Part shown: piece after piece, positions 1-64,000 of the stretch
How the letters are laid out: each line of letters begins with the position of its first letter
How positions within the stretch are numbered: the stretch's first letter is position 1
Source: Lactarius indigo
Lineage: Eukaryota > Basidiomycota > Agaricomycetes > Russulales > Russulaceae
NCBI GenBank assembly: GCA_025766275.1
Contig: JAFKAC010000008.1
Location: 1,116,001 to 1,180,000, forward strand
Direction: 5' to 3'
Length of the DNA: 64,000 nt
The notes under the pieces: generated by a model
Database searches by the model: none
Told to the model about the DNA's origin: nothing
Seen by the model: the letters and a program-made list of their open reading frames with translations, nothing else
Program-made: the position numbers and the translations under genes

Positions 1-1535
1 CGAATGAGGGATCGCACGAAGTTCTTCGAATCCTTCGTACCACTCCTTGACAGAGGGGTTCGCGCCTTTGAGTACGACAACGTCCACCGGGACACCGGCG
101 ACATCCTGCCTGCCATTTAGAATCTGTACCTCGTGAGTGGTCTGCAAAGCTGCTCACCTTGTCCTTGTTGTAAAACCTTATCAAAGTATCCGTCATCTGG
201 AAATACCGCCTCCGCCAAGTGACGGACTCCGAGTTTTGCACAGTGACCCACCCGCTCAACAGCATACTATCCCCAGCCAGACGGCTCTCCCGGCGTCTCT
301 TTGCGCCGGCGAAGCGAGCCGCGTCCCTCCGCTCCATCGCCTTGCGCTTCAGCTCTTCTTCCGCCCTCGCGACCTCTTCCAGTCGGCGCACCTCTTCGAG
401 CCTCTGTTCCTCGAGCCTCCTCGCCACCTCCGCGCGCCTCTCAGCGTCCCGCCGCCGCCGCTCGATCCGCTCGCGCGTCCTCTTCTCCTCCTCCACGCGC
501 TCCTCCTCCTCCCGCGCCATCCGCACCGCTGCCGAACGCGCCAGGTCGCGCTCCAGCTGCGCGCGACGAGCTTCCTCTTCCTCCACTGCCCTTCGCGCCT
601 CTTCTTCGCGCAGCCACTTGATACGCGCCTGACGCGCCGCCTCCTCGCGCAGGGCTGCACGCTCTTCAGCCTCGGAGGTCCGACGCGCGGCTTCGCGCAG
701 CTCTGAGCGCGTACTGGGGTCCCCGAAATTCGGTGGTCCGCGCATGGAGATGTACGTAGCCGGCTCGGAGGCCGTGCGGGTGACGGGGCCGGGTGCACGA
801 GGCAATGTTTTCTCACGGTTGGCGGGGGCCTCGGATGATGTGCGCGCCATCGCAGCGGGGCGAACTGGTGTGAAAGGCATAGCTTTACGGATTGCACTGG
901 CGGAGAGATCCTCGAGATGAGAGATGGTTAAAGTCGCTTGTGGTCCCTGTGCATGCGCCGAGCTGAGCGCGACGGTGGACACATTGTGATGGGCAGAAGT
1001 TACCTTGAACCAAGATTGAACGGTACGCCCCGCTACGGATGTACGCGCTGCGTGACGACCAAAGGGTTCAGACTAATGGGGGTTACTGAAAAGAAGAAAG
1101 TGCGCACCTCTACGCAAACCAGATGTGCCCTCCGGAATATAGGTGATTGTAGCAAAGCAGGTCACCCCGTCGACAAATATGCGCAAGAAGGCGAAGAATA
1201 TCGACTGCTCTGATTGCGCGATGAATTGCTTCAGTTCTGGTAACCCTTGCGAACCGGCCGCGACCAGCTTTAATGTGGGCGACCACTGGAGACAAGACTG
1301 ATTAGACGACCGACGTCGGCCCTCCGGCCCTTGAACTGAGGGAGGGACCAACCTTTCCGTAAGTAAGAACGAGCCTATTTAAAGGGAGTCAGCCAGTAGA
1401 AATGATCGGGAGGGAGGCGAGAACGAGCCAGTTAAGGGAACCCTGGAGGGTGATGCTCTGATATGCCATTCGGATGTCGGGATCGGTGGATTCCGCCCCC
1501 GTCGAGTCGGAATTACGAGATGTCATGGAGACCAT
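1..1535 (-). CDS. ADF-H (coactosin/Abp1-like) + coiled-coil + PH-like actin-binding protein, 3' end beyond window
   Basis: Spliced reading on the minus strand gives, in order, an ADF-H fold of the coactosin/Abp1 type (exon pieces DPDIRMAYQSI, NWLVLTYGKWSPTLKLVAAG, ITYIPEGTSGLRRA, RTSVAGRTVQSWFK), a proline-rich linker, a long charged E/R coiled coil (about positions 260-710) and the start of a PH-like domain (WVTVQNSESVTWRRRYF ... VKEWYEGFEELRAIPHS). ADF-H domains bind F-actin and PH folds bind lipid or protein, so a role at the cortical actin cytoskeleton is likely. Likely start is the ATG at 1533-1535; a second in-frame ATG is at 1524-1526. Inferred introns include 1048-1107. The first intron appears to be GC-AG. 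The intron inside the PH region (near 120-150) would be only 28 or 34 nt, so a sequence error there is possible. The C-terminus lies off the left edge. Confidence 0.72.
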
Positions 1536-2966
1536 GGGTGGAACAGTTGATTCGTCTTGCCGAGAAGGAAAATGTGTGAGAGGGGAGAGGAGAAGATGAG
1601 GGGTGTACGTTGGCCAGATGTAGGGGTATCGGGATATTGTGGGCGAGTTTGATGATGATGCTTCCATCATTGTCCGGCTCGGAGATGGCCAATGCCAGTG
1701 CGCGGCGTAGACAACAACCTCTATACACACGTACCCCTTGGCAACGACCGGTACGATGGTCCAGAACACGGCATTGTGGTAAGATAAAGGGGATGCAGGC
1801 GTAGACAACGTAAGACGATACAATTAACGCCGCGGGTACATGCGTCCGTGGCCAGACCTTCTGGGAGCCACGAGCGCCAAGTATACAATGTGAACATGCA
1901 AAAGTATACACAAACTCAGGTTTGAAACCCTGGCCACCAGTTGTACGTTATTGTTGTGGGTTGCGATGAAGAGTGGAATGGGCCCATGATTGTATGATAG
2001 CTTCTGCTGCCATACTGCGCAACACCACCATGTTACAACAGGCGAATCATTGAAGCCAACATCGCGTAAGGGTCCTTCCCTTCAAGAATCGACAGAACAA
2101 CCCCCCATCACCCTTCCGACAACCGTTGCAATGTCATAGTTCAGATGCGTTCGACGATGACACTCCTGATTCCTTAAACTTCACGCACCGTCATCGAAAT
2201 ACAGACGTGACTGGACACTCAATACCCGGTCATATCTCAAGGCATACGTCTCTCAAGAGGATTTCGGGGACGGCGGGGGTCGACAACATGGCCGAGCAGA
2301 AGGCCGGAGATGAAACAGGAGCCCCCCGACGAGTCGAACATCATGGCGAAGCGTCAGTTGGTATGCGGAAAGGAAGCAACGGAAACCTGAAGTGGTCTTC
2401 TGTGAAAGGGCCTCCCACACGTGGCGTTTGTGAGGAAGTTGTTCCAGACTGCGCGACGAGAAGACGGACACAATTCTTTACCCAGCGCGACCTGAACTTG
2501 AACACAGTGTGTAAAATTTCCCTGCTGATGCGCCACAGGAAACAAGGAATTGAACGCTGCGAAAGACGGTCATGCCGCGGGTTAAGAGAACACACCTCTC
2601 GTACATTACGGACATAGTCGGCCGCGACAACAACAAGCCAAGCTCCGTCCAGATCCGAGACCATATCTTGCATTGAGTGGAGTCAAAATGAATAATTTAG
2701 CCGATGCAGGTTCGTTGCGAGGACTTCCTGGGTTGTAAGCGTCGCTTCCTGTTTGCCAACGGTTACCTACGGTCGCCACACTTCCAAACACACAATTGGC
2801 GACGCGGCGCATCACTCTTCTGACAGTTTGACTCGTATTCGCGCGCTTATTTGCGGTCATTCCTTTTGGTTATTGTGGTCCTCATGCTGTAAACGCAACA
2901 ATGGACCCACACAACACAACCAATTGTACCTGGCTCCGCCTGCCTTCTTCCCCACGATGCATCGAG
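1536..2966. other. Intergenic stretch, no supportable gene
   Basis: Open frames exist on both strands (for example 2126-2617 plus and 2341-2673 minus), but none has a recognisable domain or a convincing splice chain. The 1536-1900 part is the upstream region of the ADF-H gene. Confidence 0.5.
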
Positions 2967-2973
2967 TATAAAG
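2967..2973 (+). promoter_or_regulatory. TATA box of the small spliced gene at 3075
   Basis: TATAAAG lies about 105 nt upstream of the ATG at 3075, leaving room for a transcription start near 3000 and a short pyrimidine-rich 5' UTR. Confidence 0.5.
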
Positions 2974-3074
2974 TACTCTCCTGAGGCTCTCCTGAGGCCT
3001 CAATAATATTGTCCATCGCCCACCCACTAGAACCCATTCCCCTCCTTCAGTCTTGTATACCCCAAAAACATACC

Positions 3075-3382
3075 ATGGCCGGCCCACTGGCAGTTGTCTC
3101 GTACGCAGCCTCACTTGATGAGCGGCCTCGGTACATCCCACTCCAGAATACACGCGTTTCCCTCCCATGCTAATACAGCCCCCCTCCAGTACTCCTTTCG
3201 TTCCCCAAAGACAGTCGTCCCCGACAAAATTCCTCGAACGCCGTCTCGTGCGCATTTGGAAGCGGGCAACCAACACCGTGCGCCGCAAGGAGCGCGCTTC
3301 CATACTCCCTGATGGCTTCGTGCTCCTGAATGCCGCGGCCGCTCGTCGTCGGAGCCTCTACATCAATTCCGCGTCTATTTGA
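3075..3382 (+). CDS. Small two-exon hypothetical protein, 82 aa
   Basis: Exon 1 is 3075-3130 and exon 2 is 3190-3382. The 59-nt intron has a GTACAT donor, a CTAAT branch-like site and a CCAG acceptor, and it keeps frame. The product is basic (FLERRLVRIWKRA, then VRRKERASILPDGFVLLN, then AAAARRRSLYIN) and has no signal peptide or membrane segment. I do not recognise a domain. Support comes from the TATA box at 2967, the CACC-like context before the ATG (taccATGG) and the clean splice. The even spacing of basic residues suggests an amphipathic helix that may bind nucleic acid or membrane, but that is only inference. Confidence 0.42.
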
Positions 3383-3794
3383 AGCCGGCACTTCTTGATT
3401 TCACGACAAAAGGCCAGCTTTGCAAGGCCCTGCCTCGCCTTTACGAAATTGTATTTACGTGAGAGGAGGCACCAGACATCGACCTTGTAGCACCTAGACC
3501 GGACTTTGACAAGAACACGTTGTAGAGCTCTATTATTTTTCCTTGCCGTAGTCTATCCAACATAGTAATTCTATATACACGATCAATGTATTCTTATCGC
3601 GGGTACAAGCTGCCCGGATTATGTGCCCAGCATGTAATCGAGGCGGAGATGAAGGAGTTCTCAATGACGCAACCAGAAGGAGAGCTCCGTTCACCACAAT
3701 TGTACGACAGATGTTATGAACCACATACACCTTAAACAAGGGCCTCTCACATAAGGGTCAACACCCGACATTAAACAAGGGCTTCTTCTCTGCG
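3383..3794. other. Convergent 3' flanks, nothing else seen
   Basis: About 410 bp between the small plus-strand gene and the 3' end of the minus-strand gene ending at 3795. Only 3' UTR-like A/T-rich patches are visible. Confidence 0.45.
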
Positions 3795-5304
3795 TCAATC
3801 GGACGTCTCAAGGATGGTGCGCAAGCGATCAGTCTGAGCTTCCAGCGCATCCCGTTCGCAAACAATCGCGGTCATCTCGGGTAGTATCTGCGACAGGAGA
3901 CGAATTTAGGAATTTTCAGGACACCGCCGGCATCCAACGCGGTTGAAGTGGACTCACCGAGAATCCGCGACGCAACTCGCTTCCATGGGATGTGCCTGCC
4001 TGGCCAACGTCAGGGGAGCGGCTGGTCATAATACGGGCGATATCCGTCACGATCTACCCAGGGTCATTGACTCAGCAACGAGTCGAGATCAACAAAACTA
4101 CCCCCACGTACTGAATGACCACGACGGACGACTGCACCAGCGCGAGCGTCGCCCTCAGGTACCTCGATTTCTGGCATTAAGCGAGCGGGGCGAATGGCAT
4201 CGGCAATCGAAATGAGCGATTCTTTGCGGGTGAGCACTGCCCCAGAGTTATTCCCCGTCCGTCCTCGAGTAATCAAGAACTGTTCCCTGTAGCTCTACAC
4301 GCAGGGAATCGGTCATACGACAAGGTCTGGCCATTCTGGAAGACGTACGGCTACACCTGCATTCGTCACTCTCTCACTCGTGGAGATGCCTCTTGTGAAC
4401 GCTGCACCGAATACGTACAGGTTGGCGGGGTCGACGCCCTTGGCCAACAATTCTCGGCGGCGCAAGGCGTACCTACAAGATAGGTCACGTCAACTGAGGC
4501 GAGATGCAGAAACGAGAGCATGGACCCCCTCACCTCTGTCTGGTAGCCTCAGGGACGATAACATATTCTTTAAAGGGATCGAAAAACACGACACCTTCGT
4601 TGGCCTGCAAGATAAGATGTGGTTAGATGGGACCTGCAAGAGAACTGGATAACGTACGAGCTGGATGAGCCTCTTGGGAACGTCCCTTCCCGCATGGGGC
4701 CCCAGCGGGACAAATGCGCTTTGATGCTGCCTCACTGCGTGACTAGAGTTCATCCTACACGGTATAGGATGGACCATGGAAACGCACTGAGATCCAAGAT
4801 GGCAGAGAGGGGAATACGATCGCCTCCGTAATTACCGTCCTGGCAGAGTTCGCTCAACGCAAGGGAGACGCCTACACGGGCCCCATTTATCACCATCGCG
4901 CATCGGCGGAAAGTAGAGACAATGCACTAACCGCGCAGATAACTCCAAGAGACCTTCTTGGGGAACGTAGTTCGCGCAGGTGAAAGTTGACCACCAGTCT
5001 CGATGTCGCGAGGGGCTTCGTTCGCCGTGAGTCCTGTGCGTATCTGTTCTCCTTGTAGATGGGCTGCGACCGAGTCCCATCTGCTAACCAAAAATGACTG
5101 AAACTGGGACATCAACACCTTTTGAAGGGCGGGCCAGCAAATGGCGGCGATGAAGCCACGGAGATAAAGAAGGAACCAAGGTAGGAACCGCGACCCATTC
5201 TGGGGACCAGCCCCGCAGTCGACTTGGGCAGACGCACCATGGAGGTCACCTTCCGGGGTGCCAGTGGGTCGCGCGTTTGTAGGGGTAGCGCTGTGAGCGT
5301 TCAT
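3795..5304 (-). CDS. Ten-exon protein of unknown function, about 330 aa
   Basis: The minus strand can be spliced into one continuous product from ATG 5302-5304 to the stop at 3795-3797. Nine introns of about 50-83 nt almost all have strong donors (GTACGT, GTGCGT, GTGAGT, GTTAGT), and all join in frame. Recognisable stretches in order: TPTNARPTGTPEEWVAVPTL, LSELCQDGNYGGDRIPLSAI, MRQHQSAFVPLGPHAGRDVP, ANEGVVFFDPFKEYVIVP, ELLAKGVDPANLYVFGAAF, KESLISIADAIRPARLMPE, and a short C-terminal helix ALEAQTDRLRTILETSD. There is no signal peptide or membrane segment. I do not recognise a family. The C-terminal heptad-like segment could be a small coiled coil. A TATA box sits about 60 nt upstream. The exact donor between exons 2 and 3 is uncertain (37- or 55-nt intron). 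Confidence 0.6.
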
Positions 5305-5364
5305 ATAGGAAGAAACGGTTGTTGATGGAGAGATGGGAAAAACGGGTTCGCAGGACAGCTCGCG

Positions 5365-5372
5365 TATTTATA
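5365..5372 (-). promoter_or_regulatory. TATA box of the ten-exon gene
   Basis: TATAAATA on the minus strand, about 60 nt upstream of the ATG at 5304. Confidence 0.55.
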
Positions 5373-5960
5373 GTCGACCACAAAATAGTTTACGTGTCCC
5401 ACCACCTTTTCGGGGGAACAAAGGAAATGGACGGAGTGTGGGCGCAAAAGAAAGTACCTCGGTCAGCTGAAATGCCACTAAAACGCAAGTGACGTCGTCT
5501 ACTTTTAGCTCCTGCCAGGACCGAAGGGTATTCCCAGTCAAAAAGATAGCATCCATCAAGAGTAGTTGGACACCAAGCAAGTTCTGAGACGAAGGCTGCA
5601 TAGTACGGCGTTGTGCAGAGGCTCTAATCGAAGTCATCTCGGCTTGGCGCCCGAGACACACGAATCACACGATTTCAAAGGAAACGTGCAGCCCTTTTTT
5701 TCCGGCGCATTTCGGACGCTCAGCCTGTGGCTTTGTGTGCCAGTGGCATCCTTCAATCACGTCGTGGATGCTCCATGCCGGATGTTGGCCGTAGCTTCAA
5801 GACCATTGTTCAAGTTACAGTGGCATCGGCAAGGATGAGTCACCGTGGCGGTAATCCCGTGATGATCGACGATCTATAATCTAATCATTACAACGATTGG
5901 AACCTACTAGTAGGAACCTAGTATGATATCTGCTCAGCTGAGCCCCCGCCGCAGCCCACC
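5373..5960. other. Intergenic region between divergent genes
   Basis: Upstream flank of the minus gene starting at 5304 and the plus gene starting at 5961. The open frames here have no domain and no splice support. Confidence 0.45.
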
Positions 5961-6584
5961 ATGGCCTCCAACTCTATCTCTCCACCAGTGCGTCCCCTTG
6001 TGTATGTATAATTTGTGGCTTTCGCTAACTCGTGACCCCCATCTTTAGCAGCCCAGCTCCCAATCCCGTCCGCGTGTGCAGTCCCACAAACCTCGGTCCA
6101 TTTGCAGGAATTTCGTTTACCATGGTGTATGCAGAGATATGACTTGTCCTCGTGCGCATGTCCCGCACAGCGACATGGTACGACCCATCGCCCTCTCGTA
6201 CACCCCTTCTCACTCCCGACTTGTGTCCTAGCTTGATCTAGTAGCCTACCTCGTGGAACGCGACGATTTCCCTCCAGAACTTCGTTCGGTCAAACAACGT
6301 CTCACCTCTCCGAACCCTGTAAGTATTCTTGCGCGCATGTTTTGTTCTACTCTCACATTGGAACAGAGTTTGTGCAGGAGACAACTCCCGTCCGATCGAA
6401 TATGCCGCAATTTTGTTCCCCGCCCTTGTCCATTGCGCGAGAGATGCTTGCGCACGCATTTCTCAGTCGCCAACATTTACGGTTCCTTGCTGCAACCCGC
6501 AAAGGTGCGCGATCCCTTCGCCCTTTCGTTGCTCTTCCTGCAACGGTTTCTCATGTAACACTCCCAGCGAGCCAAACCACATGA
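5961..6584 (+). CDS. Four-exon hypothetical protein, about 136 aa
   Basis: Exons 5961-6001, 6049-6124, 6232-6318 and 6378-6584 join in frame with GT-AG introns of 47, 107 and 59 nt (donors GTATGT, GTGTAT and GTAAGT). The product starts MASNSISPPVRPLVSPAPNP, continues NPVRVCSPTNLGPFAGISF, then LDLVAYLVERDDFPPELRSV and EMLAHAFLSRQHLRFLAATR. It is basic with a proline-rich N-terminus and a short helical middle. No known domain was recognised. The ATG context is CCACCATGG, which is ideal. The second intron is longer than the others and contains further GT and AG pairs, so alternative splicing or a micro-exon is possible. Confidence 0.5.
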
Positions 6585-7307
6585 AGCCGATGTAGCCCTC
6601 CAACTCGAATCCGATGCCCGCAGTCCTTGAGCACCGTAGTGTCGTCATTTATTGTGGTGGAAAGCTGTAAGATGAGAGACAAGGGAGAAGAGATGCGCAA
6701 GACCGTCTTGCATATGTAATTTAATGACTGTAAATTGTTCAAAGTCGCAAAAGAAACAGGGAATGGAAAGGGACCTGGTTTAGTCGATATGCAACGAAGT
6801 GCGACCTTCGACTTCTTCGTTCACGTCAAGGCCAATGGGCTATGGGCGAAGAATCGGACGCCCAATTACACCGCGTGCATGGCCCAAGAGGTGGTTTCAA
6901 AGAAAACAGGGTTCCTTGTTGACGCCTTTCGAGATTGCGGGGTGTGTCGTTCCCTGGCTGTGTCCCTTGAATACTTCGTAGATATTGGCCGTAACATGGA
7001 GATCATTGTTGTTGTTGATAAGTACAGTACAATGAATGATGACACCGCGGCCGGCTTTGACTCCGGCGATGGAATTTGATTTCGATTCCGACTTATCTGA
7101 ACCTTCAGAGGCGCTTGTTGACGAAGGGCTCGAAAACCGCTTGAAAAAAAGACACCGACACCCGATCAGGTCTGTTGGCAAATTCCAGAATTCCAGGAAC
7201 GTGTTCTGCGGGAGGAACTAGTAAACAATAATGTATAACAATGAACAGTGCGGGTGCGGCAGAAAGAGTCGTATCATGAAGATAGTCTTCTGGCCATCCG
7301 TCGAGAT
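6585..7307. other. Intergenic stretch, no supportable gene
   Basis: 3' flank of the plus gene and 3' flank of the esterase. An acidic 61-codon frame at 7036-7221 (plus) is open but isolated, with no splice partners. Confidence 0.4.
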
Positions 7308-8936
7308 CTATAATATGAATGCGTCTGCCCAGTGCCTCAAAACACCCTCTCCAATCTTGTGGAACTCGTAGTTCTTGACGTCGCGTGCGATGATCGTCCC
7401 ATGTGAGTTGATCACGTCAGTGATAAACGCACGCTCCTTCTTGAGCTGTGGCAGTGTGTTCAGGGCAGCCACCATCCTTTTCTGTGCGGGGGTAACGCGC
7501 GGAGCCACCTTGGCGGTCTGATTGCCGTTCGGTGACGGCACCGAAGTGGCAGAATCATCGGCCAGATCGACGACGATGTCTTCGACCTGACGCTCCAACT
7601 GCCCAAAGACGTGAACAAGTCGCTGGGTGGCGGAGGCGTCCTCTGACTCGAGAAGCCTGATGCGCGAACGGGATTGATAAGATGAGATGGAAACTCTGAT
7701 CAACACGAGGGTCAAGATGACAGGCATAAGAATTGGGATGAGGACAGTCGTGGCCTGTGTACGGAATCAGTGAATGGCTTGATCGAGGGATCTCTACGAA
7801 CACGCACAATGTTGAACGGAAAAGGAGCTTGTAGACGAGGAGGGAGCGGCGGCTTGTAGGATCTGAACCACGCTAGCGAATACGGGCGGGGACCACGAGG
7901 TTTGGAAGGTGGTGTGTCCTGTATGGCGAAAGATTTGATGATCGGGAAGTATTTGTCGTCGTATTCTCTACCAGAATGGTTAACAATCAAAAATCAACAT
8001 ATTATGGGAAGCTGGCTTACACCGCAAGATTATCCGTGGTATGATTAATGAAGGGGTCCTCCAGGTCCACGTATGCGGTCAGATAGGGGACCGTCGCATC
8101 ATTAATACTAGGACAGGAGGTGAGCACGCCAGAGGTGAACAATGAAGGGAACTTACGCATTTGCATATATCCGAATATGAGGGAATAGCCTGAGACCTTG
8201 GTAGAAGACATGCGCTAAACGGGTGGTCAGCTAGCTTACGGGGTGTCAAATTGAGACACAGCCTCTTACCTGGATCTGTCATGATCTCTAAAAGGCTCTT
8301 CCCGGTGTTTGACCATCTATCCACGGCGTAAAACTGTTGACCTGTCCTGCTGAAAAATCTAGGGACGACGATTGAACTAAGTCTTGACCGAAGTGAAGGG
8401 TATTCGAGTAGTCCGATATGAGGGGTCGCGATGGTGTTGAAATTAACTGGAGTAACTGCGACAAAGAATTCCCGCTGATGGAGGATGCTGTACGACACGA
8501 GTCCTAACATGAGCACCAGGGCATGAGGACAGGCAGAGCCACAAGACCCACCCAACGACATAGCGCGCAAGCAATCCACCCAAGCTGTATCCGGTGACGG
8601 AAAACCGAGTGACCTTCTTGTCTCTCTTCTCTAATTTCTCGATCTCCTGGAAGATCTGGATGAAGGCGTTTGAGTCAGCCGTCGAGGGTTCGCGATCACG
8701 CCACTCACCTCTGACGCCACTCGCTCGCCTCCCCAGTCTATGCCATCGTAGGTGCTCTCGGCCTGGTTGGCCTCGGCGAGCATTACATGGAGTTCCGTCC
8801 CATCCGGGTTGTCCGATGACTGGTGAACCCGGGTCTGCTCCATAATGCGGTGCATTGAGGCGAGATGTGATGGATTTCCCCACATGCCATGGATAAGAAC
8901 GAGTAGATGTACACTCTTCGCGGGTTGGTCGGACAT
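7308..8936 (-). CDS. DUF676-type serine esterase/lipase (ROG1/LPL1-like)
   Basis: The multi-exon product begins MSDQPAKSVHLLVLIHGMWG. It carries the alpha/beta-hydrolase oxyanion HG, then the nucleophile elbow VTGYSLGGLLARYVVG (GYSLG, catalytic Ser), then TIATPHIGLLEYPSLRS. Downstream pieces include DATVPYLTAYVDLEDPFINH, with an Asp that could be catalytic, and near the C-terminus a hydrophobic segment followed by RSRIRLLESEDASATQRLV. DUF676 proteins such as yeast Lpl1 and Rog1 cleave acyl esters of phospholipids or glycerides, often on lipid droplets. The hydrophobic C-terminal segment fits a membrane or droplet association. The first introns start GTGAGT after VASE and GTGGGT after RYVVG. 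The C-terminal His motif could not be placed with certainty because exon borders there are less clear. Confidence 0.75.
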
Positions 8937-9287
8937 GGTGGTGGTACTAGTAATAGTTGTGTTGGTGGGACCGAATAAAAAAAAGGGTGTTCTCCGTTCA
9001 TGGTCGGCAGAGGTGACGAAGCGAGCTGGAGGAGATTACGTGAGAGTGAATGTGTCTTGGAGTGCCGTAACGGTGTACTGAGCTGCGAGCTGCGACTGAG
9101 TTGATCTCAGCAATAGCAACGGCGTGGCACTCGCTCTCTTTGGGTCACTTTCCCTCCCCTCGTCCTCATCCCCATCCTCGCCTTTCCCCGCCTCCGCCCT
9201 TTCACGCGCCTCGGACCGCACTCGCACTCCTTTCTGTCCTTTCAAAATTTAAATTATATCTAGCAAGACTAACCCATAATTTCCGTC
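8937..9287. promoter_or_regulatory. Bidirectional promoter region between esterase and vezatin-like gene
   Basis: About 350 bp separate the two divergent start codons. A long pyrimidine tract (about 9148-9215) lies before the plus-strand gene, typical of fungal core promoters. Confidence 0.4.
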
Positions 9288-12200
9288 ATGGCACAACCCC
9301 TATTTAACGAACACCCCCTTCAAGACTACCTCAGGCGTGAGTTCGCCCTTCACACACCCAGGCCCTCTCTCCTCACCTCTCTGTTCCCAGAATCAGGCGA
9401 TATCTTCGAACCTATACCCGGCGCAATGTCCGACCTTACAGATCCTTTCTCCGAGGAGTGCGCAGATACGGACGCGGATGCTGATATCAGGCTGTGGTCC
9501 TGGTTACCGACCCCCGTACTACACCTTGTTCAGGCAAGTATATCTCGTTTCAACACCCCGCCGTGGAGTGCACTCCGTTGGCAGATCGGGTTTCTGTAAG
9601 CTCGACCGTGGGGTAACGCTGTTCACCAGCGCCTACACCGACCTTCATTAGACTCACAAATCTCTACTCTCATGAGACGCGCCCCCAGTCTTCTCTACCT
9701 ACGGCTATCCCAATGTCTATGATACTGAACGTGTTCATTTTCCAGTTCTTTAACATTATCGTGACCTCTGCGCAAAATCATCACTCTACTCTTCGGGAAT
9801 TCTCCGAGAAGTTCCAATACGATGTCATATCGTCCTCTCTTCTGTCCTCTTCCGTCACCGCGCCATCTTCAACTCGGCGACGCTCATCGTCCTCGACCGG
9901 CGATATTCCTCCTGATGACCCCGATCTACAATCTAGGACAAATCCGTCCCCGCCAATGCCTAGCCATCCAGTAGAACACCGCACCTCTGCATGGTCGCTC
10001 ACACTTTTTTGCTTATGTTGCATTTCTCTGTTCTTCGACTCTTTCATTCTCTGTGTTTTAATGGGAACTGCGTTATACTATATCGAATCGTACGCTGTCC
10101 AACCTGGGAATTTACCTGACTTTATAACACCCGTAGGATTTTAACTTTTTTACTGGGTTACCACATGCTAATGTCAACATGTAGACCTTGGGTTCTCTTA
10201 ACGATCTCATCGCTGCAGCAAACCTATGGGATTCTGCAGTACACGAAGCTATCAACCTTCTCGAGCTCGAAGAGAGCATGTACGTTATCGCAGCCGTCAC
10301 CGTTGTTCGCGCTTGAGCTGATGACTTGGAGTAGGAACCCCTCCTTGTCGCCTTCCTCTCCCCTTCGCGTGGCTCTCCACTCTTCTCTCCAGAGCACACA
10401 AGTCCAGTCCGATAATGTCAGGCATGTCCTTGTTGGGCTCACCGCACCTTCTGCACTCGCCCAACTGTCCGAGATGTATGCACCGCCTTCGCCTACAAAA
10501 CCCCTTGCCCCACTTCACTCGCGTTCCGGTTCTGCCACAGCAGGGTCGCGCACGCGAGCTTCTACACCTCTTTCGTCGGACAAGCGTGCAACGTGGAATG
10601 GGAGCATGTCGTACAACTACGCTGCTCTGGCAAATGCTGGTACCCCATCACGGCGATCTCTGATGCGGTGGGAGAAGCGTAGATCAGATTTATCTGCGTT
10701 ACTCCTGCGGCCAAATGGAGCCGCCATGAGTGCGCCTACCACACCAGAACCAGGAAAGTCGCTTGATGGCGTCGAAGAAGAGATAGGGAACGATCCGGCT
10801 GCTACCAATCTCTCCGATCAAGAGGGAGACGCCGATGTCGTAGTCCCGCTTAGCGAGCGGGGACAGTTCGCGTCTGCTGCTCTGGAATTTCAGCGCCAGA
10901 GACGGAGCAGGGGCGTCGAAACCCTATTTCTTTCCACTCGTTCACCGCCTCCCAAGTATACTGCGATCAGCCCACCTCCGACCTCAACGCACATTACTCG
11001 TCTAGGGAATAAGTCTCACTCTAGTCAATCTCCCCCACCCTCCTCATATTCCACTTCGCGTTTCACGGCAATGCAGATGCCGCGGCACCCACTCTCCCTC
11101 TACTCATTGACTCTCACGCTCAACGGGGCGCTCGCCGCACGGCGTTATGCTGCGTCACATCTCCTGGCATTACGTTTTGCGGGCGGAGACGCTCTAGAAG
11201 ACAGCGGTAGGGGTGGTGACAGCTACTGGGAAGACGTGCGTGCTGTCATGGCCCTGCTAACGAGCGCCCTCGCCAGCGCGACTGCCCCTCTCGTCGAGGC
11301 GCTCGAAGCCGCCGAGCACGAGCGTCTGCTCACAGAAAACCCGACACCCACTACATTACACTCTCGCGCTTCTTCGGACTCTCATACACGACCCTCGTCG
11401 TTCCACTACCAGCAGCAGCAGCAACGACTGGCACGCAGAACATCACACGTCACGTCCTTCGCACCGCTGCCGAACCACCTCTCGCGCTTCGCGGCGCACG
11501 TTGACGCGCTCACCAACGCGCTGCACGACGCGCGAGAACACCTCGAGTCCTGTGTCGCTTCTCTGCGCGATGGCACTGCCGCCGCCAGCGGCAGCAGTAG
11601 CCCACAGGATGCGCCCGCGCTGCGGGCATACGAGCGTCTCCGACGAGAGCTCGGCCTCGCCCTTCGCGAGTGTGAGCGCGGGCGCGAGCCCCTACTCGAG
11701 CTCCTACTCCCGCCACGCCCGCCGTCCCCCGACGACGACGACGACGAAGAGATGCCAGCGCTCGGCGCGGACGCCGAGAGCTCAGACTCGGACAAAGACG
11801 CGTCGTCGCGCGCAGCGCACTCCCCTTCATCCTCGCTCCCATCTTCGCCTACACACGCAGTCCTCGTGGATGCGCGGCCGGACGAGGAGGAAGGCGCAGA
11901 TGCTAGTGGTGGTGCGAAACACGAACGCGGCGACGTGCTTGTCGTGGGGCTCGAGCGCCTCCCCGCCCCTGGCATCGAGCAGGTCTTCGAGGCGGATGCT
12001 GGAGCGGACGCCGACGCGGATGCGGATGGTACGCGCTCTCTCGTCCGTCCCCGCTCGAAGCTGTCACGCGCGGAGCGGATCGCGGCTGCCAAAGCACGGC
12101 GTGCAAGTTGCGGCGGCCTTGGACTGTCTGTGGTGGGTGGTCAGGGCGAACGGGACAGTGCTGGGGGTGTGCAGTGGGCACCCGTGGGGGACGTCGTGCA

Positions 12201-12321
12201 GGAGCTGAAGGATGTGATCTGGAAAGTGGGCGAGCAGCGGCGGATGCGAGAATTACGGCAGAAGGAGGAACTTGATAGTACTCCGAGCACGGAGGACGTG
12301 TTCACATGTCCGACGTCTTAG
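9288..12321 (+). CDS. Vezatin/INP2-like peroxisomal myosin-binding protein
   Basis: The spliced product begins MAQPLFNEHPLQDYLRQSGD and is followed by an acidic segment and TFIRLTNLYSHETRPQSSLP. Next comes a hydrophobic membrane hairpin (WSLTLFCLCCISLFF ... CVLMGTALYYIE), then NDLIAAANLWDSAVHEAINL and a long low-complexity tail ending RMRELRQKEELDSTPS. This order (two close membrane segments, then a helical conserved block with NLWDSAV) is that of the vezatin/myosin-binding family, whose yeast member Inp2 is the peroxisomal receptor for the class V myosin Myo2. It would therefore help to distribute peroxisomes during growth. Inferred introns: a GTGAGT intron after DYLR, a GTATAT (or GC-AG) intron near 9535, one near 10142-10182 and one near 10281-10340. 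The C-terminal half is very GC-rich and acidic, with a short CAG run. Confidence 0.68.
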
Positions 12322-12911
12322 TACGAGGCTGATTTGGATGATATCCCGTTTGGGTCATACAATTATACAAATTAGGGAACAGTCACAAGTAAGGCTAGGC
12401 AAGCAAACAAACAGTCGAACCAAATCAGATCAAATCAAATCAATCAAAAAAAAAAAATGAAAAGAACCGAAGAGCATTGCAACAGTAACTAACAGTGACA
12501 GATGAAAGAGAATCTAGAAGAGAAAGGTGTGGTTGGCTGTGTGCGTCGAGGTATCCGCGGGGACCACGATAAATACACGGATCAAAAGAGTTTGGGTTAA
12601 TGTCAGTGGGAAGAATACATGCCAGAGGCGTGGGGGACAGCACGCCAGCGGAACCAACCAGTTGAGGTGAGATGAGGTGAGGGAGCACGATGAGGTAATG
12701 AGTATGATAAACACAGGGGGCACAAAAACGCGGGGTGGGAAAGCAGGACGACAGGTGAGAAAGCGCACGAGGGGAGGGAAGAGACTAAGCCAATGTCCAA
12801 GAGACCTCTGAGGGGACGAATCGGAGCGGAAAGGGCCAGAACGGGAGGATCGATACGTCCCACTCCAGTCGGCTTCTCCCTTTCTCGTAGGTAAGAAGGA
12901 ATTTAGACGGT
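12322..12911. other. Convergent 3' flanks with an A-rich tract
   Basis: About 590 bp between the two convergent stop codons. It holds an A-rich repeat (AATCAA units and a run of 12 A) near 12426-12457, probably 3' UTR/polyadenylation sequence. No gene seen. Confidence 0.45.
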
Positions 12912-15506
12912 CTACTTCATATCGAGAGGTGCCCCATCTTGTACTGACGACGGATCAAACCAAAGCTCCATATCGCCTAGCGAACCGGGAAAGTCAAAGT
13001 CCCCGCCACCATTGGTAAACATCTCGGACATGTCAAACGGAAGATCCGGCATTGGGACTGGTGCTGGCGGTGCGGGTGGGGGAGCAGACGCAGTCGGTGG
13101 GCGTTGGGGGTTCATCGATGGGGGGTTATTGAGAAGCGATCCAGGAGTCGGTACAGATCCGCCGGGATTCATGTCGCCTTCACCTTCTTTGCCGCCTGGT
13201 TTCGGTGGACCATTCATGCCTGCTTGACCAGGAGGCAGCATGGGGCCGCCCATCCCTTTCGATTGTTGCGACTGCTGCTGTGGTTGCGGGGGGCCAAGCC
13301 GTCCGCCCATGGGCGGGCCAGGGCCACGCATGTGGGACTGTGGGTCTCCAGGCCCGACAGGAGGCACCGGTACATTGGGGTTATTACTGTTCTTGTGAGC
13401 GTTCACCATTGCCTGCCGGTACTGCTGGCCTGCATACAGCTACATCGCGTTTCGCAACCAACGTGTTAGAAGAAGAAAAATACGACGGAAAGTGAACGAG
13501 ACTAGGGCACCTGGGATTGTTGGCTCATCTGAGGACCCATCATGCCTGGGGGTCCATGCATCATGCTGGGACTCATCGCATGCATCGGAGTCATAGGCGC
13601 CATACCAATTTGATGCATCTGTGTGCCGCCGAAACCATTCAGAGGTGGTTGCCCGCCACCCATAGGTGGATGACCTCGCATAGGCCCAGGCATGGGCTGT
13701 GCCCCAGGCGGAAGTGATCCAATGGGCGCCATCGGTGGTTGTGGCTGCTGCTGTTGTGGCTGTTGTTGCGGCGGTGGCGGTGGCTGTGGCTGTTGGGATT
13801 GTTGCTGGTGCTGTTGTTGGTGCTGCTGCTGCTGCTGCTGTTGCTGCTGCTCAGTAGGGTTCGGAGTCCGGCGTGGGCGCTTCCGGTCAGGCGGGGACTG
13901 GTCGTTCCTAGGTAGCGTTTCGTGCTAACAGACCAGTCAACCAATCAAGTTGGCCGACGCCACGAGATGGGTGGTGAAATACTGCGTACCTCCTCACCAG
14001 GAGAAGTGCTATTCCTCTTTGCACCACGTTGTTGCTGCATGGATAACTGCTGTTGCATCGGTTGTGCCAAAGGTCCCCGATTTTGCAATGGCCCATGCAT
14101 GTTGACCCCAGGGGGGGGGCCAGCGCCGTTATTAGGTGGTCCCCCTTGCTTGAGTCGCATAGCGTGCGATATGATGCTTTGCTAAATACAAACGCCTGGG
14201 TGTCAGAACACTCGCCGACGATAGGGGGATGATCACAAACTTTATCTTCCACAGTCAGTGATTGAGCTTCCCTCTCACCCAGGCCAGCACGCAGCTTAGC
14301 CTCACCCATCAGGTCTGCTGGGTAGTTCGCCAGCTCAGCATCGAGCGAATCCATGTGTGGTCGTTCCTGGCCTGGAGGAAGACGCCCGGACATGGCTGGG
14401 CTCGGGTGAGGGTTCATATGGTTCTGCGAAGAGGTATCGTGGCTACTGTGTGGGCGGACGAGTTGCTGGTAGGCGGGGGTGGGTGTTTGATGAGCTGAGC
14501 CAACTGAACCAGGACCTTGTGGATGTTGATGGCCATTTGGAGGGGGCATGGCAGCTCTGTTCATCGGTGAGGGACCAAGCGGCCCCCCCATTGGGCCTGC
14601 CGGAGGCTGTTGGGGTCCGCCTTGGGATTGAGGGGACGGGGCTATGGTGGGAGAGTGATACTGTGGCGCGCCGTTGGGGTGTCGCTGCTGATGGCCCATC
14701 GGGGGGCGATTACCCATACCCGGGGGGAAGTGACCCGGAGGACCTGGAGGACCTGTAGGACCAGACATGCCATTCGGCTGGGAAGGCGGATTAGGTGGAC
14801 CGTAAGGGGTGGGTTGTCCGCCGGGGCCGATTCCGTTCATCTGACCTGCTGGCAATGGTGGGGCGGAGCCTGGTACACCATTCGGAATAGGATAGCGCGC
14901 TGGGGGTTGAGGACCAACGGAGGGAGGAACCTGACCATTTCGTTGCGCTTGAAACTTGCTCTGGGTCTGGTACTGTTGCGTGGCAGCGGATGAATATAAA
15001 CGAGGCGAGTAGGGGAGAGTCGAGCGAACCTTGGTGTAAAGGATTGCGTCTTCCGAACCGGCACCGCTGTTTTTGGCCTGGAAGAGAACCCAGAAGACGC
15101 TCCACCACCTGCGAAGAACGAATTAGAGGGGGAGATGAAAAACGAGGGAGAAGGGAAGATGCTGACTCGAAAAGAAGGCCTTGTTGGGCATTGATGGGGG
15201 GTTTTGATTCTGGAGGGATGTCTGCTTCAGAGACAAGCTGAGTGGCGGTCTTGTGATAACCGCGCTTTTTACAGTAGTCTAAGATATAGATGTTGAACCT
15301 GCGGATGGGAGGGTGAGATGTGTGAGGAGTGGGGGGGAGGGGGAGGGAGGGAGGGGTGGCGAGAGAGATAGGTGGGGGAGAAGAGAAGCATACATTTTAT
15401 CTCCCTCCCAGGTGATTTGGTCCGAGGATGGAGGTCCTGGCGGAGGCTGAGGAGCAGGCGCGGAAGAGGAGCCAGGGGGTGGTTGTGAAGGGCCGACGGT
15501 TGCCAT
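12912..15506 (-). CDS. FLO8/SSDP-type LisH transcriptional regulator with Q/P/G-rich tail
   Basis: Start MATVGPSQPPPGSSSAPAPQ at 15506. Splicing then gives a LisH/SSDP block: ITWEGDKMFNIYILDYCKKR, GYHKTATQLVSEADIPPESK, NAQQGLLFEWWSVFWVLFQA and SGAGSEDAILYTK. This arrangement is that of fungal FLO8-type activators and animal single-stranded-DNA-binding proteins (SSDP), which dimerise through LisH and act in transcription complexes. The rest is low complexity: a long Pro/Gly/Met-rich region, a conserved-looking patch (SLDAELANYPADLMGEAKLR), a basic patch (PPDRKRPRRTPNPTEQ), a poly-Q tract and an acidic C-terminus (GDFDFPGSLGDMELWFDPSS) that looks like an activation domain. In fungi FLO8-type proteins govern filamentation and fruiting. 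Introns have GTATGC, GTCAGC and GTTCGC donors. Confidence 0.78.
13741..13852 (-). repeat. CAG/CAA trinucleotide tract encoding poly-Q in the FLO8-like gene
   Basis: An imperfect run of glutamine codons with interspersed His and Pro. The longest uninterrupted part (about 13822-13850) is CAG-rich and could vary in length between strains. Confidence 0.7.
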
Positions 15507-15748
15507 TGGGGAAAGGGGGGGATGGAGAGAGGGAGGTCGGGATGGGAGAGGAGGAAAGAGGAGTGGAGAAGGAGCAAGAGAGTCGAGTAACGCAGCAGTG
15601 ACCAGACTCGTCTTGTCCCTCGTTCCGAAAGAAGCGTGTCGGGTTGGTCACACGTCTCCGTCGGTGATTCAATTATTTCTATTCTTCGCTTCGGTTCACT
15701 TCGGCCACGCCACGCCACGGCAATGCTACTACCGTAAATGCGACATTC

Positions 15749-18700
15749 CTAGTGTCGCCGTACAACTGCTATCTGAAAGTCCCATCCCCCAACGATGTGC
15801 TTCACCTCTACCAACCTTTTCACCTCCCGCCATCCTCCGCTCATCTCTCCCATCTCCCCCAAATCCGTCGCAACGTAGATAAAATCGGCGGGGGAGATGA
15901 GCGATCGCAACAGTGACCCGATGAGGAACGATATCAACCCTATGACGATAACCGTCCACAACGTGAACCTCCTCGTCCCCATCCCCGATGACGACGGGGC
16001 TGCCTGTCTAGAGCCCGACCTTTCCAGCTCCCTCCCACTTGTAGAAGAGCAGCCAACCCCACCACCCGTGTGAACTTTGCTCCCTTCTCCTACTAATGAT
16101 GCGGCGCTCCCTGATTTCCCTCCTCCGTGCGAGTGTGACGTCGATCCAGAACCAGAAGCAAATCGTAAAAGCGGATTTGGATACCCATTCAAGAATCCAA
16201 GCAACATTCCACTCCCTGACCCGATCGTCGGCGACGCGGTCTTGGGTGTTCCCGGACACTGAGGTGGATGCTGGGAAATCAAAGAAGAAAAAAAAAAAGA
16301 TTTCGTCAGTCTCAAACTTGTCAGAGATAGAGACTTGTTTGTGCGTGCCATGCTCCTGGATTTCTCATTTTCCTCTCCGTCCCCAGTTGCAGTTCCCTCT
16401 TCCCTGTCCTCAGTTTTCGGGGTGGCTGCTTTCTCAGATATTGCGTTTGGCTCGAGCAGAGTATCCGCAACTGCGACCGCGTTTCGCAGTTCCGTTGGCA
16501 ACTTGTCGCTCTCACATTCGCTAGAGTGCCTGTGTAACGGTGGGCAGGGGAGAATCAAGTGATAGCGTTTTGTCAGTTCCCAAACGATCAAAATTAAAGC
16601 CGTGCAATAGACAGACCTTGACAGCACCGCCATCCACGCCACCCGATCGTCCTGTAGTTCCTCTCTTCCAAGACTCGTCAGCGACTCCTTCTCCCCTTCA
16701 ACCTTCACAACAACGCCATCAATCGTGACCGTCGTATCATCACCTTTTGTTCTTTTCCCGCTTCCAGCAGCGACCAACTGCGTGGCTGGTCGGATTTCCA
16801 CTTCAATCACCGCGCCCTTTTCACTTAGATCGAGCAACCATTGAGGCTTCGGTGGCGGCGCCCGTGTCTCCCCCGTCAATGGGTCCAGCAACGTCGATAT
16901 CTGCGTATGCGCCGTCGGGAGCGTCAATCGCAGCAGGTGCCGTGGGGGATGGTCCACAGCCAGCCCAGACGAGTGAAGTGGGGACGATGGCAGTGTGTAT
17001 ACCGAGTACACAAGCGGTAAGAACGGTGGCTCTGATGTCGTCGCAATAGGGGCAGTGGCGCTGTCACCAGTCGTCGCAATGGCAGGTAGCAACGAAATGG
17101 GCTTGCCCGGGTCATGCAGGCGTGAACGTAGCCGGACATGGTAACCCTCCGGGTACAGCTTTGAGTCGACCACCACCTCAGCGACGAGCAGGTCCGCTGC
17201 CTGCCGCACCTCCCCACGCACGGTGAACGCCGAGCTCGCTGAGCGTAGCGATCGCTCGCTCGACGGCGATCGACCTCCAATGGCCGCTGACGTCACCCGT
17301 CGCAGCGTGGGTGTTGCTGTCGAGGACGACACGGACCGACTATGCGGGCGTATCGTGAGCGTCGACCCGGTCATCTCAGGGGTCGCGGGCGCGGACGACG
17401 GGAGACCAGAGCTGAGTGCCGTTTTGACCTGATCGATTTTGCTGGAACTCGCGGTTAGAGAAGTCGGCGGGGCGGGCGGGGGTACTGGCTCAGCGGCAGG
17501 GATGGTCAGAAGCACAACGCCGCGGTATACACGGTCGTCTGGTGTCCAGCGCGTCTGCACGAGCACGCGACTCTCGTCGCGCTGTTTCACTGTCCACGCG
17601 CTCGGCTCTGGGTGCTCCTCGGTTCGCTTGTCTACGACGAGCATCCCCTGCAGCGGGCAGGCGCGCAAAGGGGAGCGATGCGATGCCCTTGATGTACGCT
17701 TCGACGGACAGGAGAGTCTTGACGAGCGTCGTGTTACCCACGGCATTAACCGCGGCCGGGAGCGATCCCGCGTAGTCGGCACAGACCACGCGCGTGCAGC
17801 GCGTAGATGGGATCGCGTAGTTTTCCGTCGTGTATGGGTCGAGAGTCTCCAGAATCCATCCGTCAATGAACATCCGCCCGATCGGAAGGTTGTAGGGGTT
17901 ATATTTTGCTGTCGTGAATGCACTTGCTAACTCGGGTGGGAACGATGCCGAGACGCAGAAGAATGGTGGTGATCGGCTGTCCGAAGAGCCCTCCTTGCCC
18001 TCACGCTGGCCGCGCGCAAGAATGGACGCGAGATAGAACCCGCGGTCGCGAAACGGAAAGTTTGCCTTGTTTACCGTGAATGTTGTGTGGGCTCCGCCTG
18101 CTCCTGCAAACGCTTCGAGCACCTGAGCACCGACGAAACGGTCGTCCCATCGTTTTCGCGCGTCGTAACTCGTCACCACCGCTGCGATCTCCTCTGCAGA
18201 AATACCTTCGATGACCCTTTCGCCTTTGTAGACCGGCAGTGAGGTCGAAATCTCGGGCGAGAGTTTGCGGTGCAACGGGAAGCCCTTTTCCGAAATGAGC
18301 GTCCAGCCGTCCGAGACGGTTGTCGATCGCGAATGAAGCGCTTGGAGGTATTGTAGTGCATTGAGTGCGTATTGGAGAGGATACTCGCACGAAGAGTAAG
18401 TCGGACTGTCTCCGGAGGAAGAAGGGGAGATAGCCGCAACGGCCTGCTGCGTCGTAGTCGCTGCCTGCTCCATCGCCTGCATAAAATATCGTCCAAGCGG
18501 ACTGCGGAACTTTGGCACTGCGCTAGACCACGTCGAGTTTCGGCTCTCTGGGGTTCCTTCAACTGTCGGACTCGGTGGTTCCGTACTCGAATCGTCGCCC
18601 TCTCCACTCCAGTCCCTATGCCGCCGGCGAATAACCCCAAGTACTGGAGGCTGGTCCAGCGGGATGCGTGGCGGCTTGACACGCTTTTGCTTGCTAAGCG

Positions 18701-21598
18701 ACTTGATTTCTGACTCAGCAAGCTCCTCGACGTCCACAGAAACTTTCGAGCCATTAAGCATCACGACGCCGCGTTCGCGACCGGGACCACGCCTCACGAT
18801 GGCTAGGAGGCGCTCCTCACCAGCAAGAACGGCGTCGTGTGTCAGTGTGAGCCAGAGGCCGCCACCTCCCGATGACAAACGATGGCGGCGGAGGCAGGAG
18901 ATTGATTGGGGTGGTGGATCAACTACAATATCGAGGGAAGCCGCCCAGGTGTCCATGTCGCACCGCAGCTCGCATTCAACAATGGGTGTCGAAGAAGAGG
19001 GCTGGCTAACACCCTCGGATTGCGAATCCGAAGAGGATATTTGTGGCGATGTCGGAGTCCGCTTGCTAGCAGATACCTCGTATTCGATTCGGAAAAGAGC
19101 GCGCTCGTGATCATAGCGAATGTCGGTGGCCCTTGCGCCGGCCAGTCTGTTGGCCACTGGTGGTCCGCCGCATTTGATCGCAAACTCACCAATGCCCGCA
19201 AGGGTAGTGATCATCTGCTGCGGGATGGACGTCTTGTTGGTCCAGCCCTTCGGATCGGATTGTTCGAGCAACGTCAGCAAGGTAGTCGTCGGAGAAAGCG
19301 CCTCGATTGCAAAACCTTGGAGGTCGACTTGTGTGCGAATTGTGTTGGCTTCCACTTGTGGAGTATTTGGAAACAAGTTTGGTTCGTCAGCAGAGAAAGA
19401 GAATATGTGGGCGGTACTGGGAGATTTGTAGACGGTTTTGAGCAGGACAGCGTCTCGTGGACTGGAAATAAGGTCACAACAAGCGAGGAAAGAAAACCTC
19501 TGAAATCATACTTGGCTGGCCACGTCGGCCTCGACTTGAAATGCCATAGTTCTGTCAACTCGTTCACGTCTTCTAATAATGCCGCCTCCTCATGCTGCTT
19601 ATCCCAATATGGTCGAGCACCTGGGGATGCGATTGCGGCATAGAGATCCCACAGACCGACACCAACGAACGTGGCCTCGGCCTTGTACACGACCAACGTG
19701 GGATCAATGGAGTCTAACTGTGTCACAGAGACACCGCGAGCTTCGGTGGCTGGCCACGTGACGAACGATAAGCAAAAGATTGTATTGAGATCGCTTGTAC
19801 TCACTGCGTTTCCACTTCGCCTCTGGTTCCTGAAGCAAGGAAGAGAAGTAAATATAATTGCGACGAACACGACTTAAAATTGATTTCTCTTGCGCGGCCG
19901 ATCGCTCGGCTGTTGATCGAAGGGGCTGCGAAACGCCCTTAGAGGCGCTTGAACCAGACAGTGTACTCCTACCCGTGGCTGCGGAGGAAACGGTGTGAAA
20001 ACTGATGTCCGCTGTGCTTGTAGCATCCTGCAGCATCTGTGGAGACATGAGGTATGCCGCTGGATTTCGCTCTTCAATGGATTCGACGGATTGGGGTAGA
20101 CCATTCAGGCGTAGTCCACTAGATGCAGAACGCTCGATAACTACCTGGACTTTAAGGAGGGAGTGGTCGTTGAGCAAGGCGGCGTGTTTGACTCGATAGA
20201 GTAAAGTCTCTGTATCAGAAGTGGGGCCTCCTAATGTGGAACTTGCTGCTGCAGAACTACCGCGATATGCACTTGCGGACCAAGGGAGCTGTGATACCTT
20301 ATCGGACGACGCCTGCGTAGAGATCTGTATATCCCAGCCTTCGTGCAACGGAATACCGAACTCGACTGTCCGCGTGAGACGACGGTGCTCACGGATGGCG
20401 TGTAACTCATCTAGTCCTTGCAAATTGTCGGATGAGTGTGTAGAGTGATGGTCTTCATCTTCAGGAATGACGGAATACTCGAGTGTGAGAGATTCCCTGT
20501 TCAGGTTGAATCGTATGCGTGAAATGGCGACACCATTCCCATAGCCGGTCAATAAAGGGACGCGTGACCGTCTCTTAATCGTAGGTCTTCAGTAGGCCAA
20601 GAACCATGGAAGCCAGTTGCTGGGGCAAGCTGCTCGCGGTACCAATGTTCCACAATGCACGGAGATCGTGCTGCCAGAAGCAAGTGATACGTAGGCGCCC
20701 GGGGTTGGTTTTTCGTGTCGACGTGTCTGCGGGGGGTGTCTGCTGAGATGATGCGGGTGGTAGAGACTGAATACACCATGCGAATACTGCACGAGTATGG
20801 TCAAAGCGATGACCCTGACGATTCTAATAAGTCACTCACGCTTTACATTAGAGCGCACATAAGGTGGGCTTGGTCTTAGGTATGCAGGCTCATCTGGAGA
20901 GCGTGGGAGGGATGTTGATACATCTATTATCGTTGTTGCGTCATTAAAAGTACGAGATATTGTGACGGCGTCCCGAGGGCTTTGGAATACATCAGGTATG
21001 CGAACAGACACAGAAAGGGCATACGCACTTTGCCGGCCAGCCTAATGTGAAGTTTGTCTTGGATATTCGGGTGGTGGGGTCAAGCATTTCAAGAAGAACG
21101 GCACCATCGACTGCCGGATCCCACTCCTGACGCAGTTCTGGTGTAGCCAAGATGGATTTCCAGGCATCGAAAGGGATTGTGTCATCGGCAGGCGGGTACA
21201 TCGAGGATGACCCTATATACCGTGTCTTCGGATTTAGTTGACTTGCGATGAACGATGACGTCGGAAAGTTCTGGAACGGACGAGCGCCCCTTTCCTTTGG
21301 AGTTCAAAGAGGTGCTTTCCCCTGGGACAGGGACGCGCTTCCATTCGGACGAAGAGGAGGAGGTGAGAAAGCGTCTGAAGGAAGACTGTGCGTCATTGAG
21401 TGCGTTATACCACGCCTGCCTGAGGCTACCACCGAAAGGAGATGATAAGTGGCCATAAGGTTCGAGAAAGACATGCCTACCTGACACCGTCGTGCATGGG
21501 GACGTCCGGAGACAGAGGCGATGAGACAAGAGGAAAGTACACGCAGCAGAACTTAAGCAGGCCCCACCGGCTAGTGCCACGGCCCACGGCGCGTTCAT
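15749..21598 (-). CDS. Large START-domain lipid-transfer protein with C-terminal membrane anchor
   Basis: A multi-exon gene of about 1,700 codons. The N-terminus starts [18 protein letters not shown], followed by [18 protein letters not shown] first START-like domain spans about 21.2-19.9 kb ([31 protein letters not shown]). A second and better one lies at about 18.4-17.7 kb: [85 protein letters not shown] folds bind single lipids in a deep pocket. The C-terminal part is Ser/Thr-rich and ends with one membrane helix ([20 protein letters not shown]), so the protein is probably a tail-anchored sterol or phospholipid shuttle at a membrane contact site. It is transcribed toward the FLO8-like gene, with about 240 bp between them. 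Exon borders were not all resolved, and the start could be at an upstream ATG in the same frame. Confidence 0.66.
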
Positions 21599-21721
21599 GT
21601 CACGTTGTCCGGAGTCCTCGTGCCACGGGACCAAAAACACGTAAGTATTAAATCGCATCCCAGTGGAATGATCACTAAGTCCGCGGACCAGTACTACTCA
21701 ACAGGTCGTCCGAGTCATATC
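21599..21721. promoter_or_regulatory. Compact divergent promoter
   Basis: Only about 120 bp lie between the start codons of the START-domain gene and pyridoxal kinase, so the two probably share a promoter. Confidence 0.45.
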
Positions 21722-23210
21722 ATGGCCTCAGAAGACATGGGTCGTATCATGAGCATCCAGTCCCACGTAGCATACGGCTATGTTGGTGGAAAAGCTGCCA
21801 CGTTCCCGCTTCAGCTTCTCGGCTACGACGTGGATGTAAGTGCATCTCATTAATTGAGCTGTCCAAAATCAAATACATTCACTATTCGAAGGTTGTCAAC
21901 ACCGTCAATTTTTCCAATCACTCAGGTGCGTGCAGTTTACGATGAATCTTGTCGCCCACGTTGTTTAATACTTCAAACCAATAGGGTATCGTCGATTCGG
22001 GGGCACAAAGGCGAGTGCCGAGGAGCTCGATGCCATGTTCTCCGCCATGGAGCAGAACGGTCTCCTCAAGCCCACCCGGATCTTGACCGGTAAGGCTCTG
22101 CGATAACGTCAATTCCACGTCACTTAATGATCTACGCAGGTTTCGTATTTGGTGCCGAGGCTCTGTCCGTCGTGGCACGGTCTGTGACCAAACTGCTTCA
22201 AGGCGACCCGCAAATCGTATACCTACTGGATCGTAAGTGGCAGTCGGAGTATGGCGATGTAGCGGAAAGCTGAACGATGATCCTGCCTAGCCGTCATGGG
22301 TGACGCTGGGCGCTTATACGTCTCGCCGGATGTCATCCCTATCTACCGTTCCTTGCTCCCAAAAGCCACCATAATAACACCCAACTGGTTCGAAGCCGAG
22401 TAAGACCGCTTTCGTTCATTACCGAACACGCTACACACTTTGTTGTCAGGACGATCGCTGACATCAAGATCGTGGATAGAGCCTCCTTGCAGAAGGTTCT
22501 GACGGTTCTCCACGAAACGTATTCGGTCCCCAATGTCGTGATCAGCTCTATACCAATGACAAAGTGGCTGTGGGATGCGACCCTGACGAACGTCCGCTCT
22601 GCGTCCTGCGACCGAGAACAGTCACTGCTTTGTCTCGCCTCCGTTCGTGAAGCACCAGGGACCGTGTCGGGTCCTCTGTCGGCCGTCTACACAGGTTGCG
22701 TTCCGCTCGTCCCAGGCTACTTTTCTGGCGTCGGCGATCTCTTCTCTGCGCTCGTCCTTGGACATTACTCGCCCTCACCCTCACCTTCGCCAGACTCCCT
22801 TCCTCCGCTCGCCCATGCCGTTTCAGCTCGCGTTGACCAAAACGCACGCCATGCTCTGTTATACGGAAAGGCATGCGTTCACGTTACCTCCAGAAGAGCG
22901 CACGGTCACAGACGACGAACTCGATGAGGCAAACCCCGAGCGGCGGATTCGGCGGATGTGCGCGCGCGAGCTGCGTCTCGTCCAGGGTCGTAAGATACTT
23001 ACGGGTGAGGCCATTAGGCGAGTTGAGAGAAATGAGAAAGTGGGAGGGGATTCTGGGATTCGGACAATAAAGCCTAAGTACGTCAAACTCATCCTACATT
23101 ATACTGTACATCATAGGGTAGTGCCTAGATCAGCATTTCGAATACACTCACACCTAATAAGATCCCTCCTTTTATCTCACACGGGAAGAGGAGGAAAGGC
23201 GCTTTCATAG
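21722..23210 (+). CDS. Pyridoxal kinase (vitamin B6 salvage)
   Basis: Spliced product: [145 protein letters not shown]. The last piece carries the ribokinase-family anion hole and catalytic Asp (GVGD). The enzyme phosphorylates pyridoxal, pyridoxine and pyridoxamine with ATP in the cytosol. Introns are short GT-AG, the first starting GTAAGT at 21836. Near 22826 the conserved continuation (LALTKTHAM) is in another frame than the preceding PLAHAVS, so there is either a 73-nt intron that removes part of the helix or a one-base insertion. The C-terminal end is therefore uncertain. It converges with ARP2, with about 30 bp between stop codons. Confidence 0.82.
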
Positions 23211-23239
23211 TTATACAGGTTCGTACTGGTCAACAATTC

Positions 23240-24769
23240 TCAGTTTTCTCCACGACCTAATTTGTCCAAGGCGCGTATACCTTGTTCGTACCACTCGTCT
23301 CTTGAAACCCAAAACTCTTCTCGACCTTTCATGATGTCAGCCAAGACTGCGCCCCCGAGGAAGACCATGTGCTTCCTGCGCGGGGGATCTTCGATGCGAA
23401 TCTTAAATTTCTGGAAAAGTGGACCAACATCAACGAATGAAGTAGAGGACAAGAAAGAAAAAAAAAAAACACGCACGTTCAGGCGTGACGGGTCGCCGTT
23501 GAGCACGCGCGTCAGGTACAGCTGCTTCATCTCTTTTTCTAGGCGGCTCGGGAGGCCCGGGTACATGCTCGACCCGCCAGACAGCACGACATGTTTGTAC
23601 AGTTCCGTGCGGACGTCAACAGCTGCACTCTGGATCGTCTCGAAGAGCATCTCTGCAACGCCCGGCTGTTCGATGTCGACGAGATGCGGCTGGAACATAC
23701 ACTCGGGCGCCTCAAACCGCTCAGAGCCGACTTTGATCACTCGACCGTCCGGTAGCTGGAGAGAGAGACAGAGGTCAAAGCGAGGAAAGAGGGAAACCGA
23801 GGCGGGGCGTCATACGGTGTAGCTCTCAACCAACGTGGTAGTCTCCTCTGATAGTCGCGTGTCCATGTCAAGGTCATAACTGGAAAGAAAAAACGAATAA
23901 GAGTCCACGCAAGCAGGAGGGAATAACTACTTGCCTGACGTAGCAGAGATTCTCTTTGATTTCTCGCACAGTCTCGAAATCGGCCGTGCGGTTGAACGCG
24001 TACCCCCGCATGAGCAGAAGCTTGATCAAATACCGCGTGACGTCTCGCCCGGCAATGTCAAGCCGCTTCGTGAGGTGGGGCAGCGCAAAGCCGTCGTATA
24101 CCGGGACGATGTGCGTCACACCGTCGCCCGAGTCGACCACGACGCCAGTTGTCAGACCTGCAATAAAAATTCAGCTTGGTGGTGCTCCTCCTCCCCTGGG
24201 GACGCACCTTGCGCGTAGAGCGTCAGCACGGCCTGGATTGCGACGTACACGCCTTGGAAGCCGTATTCCTCGAACATGACCTGGCACATCTTCTGCCTGT
24301 TCACTTTGGGGTTCATCGGGGGCTCCGTAAGGAGCACCTTGCGCCCCGCCGGGTCGACGCGCAGCTTCTCCGCGAACGTGTAGTCCCACAAGTGCTTCAT
24401 ATCCTCCCAGTTGCGCACGATCCCGTGCTCCATTGGCTGTGTAATCTGCAGGTAGTTCCGCAGCGCCGCCGCCTCGTCCCCGACCATGATGTCCTTGATG
24501 ATTGCGTCCCCGACGCGCTCCTCCGCGCGCAAGATGGGCCGCCCGATTACAGATGGGAACACTTTTTCGTATCGTGAGAATGAAAACGAGACATCTCTGT
24601 GGTAAATCCTCTCAGGAGGCATCGCTCACCATGTTCAGGGAAGTTGGAGCCGGCGTATCCAACCTTGACAAACTATAGCGAGGGGCTTTAGGTAGGTCAA
24701 CGCCGATCGTCTAAGAACAAAGCTCACCCCAGTTCCATTGTCTACGACTAGAGGTATTGAAGGGTCCAT
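23240..24769 (-). CDS. ARP2: Actin-related protein 2 (Arp2/3 complex)
   Basis: Start [14 protein letters not shown] at 24769, then [132 protein letters not shown], and the C-terminal [20 protein letters not shown] and [19 protein letters not shown]. The phosphate-binding loops (VVDNGTG and VVDSGDG) and the [13 protein letters not shown] block identify Arp2 rather than actin or Arp3. With Arp3 and five other subunits it nucleates branched actin at endocytic patches. At least five introns, including one with a long A run before its acceptor at about 23460-23470. Confidence 0.93.
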
Positions 24770-26258
24770 GATGCTGTCGGTAGCGTTTGTTAGATTTGGA
24801 TCAACGTTTTGTAATAAGTGTGTAAGCGGAAGCGGTCACAGTTTCGGCGTTGCACCGGAGCGTTAAGATTAGATACATCGGCGGTGACCGGGGTACTACT
24901 CTCACTATTGCGGTACTTACTACTCATTCACAGTTTCAAAATACAAAACAGAATTTGAACTTTGCCGGCGAGTTGCTCTCTTCGGGTCATCTCTGTGTCG
25001 CTCACTACGCACCTGTGCTCAAGGGACACTCTCTCATTTCGTTGCCTTGTTAGCACACAACCTTGCACACAACTTCCGGAATACAAAGCGGACTATACGA
25101 CCTTCTCATCCACCAGGACTAACGACGACCCGAGAACATCCATTTATGAGGGGCGACCAATTTTAGACCGTTCTGATTTGATTGGTAAGACTTACAACGA
25201 CAACAAGCCAACCATACAGCATCTCTCGGGACTCGGACGCTTGGTTTCTGGCGCACGAATCCGTTCTTGGCTGACGCCGTGGGAGCAAACGCCCTGTGAT
25301 TGAAAGGTCTATAGTATGATTATGAAGCACCCTCTTTCCGTCCTCTCTTTTCGTCTCTTACCAACCCGGTGTTTGTGGTGGGTTGGGCCCACGTGTATCC
25401 CAGTGATTTCGGTTGAGCAATCGACTCTGTAGGTTTTATCCCCTCCGCGTTGTTGCTCAAGCCTATTTTCACGACGCAGGTGTTGGAATGAGCGTCTCTC
25501 AAAGATGTGGGCAACCAACTGGCTGAGGGTAGGGGTTCAATCGACCTCACGCACCGAGGTTTGTGCTGTTTGTTTCGAAAGTGCTCCTCGATCATAAGCC
25601 GATGTGTCGTCTTCTTCTTCTTCACATTGATGGTGTTCGTGATTGTGTCGACGTTTGCGAGCGGGAGATGCATGGGGATCTCGATGGTCTGACCGCCCTC
25701 ACGGGGACGTCGGCGTGATAACCACCATAATACAGAATCAATAGGTCTGAGCACCATGAGTGGACAGACACCAAGCGCACGCCCCTTTGTGGGTGACTAC
25801 ATGCATAGAACAACGCAAGTAATGGTTATTCAAAGCGGGCGTTTGCCAGGAGTCAAAAAGCTCATAGGTGAAAACTCGCACGGTCTTTGAGGAATTTGAG
25901 GTGTGAGTACATGTGAGTGCTCAGGCTGCAGGTAAACAGTGACCGGAATGTTGAGCCTATCTATGAAGCGAAACGCATGCTATACGGTTTAAGGCGCAAC
26001 AAATATAGGCGTTCTTGGGCCAGCCGACACCGAATGACGAATGAGCGGGAAAGAAATGATGCGGCATTCACCCCGGGCCGCCAGATTAGCAAGTGTTGTT
26101 GCTTATAAAGCTGACCGATGTTACTGAGGTGGTGCTTACAACCACTAGGCTGACAAAGGGCTCTCAGGCTCAGACAGGACCCACTCAGCTACAGTGGTGA
26201 TGATTACAACTAAGGTCAATACAACGAACGGCGTCGTTCTCATGGCTGAGCTCGAGGT
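24770..26258. other. Intergenic region, no supportable gene
   Basis: About 1.5 kb between the ARP2 start and the Old Yellow Enzyme promoter. The longest frame (25320-25757, minus) has no domain and no TATA or splice support, so I leave it uncalled. Confidence 0.4.
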
Positions 26259-26265
26259 TATAAAT
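26259..26265 (+). promoter_or_regulatory. TATA box of the Old Yellow Enzyme gene
   Basis: TATAAAT about 80 nt upstream of the ATG at 26343, followed by a pyrimidine-rich leader. Confidence 0.6.
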
Positions 26266-26342
26266 GCCCCCCTAGAGGTACTTCGGACAACACATCACCT
26301 TCCTGCTACAACTCCTCTCACAATCTCATCGTCACTTTAGTT

Positions 26343-27650
26343 ATGTCCTCTTCTGTGTCTGCTCTTTTCCAGCCTCTCCGAGTCGGGACTACCGACCTTC
26401 AACACCGCGTCGTGATGGCTCCTTTGACACGCCTCCGTGCGAACAAGGACCACGTCCACGGTGAACTCGCCAAGACATACTACGCCCAGCGTTCAGGCGT
26501 ACCAGGAACGCTCATAATATCGGAGGCCACTTTTATCGCCCCTCAAGCCGCGGGATATGCGAACGTACCAGGTATCTGGAACGACGCACAAATCGCTGGA
26601 TGGAAAACGGTTTGTGTTTCCCCACGTCCTATGGCTACTGTATGCACTAATTTACTGCACAAGATTACGGATGCTGTTCATGCCAACGGCTCTTACATTT
26701 TCCTCCAACTTTGGGCCCTTGGACGCACTGCCGATCCTGCCGTCCTTAGGCAGGAAGGTGGGTTCGATGTCGTCGCCCCTAGCCCTATCCCCCTCGGTGG
26801 TGACGGGTCACTTTTCGGCGAAGGAGGGCTAGTTCCGCGTGCACTTACGACTGCGGAGATCAAAGAATATGCTCAACTGTACTCAAAGGCGGCAAGAAAC
26901 GCCGTCGAGGCAGGCTTCGACGGCGTGGAGATACATGCGGCCAATGGCTATATTCTAGACCAGTTTTTGCAGACGGTGTCGAACGAACGAACGGACGAAT
27001 ATGGGGGGTCCGTAGATAACCGAGTACGCTTCCCTCTCGAGGTGATCAACGCGGTTGTGGAGACCATTGGTGCAGAAAGGACAGCTGTCCGCATCAGCCC
27101 ATGGTCCAAATTTCAGGGTGAGGAATACCCGTCTCGTAGTTCTTCTTTCCGAGGTTCTAATGCGGCTTTATAGGCATGGGTATGAAGGACCCGCTCCCCA
27201 CTTTCACCACCTTCATTGAACGCGTTCGCGATGCGCACCCGAACTTCGCTTACATTCATGTTGTCGAGCCGCGTGTCGATGGCATCGTTGACTTGGCCGT
27301 CACAGATGAAAACCGTGCTCAGTCAAACGAGGCATTACGCAAAATCTGGGGTGATCGCCCTTACATTGCGGCAGGTGGCATGGATGGTACTGCTGCAATC
27401 AACATGGTGGAGAAGTACGGAGGCTTGGTCGCATTTGGCCGCCACTTCATTGCAAACGTGAGTCGTGTTTTCGGCAGTTTTTGGAGCCATTTCTCAGATT
27501 AGATCGCAGCCGGATCTTCCTTTGCGCCTGAAGGAAGGACACCCTCTGACGCGCTATAACCGTGATACATTTTACGCTACGGGGGCTGAGGGTGCAGTTG
27601 GATACATTGATTATCCGTTCGCCAAGAATGTAGTCGCTCTGCAGGCATAG
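26343..27650 (+). CDS. NADH:flavin oxidoreductase / Old Yellow Enzyme
   Basis: Four exons. Start MSSSVSALFQPLRVGTTDLQ, then HRVVMAPLTRLRANKDHVHG and ATFIAPQAAGYANVPGIWND, then VEIHAANGYILDQFLQ (the His and Asn that bind the phenolic ligand), YGGSVDNRVRFPLEVINAV, VRISPWSKFQ, and late FMN-binding elements (YIAAGGMDGTAAINMVEKYG, VAFGRHFIAN, DLPLRLKEGHPLTRYNRDTF). OYE enzymes carry FMN in a TIM barrel and reduce activated C=C bonds with NAD(P)H. Introns: about 26611-26663 (GTTTGT), about 27118-27173 (GTGAGG) and about 27460-27509 (GTGAGT). Length and motif order are typical of fungal OYEs. A strong TATA box fits stress-inducible expression, which is known for the family. Confidence 0.92.
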
Positions 27651-28856
27651 TGCTACGTAGACGGCCGAGTGATAGAATGACTTAGACACCATAGAAGCAG
27701 AATTACACAGTACTTTATAATGTAATGCCCAAATTAATTAACGAGTCATGTACTTATCATAGCCCGTAGATACAGTGATGTGCGGATATATGGTAGTTTG
27801 GCTGCCCTTTGAGAACTGCGGGCGATGTTTGAATCGTACAGTACTCGTCGCAATACCGTTGTGCTGCGGATCCGCAAAGCTGGTGAGACGGCAAAGAATG
27901 AACATCCTACGTAGCCTTAGGAGAGGCCCCGGCAAATCAAAAGGTTACACAGGTAGGCGATAGCTATTCGCTGACGGTTTGCTTAGGACACTACCCCCAT
28001 GACACACATCAATGGTCTGCATTTCACTCTCGCACAATGTCGTTTCTGGAACGTCGACTAGTAATCTAAGGGCCTAGGATAATAAAGTTTAGATCCTAAG
28101 TGCCTCCACGGAAACCACTAGTGGGCGTCTAGAAACTCGGAGGAGAATGCTGTAGATGATGCAGGGCAATGGTATCCTCAACGATGTCCCCCCACGCACT
28201 GACACTTCACGGGGCTCTACTCCACTCTCCCGTTGCAGCATAGTGCGATTTCAAAAGCAAAAAAATTTCACAAGGATTGATTACAGTCATTAATTAATAT
28301 TGATTTCCTAATTCGACGTAGGAGCCTTCTCACGCAATGGTCCAGCGCAGTTCACACCAGGCCGAGTCTGCTCGCACAGCAGTGCCATATAGAGTTCAGC
28401 AGCTATGACAGGGCGTTAACCTCCTGATCCTGGACGGCATGTTGTTCGAGAAGGCACGCTTTTTAAATTAACCGTCAAAATTGGTCGAACAGTCGAAGCG
28501 TAGCAACTTCAAGACGATCGATGAGCGAACCTTCCAAACACACCGGATCGACCCCCAGGTCAGTGAACCGAAATCCAATCATCGTTAAGATTCGATTTTT
28601 TCCGCAGGCGCTTCACTATCTTGAATGCCACCAAGTTGCCCAGCCCAACCGTGACGATTAAAGTGACAAGTTGTATCCACAAAGAACGACAGCCAACGCC
28701 TTGGTCAACGCCGCGAACCTCTCATCCGCGAAATAATACATCTGAGCACCCAGCCCAATTTACACGTAATTGGACCACAGCATGGATAGCCACATGTCAT
28801 CCCGTAGATACGGCGCTCCCCCCACTAGACCCGACCAACGGGCTCTCGTCCGGCTC
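27651..28856. other. Gene-poor stretch
   Basis: No supportable coding region. Short A/T-rich patches (about 28250-28310 and 28455-28480) are the only visible features. Confidence 0.4.
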
Positions 28857-29195
28857 TTAAGAACGTCTCCCGAGTGGTCCGGGCAAGCGGATCGTGAAGT
28901 CTGAAATTCTTGCTGAAAATTTGAAGCCAGACCATCCCGACCTGGCCCGCGGCACCGTCGAGGTCGTATCTGCGTTCCGGCTGTTACGATTTGCACTGCG
29001 CGCATTAACTTGAGTGGTCTTAGTGGCGGACGCTGGTAGCGACAAGTTCTGAGTACAGCCCGCAGTGTGTTGCTTGTCTGGAGAGGGCGCTGAGCACGGC
29101 ACCAAAGTGTTAAGGATATGCCAGGATACACATCGACCATGCGGCTTACCCCCAATCTGGACATAGCCGCTGCATGGGAGACTTGCACTGCCCAT
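28857..29195 (-). CDS. Weak two-exon hypothetical protein
   Basis: A minus-strand ATG at 29193-29195 starts MGSASLPCSGYVQIG. An intron of about 59 nt (donor GTAAGC, branch-like CTTAAC, acceptor CTCAG) joins it in frame to APSPDKQHTAGCTQNLSLPA and a Ser/Arg-rich end. A good TATA box lies about 100 nt upstream. There is no recognisable domain, and the composition is not strongly coding. It could be a young or decaying gene. Confidence 0.25.
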   Translation of the reverse strand: MGSASLPCSGYVQIGGKPHGRCVSWHILNTLVPCSAPSPDKQHTAGCTQNLSLPASATKTTQVNARSANRNSRNADTTSTVPRARSGWSGFKFSARISDFTIRLPGPLGRRS

Positions 29196-29294
29196 AGTAG
29201 TAAAAGAGTAAAGGAGCCGTTGAAAATGGTGAATGTGAAGAAGAGTGAGGACTGCGCACAGCGAACAGAGAGATACACGAACTCGGAGCACAAG

Positions 29295-29304
29295 CTTTTT
29301 ATAA
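29295..29304 (-). promoter_or_regulatory. Candidate TATA box
   Basis: TTATAAAAAG on the minus strand, about 100 nt before the ATG of the weak gene at 29195. Confidence 0.35.
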
Positions 29305-29309
29305 TTGAG

Positions 29310-32300
29310 AATTAGGGTAGAAACAAATTGACCCTCGTGGTATCTCTGTGGCGCTTACATTACACCACAGCCCGAGAGCGGCGAGCATGTTCGCCCAATT
29401 CGGTGCGGCCACTCCAGTCGCCTGTAGTCATGTGAATGAGTGCACGATCAGCCACAGAACGGAGATAGACTCACAGGATCCCGTCCCACCGTTGCAGGAA
29501 AGCCATCCGCGTTGCATCCAGGGTTTCTGCCAGTAGTTTGAGAAACCGCCGGACGGGAAGGTGGCAGAGATTTTATTGAAGACGTTCTGCGTCGCCTCGA
29601 CTGAGGTTATGCTGATTTGTGCGGGAAGAGGTTAGAGTGGGAATGGAGAAACTGCCGATGGGCGCGCAAGGAAGAAATGACAAACTATGGACAACCAGTC
29701 GAGAAAGTGAGCACGGAAGTCACGCATTGTATGGTTTGTGAACATGAAACACCGTGGCCAGATGCGAAGACGAATCCTCGGGCACCGGGCACCCAGAATC
29801 GCACAGGCATTGCACAGCCTTGCTCAATAACGGGGTTAGTGAGACGTGGGACTCGCACTTGGACAACGCGCAAGAGATGGTGTTTTCGTCCTGTCTGTAG
29901 CTGGTTGTTGAGGATCTGTGGGGTGCACTATTGCCGCTCAAGAAGTTGGCGATAGCCAACTAAGACGAATAAAGTTGGCACGCCCGGCGCATTACACCTC
30001 AAGGTTCTTAAGAACCGCATCGGTTTTCACAGTATGATGCTGGTGAAAACTCACGGCACTGTACTCGCAGCGAGGGGAGCCTGTAAGCTTCTGTCGTCAT
30101 CTATTGTTTGAAGAGTAAATGTGTGTGTAAGGACAGATCAAGGCGGAAGATCCCGACGAGTTGAGTTATTGAAAGGAGGTTAGTCGAATTTTTGTGACGG
30201 AGTTACTCGCTTTGGCATACCTAAGGTCGATGGTATAATGAAATGGCCGAAAAAAGCCCGAGACAGTATGCATGTTCGATAGCTGGGAGGCGCCTTTCCT
30301 GGGGATGTCGTATAGCAGTTGGAGGCAACTCGGGGTCATTGAAGCTGTCGCAAGATAAGGGTTTGTCCGCAGAGGTTAAGTTTCCAGCGAGCACGATTTT
30401 CGCAGCTGAACTGAAGATCGGCGGTCTGATCTCGTTCGGGGTAGGAAGCTGCAGACGAACGTCTTGCGACGCGACGCTGTTCAAAGGACGGGGAAGATTA
30501 CACACGTGGTTGTAGGGCGGTCGAATTGGAGGTGATCCTTGAACCGATGCCGGGATATGAAATATGCCAAGGTACGAACCGCACGCTTCCTGCTTCCATC
30601 GCGCACAGCAAGCGGAAATTTCAGCACCGAAATCTTCGCTCGTGCGAGACACGGTCGTATCGAAATGGATCTGGCCTCCTAACGGCAACAAAGCCGTTAC
30701 TCGAGGCCGCTTGGCGTACAGACGCCCATGAACCTGGTTTGGAGACCCTTCTGAAAAAGCGCGATGCGGTGACGCAGGACTCTTGCTCTTGAAGCCTTCT
30801 GGGACGCCATCGCAACACGCATGCGGGTACATGTCGCGTTTGACGACGGTGCAAACAAGAAGACAGACGGGAGAGCAGCGAGCGCGTTTACCACGACCGC
30901 TGAGAACTCGAAATCACCTGGGATTCCCAGGACGCTAGGTTTCAAGAAGTAGCGAGCCGGTACTAGAGACTATTGTATGCCGTTGCGGTGAACTATGGTG
31001 AAGTTCAATTGTTGTCGATCCCACGAATACGCAGAGCGATGCCAACCACGCAACCGAATACAAACACCAGTCAGGAACGGCGTTTTCGTAACTTAGCAGC
31101 AACGGACAGGTACGACGTTTTGTGTGAAGGATCCACTATCGTAGCCTGCGTTGGTGTTCGAATCCGTTCGGACTTTGAGCGCTTTGAGCAACCGGAGAAG
31201 CATCGTTCAGTGCCACGTCAACATGCTCGGGGATTACCAGGACTTCTAAATTGTTGGTGTGGTTGTCCGAAGACCAAAGAACCAAGACGCACGAATCTTA
31301 TATAAGCCGTTCTCAGACTGCAGCCACCGCAAACACAGAAATGGAGAAGACCACATGCCCTGAGTCGTCAGCAGTTCAACGTTCAGCGCCAATACAGCTG
31401 GGGAAAACGAATGACACCGTCACTGTGAGAAGCAATGAGCCTGTTAAAGTTTTCGCCAGTCCGCCACTGCGGCTAGCCTGCAATAGAATTTCTGGAACGG
31501 TCCTTGAAACGGACACGACTAGTAACTCGGCGACCACATTCACCACAGACCCAGAGGTCGATGTGGACACGCTCTTCGGTTTTGAAAATGACTTCTTTGC
31601 TGTATTTTTTTGCCCCGATCCCTGAATTCGCGCACTTCAAAAATTTCACAACTCCAGCAACTGTGCAACACAACATACGTATATTTGCCAGTCTGCTGAG
31701 GTTCGGAGCAGCCAGTCAGAGCTGCCAAGTTGCCACCGGTGTTGCAGTCTCCATGCGTTCATCATCCCCGTTTTTGCTTGGGTTGCACTTTTGCGACTCA
31801 AATGAGTCGTTGCTTGTCACCTCCGCTGACACACCAAAGAGCAATTCTACCGCGTGTAAGACGTAGCGACAGAGATTGTGCGGATATGCATAAAAGACCT
31901 GAGCACGGAAGATGGAAGGCTCGGATAGCCAGCTTAGCGCCGCAGAAATACACGACATAACCCTCAGGCTCCAATTGTTCTCGATTAACATATATCACCT
32001 GCCGCTGCCGCCGACCGACAGGTCGCATATCCAACTTGGTCTCAGTGTGATGCAGAACAGCCGCGGGACTGCCAGTGGCAACCAAACGGGTTGGCGATGA
32101 CAATTGGTGGCCCGTTAAAAAAAGAATAATCAATTGTAGCAGCAACAACGCAATTGTTCATCGTCAACATCAAGAAACGGGTATCAACAAAAGTGTCGCT
32201 CGTTACGCGTAAGTAGGTAGTGCAAAGCTACTAAAGCAAGAACAATGGAGTGTGCCTGCACCACCAATCGCTGAAAACAAAACGCGCCATTTCGGAAAAG

Positions 32301-32494
32301 CCGATTGTAAAAATCAGGTAGGTGTACTAAGGTGTACAGCCCACCACCACGGGAAAGGGAAAGACGCTGCGACCGAGGCACAGGGTAAAAGAGTGAGTCA
32401 GTAATACATGCGGTGTCGAACGCGCCGAAAAGTACAGCGAGGCGCCTCGTCGACCGGGACGTAGCGTATTGTGATATGTAGGCACAACTGGCAC
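29310..32494. other. Gene-poor region with possible decayed membrane-protein fragments
   Basis: About 3.2 kb without a supportable gene. On the minus strand, between about 32.3 and 31.4 kb, hydrophobic fragments appear in different frames separated by stops (for example VQAHSIVLALVALHYLLTRN, and YVLHAVELLFGVSAEVTS). They recall the fungal multi-span families, but no complete domain can be assembled. An open frame of 203 codons (30221-30832, minus) has no support from domain or splicing. Confidence 0.3.
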
Positions 32495-34374
32495 TCAGAT
32501 TCCACCGTAGGCGTCCTCCTCATCATAGAGGGTGTAAACGGTATCAGGACGGTTAGTGGGTGCAGCCCCTGTCTTGGGCTCACGGGGTATGACGGTGGGT
32601 TGTTCTTGGGCTCGCATGGGGGTAGAAGTGGCGAGTGGGCTACTCTTGTAATTTGACTCGGAGGGAGGAGGTCCGCGCAGGTCTGAGAACTCAGCGCTGA
32701 GTGGCGATGGACTATTGCGCACGCTCAGCGGAACGGGGAACTCCAATGACGCAACTGGGGAAAAGGAGCGCTCGGGAACGTATATTTCTGGTAAGGTCGG
32801 TGGAAGCGAAGGGATACGCGTCTGGTGGAATGCACTTGGGGAGGGTAGAGGCAATTCGTCGTCCAGTTCGTGGGACGGGTTGTCAATCGGTTGTTGGGCG
32901 GCAGGCGCATCAACAAACGGAGACTCGGTATGCGTATTCCCGCCCTGAGTTGATGAGTCGTCATGAGAAGGAGCTGCCAGATTGTCAGACACAGTGGCAT
33001 GTTGTTCCTCGGAGACGGGACCCAAAACGGAAGACATGGGGGCACCGAGTTTTTCGGTAATCTCTGCGTACTGTGCAGCTTGGAAGGGGGTCACGCTGGA
33101 ACGTGAGAGATCGGTGTAGTGAGGATCGGCAGCATCAGGAGATGAGACAACCGGACTGAAAGGACCACCAGTAACCAAGTTCTGATGGGCGACCGCGACA
33201 GGAGCCGTACGATTCGGTGGCTCTCTCGCAAGGGCTTGAGGTAGATATGCAGGGCTCTCGGAATGGGGTGGATCATGGTATTCTGGAACAGTGCTGGAAA
33301 CTGGTGAAACCATGACATCCTGTGCATACGGCGAGAAGAATGGGTTTGCTGAGTTGGGCGAGACGACCTGGCCAGGAGAGAAAGAGGTTTGGGAATAGTT
33401 TGTCGCACCGTAGCCGTTGCCATAAGCATTGTTGGGATACATGTTGGGCAGAGTCGGCTGTCGGGGGGGCAGGGTCGGCGTGTTATTCAGGTGGCGCTCA
33501 ATCATGGACGGGGGACGTGGAGGAGCGCCGTAAGGTCGGACGGGCTCTGCGTCATCTCTAACGGCGGCGGACTGCCGGCGAGCATCGCTACGATTCCAGA
33601 TTTCTTCAGAAAACGCCTCATCTTGGCGTCCTCGACATTTCCTCTGGAATAATAACGTGAGAAAAGATATTGCGTGATCAAATGCGACCAACCAGAAAAT
33701 AAACAACAGCAGCCAAAATACCCGCGGATCCGAGGATGGCGGCAATGATACCACCAACAATGATACCAGTAGAGGTTCCGCCAACTGGAGTGGAAGAACT
33801 GGTGGGACTTGGGGACACCGTAGAACTGCGAACACCCGACGAATTGACAACGGTCTGGATGAACGTGGGGGTAGCAGTTGGGGTGGATGAGGATAGAGGC
33901 TGAAGAAAGAGAAAAAAAAAAAACTCAATGCCCCGAAACACACTATTAGAGGTCAAATCTTACAGTAGTCGACGTGGTAGTTGATGTCGAAAGGATGGAC
34001 GAGCTGGATGTGGTTGAAGTCGTTGAGATGGTAGTCGACGTCGACGACGGTGGCAGAGAGGAAGGCGTCAACGAAGGGGAAAGCACCGAAGAGGTGGTAG
34101 TGGCTATATGAATGTGAGCTGTCGGAACTAAAGGAAGGAGTGAGGACTACACACTTGACTGAACAAGCGACGGAGAAGGCGAGAGGGTAGGTGTGGTGGT
34201 CGTGGCGAAAGGATCGCCAATGATAGTAGGAGCAACAGGGATGATGAGGCTCGGAGAGGTGGCACTCGGAGTGTTTGAAGAGGAGTCAGTGCCAGGTGTG
34301 ACAACATCGTCGCGGTGAAAAGCGGGATGGTGGACACGTCTCCGATGGTAGTTGAAGTGGTCGAAGTGCGCCAT
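32495..34374 (-). CDS. Single-pass membrane protein with Ser/Thr-rich ectodomain and long cytoplasmic tail
   Basis: Exon 1 starts MAHFDHFNYHRRRVHHPAFH at 34374. The following exons are Ser/Thr-rich, probably O-glycosylated (TTSSVLSPSLTPSSLPPSS, STTSSSSILSTSTTTSTTV). One transmembrane helix (GIIVGGIIAAILGSAGILAA) is followed by a basic juxtamembrane FQRKCRGRQDEAF and a tail of about 390 residues rich in Pro/Ser that ends DTVYTLYDEEDAYGGI. This layout is common in basidiomycete wall-sensor-like proteins, but no known domain is present. No classical signal peptide is seen, so either the first exon is incomplete or the helix acts as a signal anchor. It is divergent from a second single-pass protein at 34870. 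Confidence 0.6.
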
Positions 34375-34869
34375 AGTTTTCTTTTTTTAATTTTTTCGAA
34401 GAGGAAAAGGAAAGTGATAGCAAAAGAGTGTGGTTGGGGCAAGAACGTGTACTCCAGTCGCACGGAGAGTACAGAACAGAGGGTATCAACGAAGCCGAAG
34501 CGCAAAGCTGGAAACAAAACACAATGGGGTCGCTTTTCATCGTATCAAGGAGTCGCTGGATGACTAAGCAGTCTTGTCGGCTCAATTCAATCGAATCGAC
34601 CCTCGTTTTTATTTAGTCCGTTCCGTCTCTCCCTCGCTCTTACAGTAGAACCACTTTCTCTCCTTCATGGTATCTTTTCATGCCGAAGGAACCTACTATG
34701 TACATCTAAACGCTTTCTCTGGCACGCTATCATGCGTTGTCTCAGGCGGGCGTCAATGTCTTGCTCTGTCGCAATGGCGACCCCGGTACGAAGCAAATGA
34801 TGATCTGATCGTTTTCTCCTTGATGTTCTCGTCACTTATCTCCACCACTCCGTGCGCCTCCTGCACTGC

Positions 34870-35815
34870 ATGACAACGTATTCCCGTTGGTCCCTATCTC
34901 CCGGCCCCTCCCTCCATTGTCTATTCTTCCTCCTCTTCCATGCACACCGCGCTTTTGCCGAGATTGTCACTACAATCGAGAATACTGATTCTCGCATATC
35001 GTACATCCCCTCAGTGTGCAACAATACCGGGGTTTCCCCGTCTCCGTCTTGCACTGCTCCTTGGTATGTGAAACACTCGCTTAGTATAAGCATATATTGC
35101 TTTCTGATCCGTATCTCAGGCAGGTAGTCGTCCTTGCTGGGGCCTCGAGTGGTACCGTGACATCCACTTTTGGACCTACCTCTGCAGGGGGGAATCTCAT
35201 CCCTCAGCTCTTCCTCGTCCTCCGTGGCACTACTTTCTCCATCAGCACCTCTTCTGCCTCTAATGCCACTGCCAACGTCACCGTCGTGGCCTCACCTTCA
35301 AATGTGTTCGTCTCTACGACCTTCGACTCGTCCGCAGGCAGCATCTCAGCGGTTAATCTTCCGCCCGATCAAGATGTGACCCTCGCAGTAACATATATAC
35401 CCTCTCAAGACGGTGCGCCAACAAGGCTTGACATTGATTCAGTCACTGTCTTCAGTGAAGACGAGAGGTAGATACAGAACGCCATGACACGCTTTCAAAC
35501 GCTGACATGATGTCTTCGCTTAGCCACACGTCGCTGACCTCCACCCCCTTACCCTCGTCGAGCTCGCTTCCCTCTTTCATCATCCCTGCTCCTTCCACAT
35601 TAGCTCCTTCCGCTACCTCGCGACCACACTCCTCTCTGGCGCAACCGAAAGGAACGATCATTGGCGAGTCCCTGGCGGGATTCTTCGGCATCATCCTTAT
35701 CCTCATCTCTGTCTACACGCTGCGCAGATGGAGGCAGCGGCAAAGAGCACGAGCTGCAGAGGGCTTTCAGATGCGGGCAAGAGAGAGGGGTAAGAGGCCG
35801 ATAGAGGGTCAGTAG
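34870..35815 (+). CDS. Secreted/single-pass membrane protein with signal peptide, function unknown
   Basis: Start MTTYSRWSLSPGPSLHCLFF with a hydrophobic core and AFAE cleavage-like site. Then an ectodomain (TIENTDSRISYIPSVCNN, SGTVTSTFGPTSAGGNLIPQ, TTFDSSAGSISAVNLPPD), a Ser/Thr/Pro stalk, a transmembrane helix (IIGESLAGFFGIILILISVY) and a short basic tail (TLRRWRQRQRARAAEGFQMR). At least three exons. The ectodomain pattern (an isolated CNN cysteine, beta-rich segments) is that of a widespread but uncharacterised agaricomycete family, by my impression only. An in-frame ATG at 34852 is an alternative start. Confidence 0.55.
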
Positions 35816-35983
35816 CTGCCGTCTTACGCTGGACTATCGGTCATTGGTCGTTATGTGTTACCCGATGCCATACCTCGGAATGTCCTCGGACCTTTGAGAA
35901 ATCTCCGATAATTACCCTCGGCATTTCGGCCAGGTCGGGAGGCACTCTGTTTTGTTTTGTTGTGTTGCGCGTTGGTCTCAATA

Positions 35984-36320
35984 ATGCCACCACGTGAGGG
36001 CGATAGAATACCGTCGGCACAGCAAACTTTGGACAGTACGCTACAATGTCTTTCAATACGAGTATGATGGTGAATCCCATTTTCTAGTTCTCTATGATAT
36101 TTCGCAGTTGCTCGGTACACAGCTCGACAAGGAGACCCTCGCCACATGTATTGGAATGATTGAGAGTGGTGTGAATCCGGAAGCATTAGCGGTCAGTTCT
36201 CTCGTTCTTGCAGTCTCTGGTCTCCCTGAGACACTGCCAACACAGGCTGTAATCCAAGAATTGAGGAGAGACGGTGCAGCTATCGCAGCCGCCAGAACGA
36301 ATGATGGGAGAGCTGCTTAG
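35984..36320 (+). CDS. MZT1: MOZART1, gamma-tubulin complex recruiting factor
   Basis: Three exons (35984-36035, 36088-36191, 36246-36320) give a 76-aa protein: [76 protein letters not shown]. The block [20 protein letters not shown] is the MOZART1 signature. MZT1 binds the N-termini of gamma-tubulin complex proteins at the spindle pole body and is needed for microtubule nucleation. Both introns are 52-54 nt GT-AG and in frame. The stop lies only about 105 bp before the SF3B1 start on the same strand. Confidence 0.95.
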
Positions 36321-36425
36321 TCATACGGCGAATTTGGTGGCGTGTGAATTGAAATGCGTTGATTTGTCATAGTCGTCCCTTGACTCGAGCTTAAGCAACC
36401 TTTGTATCCTCCATCACCTCACACT

Positions 36426-39400
36426 ATGTCCGCACCCAGTTCACCTCGGCTCGTCGACTCCTTTTCCGTTCCAAAAGATGTCCTCAGGGAGTTCGAAGAA
36501 ATGGCCGAGGAGGAGAACATCGATCCTTTTGCAGAGACTGCCTCGAAACGACAAATCGCGGCACGCCAATCCGACTACCATAATCGTCGATTCAACCGCA
36601 CAGCCAATGAGAGTGCCGATGCTTTTGCTGTTAGGGAGGATGGCCAACCTGCAGAAGGTGGTTACAAGGAAGCAATGCGACTGCAAAGGCTTGAAAAGGA
36701 GGAGCAACGTGTGCGCAGGGCTATCGAGGAGAAGGAGAAGCGGGAGCGAGAAGAGGATAAGGAAAAGATGGACCTCGACAAGACACCCCCTGCTGCAGAG
36801 CTCGAAGACGCAGCAGAGGAGCTCGCCGCTGCCGCCGCCGACGCTCAAGAAACAAAACGCAAACGTCGTTGGGACGTTACAGAACCTGTCGAGGAGAAGC
36901 CTAGCGGGGAATGGTCCCAAGAAGCGCTGGATGCATCTGCACCTAAAAAGCGGCGTTCTCGATGGGATGCAACTCCTGCTGATGTCGCCGAAACCCCAAA
37001 GCGCTCCCGTTGGGACCAGACACCAGCCTCCGCTGGACCAGACACTCCTATGGTCCCTATCATCATGAATGCCCCGGGAATTATGATGGAAGACAAACAC
37101 AACCGATATCTTAGCGACGAGGAGCTCGACGCGGTCCTTCCCGCGACGGGGTACGCCATAGTGGCACCGCCGCCAGGGTATGCTCCTCTCATCGCCCCGA
37201 GGAAACTCATGGCGACGCCCATCACAGACGTCGGCGGCTTCCATATCCAGGACGGCTCGGATGCCGCCGCTGCCGCTGCCGCCGCCGGCCTCGCTCCTGA
37301 GCTGCCTACTGAAATTCCCGGTGTAGGTAACCTTGCGTTCTTCAAGCCTGAAGATGCACAATACTTTGCCAAAATTCTCAAGGAGGAAGACGAGACGGAG
37401 TTGTCCGTAGAAGAGATGAAGGAGCGCAAGATCATGCGTCTGTTGCTCAAGATCAAGAATGGCACTCCATCCGTGCGCAAGACGGCCTTGCGCCAGATTA
37501 CCGACAAAGCCCGTGACTTTGGAGCCGGCCCGCTTTTTGATAAAATATTGCCGTTGCTCATGGAGCGTACACTCGAAGACCAGGAACGTCATTTACTCGT
37601 CAAGGTTATCGATCGAGTTCTCTACAAACTCGACGACCTCGTGCGCCCGTATGTGCACAAGATTCTCGTCGTTATCGAGCCGCTCTTGATTGACGAGGAC
37701 TACTACGCGCGTGTCGAGGGCCGCGAAATCATCTCTAACCTGTCGAAGGCGGCCGGCCTTGCCCATATGATCTCAACCATGCGACCCGACATTGACCACG
37801 CAGACGAGTATGTGCGTAACACAACCGCGCGCGCGTTCTCCGTCGTCGCTTCCGCTCTCGGTATCCCGTCTCTACTCCCTTTTCTCAAGGCTGTCTGCCG
37901 TAGCAAGAAGTCGTGGCAGGCACGACACACCGGCATCCGGATTGTGCAGCAAATCGCAATTATGATGGGCTGTGCAGTCCTACCTCATTTACGCAATTTG
38001 GTCGACTGTATTGCGCATGGTTTGTCAGACGAGCAACAAAAGGTCCGCACTATGACTGCACTGGGACTCGCCGCCCTCGCAGAAGCTGCCGCACCCTATG
38101 GTATTGAGTCGTTCGACAATGTCCTCAAGCCCCTCTGGTTGGGCATTCGTTTACATCGCGGCAAGGGCCTCGCGGCGTTCCTCAAGGCCATCGGCTTTAT
38201 CATCCCGCTCATGGACCCTGAATACGCTTCATACTATACAAAGGAGGTCACCGTCATCCTTATCCGCGAGTTCCAAACGTCCGACGAGGAGATGAAAAAG
38301 ATCGTTTTGAAAGTAGTCAAACAATGCGCTGCGACAGAGGGCGTCACCGCCGGGTATATCAAGCAAGATATTCTCCCAGACTTTTTCAAATCGTTTTGGG
38401 TACGCCGCATGGCTCTTGACCGACGTAACTATAAACAAGTGGTCGAAACCACCGTCGAGCTTGCTCAGAAGGCGGGTGCGTCCGAGATCATCGGTCGCAT
38501 TGTCAACGAGCTCAAGGACGAGGCGGAGCCGTACCGCAAGATGGTGATGGAAACGATCACGAAGGTCATCGCGTCTCTTGGCGCGTCCGATGTCGATGAG
38601 AAGCTTGAGGTCCGTCTGGTCGATGGCATCATCTATTCGTTCCAAGAGCAGACCACAGAGGACCAAGTCATGCTCGATGGATTCGGCACGGTCGTCAATG
38701 CCCTGGGCATCCGTGTTAAGCCCTACCTCACGCAGATAGTGTCGACCATTTTGTGGCGGCTGAACAACAAGAGCGCAAAAGTGCGCCAGCAGGCGGCGGA
38801 TCTCACGACACGTCTTGCCGTTGTGATCAAGCAATGCGGCGAAGATCAGTTGTTAAGCAAGCTGGGCTTAGTCTTGTTCGAGCAGCTGGGAGAGGAGTAT
38901 CCTGACACGCTCGGTAGCATTATCGCTGCTGAGGGTGCGATTGCCAACGTTGTCGGTATGACCCAAATGAACCCCCCAGTGAAGGACCTTCGTGAGTACC
39001 CAAATGTTCAAAGTCCATAAAGTGATTCGTCTGACATGCTTTGCTCTAGTACCTCGAATGACTCCTATTTTACGCAATCGTCATGAGAAAGTACAGGAAG
39101 CATCTATCAATTTGATTGGTCGTATTGGTGAGCATATCGGATTCGCTCTATTTTTTTTTTTACTGATCCACGCCCATTCCCAGCTGATCGTGGTGCCGAA
39201 TTCGTGCCAGCGCGCGAGTGGATGCGAATCTGTTTCGAACTTCTTGATCTCCTCAAGGCACACAAGAAGGGCATTCGGCGTGCGGCGGTGAACTCGTTCG
39301 GCTACATCGCCAAGAGTCTGGGTCCGCAAGACGTGCTCTCCGTCCTACTGACGAATCTGCGCGTGCAGGAGCGCCAGTCACGTGTCTGCAGCACCGTCGC

Positions 39401-40036
39401 CATCGCCATCGTTGCCGAGACGTGCGGGCCGTTCACGTGCATCCCCGCTATCCTGAACGAGTACCGCACAGCGGAGCTAAACGTGCGCACGGGCTGTCTC
39501 AAGGCGCTTTCGTTCGTCTTTGAGTACGTCGGCCCGCAGTCGGCCTACTACGTCGATTCAGTCGTGACGATGCTCGAGGACGCGCTCACGGACCGCGACC
39601 TCGTCCATCGGCAGACGGCCAGCACGATCGTGAAGCACCTCGCGCTCGGCGTCGCGGGGCTCGGCTGCGAGGACTCGATGATGCACCTCATGAACCTCGT
39701 CTGGCCAAATTGCTTCGAGACGTCCCCGCACGTCATTGGCGCCGTCATGGAGGCTATGGAGGCCATGCGCGTCACGCTTGGCCCCGGCGTCCTGCTCAGC
39801 TACGTGCTGCAGGGTTTGTTCCACCCCGCGCGCAAGGTCCGCGAGGTGAGTACCCCCCCGTTTTTTTCTGTTATCGTCTGTGACTTCCACTCACATTGAT
39901 TTAGGTTTATTGGCGCATTTACAACGCGTTATACCTCGGCGCGGAAGACGCGCTCGTCCCGTTCTACCCAGATGTATCGGAGCTTAGTGAGGGCAAGAAC
40001 GTCTATGACAGACACCCCCTGCGGATGTTCGTGTAA
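36426..40036 (+). CDS. SF3B1: Splicing factor 3b subunit 1 (U2 snRNP, Hsh155/Prp10)
   Basis: Start [20 protein letters not shown]. The N-terminal region is charged and carries several RWD/TP motifs ([24 protein letters not shown]), the ULM type that binds UHM domains. The rest is a HEAT-repeat superhelix ([100 protein letters not shown]) ending [20 protein letters not shown] and HPLRMFV. It clamps the branch-site helix in U2 snRNP during spliceosome assembly. The first exon is very long (872 codons), then introns at about 38992-39049, 39127-39183 and 39846-39904. The family residues that contact the branch adenosine fall in the well conserved HEAT block, so the protein appears intact. Confidence 0.96.
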
Positions 40037-40498
40037 GCGGAGAAAGGGAGAACTAGTTGGGACCGATGAGGGTAGTTTGCTGATCGTTTATTCACACATC
40101 ACATCGCACTTGTTATTATTTTTTTTCACCCTCTCTACTATGATTACTTGTAAAATTAAACGCGTTTCTATTACCATGCTGGGCTGCCAGTCCCTCTTGA
40201 GTGTCTAATTAACCGTTCGTTATACATAGTGCCTGCAATACACGTTGACCATTCGATCACAACAATAACCCGGCGGACATGGCCGCCGCGTGTCTGCTGC
40301 AAGCAGGTCCGCGAGACAGTACTATCCAGTGTTGGACAGTTGCCGACTAAGGTCAAGAGTCAATGTCATCACATGTCGACTAGTCGGTGACTAGTCGCCG
40401 ACTGTGGAACGACCATGACTTTTCTCATCACGTGACAGTAGCACATTCCGGAATCTGTATTGAGTAATATCGTACGATTTCTCTTATTCCATACCACA
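40037..40498. other. Intergenic flank before the transposon cluster
   Basis: 3' flank of SF3B1, then upstream sequence of the hAT-related gene. A local repeat of CTAGTCG/GACTAGTC units lies near 40376-40395. Confidence 0.45.
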
Positions 40499-41432
40499 AT
40501 GACTCATAGTGGCCGGTCATCTAATCGTTCTTGGGTCCGTGACTTCTTTAAGGACCACCCAAAACTTGCCCAAAAAGCACCTGAAGCATACTCGGGCACG
40601 TGGACAACCCATGACAAAGCAAAAGTATACTGCAAGCTCTGTTTGGTCAAGCACGTCAATGAGGTCCTTGAACAAGACACAAGAGCTGTTGAAGCGGGTA
40701 CTTGGCAGTTTGTTCGATCCAATGATATGATCGAACTGGAGCGTGTGTAACACTATCACATCAAAATTTCTTAGCTCAATTTCTTTTCGATTAGTTTTTT
40801 CGGTTAGGCAGAATGAGGCTGGCCGCGGGTGGTTATCAGCACGTACAGAGGGGCTGGTCAATCATCTTCAACTCTGCGATCTTCAGCCCCCAGCAGTGCT
40901 TGAGAAAGCTCAGGCACATAAAGATCGTGTGTTGGGAACCACTGCAGCTGGCAAAAGGACCCGTCGCGATATGGAGGAAGAATCCGAAGATCCTGAGGCA
41001 TCGTCATCGCTATTCCGACAACGCAGCATATCACCGTATCCGGGTCAACTACCTGCGTTCCATGTTCAAACACCTTCTGAGACCTTCCAGTCCCCGTACA
41101 CCCTCTCGGTCGTATCAAGGGGATCTTATTCTGATTTTGAACGAGAGCCCTCTGTTGCCTCCTCTATCTCCACCTCATCATCTAGCCGCGGTGCCTCTCC
41201 CTTCAACTTCCCACAAATCCCATCTCGATCTCAATCTCGATCTCGACGCGGCACGTCTCGTCCCTCTTCACTTAACCCTCAAGCACTCGCCGAACCGACC
41301 TGGTCAGACATACAACAGGTGCGCTTTGAGGAACGAATCACACACATCACTGCAGCGGCGGGATTTCCGCTCTCGTGGGTGGAAAACCCAGAGTGGCTGG
41401 ATTTTTGCAACGACTTTGTTCCGCAGGCCAAG
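40499..41432 (+). pseudogene. hAT-transposon-related gene, 5' part, split by element A
   Basis: Two exons, starting at MTHSGRSSNRSWVRDFFKDH (40499). A BED-like zinc-finger part (KVYCKLCLVKHVNEVLEQD, then after an intron GWLSARTEGLVNHLQLCD) is followed by a Ser-rich linker and VRFEERITHITAAAGFPLSW, VENPEWLDFCNDFVPQAK. This order is typical of agaricomycete proteins derived from hAT transposases. The frame is cut at 41432 by element A and resumes after it at 49115. A stop codon shortly after the junction suggests it was already non-functional, or that the site is polymorphic. Confidence 0.6.
41428..41432. repeat. Target-site duplication of element A, left copy (CCAAG)
   Basis: CCAAG directly precedes the left LTR; the same five bases directly follow the right LTR at 49110-49114. 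Confidence 0.95.
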
Positions 41433-41878
41433 TGTTACGAATCAGCGCGTTGTACCCTTACTGTACCGGTTGTGGTTACGGCTGTAAGGTATATTAGTCA
41501 CGGACTCGGGGTTTACGATAGGAGTTAGGCGTTGAGAGATGACTCGATCCTAGTACAAGTAGTAGTAGTATTAGGATTGCGGTACTTACGCGATACGTTG
41601 GACGCTACGATACGACGACTCATAGCAGCGCTTGAAAGCCTGCTTTTCTTGTATTTAAGGTAGCTGCGGAAGACCAAGATACGCCATCTTGGTCTTCTTC
41701 AATCGTCACTTCTTGTCTATCCACGTCTTGTTGCGTCCTCATTAAGGAGGAGCGCCTTTGCCAAGATCTCAAGTGTCTGTGCACATCTTGATTCCGCCTT
41801 CGAGCCATACGCCTAGAGCGTGATCAGCTAAGTCGCCTTGTCAAGCTCAAGTCGAGCTAACGTCGTGACGGCGTTACA
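41433..41878 (+). repeat. 5' LTR of element A
   Basis: Starts TGTTACG and ends CGTTACA. It contains a TATTTAAGG promoter-like box (about 41652) and, about 30 nt downstream at 41686, the sequence complementary to the PBS. An inverted repeat AGACCAAGAT / ATCTTGGTCT (41671-41695) could form a hairpin there. Confidence 0.95.
41652..41660 (+). promoter_or_regulatory. TATA-like box in LTR of element A
   Basis: TATTTAAGG about 30 nt upstream of 41686, the inferred transcript 5' end. Confidence 0.5.
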
Positions 41879-41880
41879 TT

Positions 41881-41891
41881 AAGACCAAGAT
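41881..41891 (+). other. Primer-binding site of self-priming type
   Basis: AAGACCAAGAT starts two bases after the 5' LTR and is exactly complementary to ATCTTGGTCTT at 41686-41696 inside the LTR. In Tf1-type elements the first 11 nt of the transcript fold back onto the PBS to prime minus-strand DNA. No tRNA-type PBS is present at the LTR edge. Confidence 0.7.
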
Positions 41892-41899
41892 TTCTCATC

Positions 41900-43912
41900 G
41901 TGGCGACTGTTAATACCCGAGATCAGTGGACGAACTTCCGTCCCTACTACTTGGAACGAAGAGGAGACCGCAACGTACCAACCCGATTCCTGGGAGCGGC
42001 CCGGTGGAGAGACCGAGGAGACGAAACAGGATACTTCGTCGAGTTCAACGGACCTACAAGGTTCCGACCTGTTGAGTTCAATTTTGACCATTTGTGTTGG
42101 GTAGAGGTTACGTGGAACCCCGTAGATCATCGCTGGGACGTCGTAAGACCAGCAGGAAGGCAGTACCAGTGCGACATTGACGCACGTGAGCTCAACTCAC
42201 GAGCCGACTGGGGGCCTATTGACGGCCAGTTACGAGAACACTCTACTGGAGAAGCAGTTAGTGAAGAAACTGAGGAAGACGACCAAAGCGAAGAACAGCG
42301 ACCCGCGAGTATCGGACCCATTGAACAATATACCATCCAACGAGCTGAGTCACTCCATATTTCGGATCAGCCAGAAGTCATTCACGTACGATCACCGGCG
42401 GCAGAAATGGCAACTACCACCATGACCACCGAAGAAGTTATAGCCGCCAGAGAACAGGCGATGCAAGAAGCAGCCGAAGCAATCCGGCAAGAGTCACAGA
42501 GGAACCTCATGCCCATCAATCCCGAAACAGGGCATCGCATGACTGCAGACGACGCAGCAATTTTTCGAGCCATCGGACCAGATCAAGGGGACCCTCCGTC
42601 AGGAGAAGGGGGTAGACGAGGCATATCACTAGACCCTCCACCAGGATGGGGAGGGCCACCCGGAGACGACTTTCCCAGACGACCAGATAGAGGGGGAAAT
42701 CCACCAGACATTCCAAACAACCCACCAGGCGGAGGCGGAGGCCCACCAGGTGGAGCTGGAGGAGGTCCACCAGGTGGAGCTGGAGGAGGTCCACCAGGTG
42801 GAGGCGGAGGGGGACACGAAAAACTGACCGGTGAACCTCCCACTATTTTTGACGGAGATCGCACTAAGGTCGATTCATTCCTTACACAATGGCACGTATA
42901 TTGGGGCATGAACCTCGACACCCCCGTTATGCGCAACGACTATCGACGATGCCTCCTCTTTCTCTCCTACATCAAGGGAGTATCGGTCAGCGAATGGGTA
43001 CTCTCGTACCTCAAATGGCTCAACCGACAAATACAAAGAGGCATCGATCAACATACGAGAGACTTGTGGAACGCAGTAGCAGAGGGTTTTAACCAAAGGT
43101 TCGTCAATACCCTCGAACGAGAGCAAGCTCAAGCCCTGTTGAGAAAGGGGCTAAAAATGGTCGATGGAGACATCGACAAATACGTCAACGAATTCGAAGA
43201 AGCCGCCAGGAAGGCTGGCTATCGCCTCAACGATCCCCAGACCATCGACTTGTTCACCAAGGGGCTACCCAAGAAATTATACGAGAAGACCTACGATCTG
43301 GACGAGCCAGAAACCTTCGACGAGTGGAAGCGGGCAACACTCCGACGACAACGTAACTACATCCACATCCGAGCTAGGGTGGATGAGTACAAAGACACGA
43401 AGCCGAAGAAGACAGGCAACGCCGGATGGACTATCCCGCAAAATCTCGCAAACCCCTGGGCCATGGATACCTCGGCCGACCGAACAAAAGCGCGATTGGC
43501 AGGATCCGAGGAGATCGATTATAGCAAACCACCATACACGAGTCCACCTCCCTTCCCGCCAAGAGGAGGACCGGGGGTGAGGGGACGAGGCAGAGGGGGG
43601 TCACGACGGGACCTTAGGACAGTATTGTGTTATAACTGTAACGCGCCGGGACACCTCTCACGAAACTGCCCCCATCCCAGACAGCCACGACAGTGGCAGA
43701 CGCAAAACGCGGGACCCTCGAACATGCGCACAACAGAAACCGATTATTATACACAAGAACCGCCCCCAGCCCAAATACAAGCTGCCTCTACCGGTAAAAC
43801 AGCGGAGGAACGTGCCAAGGAGTGGCTCACCGGGGTCGCAAACGCACCAGACGAGGTGAAGGATTTGATACTACAAGACTTGTGGGGAAAAGAGGGTTTT
43901 CGGAGCGCCTGA
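41900..43912 (+). CDS. Gag of element A, non-AUG start
   Basis: The open frame begins at or near a GTG (41900) with A at -3 and G at +4. The first ATG is only at 42407. The part before that ATG is clearly coding: YYLERRGDRNVPTRFLGA, then GYFVEFNGPTRFRPVEFN, then WVEVTWNPVDHRWDVV. The last pattern resembles the Gag N-terminus of element B (GKNVRWNFVNEQWIY). The middle is Gly/Pro-rich, then comes a capsid-like helical region (KYVNEFEEAARKAGYRLNDP, IDLFTKGLPKKLYEKTYD), and at about residue 576 a CCHC zinc knuckle (CYNCNAPGHLSRNC). It packages RNA in virus-like particles. It ends at the TGA at 43910, 19 nt after the first slippery site. Confidence 0.85.
   Translation: MATVNTRDQWTNFRPYYLERRGDRNVPTRFLGAARWRDRGDETGYFVEFNGPTRFRPVEFNFDHLCWVEVTWNPVDHRWDVVRPAGRQYQCDIDARELNSRADWGPIDGQLREHSTGEAVSEETEEDDQSEEQRPASIGPIEQYTIQRAESLHISDQPEVIHVRSPAAEMATTTMTTEEVIAAREQAMQEAAEAIRQESQRNLMPINPETGHRMTADDAAIFRAIGPDQGDPPSGEGGRRGISLDPPPGWGGPPGDDFPRRPDRGGNPPDIPNNPPGGGGGPPGGAGGGPPGGAGGGPPGGGGGGHEKLTGEPPTIFDGDRTKVDSFLTQWHVYWGMNLDTPVMRNDYRRCLLFLSYIKGVSVSEWVLSYLKWLNRQIQRGIDQHTRDLWNAVAEGFNQRFVNTLEREQAQALLRKGLKMVDGDIDKYVNEFEEAARKAGYRLNDPQTIDLFTKGLPKKLYEKTYDLDEPETFDEWKRATLRRQRNYIHIRARVDEYKDTKPKKTGNAGWTIPQNLANPWAMDTSADRTKARLAGSEEIDYSKPPYTSPPPFPPRGGPGVRGRGRGGSRRDLRTVLCYNCNAPGHLSRNCPHPRQPRQWQTQNAGPSNMRTTETDYYTQEPPPAQIQAASTGKTAEERAKEWLTGVANAPDEVKDLILQDLWGKEGFRSA
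42732..42815 (+). repeat. In-frame Gly/Pro minisatellite in gag of element A
   Basis: About three tandem units of roughly 27 bp encode GGPPGGA-type repeats. Length is likely to vary between copies. Confidence 0.7.
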
Positions 43913-46900
43913 ACCCATCGGCCTGGGTGAGGGCTTTAAATTGTAATTCTGTAATCATGACGCGCTTTCGCTCCCTTCGAATTCCAGTCTCGATTCGCAC
44001 GAATTACCGAATGGCCGACATAAGAGCATTGGTGGACTCCGGAGCCACCGACAATTTCATACACCCCAACTTCGCAGCAAAAATGGGCATAGGGACCCAA
44101 CCCCTGACCCAGCCGCGAAAAATCTGGAATATAGACAACACGGAAAACAAAGCTGGGTCTATCACTCGCTTCACCGACTTAGACGTATACGCCAAAGGGT
44201 ATCACAGGACCATGCGCTTCCTTATCACGGACCTCGGAAACGAGGATGTCGTCCTGGGATACCCCTGGCTAGCAACGTATGAACCAACTATCAACTGGAG
44301 AGACGCGGTCATACACGAAGAAGTCATGCCAATAGTAATCAGTACGCAGGACAGTCTAAACCGTCATACTGTCATCGCATCCGCCCTCACTGATGAACAA
44401 AAGGAAGCAATCGTCCTGGAAATGGACGAAGAAGACACGTACTTGCGAGCAACTACGTCTACAGAATTGGCCATCAAGGCAAAGACGGAGGAGAAGCCCA
44501 CAGAGTTACCCACGGAATACCTAGCATTTCAGAAGCTTTTCAGCGAAGAAGCATCCCAACGATTCCCCCCTGCCCGGCCATGGGATCATGCAATCGATTT
44601 TAAACCTGGCACACCCTCCGCGATCGACTGCAAAATATACCCATTAACGCAGGAAGAGGAAGGAAAACTCAAGGAATTTTTAGACGAAAAGCTCAAACAG
44701 GGGTATCTTCGCCCCTCGATGTCCCCGTACGCATCGTCATTTTTCTTTGTTAAAAAGAAGGATGGAAAGCTACGCCCCGTGCAGGACTATCGCGTTATCA
44801 ACTCGCATACTATACGCAATCAATACCCACTCCCCCTGATCCAAGACCTCATCTACGACCTCAGCAACGCCTATATCTATACGAAACTCGATATCCGCTG
44901 GGGGTACAATAACATCCGCATACGAGACGGCGACCAGGAAAAGGCCGCATTTAAAACCAAGTTTGGGCTCTTCGAACCGACGGTTATGTTCTTCGGGCTC
45001 ACCAATTCACCGGCGACCTTCCAAACCATGATGAACCACATCTATCGCGACACCATCGCCAAGCATGAACTTCGGGGCACGGTTATTCGGGTCTATATGG
45101 ATGACATCGGTATCGCCACACGCGAAGGATCTACATCCGCCGACCATGTTGCAGCGGTCACGGACGTCCTTCGCGTAGCCCAGGACCACGACCTCTATTT
45201 CAAGCTCGAGAAGTGCCTATTCCACCAACCTCGGATGGATTACCTGGGGGTAATCCTTGAAAAGGGGGTAACACGTATGGACCCGGTAAAAGTTCGTGGC
45301 ATCAAGGACTGGCCAACGCCAACCAAAGTCAGGGACGTACGCTCATTTCTGGGGTTCTGTAACTTTTACCGCCTCTTCATCCGAGGTTTTGCAACTCACG
45401 CACGACCACTCAACCGGCTGACGAGGAAGGATGCCGAATGGAAATGGGGAGATGACGAAGACCGCGCATTCAAAACCCTCAAACGACTTGTAACCGAAGA
45501 GCCCGTGCTGGCGCACCCCAACCTACAAGACCAGTTCGAACTCGAAGTCGACGCGTCGGGATTCGCGGTAGGTGCAGTACTCCTGCAGAAGAAAAATGAT
45601 GGTCGCAAGCACCCAATAGGATACTACTCGGCAACACTCAATGAAGCCGAGAGAAATTACGACATCTACGATCTGGAACTGCTCGCTATCGTCAAGGCCC
45701 TTCGACACTGGAGACCCCTACTCGCTGGATCCCCGCACAAAATTAAGATATTTTCCGACCACCTCAACCTCCAATACTGGAAGACCCCACAAAAGATCAG
45801 CCGGAGGGTCGCTCGAGAAGTGCTGGAACTGATGGAATACGATTTCGAGATCCATCACATCAAAGGGAAGAACAACGGTAGGGCGGACGCCTTGTCCAGA
45901 CGACCGGACTACAACCAGGGAGAAGACGATAATCAAGGTGTGGTCGTCTTACCCCCGGAAATCTTTGTACGAGTCGCTAATGCCGCACGCGCCTCGGAAA
46001 CACATCCACTACTGCAACAACCGAGACGAACCCAGGATCCAACCACCATCAAGGCGTGGGTCGACGCCCACCAATTGAAGCAAATCGAAGGAGAATGGTA
46101 TAAGGACGGGAAACTGGTAATTACCGGGCCCATGACCGCTTACCGTGCCATAATACACGACCATCATGACCTGCCCGTACACGGACACCCCGGCATCAGC
46201 AGAACGCAACGGATCGTCGAACGACACTATTGGTGGCCACGCCTTCGACGGGATGTATACGAGTACGTGACAGGGTGCGCTGACTGCCAAAGGAATAAGG
46301 TCAATACAAGACCGACTCGCGCACCACTACACCCCATTACCACAATAGCGGATGCCCCTCCCTTCCACACTATTGCGCTGGACTTCATCACCAAGTTACC
46401 AGCGTCTCAGTCTTATGACAGCATCCTTACCGTCACAGACCACGACTGTAGCAAAGCGTCAATATTCATCCCATGCAATGAAGAAATTACGGCAGAAGAA
46501 ACCGCTATCCTGTACGTCAATCATGTTTTCAAACGATTCGGGCTACCGCGCAAAATTATCAGTGACCGCGACCCTCGATTCACATCCAAGTTCACCAAGG
46601 AGGTCTGCCGGATCCTAGGTATCAGACAAAACATCTCGACTGCGTATCACCCACGGACAGATGGACAATCGGAACGAACCAATCAGTGGTTGGAGCAATA
46701 CCTGCGGTTCTGGGCCAACGAGCGGCAAGATAACTGGGCAGCTTATCTTCCTATAGCGGAATTCGCTCATAACAATTGGCCTCATGAGCATACGAAACAA
46801 TCCCCATTCATGCTGCTCATGGGCTACAATCCGATCGCCGATTGGACAGATAAGCCTTCTCCCATTCCAAACGTTATCACCCGGCTCACACAGCTTAAAG

Positions 46901-48633
46901 AGGCGCGACAGCTGGCCCAGACCCTTATCAAAAAGGCCCAAGACAGTTGGGTGAAACACCGAGACACCCCGAAATATCAAATAGGCGACCAAGTGTGGTT
47001 AGAAGGAAAGCACCTTCGAACCAACCAACCTACAGCAAAACTCGCGGCGCGACGCCACGGCCCTTTTAAAGTCATTCAGGTGATGTCCCCATACAATTAC
47101 CGTCTCGAACTTCCCACACAGTGGAGCATCCATCCGGTGTTTCACATAGATCTTCTCACGCCGTACAAAAGTACGACCATGTATGGTGAAAATTTCCCTC
47201 GACCGCCACCGGATCTCGTGGAAGGGGAAGAAGAATATGAAGTCGAGGCCGTTCTGGACTCACGGCATTTCGGTCGCCGCAAGAAACTCCAGTATCTCAT
47301 CAAATGGAAGGGATACCCTGACTCGGAGAACCAGTGGGTCGATAAGGATGACGTTTTCGCCCCGGAAGCCATAGAGGCGTATCAAGCGGCCCGAACGGCC
47401 ATGCGAAGGCTTAAAAGCAAGGACGAGGAATGTCAGGGAGAGTATCACTCCTATCTTCGATCCCTCTCTACGTCTATGCCCACCTCTCCTCTCAGACATG
47501 TCACCACGGCGATCCTCCTCGACCAAGTCGCACAAGACGCCGCCAACCTCATCGAAGACGACGAAGAAACCGTGGTTCAACAGGTCCAGCTCACTCCGTA
47601 CACACCTGCAGACATACGAGCGGGGCATATCACCGCTCAAGAATGGGCTAATGTCCTACAGAGGTTCCCCGACCCGACTCGCCAGCCCGACGACGAGCAG
47701 CAGCATGCCGTCCCTCACATCTTCCGAGACGACAACGGCAATCGAGAACCCATTGCCGTCATCCCCCCAGGTGACGACCTCATCGGCACGCGGGGAATTC
47801 TCCCTGCCGATCGTCCCCTCGAAGACCCAACAGGAGTTAGAAGCAGCGGAGGATTGGCGGAGGATGGCGAAGGAGTGGGCCGACGAACAGTTGCGCTTAG
47901 CGCAGAAGAGGTTGAGCGAGTTGCGGCAGCGCAGGCAGCGTTCCCTCACGACGAAGCTCACACTGACGACGAGGATTACTACCCGGTCAGACACCCCCTC
48001 CTTCGAACGCACAGCCACCCTACTGATCCCCGAATCACCCCGTGGCTCGTCCACTCCGACGGAACCGCCATGTCTCGAGGACGTGTGCGACTGCCCGGCG
48101 TCGCACTTCACACCCCCATCACGCACGACGACGACCCTGCGCAGGTCCTTGCGCCTGAAGGGTTCAGGGCGAATCGACAGCCCCATTACATTCACTTCCC
48201 CATCACCGGGCCCGACGGCGTAGAGAGGAACGCCAGTCACGTACAAATTGTCGGAGGTGCGAATCCCTTTGTGTTGGGACTCATCCCCGGTTCCCCCCAT
48301 CTCTACGGCAAACCCCTCTACGCTCACCCGATGCTATCGGCTGCGGGACGCGCCTTCATCGCCCACGAGGACTTGGTCATCCTCGCCTCGGACAAGATCA
48401 CGGACCGTGCGCTTAACCGCATCGGGGACGAGTCCCTGACGGCGGAGGTGACACGATATCGTGCGGCTGCGTATGAAGAAGAGCGGCTCGCAGCTCGTAT
48501 TCGCCAACTCCAGGCTATGCGGCTGTCAGCAAGGGACGACAAAAGGGACTGCATTTATCGACTCGAGAGGGCTAACGTATTCGAGAGGATCAGCGACGAG
48601 CAGTCCACGTGGACGGCACGAGACTTTCGGTGA
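43822..48633 (+). CDS. Pol polyprotein of element A (PR-RT-RH-IN-chromodomain plus C-terminal extension)
   Basis: Reached by a -1 frameshift from gag. Residues numbered from 43822. Protease active site LVDSGATDNF (about 70), RT catalytic box VYMDDIGIA (about 423), RNase H LEVDASGFAVGAVLLQ (about 573), integrase HHCC finger (HPGISRTQRIVERHYWW ... CADCQRNK, about 790-825), DDE core (LDFITKL, then HPRTDGQSER with the Glu downstream), and a chromodomain (EYEVEAVLDSRHF ... YLIKWKGYPDSENQWVDKDD, about 1138-1190) that should guide integration to methylated-histone chromatin. After it comes an unusual extension of about 400 residues with no recognised domain, ending with a coiled-coil-like segment (YEEERLAARIRQLQAMRLSA). 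All catalytic residues seen are intact. Confidence 0.93.
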   Translation: MAHRGRKRTRRGEGFDTTRLVGKRGFSERLNPSAWVRALNCNSVIMTRFRSLRIPVSIRTNYRMADIRALVDSGATDNFIHPNFAAKMGIGTQPLTQPRKIWNIDNTENKAGSITRFTDLDVYAKGYHRTMRFLITDLGNEDVVLGYPWLATYEPTINWRDAVIHEEVMPIVISTQDSLNRHTVIASALTDEQKEAIVLEMDEEDTYLRATTSTELAIKAKTEEKPTELPTEYLAFQKLFSEEASQRFPPARPWDHAIDFKPGTPSAIDCKIYPLTQEEEGKLKEFLDEKLKQGYLRPSMSPYASSFFFVKKKDGKLRPVQDYRVINSHTIRNQYPLPLIQDLIYDLSNAYIYTKLDIRWGYNNIRIRDGDQEKAAFKTKFGLFEPTVMFFGLTNSPATFQTMMNHIYRDTIAKHELRGTVIRVYMDDIGIATREGSTSADHVAAVTDVLRVAQDHDLYFKLEKCLFHQPRMDYLGVILEKGVTRMDPVKVRGIKDWPTPTKVRDVRSFLGFCNFYRLFIRGFATHARPLNRLTRKDAEWKWGDDEDRAFKTLKRLVTEEPVLAHPNLQDQFELEVDASGFAVGAVLLQKKNDGRKHPIGYYSATLNEAERNYDIYDLELLAIVKALRHWRPLLAGSPHKIKIFSDHLNLQYWKTPQKISRRVAREVLELMEYDFEIHHIKGKNNGRADALSRRPDYNQGEDDNQGVVVLPPEIFVRVANAARASETHPLLQQPRRTQDPTTIKAWVDAHQLKQIEGEWYKDGKLVITGPMTAYRAIIHDHHDLPVHGHPGISRTQRIVERHYWWPRLRRDVYEYVTGCADCQRNKVNTRPTRAPLHPITTIADAPPFHTIALDFITKLPASQSYDSILTVTDHDCSKASIFIPCNEEITAEETAILYVNHVFKRFGLPRKIISDRDPRFTSKFTKEVCRILGIRQNISTAYHPRTDGQSERTNQWLEQYLRFWANERQDNWAAYLPIAEFAHNNWPHEHTKQSPFMLLMGYNPIADWTDKPSPIPNVITRLTQLKEARQLAQTLIKKAQDSWVKHRDTPKYQIGDQVWLEGKHLRTNQPTAKLAARRHGPFKVIQVMSPYNYRLELPTQWSIHPVFHIDLLTPYKSTTMYGENFPRPPPDLVEGEEEYEVEAVLDSRHFGRRKKLQYLIKWKGYPDSENQWVDKDDVFAPEAIEAYQAARTAMRRLKSKDEECQGEYHSYLRSLSTSMPTSPLRHVTTAILLDQVAQDAANLIEDDEETVVQQVQLTPYTPADIRAGHITAQEWANVLQRFPDPTRQPDDEQQHAVPHIFRDDNGNREPIAVIPPGDDLIGTRGILPADRPLEDPTGVRSSGGLAEDGEGVGRRTVALSAEEVERVAAAQAAFPHDEAHTDDEDYYPVRHPLLRTHSHPTDPRITPWLVHSDGTAMSRGRVRLPGVALHTPITHDDDPAQVLAPEGFRANRQPHYIHFPITGPDGVERNASHVQIVGGANPFVLGLIPGSPHLYGKPLYAHPMLSAAGRAFIAHEDLVILASDKITDRALNRIGDESLTAEVTRYRAAAYEEERLAARIRQLQAMRLSARDDKRDCIYRLERANVFERISDEQSTWTARDFR
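43885..43900 (+). promoter_or_regulatory. Two tandem -1 slippery heptamers at the gag/pol overlap
   Basis: In the gag frame, G GGA AAA lies at 43885-43891 and G GGT TTT at 43894-43900. Both match X XXY YYZ in the right phase, and a slip of -1 leads from gag into pol before the gag TGA at 43910. Confidence 0.65.
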
Positions 48634-48651
48634 GTCTGGAGTCTCACGCTG

Positions 48652-48663
48652 AAAAGGGGGTGA
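48652..48663 (+). other. Polypurine tract of element A
   Basis: AAAAGGGGGTGA directly before the 3' LTR, primer for plus-strand DNA synthesis. Confidence 0.8.
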
Positions 48664-49109
48664 TGTTACGAATCAGCGCGTTGTACCCTTACTGTACCGG
48701 TTGTGGTTACGGCTGTAAGGTATATTAGTCACGGACTCGGGGTTTACGATAGGAGTTAGGCGTTGAGAGATGACTCGATCCTAGTACAAGTAGTAGTAGT
48801 ATTAGGATTGCGGTACTTACGCGATACGTTGGACGCTACGATACGACGACTCATAGCAGCGCTTGAAAGCCTGCTTTTCTTGTATTTAAGGTAGCTGCGG
48901 AAGACCAAGATACGCCATCTTGGTCTTCTTCAATCGTCACTTCTTGTCTATCCACGTCTTGTTGCGTCCTCATTAAGGAGGAGTGCCTTTGCCAAGATCT
49001 CAAGTGTCTGTGCACATCTTGATTCCGCCTTCGAGCCATACGCCTAGAGCGTGATCAGCTAAGTCGCCTTGTCAAGCTCAAGTCGAGCTAACGTCGTGAC
49101 GGCGTTACA
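48664..49109 (+). repeat. 3' LTR of element A
   Basis: 446 bp, identical to the 5' LTR by eye except T48984 for C41753. Confidence 0.95.
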
Positions 49110-49114
49110 CCAAG
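49110..49114. repeat. Target-site duplication of element A, right copy (CCAAG)
   Basis: Same five bases as 41428-41432. Confidence 0.95.
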
Positions 49115-49223
49115 TCGCCAAGTCGAAAAGTTCTTACCAAACGTCTTCTGCCGTGAACACTCAACGAATTACAACAGAAGGCAAAGCAACGGGTAAGTGG
49201 CAAGAACGCAACTGCCTCGTGCG
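49115..49223 (+). pseudogene. hAT-related gene, continuation after element A
   Basis: When joined to 41432 (one TSD copy removed) the frame continues KSPSRKVLTKRLLP, then a TGA stop, then TLNELQQKAKQRVSGKNATA. The motif PSRKVLTKRLLP is what hAT-derived proteins of this type carry after VENPEW. The fragment ends where the LTR of element C seems to begin. Confidence 0.55.
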
Positions 49224-49998
49224 TGTAGCGGTATGACTTATCGCGTACAACTAGACCAAGGGAAGTGTTAGTGAACTGAACTGGTAACACGCTCAAGCCT
49301 AGCGTGGAGACAAGTCACGCGCCGAACGTACAGTCACTGCGGAGATTATGCACACGTGAGACCTTTATACAAGGTCAAAGGCAAGGTGATCACGCAGTGG
49401 CACGCTGAGTGGAGAACCAAGAGGACAAGTTAACATTGGAGAAGTGAGGGAATACAAGAGAGATACATACCTGAGTGGAGAACCAAGAGGACAAGTTGGT
49501 TCCACTCAGGACGCTACATGAGGGTTTATATACATTGCTGCGGCTGAGTTCGAATTACTATAGAACCTTGTTACTAAAGGTACGTGTAATAGTAATGAGT
49601 CAGACGCTGACGCGTTGTATTTATTAATAGCGTTATCTATTGTGCTGACTGATGCACAGTCATTAACGCTGACAGAATAATGACGTGTCCTTATCTATGA
49701 GTCACAACCCTATGACAACGTAGTCTAGAACTATCTAGAATGTTCCCTGCTTATCGTCCAATGAGAAACTACTGTACTAATGAGGAAGGTGACCTAAAGA
49801 GGTAACTCCTAGTAAGGAAGTTACTATCCCAGGGTCACGTGCTTGTGGGTGCACATGTTGGCATCACGTGACTAACCATCTTATCATATCTAATGATAAG
49901 GATTTGGACGTTTGAGCACAATGTTGGAGACTCGTATCCTCACCAAATAAATCCGTAAAAATACGGAAAAATAGGGCTGAAATAGAGCGTCCGTGACA
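49224..49998 (-). repeat. 3' LTR of element C (low-coordinate border approximate)
   Basis: On the minus strand it begins TGTCACGGACGC at 49998, right after the polypurine tract. The other end is placed at TGTAGCGG (49224) because the hAT-like coding sequence stops there. It contains a TATATAAA promoter box (about 49520) and two copies of a 27-bp direct repeat (49405-49431, 49471-49497). Confidence 0.55.
49405..49497. repeat. 27-bp direct repeat inside LTR of element C
   Basis: Identical copies at 49405-49431 and 49471-49497, starting CTGAGTGGAGAACC. Confidence 0.9.
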
Positions 49999-50010
49999 TC
50001 ACCCCCCTCC
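49999..50010 (-). other. Polypurine tract of element C
   Basis: GGAGGGGGGTGA on the minus strand between the pol stop codon and the LTR. Confidence 0.75.
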
Positions 50011-51001
50011 TTAAGGGTCGACGTCCGCGTTGGCCAAGGTGTCCACATGATGAGCTTGCCAAGGTAAGGACGCGTAAATAAGAGCCGCTATTTTTCTAGG
50101 CGCGCCCGGGTTTGAGGAATGGAATTCCTTAACCGCATCAGGGGCATGCGCTAGATTTTTAGCTGGTTCCCAAGTGTCCTCACCCTCACCGTATCCTTTC
50201 CAACGGATGAGGTATTTAAGAGTACGACCAAAGAGTCTGGAATCTCTTATATGGTCAACTTCGTACTCTTCTTCTCCTTCGACCGTTACTGGATCGGGTG
50301 GTGGAGGCGTAAGCCCATTGACTTCGTTTCCTTTATAAGGAGAGAGACGGTCTACATGAAATACATCATGGATCCGTAATGCAGGGGGTAATGCAAGCTT
50401 GTAGTCGACATCACTTATGACTTTAGTGACTTCAAATGGGCCCAATTGCTTTGGTCCCAGTTTGGATGACTGCTGATGTATCTTTATTTGTTTAGCTTGC
50501 AACCAAACTCTATCCCCGACGTTAAAGGAATATGGCTTAGTCCTTTGTTCAACGTCTGTCTGCATTCGCCTTTTACTTAGGCGTAGAGCCGCCTCCGCAT
50601 CCTTTCGAGCGGAAACTAAGTGCTGAAGGCGCTTATCGAGCAATGGAATACCCGTAGGTCTACCAGCAGGAATAGTGAAGTCAGGCGTAAAGCCGTATAG
50701 TAGCTCAAAGGGTGTATGACCCGTAGCTGAGTTGAGCCTACTATTGACTACGAATTCTGCTGTAGGAAGCAGGTCTGCCCAATCATCTTGTCTCTTGCTA
50801 ATGAACATGCGCAAATATATCTCAACTTCTTGATTCTTGCGCTCAACCTGTCCATTAGCTTGAGGATGATAGGCTGTGGTTAGACCTGCGTCTATTCCGA
50901 GTCGCTTATAGAGGGCACGCATGCTTCGCGCTGCAAATTGGGGTCCCCTATCGCTTATGACTTTGCGAGGGATCCCGTGCAGGGGGAAGACTTGCTCAAA
51001 G
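50011..51001 (-). CDS. Pol C-terminus of element C: integrase and chromodomain, partial
   Basis: Open on the minus strand from the junction at 51001: FEQVFPLHGIPRKVISDRGP (integrase core, first part missing), TTAYHPQANGQVERKNQEVE (catalytic Glu region), then the GPF/Y-like module (KLGPKQLGPFEVTKVISD), then a chromodomain (EEYEVDHIRDSRLFG, LKYLIRWKGYGEGEDTWEP). It ends about 60 residues after the chromodomain. The N-terminal domains (protease, RT, RNase H, zinc finger) are not in the window because element B inserted here. No internal stop codons are seen, so the element was fairly young when it was split. Confidence 0.85.
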
Positions 51002-51459
51002 TGTCACGAACCTATAAACCTGGTCGTGACTCAAGGCGCTTAGGACCGGACCGGGCTTATGTCATCAGCTTCCTAAAGGGGAAATCCGAAATCGGAGTTT
51101 GAATTTCGCTCTCCGACGGTCACGTGATGTGTCACGTGATTACTCTGTCTTTCCAAGTCACATGTGTACATGCACGTGTATCAATCAACGATTGATCGTT
51201 TATCGATCAACGAAGATAATCAACCAAGTCACAAGGAACACGTGTTCTAATCACAGGTTCCGCAGCTGCTGCGGAATCACGCCACTATGGCGCAATATGG
51301 CGCCATCGACTGCGGCGCAGTCGTACCATGCTTATCCTGTATTCTGATTGGACAGTATTAATATCTCGTCTCTGGAATGTTCCAACCCGCAGTATTGCGC
51401 AGCACTCGTGGACAGGCCCTAAGCCTGCCCTAAAGTTACGCACAGACCATTCCCTGTAG

Positions 51460-51467
51460 TATATAAG
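51460..51467 (+). promoter_or_regulatory. TATA box in LTR of element B
   Basis: TATATAAG; transcription would start near 51490, so only a short piece of the LTR is transcribed at the 5' end. Confidence 0.65.
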
Positions 51468-51482
51468 CTAGCTCAATCTATC

Positions 51483-51503
51483 GGACAGTCCCTCAGACTG
51501 TCC
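51483..51503 (+). other. Hairpin at the presumed 5' end of the element B transcript
   Basis: Perfect inverted repeat GGACAGTC / GACTGTCC with a five-base loop, about 20 nt after the TATA box. Confidence 0.65.
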
Positions 51504-51507
51504 ACTT

Positions 51508-52989
51508 GTGACATCTTCCCTCTTGCCTCTCAGCTCCTTCGAGTGCCCCACCTTGTGTGCGCCACTATCTTCTTTGAGCCAAGAACGCCTCCTCTTCGCC
51601 CACGTCGACACCCTCTCCGTCTCTACCTCGCCCGCTGTCGTCTTCAAACGTACCCCTCGCTGTCGAGTGACAGTGAGTTCACCACACTTGGACAGTCTCT
51701 CCAATAGACTGACCTCGGGCTTCCCAGTGACTGACTATACCTACGAGTACGACTTCTCGCAGTACGGTCAGTGGGACGGAGACTCTGCCAGCTACCAGTC
51801 AGAGTTCGACAACCAAGGTAGCCCCCTCGACTTTTCCCGTACCTCCCCTGTCCCCTCCTCCTCTGCTGTCCGTCTTGACAGCCTCCGCTTCACCGCCCCC
51901 TACACCCCCGCCACCTTTGGTGGTGACGAGCCCCCCGCCCCTGTTGCCCTCGTTCGGGACGCAACCCCCGAACTAGTTTACCCTTACGCTCCGGCTGAAG
52001 AAGCCACCCCTCGTCCATCCCCTCGTCCCTTGTCCCCCAGCACCGCCCAGTTCTACCAAGAGGTCCTTGAGATCATCGACCTCAACGGGAACGTCGTCCC
52101 CTTGACCCCCGAACCCCGCGCCGAGTCTGCGCCTCCCCCCCGAGTCCCGACCCCCCGCCCCCCTATCTCCCTTCGTGGCTCTCCTTCGCCACCTCCTGTA
52201 TTTCCTCCGACTCCTCATCGCTCTCCGTCTCCTGTTCCGGTCCCCTCCCGCCTTGCGACCCCCGACTCGCCAATTGACTACGAGCGAGTAGCAGAACAAG
52301 GCCCCGTCTTTCCTCCGGCCCCTCACCCCGAACAAGAGAACCTCCCTCCCCTCGGCCCCACCGCCTACCAGGCCCCTCCTTGCCTCCTTTCCCAAGGAGA
52401 ACACCCCCACCAGTACATCTCCATCGTCACCCCCCAAGGAGAATCTTGGCGGCCCGCTTCCACGACCCTCCGGGAACTGATTAGTAGAGTTCCCCTCGCC
52501 ACCTCACTCGCTAATTTCCCTCCGGTCTTCCCTTCTGTTACCCCTTTCCGTCTCCTTCCCCCTCACGTCTACACCCTTTTCCTGCGCAACGTTGACCCCG
52601 CTCAACACCCCGACTTTCCTCCCTTATACATCTGTTCCAAGGCCATCTACGACCTTCCCTCCCCTGACACCCCCCTCGGAACTATCCGATACGATTTCAG
52701 GGAAGGACTGAGACGTGCCTTCGCCCCCCTCGCTAACGTACACAGGGCCGGATATATTGACTCTCTAGTGACGCTAGAGATCCAGGACTTTTTGGACGGG
52801 AGAATCGTTACCACTTACGGACACTTGCGCTTCTCTTTTAACGGACTTATTTACGCTCACCAGCAGGCTTATTTCTTTGAGGACTTGGTTCGTTCTGCCC
52901 CTCATCTTCTTGCCTACTGTCTTTCGCCTCGTATTCCTGCCAACCCCTTTAGTTTCATTTCTACCTTTCCCGATGACCAGCCACTTTAG
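51508..52989 (+). CDS. ORF1 of element B, about 490 aa, no ATG
   Basis: Open from the end of the LTR to the TAG at 52987-52989, with no Met codon at all. A GTG at 51508 is only the most 5' near-cognate codon considered; the real start is unknown. The N-terminal two thirds are Pro/Ser-rich (FPPTPHRSPSPVPVPSRLAT). The C-terminal third looks folded (PPHVYTLFLRNVDPAQHPDF, REGLRRAFAPLANVHRAGY, LEIQDFLDGRIVTTYGHLRF, LIYAHQQAYFFEDLVRSAPH). Codons strongly favour C in the third position, which supports translation. I recognise no family. It could be a structural or movement-like accessory protein, but that is open. Confidence 0.6.
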   Translation: MTSSLLPLSSFECPTLCAPLSSLSQERLLFAHVDTLSVSTSPAVVFKRTPRCRVTVSSPHLDSLSNRLTSGFPVTDYTYEYDFSQYGQWDGDSASYQSEFDNQGSPLDFSRTSPVPSSSAVRLDSLRFTAPYTPATFGGDEPPAPVALVRDATPELVYPYAPAEEATPRPSPRPLSPSTAQFYQEVLEIIDLNGNVVPLTPEPRAESAPPPRVPTPRPPISLRGSPSPPPVFPPTPHRSPSPVPVPSRLATPDSPIDYERVAEQGPVFPPAPHPEQENLPPLGPTAYQAPPCLLSQGEHPHQYISIVTPQGESWRPASTTLRELISRVPLATSLANFPPVFPSVTPFRLLPPHVYTLFLRNVDPAQHPDFPPLYICSKAIYDLPSPDTPLGTIRYDFREGLRRAFAPLANVHRAGYIDSLVTLEIQDFLDGRIVTTYGHLRFSFNGLIYAHQQAYFFEDLVRSAPHLLAYCLSPRIPANPFSFISTFPDDQPL

Positions 52990-52993
52990 ATAA
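52973..52993 (+). CDS. Six-codon minicistron starting at the only leader ATG
   Basis: ATG at 52973 begins MTSHFR and stops at TAA 52991-52993. It overlaps the end of ORF1 in another frame and ends inside a small hairpin. It is the only AUG between the inferred transcript start and the gag AUG. Confidence 0.35.
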   Translation: MTSHFR

Positions 52994-52997
52994 GTGG
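52981..52997 (+). other. Hairpin enclosing the ORF1 stop codon
   Basis: CCACTT / AAGTGG with a five-base loop that contains the TAG of ORF1. Confidence 0.5.
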
Positions 52998-53014
52998 TTA
53001 TATATTTGCCTTGT

Positions 53015-53034
53015 CTTGAAACGAGTGTTTTAAG
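53015..53034 (+). other. GAGT-loop hairpin 1, after ORF1
   Basis: Stem CTTGAAAC / GTTTTAAG (one G-U pair) with loop GAGT, in the gap between ORF1 and OR2. Confidence 0.6.
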
Positions 53035-53076
53035 TGCAACGCAAAGTAAGTAAGTGTTTACTTATTTGGGTTTTGG

Positions 53077-53098
53077 ACTTAAATCGAGTGATTTAAGT
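53077..53098 (+). other. GAGT-loop hairpin 2, at the start of ORF2
   Basis: Perfect stem ACTTAAATC / GATTTAAGT with loop GAGT. The 3' arm contains the TAA that precedes ORF2, and it ends on the first bases of the ORF2 frame. Confidence 0.7.
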
Positions 53099-54080
53099 GC
53101 CGCCTTCTACTCCATTTACCTTCAACTTATCTGAAGAACAAAGGCTCGCACGAGCCCGAGTTAACTTCGAGTCCCACAGGCAGCGGCAACTTGACCGCTA
53201 TTACCCCGTCACTTCCACCTACGACCTCATCGATAACCCCCGTCTTGACTGTTGGACGGAACCCCCTACCGCCTTACGTACCCTTATCGACCTCTTTGAC
53301 TTTGGAGAAGTCATCCCCGAAAGGGTTTACCACGAGTTTATTGACAATCTTTCTGAAGTCGTTAAGGCTGCCGACGAGCAACTCCTTTATTGGCATCTTT
53401 CAAACTCCGTCTCTGCCACCAACCATCCAACAGACCAACTCCTAGTGTGGACCAAAAGCGACTATCTTTGGTTTGTCCACGTCCCCCCTCGTCGTGACCA
53501 CTACGTCCAGCAACTCGAAGACGGTTTCTCTCTTCACTTTGTTGACCGACTCCGCCTCACATACCAGGAAATACAGATTTCCTTCCAAGAAATTCGAGTG
53601 ATCATTCACCCCGACTCCACCCCCCGTCTAGTTATCTCCGATAGTTCGGAGTTCACTTACTCCTTCGCCACCTCTGTGTGGGAAACTACCTTGTCAAACC
53701 CTGACCGGAACCTTGTCAACCCAAGTATCTGGCACTACCCCCCTTCGACCTCTGACGACCCCGAGTTAGTATCAATCCTCAACGCCAGAGAAACTTTCCG
53801 GACTCCTCCCTTGCTCCGCCGGATTACAGATCGGCTTCCCCCTAGTTCCCCCAAAACTGAAGACGAATCTTCAGACTCCGACGTCTCCCTGCATAACGGA
53901 GATACTAACCAGCCGCCAAGTCCTAACGACGGTTGGGGACCAACTCTGACCTCCGGCCCCTGTTGGTGCTCTCAAGAAGTTTGCACCTGTGGTTATCGTC
54001 CTAACACCCCCCCGACACCCCCCAACGTAGTGTTGTGGTCCCCTGGAGTTAACTATCTACCTTATAGAGAAAAGGTTTAG
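53097..54080 (+). CDS. ORF2 of element B, about 327 aa, no ATG
   Basis: Opens directly after a TAA in hairpin 2 (first codon GTG) and runs to TAG at 54078-54080 with no Met codon. The product looks folded in the middle (TALRTLIDLFDFGEVIPERV, HEFIDNLSEVVKAADEQLLY, LVWTKSDYLWFVHVPPRRDH, DGFSLHFVDRLRLTYQEIQI) and has an acidic linker (SPKTEDESSDSDVSLHNGD) and a Cys-rich end (CWCSQEVCTCGYRP) that could bind metal. No known family. Expression must come from a non-AUG codon, reinitiation or recoding. Confidence 0.6.
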   Translation: MPPSTPFTFNLSEEQRLARARVNFESHRQRQLDRYYPVTSTYDLIDNPRLDCWTEPPTALRTLIDLFDFGEVIPERVYHEFIDNLSEVVKAADEQLLYWHLSNSVSATNHPTDQLLVWTKSDYLWFVHVPPRRDHYVQQLEDGFSLHFVDRLRLTYQEIQISFQEIRVIIHPDSTPRLVISDSSEFTYSFATSVWETTLSNPDRNLVNPSIWHYPPSTSDDPELVSILNARETFRTPPLLRRITDRLPPSSPKTEDESSDSDVSLHNGDTNQPPSPNDGWGPTLTSGPCWCSQEVCTCGYRPNTPPTPPNVVLWSPGVNYLPYREKV

Positions 54081-54100
54081 ATAGTATAGATTGTTGAGAT

Positions 54101-54122
54101 AAATTTTACGAGTGTAAAATTT
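54101..54122 (+). other. GAGT-loop hairpin 3, at the start of ORF3
   Basis: Perfect stem AAATTTTAC / GTAAAATTT with loop GAGT. As in hairpin 2, the 3' arm holds a TAA and ends on the first bases of the next ORF. Confidence 0.7.
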
Positions 54123-54804
54123 GACAAGTCAAATCCTGGATCCAATTCATTGGGCAATTAACCTGGCATCCTCACACACCGCCCAAAGAAGAACTCATCG
54201 TCGCTTCCAAGTGGACGATCGGCCCATAGCCTCTACCCCTAGTACCCCTGTTACCCCAAGAAGGGCCCCCAGAGCTCGTCGAGCTACCAACACCCAGATT
54301 CCCCTTCCAAGTATTAACCAAGCTGGTCCAAGTGAACCAGTGTACCCCAGTATCCAAGCAACTCCGGCTGCAAGACAGCATTCCACGAGCAGCGACGAAG
54401 CTCAGTATCTCGAGACCCAACCCCGAGAAATCCATTGTCATCTCCCTGAGGCTATCCTAGTAACCAAGAGCCTACCAACCAGAACCCCCCGAGAACTCGA
54501 CGTGTTCAGAAGACACTGTTCTCTGTTGTACCAAAACCGGCACAATCTTGAAACCCTGTACTTTTCCCAGCCCCTTACGCGCATAAGCGAGATTTCGACA
54601 AGCCCCTTGTATTTCCAAGACTTCTTGTGGAGAAGTAAGACAACCCTGACCCACTTTGGTATTTGGGAAGAATACCATTGGATCCGTCGTTCGCAAAGAC
54701 CCCATCGTCCGGATAGAGCTATCCTTCTCCCCGCATACAAAGTCTACTACCCCTGGAACCTGGACAGTTGGACTGTCACCCGTCTCACCAGAAGAGGTGA
54801 ATGA
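54121..54804 (+). CDS. ORF3 of element B, about 227 aa, no ATG
   Basis: Opens after a TAA in hairpin 3 (first codon TTG) and ends with a TGA that overlaps the gag ATG as ATGA. No Met codon. The N-terminal half is basic and Pro-rich (TPVTPRRAPRARRATNTQIP); the C-terminal half is aromatic and helical (FRRHCSLLYQNRHNLETLYF, LWRSKTTLTHFGIWEEYHWI, ILLPAYKVYYPWNLDSWT). No known family. The overlap suggests termination-reinitiation or leaky scanning into gag. Confidence 0.6.
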   Translation: MTSQILDPIHWAINLASSHTAQRRTHRRFQVDDRPIASTPSTPVTPRRAPRARRATNTQIPLPSINQAGPSEPVYPSIQATPAARQHSTSSDEAQYLETQPREIHCHLPEAILVTKSLPTRTPRELDVFRRHCSLLYQNRHNLETLYFSQPLTRISEISTSPLYFQDFLWRSKTTLTHFGIWEEYHWIRRSQRPHRPDRAILLPAYKVYYPWNLDSWTVTRLTRRGE

Positions 54805-56351
54805 ATACACAACGACCTCTCACACCAGAAGAAAAAGCCCACATCCCAGTATACTTTTTCGACCCATATTTTTCCCTCACCGATAATCTTTACTACACCA
54901 AGTGGAAGGAAGAGGATATCTGTAGTCCTACAGGAAAACACCCGTGGACAATAGTTGCCACCCAACACCAAATCGTTTTTCAAGACTTAAAAGAAGCCTT
55001 TCCTGGTATCGACAAGGTCACGGACTTAAACTACAATTCCCTACATGCCACTTTCAAGGGGAAGAACGTTCGTTGGAACTTTGTGAACGAACAGTGGATC
55101 TACCTAAACAACAAACCAGTCCATTTTAACACACCTAGTCAATCCAACGATTCAGACAGCGACACAGAGGAAGTATCGCAAATCCTAGACACTACTACCA
55201 AAAAACTCTCTGGTCTACTATCCCAAGTAACCTCCCGACCCTCGACACCCCAGATTTCCCCTAGTACCTCCGGTCCTAGCCGTTTCCCTGCAACAGTTCC
55301 CCCACATCGACTCCCATCACCACCCCTAACCGTTCAAGCCTCTTCCTCAGCACCCCCCTTACCTGTTCCTCCTGTACCCACTGCAATGGCAGCACCTGCA
55401 CCCGCAAAAATCTTAGGCGCAGCGCCTGAGCCCTTTGATGGCAAGCCCAACCATGCCGAAGCTTTTTGGAACAACCTAGCCAACTACTTCCACCTAAACC
55501 AAGATATCTTTAATTCAGACGATAAAAAGATATCTACTGCTCTCACCTACTTCAAGGTTGGGACCTCAGCCGGAGAATGGGCTCAAGATAGACAAAAGAA
55601 AGCCTTGAACCCAACCGGAGGAGTGGCAATATCCTTTGGCACCTGGGCGCAGTTCAAAACTGACTTTGATGCACACTTCGTTCCTGGTCATACTGCCATG
55701 GAATCCACCAACAAAATGTATTCTCTGAAGATGGGGACCCGACCTTTCAACGAATGGTTCCAAGAATGGTCAACCCATGCTACACGAAGTGGCGCAAACG
55801 AGCAAACCAAGATGTATGCTTTCCGACAAGCTATTCCAACGGCTCTAAACATGAAGCTGCTTGGCATATCCCCCATCCCTACCACCTTCGACACCCTTGT
55901 TGAGAAAGCAAGAGAATTCGATCGCGCCTATCGAATTTACGCTGGTCACGCCATTAACCAGTTTAACAAGACCCATAAGCCCACCACAGGACGAGCCGTC
56001 CTAGCAGAGGACGACAGCGTAAACGTCAACGCCTCCTCATCACGTACTACCAAACCAAGAACCAAACTTACCAAAGAAGAGCGGGAGTACCGCTTCAAGA
56101 ATAAACTCTGTCTGTACTGTGGCAAGCCAGGCCACGTCCTTAAAGAATGTCACGCCAAGACGGCAGCCATGAAGGCCAAAGGAGGCCAATCCAACAACAA
56201 CGCTAGGGCGCGCGGCGCCTTTGTTGATGAACCAAGTCAGGAGGAAGCACCTGCTGACCACCCAGCAAACATTGGAGCGATATATCGAGAGATACTCCCT
56301 TTTGACCCGGACGCACGCCCGCGTTCGGTGCCTATTAATGAGGATTTTTAG
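54801..56351 (+). CDS. Gag of element B
   Basis: ATG at 54801 overlaps the ORF3 stop. The N-terminal part (YFFDPYFSLTDNLYYTKW, ATFKGKNVRWNFVNEQWIYL) resembles the non-AUG-encoded N-terminus of element A Gag. Then comes a Pro/Ser linker, a capsid-like region (ILGAAPEPFDGKPNHAEAFW, YFKVGTSAGEWAQDRQKKAL, MGTRPFNEWFQEWSTHATRS) and a CCHC knuckle (CLYCGKPGHVLKEC, about residue 436). Met codons are frequent here, in contrast to the ORFs before it. It ends at TAG 56349-56351 after a run of five T. Confidence 0.85.
   Translation: MNTQRPLTPEEKAHIPVYFFDPYFSLTDNLYYTKWKEEDICSPTGKHPWTIVATQHQIVFQDLKEAFPGIDKVTDLNYNSLHATFKGKNVRWNFVNEQWIYLNNKPVHFNTPSQSNDSDSDTEEVSQILDTTTKKLSGLLSQVTSRPSTPQISPSTSGPSRFPATVPPHRLPSPPLTVQASSSAPPLPVPPVPTAMAAPAPAKILGAAPEPFDGKPNHAEAFWNNLANYFHLNQDIFNSDDKKISTALTYFKVGTSAGEWAQDRQKKALNPTGGVAISFGTWAQFKTDFDAHFVPGHTAMESTNKMYSLKMGTRPFNEWFQEWSTHATRSGANEQTKMYAFRQAIPTALNMKLLGISPIPTTFDTLVEKAREFDRAYRIYAGHAINQFNKTHKPTTGRAVLAEDDSVNVNASSSRTTKPRTKLTKEEREYRFKNKLCLYCGKPGHVLKECHAKTAAMKAKGGQSNNNARARGAFVDEPSQEEAPADHPANIGAIYREILPFDPDARPRSVPINEDF
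56343..56351 (+). promoter_or_regulatory. Likely -1 frameshift site at the gag stop of element B
   Basis: GAT TTT TAG in the gag frame. A tRNA on TTT can slip one base back in the T run and then read TTA GGC in the pol frame, which is open directly from here. Confidence 0.5.
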
Positions 56352-59300
56352 GCTCTTCCATCGTAGCACTGTCGATTGGAAGTATTCGTGCCAGTAGCGT
56401 TGTACACGGCCTTTCCCTACTAGAGACGCTCGGAGCCGAGCATGTACCTGCAGAAACAATTCGGAATAGGAGAGCTCCTTCAATTGTTCTCAGAGTTACA
56501 CTAGTAGGAAAGAAGTCTGGCAAAGAAATCAGTGCCCGTGCCCTGTTGGACAGTGGTGCGGAGGGCATCATCGTGGATGATGGGTTTGCGCGTGCAAACA
56601 ACCTAACAATGCGAACACTAATTAAACCCTTACCAGTTAGAAACGTGGATGGGTCTCCCAACAAGATGGGATCTGTTAGGTATACTACGATCCAGAGACT
56701 ACGGATCAGAACTTCTGATGACAACTACCACGACGAAACTGTGGAACTCTATGCAACTACTCTAGGGGAGCACGATATAATCTTAGGAACAGATTGGCTC
56801 CAAGCGCATAATCCGGAAATCGATTGGCATCAACCAAAAATAGCCTTCACCCGATGCCCAAAAACCTGCACCCTGTCCTCCTCAGCGGTTGTCATCTCTT
56901 CGAAAACACCACAAACGCGACATACGACTATTAACATCCTTGAACTCGACCTTGAACAAGAAACCTGCCTCCCTGTGAACGACGAAGTTGAACCCCTGGA
57001 ACCGACCTTCATCCAAGATGCCTGCGAACCCTGGCTGTGGATTCACAGCTTCAACAAGTACGACCACCTTGCCATCCGATCCAAAGTAACTACAAGCACC
57101 AAGATAGCAGCACGAACTGCACCCAAGCCTTCCAGCGACCACATTCCGAGTCACTTCCAACGCTACACCAAAGTATTCAGCGAAACTGCGTCCCACCGAC
57201 TACCCAAACACCAACCTTGGGATCATGCCATCGATCTCAAACCAGGAGCCACTATGAAGAATTGTGGCATTTATCGACTTACGCCAAAAGAATCCGATGC
57301 CCTCAAGGAATACATCTCTGAACACCTAAAGAAAGGTTACATTCGACCATCTAAGTCACCCATGGCCTCCCCCTTCTTCTTTGTCGACAAAAAGGATGGC
57401 AAACTCCGACCTGTGCAAGACTACCGTGCCCTCAATGATATAACCATTAAGAACGCAGCACCCCTTCCCCTTATCCCTGAACTTATCGACAAACTCCATG
57501 GCGCGCGCTACTTTACCAAGCTAGATATTCGTTGGGGTTACAACAATATCCGCATCCGCAAAGGTGATGAATACAAGGCAGCCTTCAAAACATCCTTAGG
57601 ACTTTTCGAGCCAACCATAATGACGTTTGGCCTCTGCAACGCCCCTGCCACTTTCCAAACATTCATGAATCAAATCTTCGAGTCCTTGATTGACGGTGGA
57701 CACGTAGTGGTCTACCTCGATGACATCTTAATCTTTACAGAAGATATCTCCTCTCTTACAGCATTGACACACGACGTGCTTCAACAGCTGGAACGCCACG
57801 ACCTCTACCTGAAACCTGAGAAATGTACATTTGCACAAACCTCAGTCGAATACCTTGGAATCATCATTTCCGATGGACAAGTTTCTATGGACCCTGCAAA
57901 AGTTGCGGGCATTACCCAATGGCCCACTCCGCGCACTGTCAAACAGGTCCAAGCCTTCCTAGGCTTTTGCAACTTCTATCGACGCTTCATTAAAGACTAC
58001 TCCACTATCGCCCGCCCCTTGTTTGATCTGACCAAGAAAGACGTTCCCTTTTCTTGGGATACCGCGGCGGAAAGCGCTTTCCGCACCCTGATTACATGCT
58101 TCACCAAGGCTCCTGTCCTTGCCCTGCCTGACCATTCTAAACCCTTCCGCCTCATCACTGACGCAAGTGATTTTGCTACCGGTGCCATTCTAGAACAACC
58201 TGATGCCTTGCAACGTTGGCACCCCGTCGCCTTCCTTTCTAAATCCCTCCTTCCTGCCGAACGTCACTACGAAATCTGCGACAAAGAACTTCTTGCCATC
58301 ATCCATGCCCTACATGCTTTCCGTCACTACCTGGAAGGGCGGGATGACGTTACTGAAATCTGGTCTGACCATGGCAACCTTGTCTATTTTACTACGAAAC
58401 AAAAACTTTCCCGACGACAAGCCCGTTGGGCCCTATTCCTCTCTCGCTTCCAGTTCATCATCATCCACAAACCAGGAACGCAGAACAAATCTGATGCACT
58501 GTCTCGGTGTCCAGATCATAAAAAGGGGATAGCGGATGAAGATGAAAAGCGAGTGCTCCTGGACACCAAATATTTTTCCATCAACGCAGTGCAGAGGACT
58601 GCAGTAACCATTCACGGTGATACCACCCTCCGACAACGTATCAAAAGCACTCAGACCTATGACAAGGAAGTCAGCATGGCTCTAGAATCCCTCTTAAAGA
58701 ATGGCCCTCGATCCCTAGCTAAAGGCCTAGAAGAGTGGAACTTAGAAGACGGTATTATCTTGTTCAAAGGACAAGTCTATGTTCCCAAAGATGACAACCT
58801 ACGAAGAGACATCGTTAAGACATACCACGACCACATCGCCACAGGACATCCAGGACGATGGAAAACCTATGAATTAATATCCCGAGACTTCTGGTGGCCA
58901 GGGATATCAACCTTCGTTAAAACCTACGTTGATGGTTGCGCCACATGTCAAGCCACTAAAATCAAACCACGTACCCAAGTACCCCTACAACCAAATGCAA
59001 TACCTGAAGAAATATGGGGAACCATCACAATGGACTTCATCACCGACCTTCCCCTATCCCACAACTACGATTCACTATTTGTTGTGGTTGACCGACTCAG
59101 CAAAGCTATAGTTATTTCCCCTTGCAACAAAACCATCACCGCAGACGAAACAGCTCAACTCTATCTTGAAAACGTCTGGAGACGTACTGGCCTACCTCGA
59201 CAGGTCATCTCCGACAGAGGCCCCCAATTTGCATCAAAAGTCATGCAAGAAATCTGGAACAAACTTGGAGTCAAGTCCACACTGTCTACAGCTTTCCACC

Positions 59301-59872
59301 CACAAACCGATGGAGAAACCGAACGTGTTAACCAAGAACTCGAACAGTACCTTCGAGTCTTCTGCAACTTCCAACAAGATAACTGGGTGGATCTAATTCC
59401 ATTCATGGAATTTGCACACAATGCCCGACAACACAGCGCGACCCACAAGTCACCCTTCGAGGTTTGGTATGGATACAAACCAGAGTTCATCCCCCCTACC
59501 CACTTTACCACCAAAATACCCGCAGCCGAGGAAAGATTAAATGCGCTAAATCAAATCCGCTCCGAAGTTACTGCAGCCCTTAAGGTAGCAGCGGAAGTCA
59601 TGAGAGGATCGAAACTATCTACCCCCTCTCACGAGTTCAAAACAGGCGATCTAGTCTGGCTGGAAGGGACCAACATCCATACTACCCACCCCAAGGCTAA
59701 ACTTGCTCCACGACGCCACGGCCCCTTTAAAGTCATTTCCACCTGGGGGGTCAATTGCAAGCTTCAACTTCCCAAGACATGGCGCATTCACCCAGTCTTC
59801 CACAACTCCTTGATCTCTCCATACAAAGAAAACACCATACATGGCCCCAACTTCACCAGACCACCCCCTGAA
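56345..59872 (+). CDS. Pol polyprotein of element B, cut by element D
   Basis: The frame is -1 relative to gag and is open from the T run at 56345 (FLGSSIVALSIGSIRASSVV). Protease LLDSGAEGIIVDDGF, RT (LDIRWGYNNIRI, VVVYLDDILIFTEDISS), RNase H LITDASDFATGAILEQ, integrase finger (HPGRWKTYELISRDFWWPGI, CATCQATK), core (MDFITDLPLSH, HPQTDGETERVNQELE) and the GPF-like module (HGPFKVISTWGVNCKLQL). It stops in LTR sequence of element D right after HGPNFTRPPPE, so any chromodomain has been separated. All catalytic motifs are intact. Confidence 0.88.
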
Positions 59873-60489
59873 TGATGAACAGCAAACACAGAGGGCATAC
59901 TCACAGAGACAAAGTAGACTGTGGTGAGATATGCTGGAGGTAGCTGGAAGCAGAGGTGTAACAGGGGATCTTGCAAGTAAAGCAGGGAGTCTGGCACACA
60001 AACAGTGAGAACTGATGTTATACATTGGAGGGAAGGGAGCTTACCTGGCACACAAACAGTGAGAACTGATGTGGACCAGGAGCGTACATGCTACTCTACT
60101 TATACACTTTCTGGGAGTGACACTATACAAGGGATGTAACACAAGTCACGTACTACAAGACAGTTATTGTTCTACAAACGGACAAAGGAATGCACGTTCT
60201 GAGAACAAGTGCAGAAAGAACAAGGAGAGTCTAGAAGTAAGTGATATCATAATGACATCATAATAAGGATAGAACAAAAGGAGAACAAAGAAAGATACAA
60301 GAACGCATAGTACAATGAAAGGTCTGGATATGTCCATATGATGTCACTGTACATGATGTCATAGATAAAGTAGTCCGAGATTGTCCAGATCAAATCTAAT
60401 CTAAAGCGGTCCTAATTAATCTACAGCAGTCCGTATCTGTAAGTCCGGTCCGTAAGAGCCGCTAAGTGCGCAAGGGTCACTTATCAACA
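59873..60489 (-). repeat. 3' LTR of element D
   Basis: On the minus strand it starts TGTTGATAAG at 60489 and ends TCATCA at 59873. It contains two copies of a 28-bp direct repeat (59991-60018, 60045-60072). The low border could also be 59876; the 5-bp target duplication cannot be tested here because the other end is outside the window. Confidence 0.7.
59991..60072. repeat. 28-bp direct repeat inside LTR of element D
   Basis: Identical copies at 59991-60018 and 60045-60072, starting CTGGCACACAAACAG. Confidence 0.9.
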
Positions 60490-60501
60490 TCTCCCCGTGA
60501 T
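60490..60501 (-). other. Polypurine tract of element D
   Basis: CACGGGGAGA on the minus strand between the pol stop codon and the LTR. Confidence 0.6.
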
Positions 60502-60508
60502 CTACAAT

Positions 60509-63500
60509 CTAAGTACACACAAGTCCCATGTCATCGTTGTGCTTCTGCAGCAGGACACGTGGTAGTGACTTTGTAAAGCCGTCCGCAACCATATCTACAG
60601 TAGGAGTTCTAATGAGGGTGATGGTCCCCTTTTCGATGTACTCCCGAATGACATGATGCCGTATGGCAATGTGCTTAGACCGTCTCCCAGTGACAGGGTT
60701 CAAGGCCAAGTCAATGGCACCCTTATTGTCACCATGAAGCGGGATGGGGTCGTCGACCTCGTACCCGAGTTCCGTGAGGAAGCTCTGATACCACGCAGCC
60801 TGGTTAGCCGCGTCGGTCATGGCCATGTATTCCGCTTCCGTTGTGTTTTGGGCAACAGTCTTTTGCTTGCGCGAAGACCAGCTTATTGCACCGTTAGCTA
60901 GTAGGAACACATAACCAGAGGTGGAGTGGCGGTCATCAGTCTGATCAGCCAGACTGGAATCAGTGTAGCCGTGGAGGCCATCGCCATTGGCGCCATCGTA
61001 AACAACACGCATATCCATAGTTCCCACTAAGTAGGACAGGACATACTGCGCAAGTCGCAGATGTTGTGGTGAGGGGTTCGCTGCGTACTGCGCCAAACGT
61101 GACACAGCGAAGGAGATATCTGGCCTAGTGCCAATCTGCACATAAAGCAGACTCCCAATCAAAGACTGGTAGTGGGAAATATCTGAGGCAGTTGCCTGCG
61201 ACGTATATTTAACCAAGTGCTCGTCAGCACCAGCGGGCAAAGGTGTGTTGTGTGGTGTGGCATCAGACATGCCAAAGCGTTCAAGGACATCCTTGATGTA
61301 ACCAGACTGATCTATTTTGATGCGTCTGAGGGAGCGGTCGCGCACAATGCGCATACCAAGATAAGACTCTATCTCCCCGAGATCTGTCATCTCATAGCGT
61401 TCAGACAAGTCTGATTTAAGACGCTTGATTCCACTCAACGAGGGACCCAGTATAGTGATGTCGTCAACGTAGACAATAACGAAGAGTGGATCATACCCCT
61501 CCCGTTGAGGCATCACATATATGCCAGCATCAGCAAACGTCCGCTTAAAGCCGAGTGCAGTGAGCACTCCATGGAATTGCAAGTTCCATGCGCGGGAGGC
61601 CTGTTTGAGACCATAGATCGCCTTAACTAGGCGACACACCTTCGTCTCAGAGCCAGTGACAGTGAAACCTTGTGGCTGCTCCATGTAAATCTCCTCGTCA
61701 AGCACGCCATTGAGAAAAGCAGACTTAACATCCATCTGATGGATGTGCCAGTCCTCCAGCGCGGCCAACGCCAGAAGTAAACGTAGCGACTCAAATCGTG
61801 CAACGGGAGAGAAGGTTTCATCAAAATCTACGCCAGGGATCTGCGTGAATCCCTTAGCCACCAAGCGAGCTCTGTAGCGGCCATCCGCTTTGAGCTTAAA
61901 GACCCATTTGGATTTTACTGCCTTACGATTAGGCGGGAGATCCACTAACTCCCAAGTCCCATTCTTAGCTAGGGCGTCCATTTCATACTGACACGCCTTA
62001 GTCCACTCATCTGCAGCTGCAGACCGCATGGCCTCTGCATAAGTTGCAGGGTCTCGGCCCACAAAAGCAGCAGCCAATAACTCCGCATACCCCAGGCGCC
62101 TGCCGCGCCATGCCGCATTGTCCGCATTGAAGTAACGCGGATTAGGGACTGGGGCACGAGCACTGCGCCTTGGTGCATTGTCCATCTCGCGCAACAGCTG
62201 ACTACGCTGTGCACGATCCTCAAATCCCCCAGGCATTTCTGGTGAGGGAGGAGGGACATGGCGCATAATGCGCGTTGCACTAGGACGCGGCGGGGGAGAA
62301 GTGGGAGTGGCTTGCTCACGCTTTGGTGTGGTGGGCGGAGCCGGCAGAGCAGGTGGTGGAGTGGTGGGGCGTGGTTGGACTTGTGGGGGGTCTAGGAGCT
62401 TTTCAACATCCTCCTCCTCACTACTACTGGAGTGTGCAGGGGAGGGGGCTTGCATTGGTGGTAACGCCGGCGGGTGAGGCACGGCAGTCACTGTTGTGCT
62501 AGGCACGACTGGTGGTGAAGGTGTGGGGTGTGTCTCAACACCCTGGAGGGACGGGAAGCTACTCTCGTCGAATGTCACATCCCTGGACACTCGGACGGAG
62601 TGGGTTGAGCGGTCCCAGAGCTTATAGCCCTTAGATTCGGGCTCAAACCCGATAAGCGTGACCTCAATGGCCTTCGCATCCAATTTGCGACGCTTATCAG
62701 CGGGTATGTGCATGTACCCCTTGCATCCAAAGACGCGAAGATGTGAGACATCGGGCACTTTGCCAGAGTGCCAGAGCTCATAGGGAGTGCGCCATTTAAG
62801 CCCACGGACTGGAGAGCGGTTATAGATGTGCACAGCTGCGCACACTGCATGCTCCCAGAAGCCTTTAGACATGCCAGCTGTGTGGAGCATGGACATTGCC
62901 TTATCCATAATGGTGCGGTTAAACCGCTCGGCTTTCCCGTTGGACTGCGGTGAACCCGGCATCGTGAGGTGATGCTCTATCCCTTTCTGCTTAAGAATGT
63001 CCTGCGTGACACTCGACATGTATTCGCCACCACGGTCAGAGTGCAGAGCGTGCAGTTTATGGCCAGACTGGGTTTCACCCCAGGCCAAATACATCTGCAG
63101 CGACTTAGCAAACTGGTCCTTCGACTTAAGGAAGTGAACCACAGTGAACTTAGTGTGGTCGTCTATGAAGGTGGCAGTGTAGGTCGAGCCTTGCAGAGAC
63201 TGAGTCTGCATAGGACCGGCGAGGTCACTGTGCACAATCTCAAATTGGCGAGTTGTCCTCTTGTTGGAGGATGCAGAAAAGGGCTGGCGAGTGGACTTGC
63301 CCATCTCGCACCCACGGCAGACTGTGTGGACCGTGGTAGAGCTTTCTATGTCCATGCCAGTAGTGGCAGAGGGACCATGCGCCTTCAGCGCTGCAGAGGA
63401 GATGTGTCCCATGCGTTGATGCCAGATATCAAGTGTGGCAGCACTTGATTTTGTGTGGGCGTTGAGGCCGACGCTGGCTGCGTCCAACCAGTAAAGGTTG

Positions 63501-64000
63501 TCCTCAAGGTAGCCTTTGGCCACACATTTTTGGTTGATAGATATTTTAAATGAGCCACTATCAAAGGCGATCTCAGCACCTTTTTGTGCTAGGGCGCGCG
63601 TCGACAAGAAGCGCGTCTTCACCTGTGGTAGGTGTAGCACATTGCTTAGGGTGATGGAGATACCCTGGCTCGTAGTAAAGACGACAGACCCGACACCCAC
63701 TTGGTCTATTGTGGACTTATCCCCTAGGCGTACAGTGCCTTTGGTTGGGGTATAGTCTTTGAAGTCAGACCGATGTGGTGTAATGTGGTGTGTAGCACCA
63801 CTGTCCATCATCCAACGCACACGCGAGGCAGCATACAAGGCAACAGAAATAGATTGAGAAGCCCAGTCTATGGCGGGCTCTTCGACCTCCTTAATGGAGG
63901 CGGTGGTAGGTACAAGAATATGACTATTTGCGGCCTTGTTGCCTGCCTTCTCCTTCTCCTTTGCGTCAGCCTCATCCTTCTTTTTCTTCCTGCAGTCAGG
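60509..64000 (-). CDS. Copia polyprotein of element D, N-terminus beyond window
   Basis: The minus-strand frame is open from the right edge. It begins at the end of a zinc knuckle (PDCRKKKKDEADAK), then protease MMDSGATHHITPH, integrase finger (HQRMGHISSAALKAH, CRGCEMGK), integrase core (SDLAGPMQTQSLQG, FIDDHTKFT, GSPQSNGKAERFNRTIMDKA), a Pro-rich linker, RT (ARLVAKGFTQIPGVDFDETF, MDVKSAFLNGVLDEEIYMEQ, VIVYVDDITILG) and RNase H (TEAEYMAMTDAANQAAWY, LHGDNKGAIDLALNP, SKHIAIRHHVIREYI). It ends MVADGFTKSLPR ... DDMGLVCT at 60509. It has no stop or frameshift over the visible part and looks competent. It probably represents the latest insertion in the stack B/C/D. Confidence 0.93.
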   Translation of the reverse strand, partial: PDCRKKKKDEADAKEKEKAGNKAANSHILVPTTASIKEVEEPAIDWASQSISVALYAASRVRWMMDSGATHHITPHRSDFKDYTPTKGTVRLGDKSTIDQVGVGSVVFTTSQGISITLSNVLHLPQVKTRFLSTRALAQKGAEIAFDSGSFKISINQKCVAKGYLEDNLYWLDAASVGLNAHTKSSAATLDIWHQRMGHISSAALKAHGPSATTGMDIESSTTVHTVCRGCEMGKSTRQPFSASSNKRTTRQFEIVHSDLAGPMQTQSLQGSTYTATFIDDHTKFTVVHFLKSKDQFAKSLQMYLAWGETQSGHKLHALHSDRGGEYMSSVTQDILKQKGIEHHLTMPGSPQSNGKAERFNRTIMDKAMSMLHTAGMSKGFWEHAVCAAVHIYNRSPVRGLKWRTPYELWHSGKVPDVSHLRVFGCKGYMHIPADKRRKLDAKAIEVTLIGFEPESKGYKLWDRSTHSVRVSRDVTFDESSFPSLQGVETHPTPSPPVVPSTTVTAVPHPPALPPMQAPSPAHSSSSEEEDVEKLLDPPQVQPRPTTPPPALPAPPTTPKREQATPTSPPPRPSATRIMRHVPPPSPEMPGGFEDRAQRSQLLREMDNAPRRSARAPVPNPRYFNADNAAWRGRRLGYAELLAAAFVGRDPATYAEAMRSAAADEWTKACQYEMDALAKNGTWELVDLPPNRKAVKSKWVFKLKADGRYRARLVAKGFTQIPGVDFDETFSPVARFESLRLLLALAALEDWHIHQMDVKSAFLNGVLDEEIYMEQPQGFTVTGSETKVCRLVKAIYGLKQASRAWNLQFHGVLTALGFKRTFADAGIYVMPQREGYDPLFVIVYVDDITILGPSLSGIKRLKSDLSERYEMTDLGEIESYLGMRIVRDRSLRRIKIDQSGYIKDVLERFGMSDATPHNTPLPAGADEHLVKYTSQATASDISHYQSLIGSLLYVQIGTRPDISFAVSRLAQYAANPSPQHLRLAQYVLSYLVGTMDMRVVYDGANGDGLHGYTDSSLADQTDDRHSTSGYVFLLANGAISWSSRKQKTVAQNTTEAEYMAMTDAANQAAWYQSFLTELGYEVDDPIPLHGDNKGAIDLALNPVTGRRSKHIAIRHHVIREYIEKGTITLIRTPTVDMVADGFTKSLPRVLLQKHNDDMGLVCT

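Follow-up and report, generated by a model that had tools for sequence, protein, structure and literature searches.

A nearly AUG-free leader with three conserved open reading frames upstream of gag in a Ty3/gypsy retrotransposon of Lactarius indigo

Rice tungro bacilliform virus (RTBV) is among the closest known parallels to the leader considered here. In the available passages of the source, a non-AUG codon serves as the start of its ORF I, ORFs I and II have no internal AUGs, and leaky scanning over about 900 nt gives access to the later ORFs (PMC5902531). RTBV and the badnaviruses (Caulimoviridae) resemble our element in being reverse-transcribing and in having AUG-free upstream ORFs, with a non-AUG upstream start in RTBV, and both RTBV and the element place long ORFs without internal AUGs, with non-AUG or weak starts, before the main ORF. 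As far as the same passages go, RTBV differs in having, ahead of ORF I, a shunt driven by a uORF, and in confining the non-AUG start to ORF I, ORF II having an AUG. The element, by contrast, has three upstream ORFs with candidate non-AUG starts, an AUG desert of 3.3-3.9 kb, a fungal host, LTRs and an integrase, and its scanning path of 3.3 kb would be about four times the length given for RTBV (900 nt; PMC5902531). A second parallel is the TGB-p42 RNA of the allexivirus Shallot virus X, for which the available text describes tetracistronic leaky scanning through a region that is AUG-free except for two start codons, TGB3 starting at a non-AUG codon (CUG, or ACG in one passage) (PMC12389679). 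Unlike the element, this is a plant RNA virus with one non-AUG ORF, and its proteins are different by name. Among Ty3-type elements, the Drosophila MDG1 group (412) carries conserved sORF1 and sORF2 between LTR and gag, which differ from the ORFs described here in being short (about 110 aa), one of them being transmembrane and fusogen-like, and the available passages describe neither an AUG desert nor a non-AUG start in this group (PMC11952523). In Tf1, which with the sushi chromoviruses shares the Ty3/gypsy affiliation of our element, reverse transcription is primed by the 5' end of the RNA itself, at the primer-binding site (PBS), according to the part of the source available (PMC7175516). 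A literature search found no earlier description of an AUG-free polycistronic leader in an LTR retrotransposon. To our knowledge, Tf1 has no accessory leader ORFs, and we know of no longer natural AUG-free scanning path, if the interpretation given below is true.

The element lies in the window, the 64,000-nucleotide stretch of DNA analysed here, and all its features are on the forward strand. It is a Ty3/gypsy LTR retrotransposon (Metaviridae), with TG...CA LTRs, a target-site duplication (TSD), Gag, and a Pol in the order protease-RT-RNase H-integrase; the LTRs and TSD were read on copy L002/L035, and the Pfam domain order on the window copy and L035. The LTR pair of copy L002/L035 is 679 bp long and 99.7% identical and is flanked by the 5-bp TSD GTAAG, one complete copy of the element measuring about 9.8 kb. 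In the window, the 5' LTR (TG...CA, its ends defined on copy L002/L035) spans 51002 to 51686 and contains a TATA box, GTATATAAG at 51459, followed by a predicted transcript start near 51495 at AGACTGTCCA (51459 to 51504 in all). A putative PBS, TGGACAGTCT (51689 to 51698), lies 2 nt past the LTR and is perfectly complementary over 10 nt to the predicted 5' end of the RNA. Self-priming of the Tf1 kind is possible, with a tRNA primer as the alternative. The pol gene (protease, RT, RNase H, integrase; 56342 to 59875) is in the -1 frame and is interrupted in the window copy by a copia-type insertion at 59873, before the chromodomain; on L035, residues 1186-1237 of pol score 50.6 bits against Chromo (PF00385; cutoff 25.1), which places the element among the chromoviruses. 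Caulimoviridae are episomal pararetroviruses without LTRs and integrase, and membership of the element in that family was rejected on its LTRs, TSD and integrase.

From 51514 to 54800 the window copy contains a single sense-strand ATG (52973), as a sequence-only reading of this DNA had counted, against 28 CAT, that is, ATG on the other strand; ATG is the rarest triplet of the stretch, and depletion of the sense strand only, which that reading had put forward as a check, likewise holds across family loci. Its expectation of about 51 ATGs, based on equal base use, was too high: a first-order Markov model of 51494-54800 gives 19.5 (observed/expected 0.05, the next most depleted triplet standing at 0.61). 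It had also placed the ATG-poor stretch between the LTR and gag, and while the scarcity stands, the placement does not, because the LTR reaches 51686 and the stretch begins within its R/U5, at the predicted transcript start. The count also falls below a null with the same amino acids and codon usage, one of the comparisons on which the earlier proposal was to stand or fall. For ORF1-3 combined, this null expects 9.0 ATGs in the window copy (L001), where 1 is seen (P 0.0004), 8.6 in L032, where there is none (P 0.0002), and 8.1 in L033, where there is 1 (P 0.001); for single ORFs the result is modest (P 0.13, 0.004 and 0.10 for ORF1, 2 and 3), its strength coming only from combining them. Whole gag and whole pol are not depleted (20 ATGs vs 20.9 expected, and 55 vs 47), and nowhere else in the window, on either strand, is there an ATG-free run as long as the two of the leader (1596 and 1828 nt).

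Zero ATGs are found in 11 of 30 family loci and 0 or 1 in 19, while two decayed loci carry 9. The 26 non-duplicate copies have 40 distinct ATG sites, none of them in more than three copies, and at 26 of the 40 the commonest reading in the other copies is ACG. ATG-creating alleles account for 22 of 517 singletons, 14 of 326 alleles in 2-3 copies and 0 of 409 in four or more copies (Fisher, singletons vs four or more copies, 2.5e-6, the allele counts not being independent because copies share ancestry); the same test on control triplets gives P 0.44 for CAT, 0.84 for ACG, 0.09 for GTG and 0.07 for CTG. The ATG-free zone begins at the predicted transcript start (TATA+34), ATGs being normal in U3 and then nearly stopping, with R/U5 almost devoid of them; in 29 copies the last ATGs upstream of the predicted start lie at -133 to -106, -85/-81, -55 or -12. 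U5 is hypervariable among copies, yet ATG-poor. The copies thus reveal a purge that is confined to the sense strand and bounded by the predicted start site.

Three long open frames of about 490, 327 and 227 codons had been reported in the leader, and our counts are 505 codons (from stop to stop), 327 and 228, or, measured from the proposed starts, 420, 327 and 222, with C at the third position in 49, 42 and 34% of codons (ORF1, 2 and 3). Among family-1 loci, 25 of 29 have no in-frame stop in ORF1, 23 of 30 in ORF2 and 27 of 30 in ORF3. Median dN/dS is 0.13, 0.07 and 0.09 within the family, below 1 as anticipated, and 0.16, 0.24 and 0.08 between families, at dS 1.0-2.1, values that indicate strong purifying selection on all three ORFs. 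Copies full of stops or ATGs, named beforehand as evidence against the proposal, are not what the family holds, most copies keeping the ORFs and few ATGs; together with the low dN/dS and the ATG count below the codon-preserving null, this supports the central suggestion of selection against AUG with coding capacity kept.

ORF1 (51727 to 52989, 420 codons, Met-free) has its candidate start at GTG 51727, which is kept in all 32 alignable loci; frame-shifting net indels occur in the 37 nt upstream in 28 of the 32 and in the 200 nt downstream in none. In ORF2 (53097 to 54080, 327 codons, Met-free), GTG 53097 stands right behind a TAA, the TAAGTG being present in 34/34 loci, and it is the sole never-varying codon among the 24 Val codons of this ORF. 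Its context, TAAGTGC in 34/34 loci, is weak, and the indel test is uninformative at this site (upstream 2/34 loci, downstream 0/34). For ORF3 (54136 to 54804, 222 codons, Met-free), the codon alignment has CTG 54136 in all 34 loci, with A at -3 and G at +4, and frame-shifting net indels lie upstream of it in 24 of 34; the CTG at 54163 is invariant too and could serve as the start instead. The three invariant non-AUG codons coincide with the onset of constraint in the alignments, and GUG 51727, GUG 53097 and CUG 54136 are the probable sites of initiation.

The stop of ORF3 overlaps the gag AUG (ATGA). The gag frame (54801 to 56351) has this first AUG in a weak context (TGAATGA) and a second in-frame AUG at 55386 in a strong one (GCAATGG), which precedes the capsid homology. 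Met codons had been described as common directly downstream of the gag start, which is not so: codons 2-195 have none, the desert extends 582 nt into gag, up to the strong AUG, and in 25 of 34 loci no ATG occurs in any frame from +3 to +584 of the gag start. We propose that AUGs of every frame have been purged over 3.3 kb, and that over 3.9 kb the weak gag AUG alone has been spared.

We consider it probable that the long AUG desert is kept for leaky scanning, combined with low-efficiency non-AUG initiation of three proteins. Ribosomes would scan the element RNA from about 51495 and begin the upstream proteins at the two GUGs and the CUG. Counting against this reading are the poor quality of GUG as a start codon, the weak context of the ORF2 GUG and a path longer than the one given for RTBV. 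The three starts would be used inefficiently, so that most 40S subunits scan past them, perhaps across 3-4 kb, while hairpins may promote initiation at the weak starts; AUGs would have been purged in every frame because scanning to gag requires an AUG-free path. Gag would start at both AUG 54801 and AUG 55386, giving a long and a short form, the first AUG being reachable also by termination-reinitiation because of its overlap with the ORF3 stop, and pol would be expressed after gag by a -1 frameshift.

Four leader hairpins share a C-GAGT-G loop: one at the end of U5 (51656 to 51677, likewise in L031-L033), two of the three (53015-53034, 53044-53067, 53077-53098) in the gap between ORF1 and ORF2 (52990 to 53096), and one before ORF3 (54100 to 54123), which is found in family 1 only and is absent in that form in L031-L034. 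Two of the six CGAGTG sites of the leader (51540, 53595) lie outside hairpins. The ORF1/ORF2 gap has an RNA fold z of -4.1, with 0 of 200 shuffles as good, and its hairpins show paired changes between families; the stem ending on the ORF2 GUG is kept in this way as CTTAAATC/GATTTAAG, CTTAAACC/GGTTTTAAG and CTTATACC/GGTTATAAG, of which the second and third pairs contain a one-base bulge. A conserved structured gap precedes ORF2. These features would suit structure-guided internal entry or shunting, in which hairpins would hand ribosomes on to the non-AUG codon that follows each of them and the ORFs are not scanned, and RTBV offers a model in that its landing site sets a non-AUG start behind a stem, as the available passages have it (PMC5902531). 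However, the other stretches tested are not significantly structured (z 0.14 for the ORF2/ORF3 gap and only -1.48 for the U5 end, 51640-51740), the pre-ORF3 hairpin is different in family 2, and a bypass would leave no reason for an AUG purge inside the ORFs. As a replacement for scanning we find this explanation rather doubtful; structure-guided entry may well act jointly with leaky scanning.

Splicing is unlikely to account for the leader. Under this view, short or long introns would be removed, as in retroviruses, so that ORF2, ORF3 or gag follows on the capped leader, and the desert would be only partly related to scanning. Donor-like strings do occur, GTGAGT at the end of the LTR (32 of 34 loci) and GTAAGT between ORF1 and ORF2 (all 34 loci), and some computed Lactarius gene models combine pieces of ORF1 and ORF2; but the purge spans all frames, coding and non-coding, up to and into gag, none of which splicing needs, the ORFs would remain without AUG starts, and a 3-kb intron is unusual for a mushroom. 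Avoidance of Met or AUG for a reason other than scanning, such as internal initiation products or a host defence reading translated AUG ORFs, would clear all frames as well and is compatible with strongly conserved ORFs, yet it gives no account of the limits of the desert, the predicted transcript start at one end and the weak-to-strong pair of gag AUGs at the other, and we hold it to be very improbable. With 1170 C and 609 G in 51514-54800, the leader is rich in C and poor in G, and composition or chance could in principle yield few ATGs and fortuitous open frames; given the CAT count, the Markov and codon-preserving nulls, the dN/dS values and the second family, the chance of this is close to nil.

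This second family, with ORF2 about 55% identical, has the same layout, and over 3.4 kb its copies L031, L032 and L033 have 0, 0 and 1 ATG vs 38, 35 and 36 CAT. Internal Met is almost absent from metagenomic relatives, down to 31% identity; of 25 relatives whose source is metagenomic or unnamed, 22 lack it entirely and 3 contain a single one. The first residue of all six jgi-sourced relatives is V or L rather than M, with V at the aligned ORF2 start in only three (P0002, P0005, P0016); P0013 starts inside ORF2, P0048 shows no alignment at the start of ORF1, and P0055 begins a few residues upstream of the CTG. A wider claim, which we advance tentatively and rate somewhat short of even, comprises three consecutive GUG/CUG-started long cistrons in one eukaryotic mRNA, a recurring C-GAGU-G hairpin that acts in cis to place ribosomes at weak non-AUG starts, AUG deserts as the general plan of a fungal retrotransposon group (a simpler version is present in the genome's second, high-copy Ty3 family), and three new protein families. 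If leaky scanning through the desert is the true explanation, the coding capacity of LTR retrotransposons extends to several conserved proteins overlooked by gene finders for want of an AUG, and unannotated protein families are to be expected in mushroom genomes and soil metagenomes. Natural variation in the leader would then allow two questions to be tested, the distance over which 40S subunits scan in vivo and the selection of GUG and CUG starts.

A Pfam search gave no match for ORF1, ORF2 or ORF3 of the window, nor for 16 A2 and 7 A3 members, and one of 17 A1 members weakly matched PADRE (E 0.0065). Profiles of ORF1 and ORF2 had no match in a PDB sequence search at E<=1, and the ORF2 model had none with Foldseek in PDB and BFVD at E<=0.001. 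The best reading of these searches (Pfam for all three, PDB sequence for ORF1 and ORF2, Foldseek for ORF2) is that ORF1-3 may be three protein families without known relatives, their products being most likely accessory factors of the element, in particle assembly, RNA binding or host interaction. The predicted structure of ORF1 is a poor model, and that of ORF2 has a confident fold at about residues 11-200.

The leader of this chromovirus-type Ty3/gypsy element, which runs from the predicted transcript start (~51494) to the gag AUG at 54801, is nearly devoid of ATG on its sense strand. A single ATG (at 52973) occurs in 51514-54800, as the sequence-only reading had it, versus 28 on the opposite strand, and antisense counts of 22-43 in each of 30 related leaders (family 1) confirm that depletion is limited to the sense strand. 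That reading had set the single ATG against about 51 expected from equal base use; the shortfall is real, but its size was overstated, as a first-order Markov model expects 19.5 in 51494-54800. No other of the 64 triplets in that interval falls nearly as far below the expectation of this model as ATG does (observed/expected 0.05, versus 0.61 for the next lowest). A null keeping amino acids and codon usage, applied to the Met-free frames ORF1 (51727-52989), ORF2 (53097-54080) and ORF3 (54136-54804) of the window copy, also places the count below expectation (1 ATG observed versus 9.0, P 0.0004), with weaker results ORF by ORF (ORF1 P 0.13, ORF2 P 0.004, ORF3 P 0.10). For a pair of loci from a second family that shares the layout (family 2), the same null gives 0 versus 8.6 expected (P 0.0002) and 1 versus 8.1 (P 0.001). 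Methionine is absent from all 969 residues of ORF1-3, versus 12.3 expected from the rate in the rest of gag plus pol (P 4e-6), and ATG is not depleted in the whole gag or the whole pol of the same element. Of the 30 family-1 leaders, 11 have no ATG, 8 have one and 5 have two; the remaining six have 3, 4, 5, 6, 9 and 9.

The low dN/dS of ORF1-3 and the rarity of in-frame stops show that these frames are genes. In the genome from which the window comes (90.3 Mb in 291 contigs), the leader as a DNA query had at least 49 matches, at least 29 of them of full query length, which are lower bounds as 40 of 330 candidates were scored; 30 leader loci were retrieved, one of which (L030) lacks the first 296 nt. 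The ORF2 query gave 126 matches, among them, by our own tally of the match table, family 1 (70 rows with at least 84% identity over at least 300 residues, 51 of them stop-free) and the second family (49-56% identity, 22 rows over at least 300 residues, 11 stop-free), and the ORF1 and ORF3 queries gave similar lists. Within family 1 the median dN/dS is 0.13 for ORF1, 0.07 for ORF2, 0.09 for ORF3 and 0.09 for gag, which bears out the preserved coding proposed from the sequence; between families it is 0.16, 0.24 and 0.08 for ORF1-3, at dS 1.0-2.1. In place of the stop-ridden copies that would speak against coding, 25 of 29 family-1 loci lack an in-frame stop in ORF1, 23 of 30 in ORF2 and 27 of 30 in ORF3, counting only loci that cover at least 80% of the ORF concerned.

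The allele spectrum points to selection against ATG itself, and the ATGs that do occur are mostly private to a copy. After removal of the near-duplicates L004, L007, L016 and L027, 26 copies carry 40 distinct ATG sites, 28 of them in a single copy, 11 in two and 1 in three; the commonest reading in the other copies is ACG at 26 of the 40, the signature of cytosine decay. With L030 dropped as well (25 copies), an ATG is created by 22 of 517 singleton minor alleles, by 14 of 326 that occur in two or three copies and by none of the 409 that reach at least four (singletons versus this last class, Fisher P 2.5e-6), the counts coming from related copies and hence not being independent draws; a looser allele rule gives 7 of 409 in the last class. 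Control triplets in the same test differ nonsignificantly: CAT, with 28/517 singletons versus 17/409 common alleles (P 0.44), ACG (P 0.84), GTG (P 0.09) and CTG (P 0.07).

Candidate non-AUG start codons are conserved for all three genes. For ORF1, GTG 51727 is present in each of the 32 loci that can be aligned there (L030 and L034 do not cover this part) and is among the 2 of 25 ORF1 Val codons that never vary in a codon alignment of 27 loci; net indels not divisible by three occur in 28/32 loci within 37 nt upstream and in 0/32 within 200 nt downstream. The ORF2 GTG at 53097 lies directly 3′ of a TAA in 34/34 loci and is the sole never-varying Val codon of 24, and the indel test says little here (2/34 loci upstream, 0/34 downstream). 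ORF3 offers CTG 54136, with A at −3 and G at +4, which is invariant in 34/34 loci and one of 3 never-varying Leu codons out of 21; a second invariant CTG, at 54163, is a possible alternative start. Frame-shifting net indels occur within 55 nt upstream of CTG 54136 in 24/34 loci and, in the 200 nt downstream, in none of 30 family-1 loci; the −4 seen there in the four family-2 loci is ascribed to a one-column misplacement of their CTG in the nucleotide alignment. Six database relatives from the jgi source begin with V (five) or L (one) and none with M, V falling at the aligned ORF2 start in P0002, P0005 and P0016 and the other three starting elsewhere. The first M of the remaining metagenomic relatives is uninformative, since gene-calling programs translate whatever start codon they choose as M.

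ATGs are common in U3 at about −116, −127 and −163 relative to 51494 (29 copies), the last upstream ones lie at −12 (3 copies), and they nearly stop after that, placing the 5′ border ~35 nt past a conserved TATA box; R/U5 is hypervariable with many indels, yet almost without ATG. The first AUG is that of gag at 54801, in the context TGAATGA in 29/34 loci and TGTATGA in all four family-2 loci, and is lost in one locus (L028). The ATG desert had been taken to end there; in 25 of 34 loci (30 family 1, 4 family 2) it continues for 582 nt into gag, with no ATG from +3 to +584, the loci with an ATG being L001 (the window copy), L011, L012, L018, L022, L023, L024, L028 and L029. For this part of gag in the window copy, the codon-preserving null gives 1 ATG versus 3.7 expected (P 0.04). 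The next AUG, at +585 (55386), is in frame, in the strong context GCAATGG and upstream of the capsid homology; it is displaced by one base in L008. Seven family-1 loci (L014, L022, L025-L029) have another gag start (GAATGAG or GAATAAG) and no +585 ATG, indicating that the leader is joined to a second gag type too.

This leader pattern is consistent with leaky scanning along AUG-free cistrons, a mechanism we infer. Such scanning has been shown over ~900 nt in RTBV (PMC5902531) and also for the TGB-p42 RNA of shallot virus X (PMC12389679). The likeness to RTBV drawn in the sequence-only reading holds for the pattern; compared with those two cases, the element would extend it to three candidate non-AUG cistrons over 3.3-3.9 kb, and its carrier, unlike theirs, is an LTR retrotransposon. 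A different high-copy Ty3 family in the window (gag frame 41861-43912, stretch 41539-43912; L036-L038) seems to follow a similar scheme, in which one Gag would be extended from a non-AUG start. Its ATG-free runs of 868, 849 and 918 nt at three loci each reach up to a strong AUG; the 175-182 residues of its gag frame that precede this AUG are open and contain no Met, and the extended Gag may start at a GUG in good context (ATCGTGGCG).

One copy of the element, ~9.8 kb by its coordinates, has 679-bp LTRs that are 99.7% identical, a TSD of GTAAG and a pol with protease, RT, RNase H, integrase and chromodomain. Pol lies in the −1 frame after gag at GGATTTTTAGG, and GATTTTTAG (56343-56351), where the gag stop meets this frame, is likely a frameshift site, unusual in sequence. 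The 5′ LTR directly adjoins, on the minus strand, the end of the integrase frame, with chromodomain, of another Ty3 element (50011-51003), a case of nested insertions; a minus-strand copia-type element, named by eye from its translation, interrupts pol of the window copy (59873-64000, clipped by the window end). Gag is no farther apart between families (dS 0.39) than within family 1 (0.44), and the leader ORFs are far apart (dS 1.0-2.1), which suggests that lineages have swapped leader and gag through recombination. At places on contigs C273 and C255 of the same genome, a family-1 ORF2 is paired with a family-2-like ORF3.

Protein databases hold 19 relatives of ORF2 (lowest identity 31%), 35 of ORF1 and 5 of ORF3, P0009 being in both the ORF2 and ORF1 lists, and these are mostly Lactarius gene models and metagenomic proteins. 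Among 25 relatives of metagenomic or unnamed source (13 for ORF2, 7 for ORF1, 5 for ORF3), 22 lack internal Met and 3 contain a single one; outside these, P0024 (source ncbi), a relative of ORF1, contains three. The gene models from Lactarius are computed and take in other stretches; they have 0-3 Met past the first residue, except P0021 with at least 19. A Pfam search of the window ORF1-3 returned no family. The predicted ORF2 model reaches high confidence over roughly residues 11-200 (pLDDT of at least 90 in 169/327 residues) and had no convincing match in structure comparison; the ORF1 model is of poor quality.

The gap between ORF1 and ORF2 is predicted to be structured (fold z −4.1, 0/200 shuffles as good), and fold z is not significant for the gap between ORF2 and ORF3 (0.14), the U5 start (0.58), the U5 end (−1.48), the gag start (−0.03) and two ORF control stretches (0.85 and −1.59). 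A simple scan (stem of at least 8, loop 3-6, overlapping registers counted apart) finds 18 perfect hairpins in the leader versus 2.4 on average in 100 Markov sequences (maximum 7), and an Rfam search found no match. A GAGT loop closed by C-G recurs on four hairpins with differing stems, all of which precede an ORF start: one where U5 ends (51656-51677), two in the ORF1/2 gap (53015-53034 and 53077-53098) and one before ORF3 (54100-54123). CGAGTG is found at two further leader sites, both outside hairpins, and once in 54801-59875. Between families, paired substitutions preserve the stem of the hairpin touching the ORF2 GUG, which in family 2 has a bulge of one base; the hairpin before ORF3 is not retained in its family-1 form in family 2. 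Sequences resembling 5′ splice sites are also present, GTGAGT at the LTR end (51673) in 32/34 loci and GTAAGT in the ORF1/2 gap (~53050) in 34/34.
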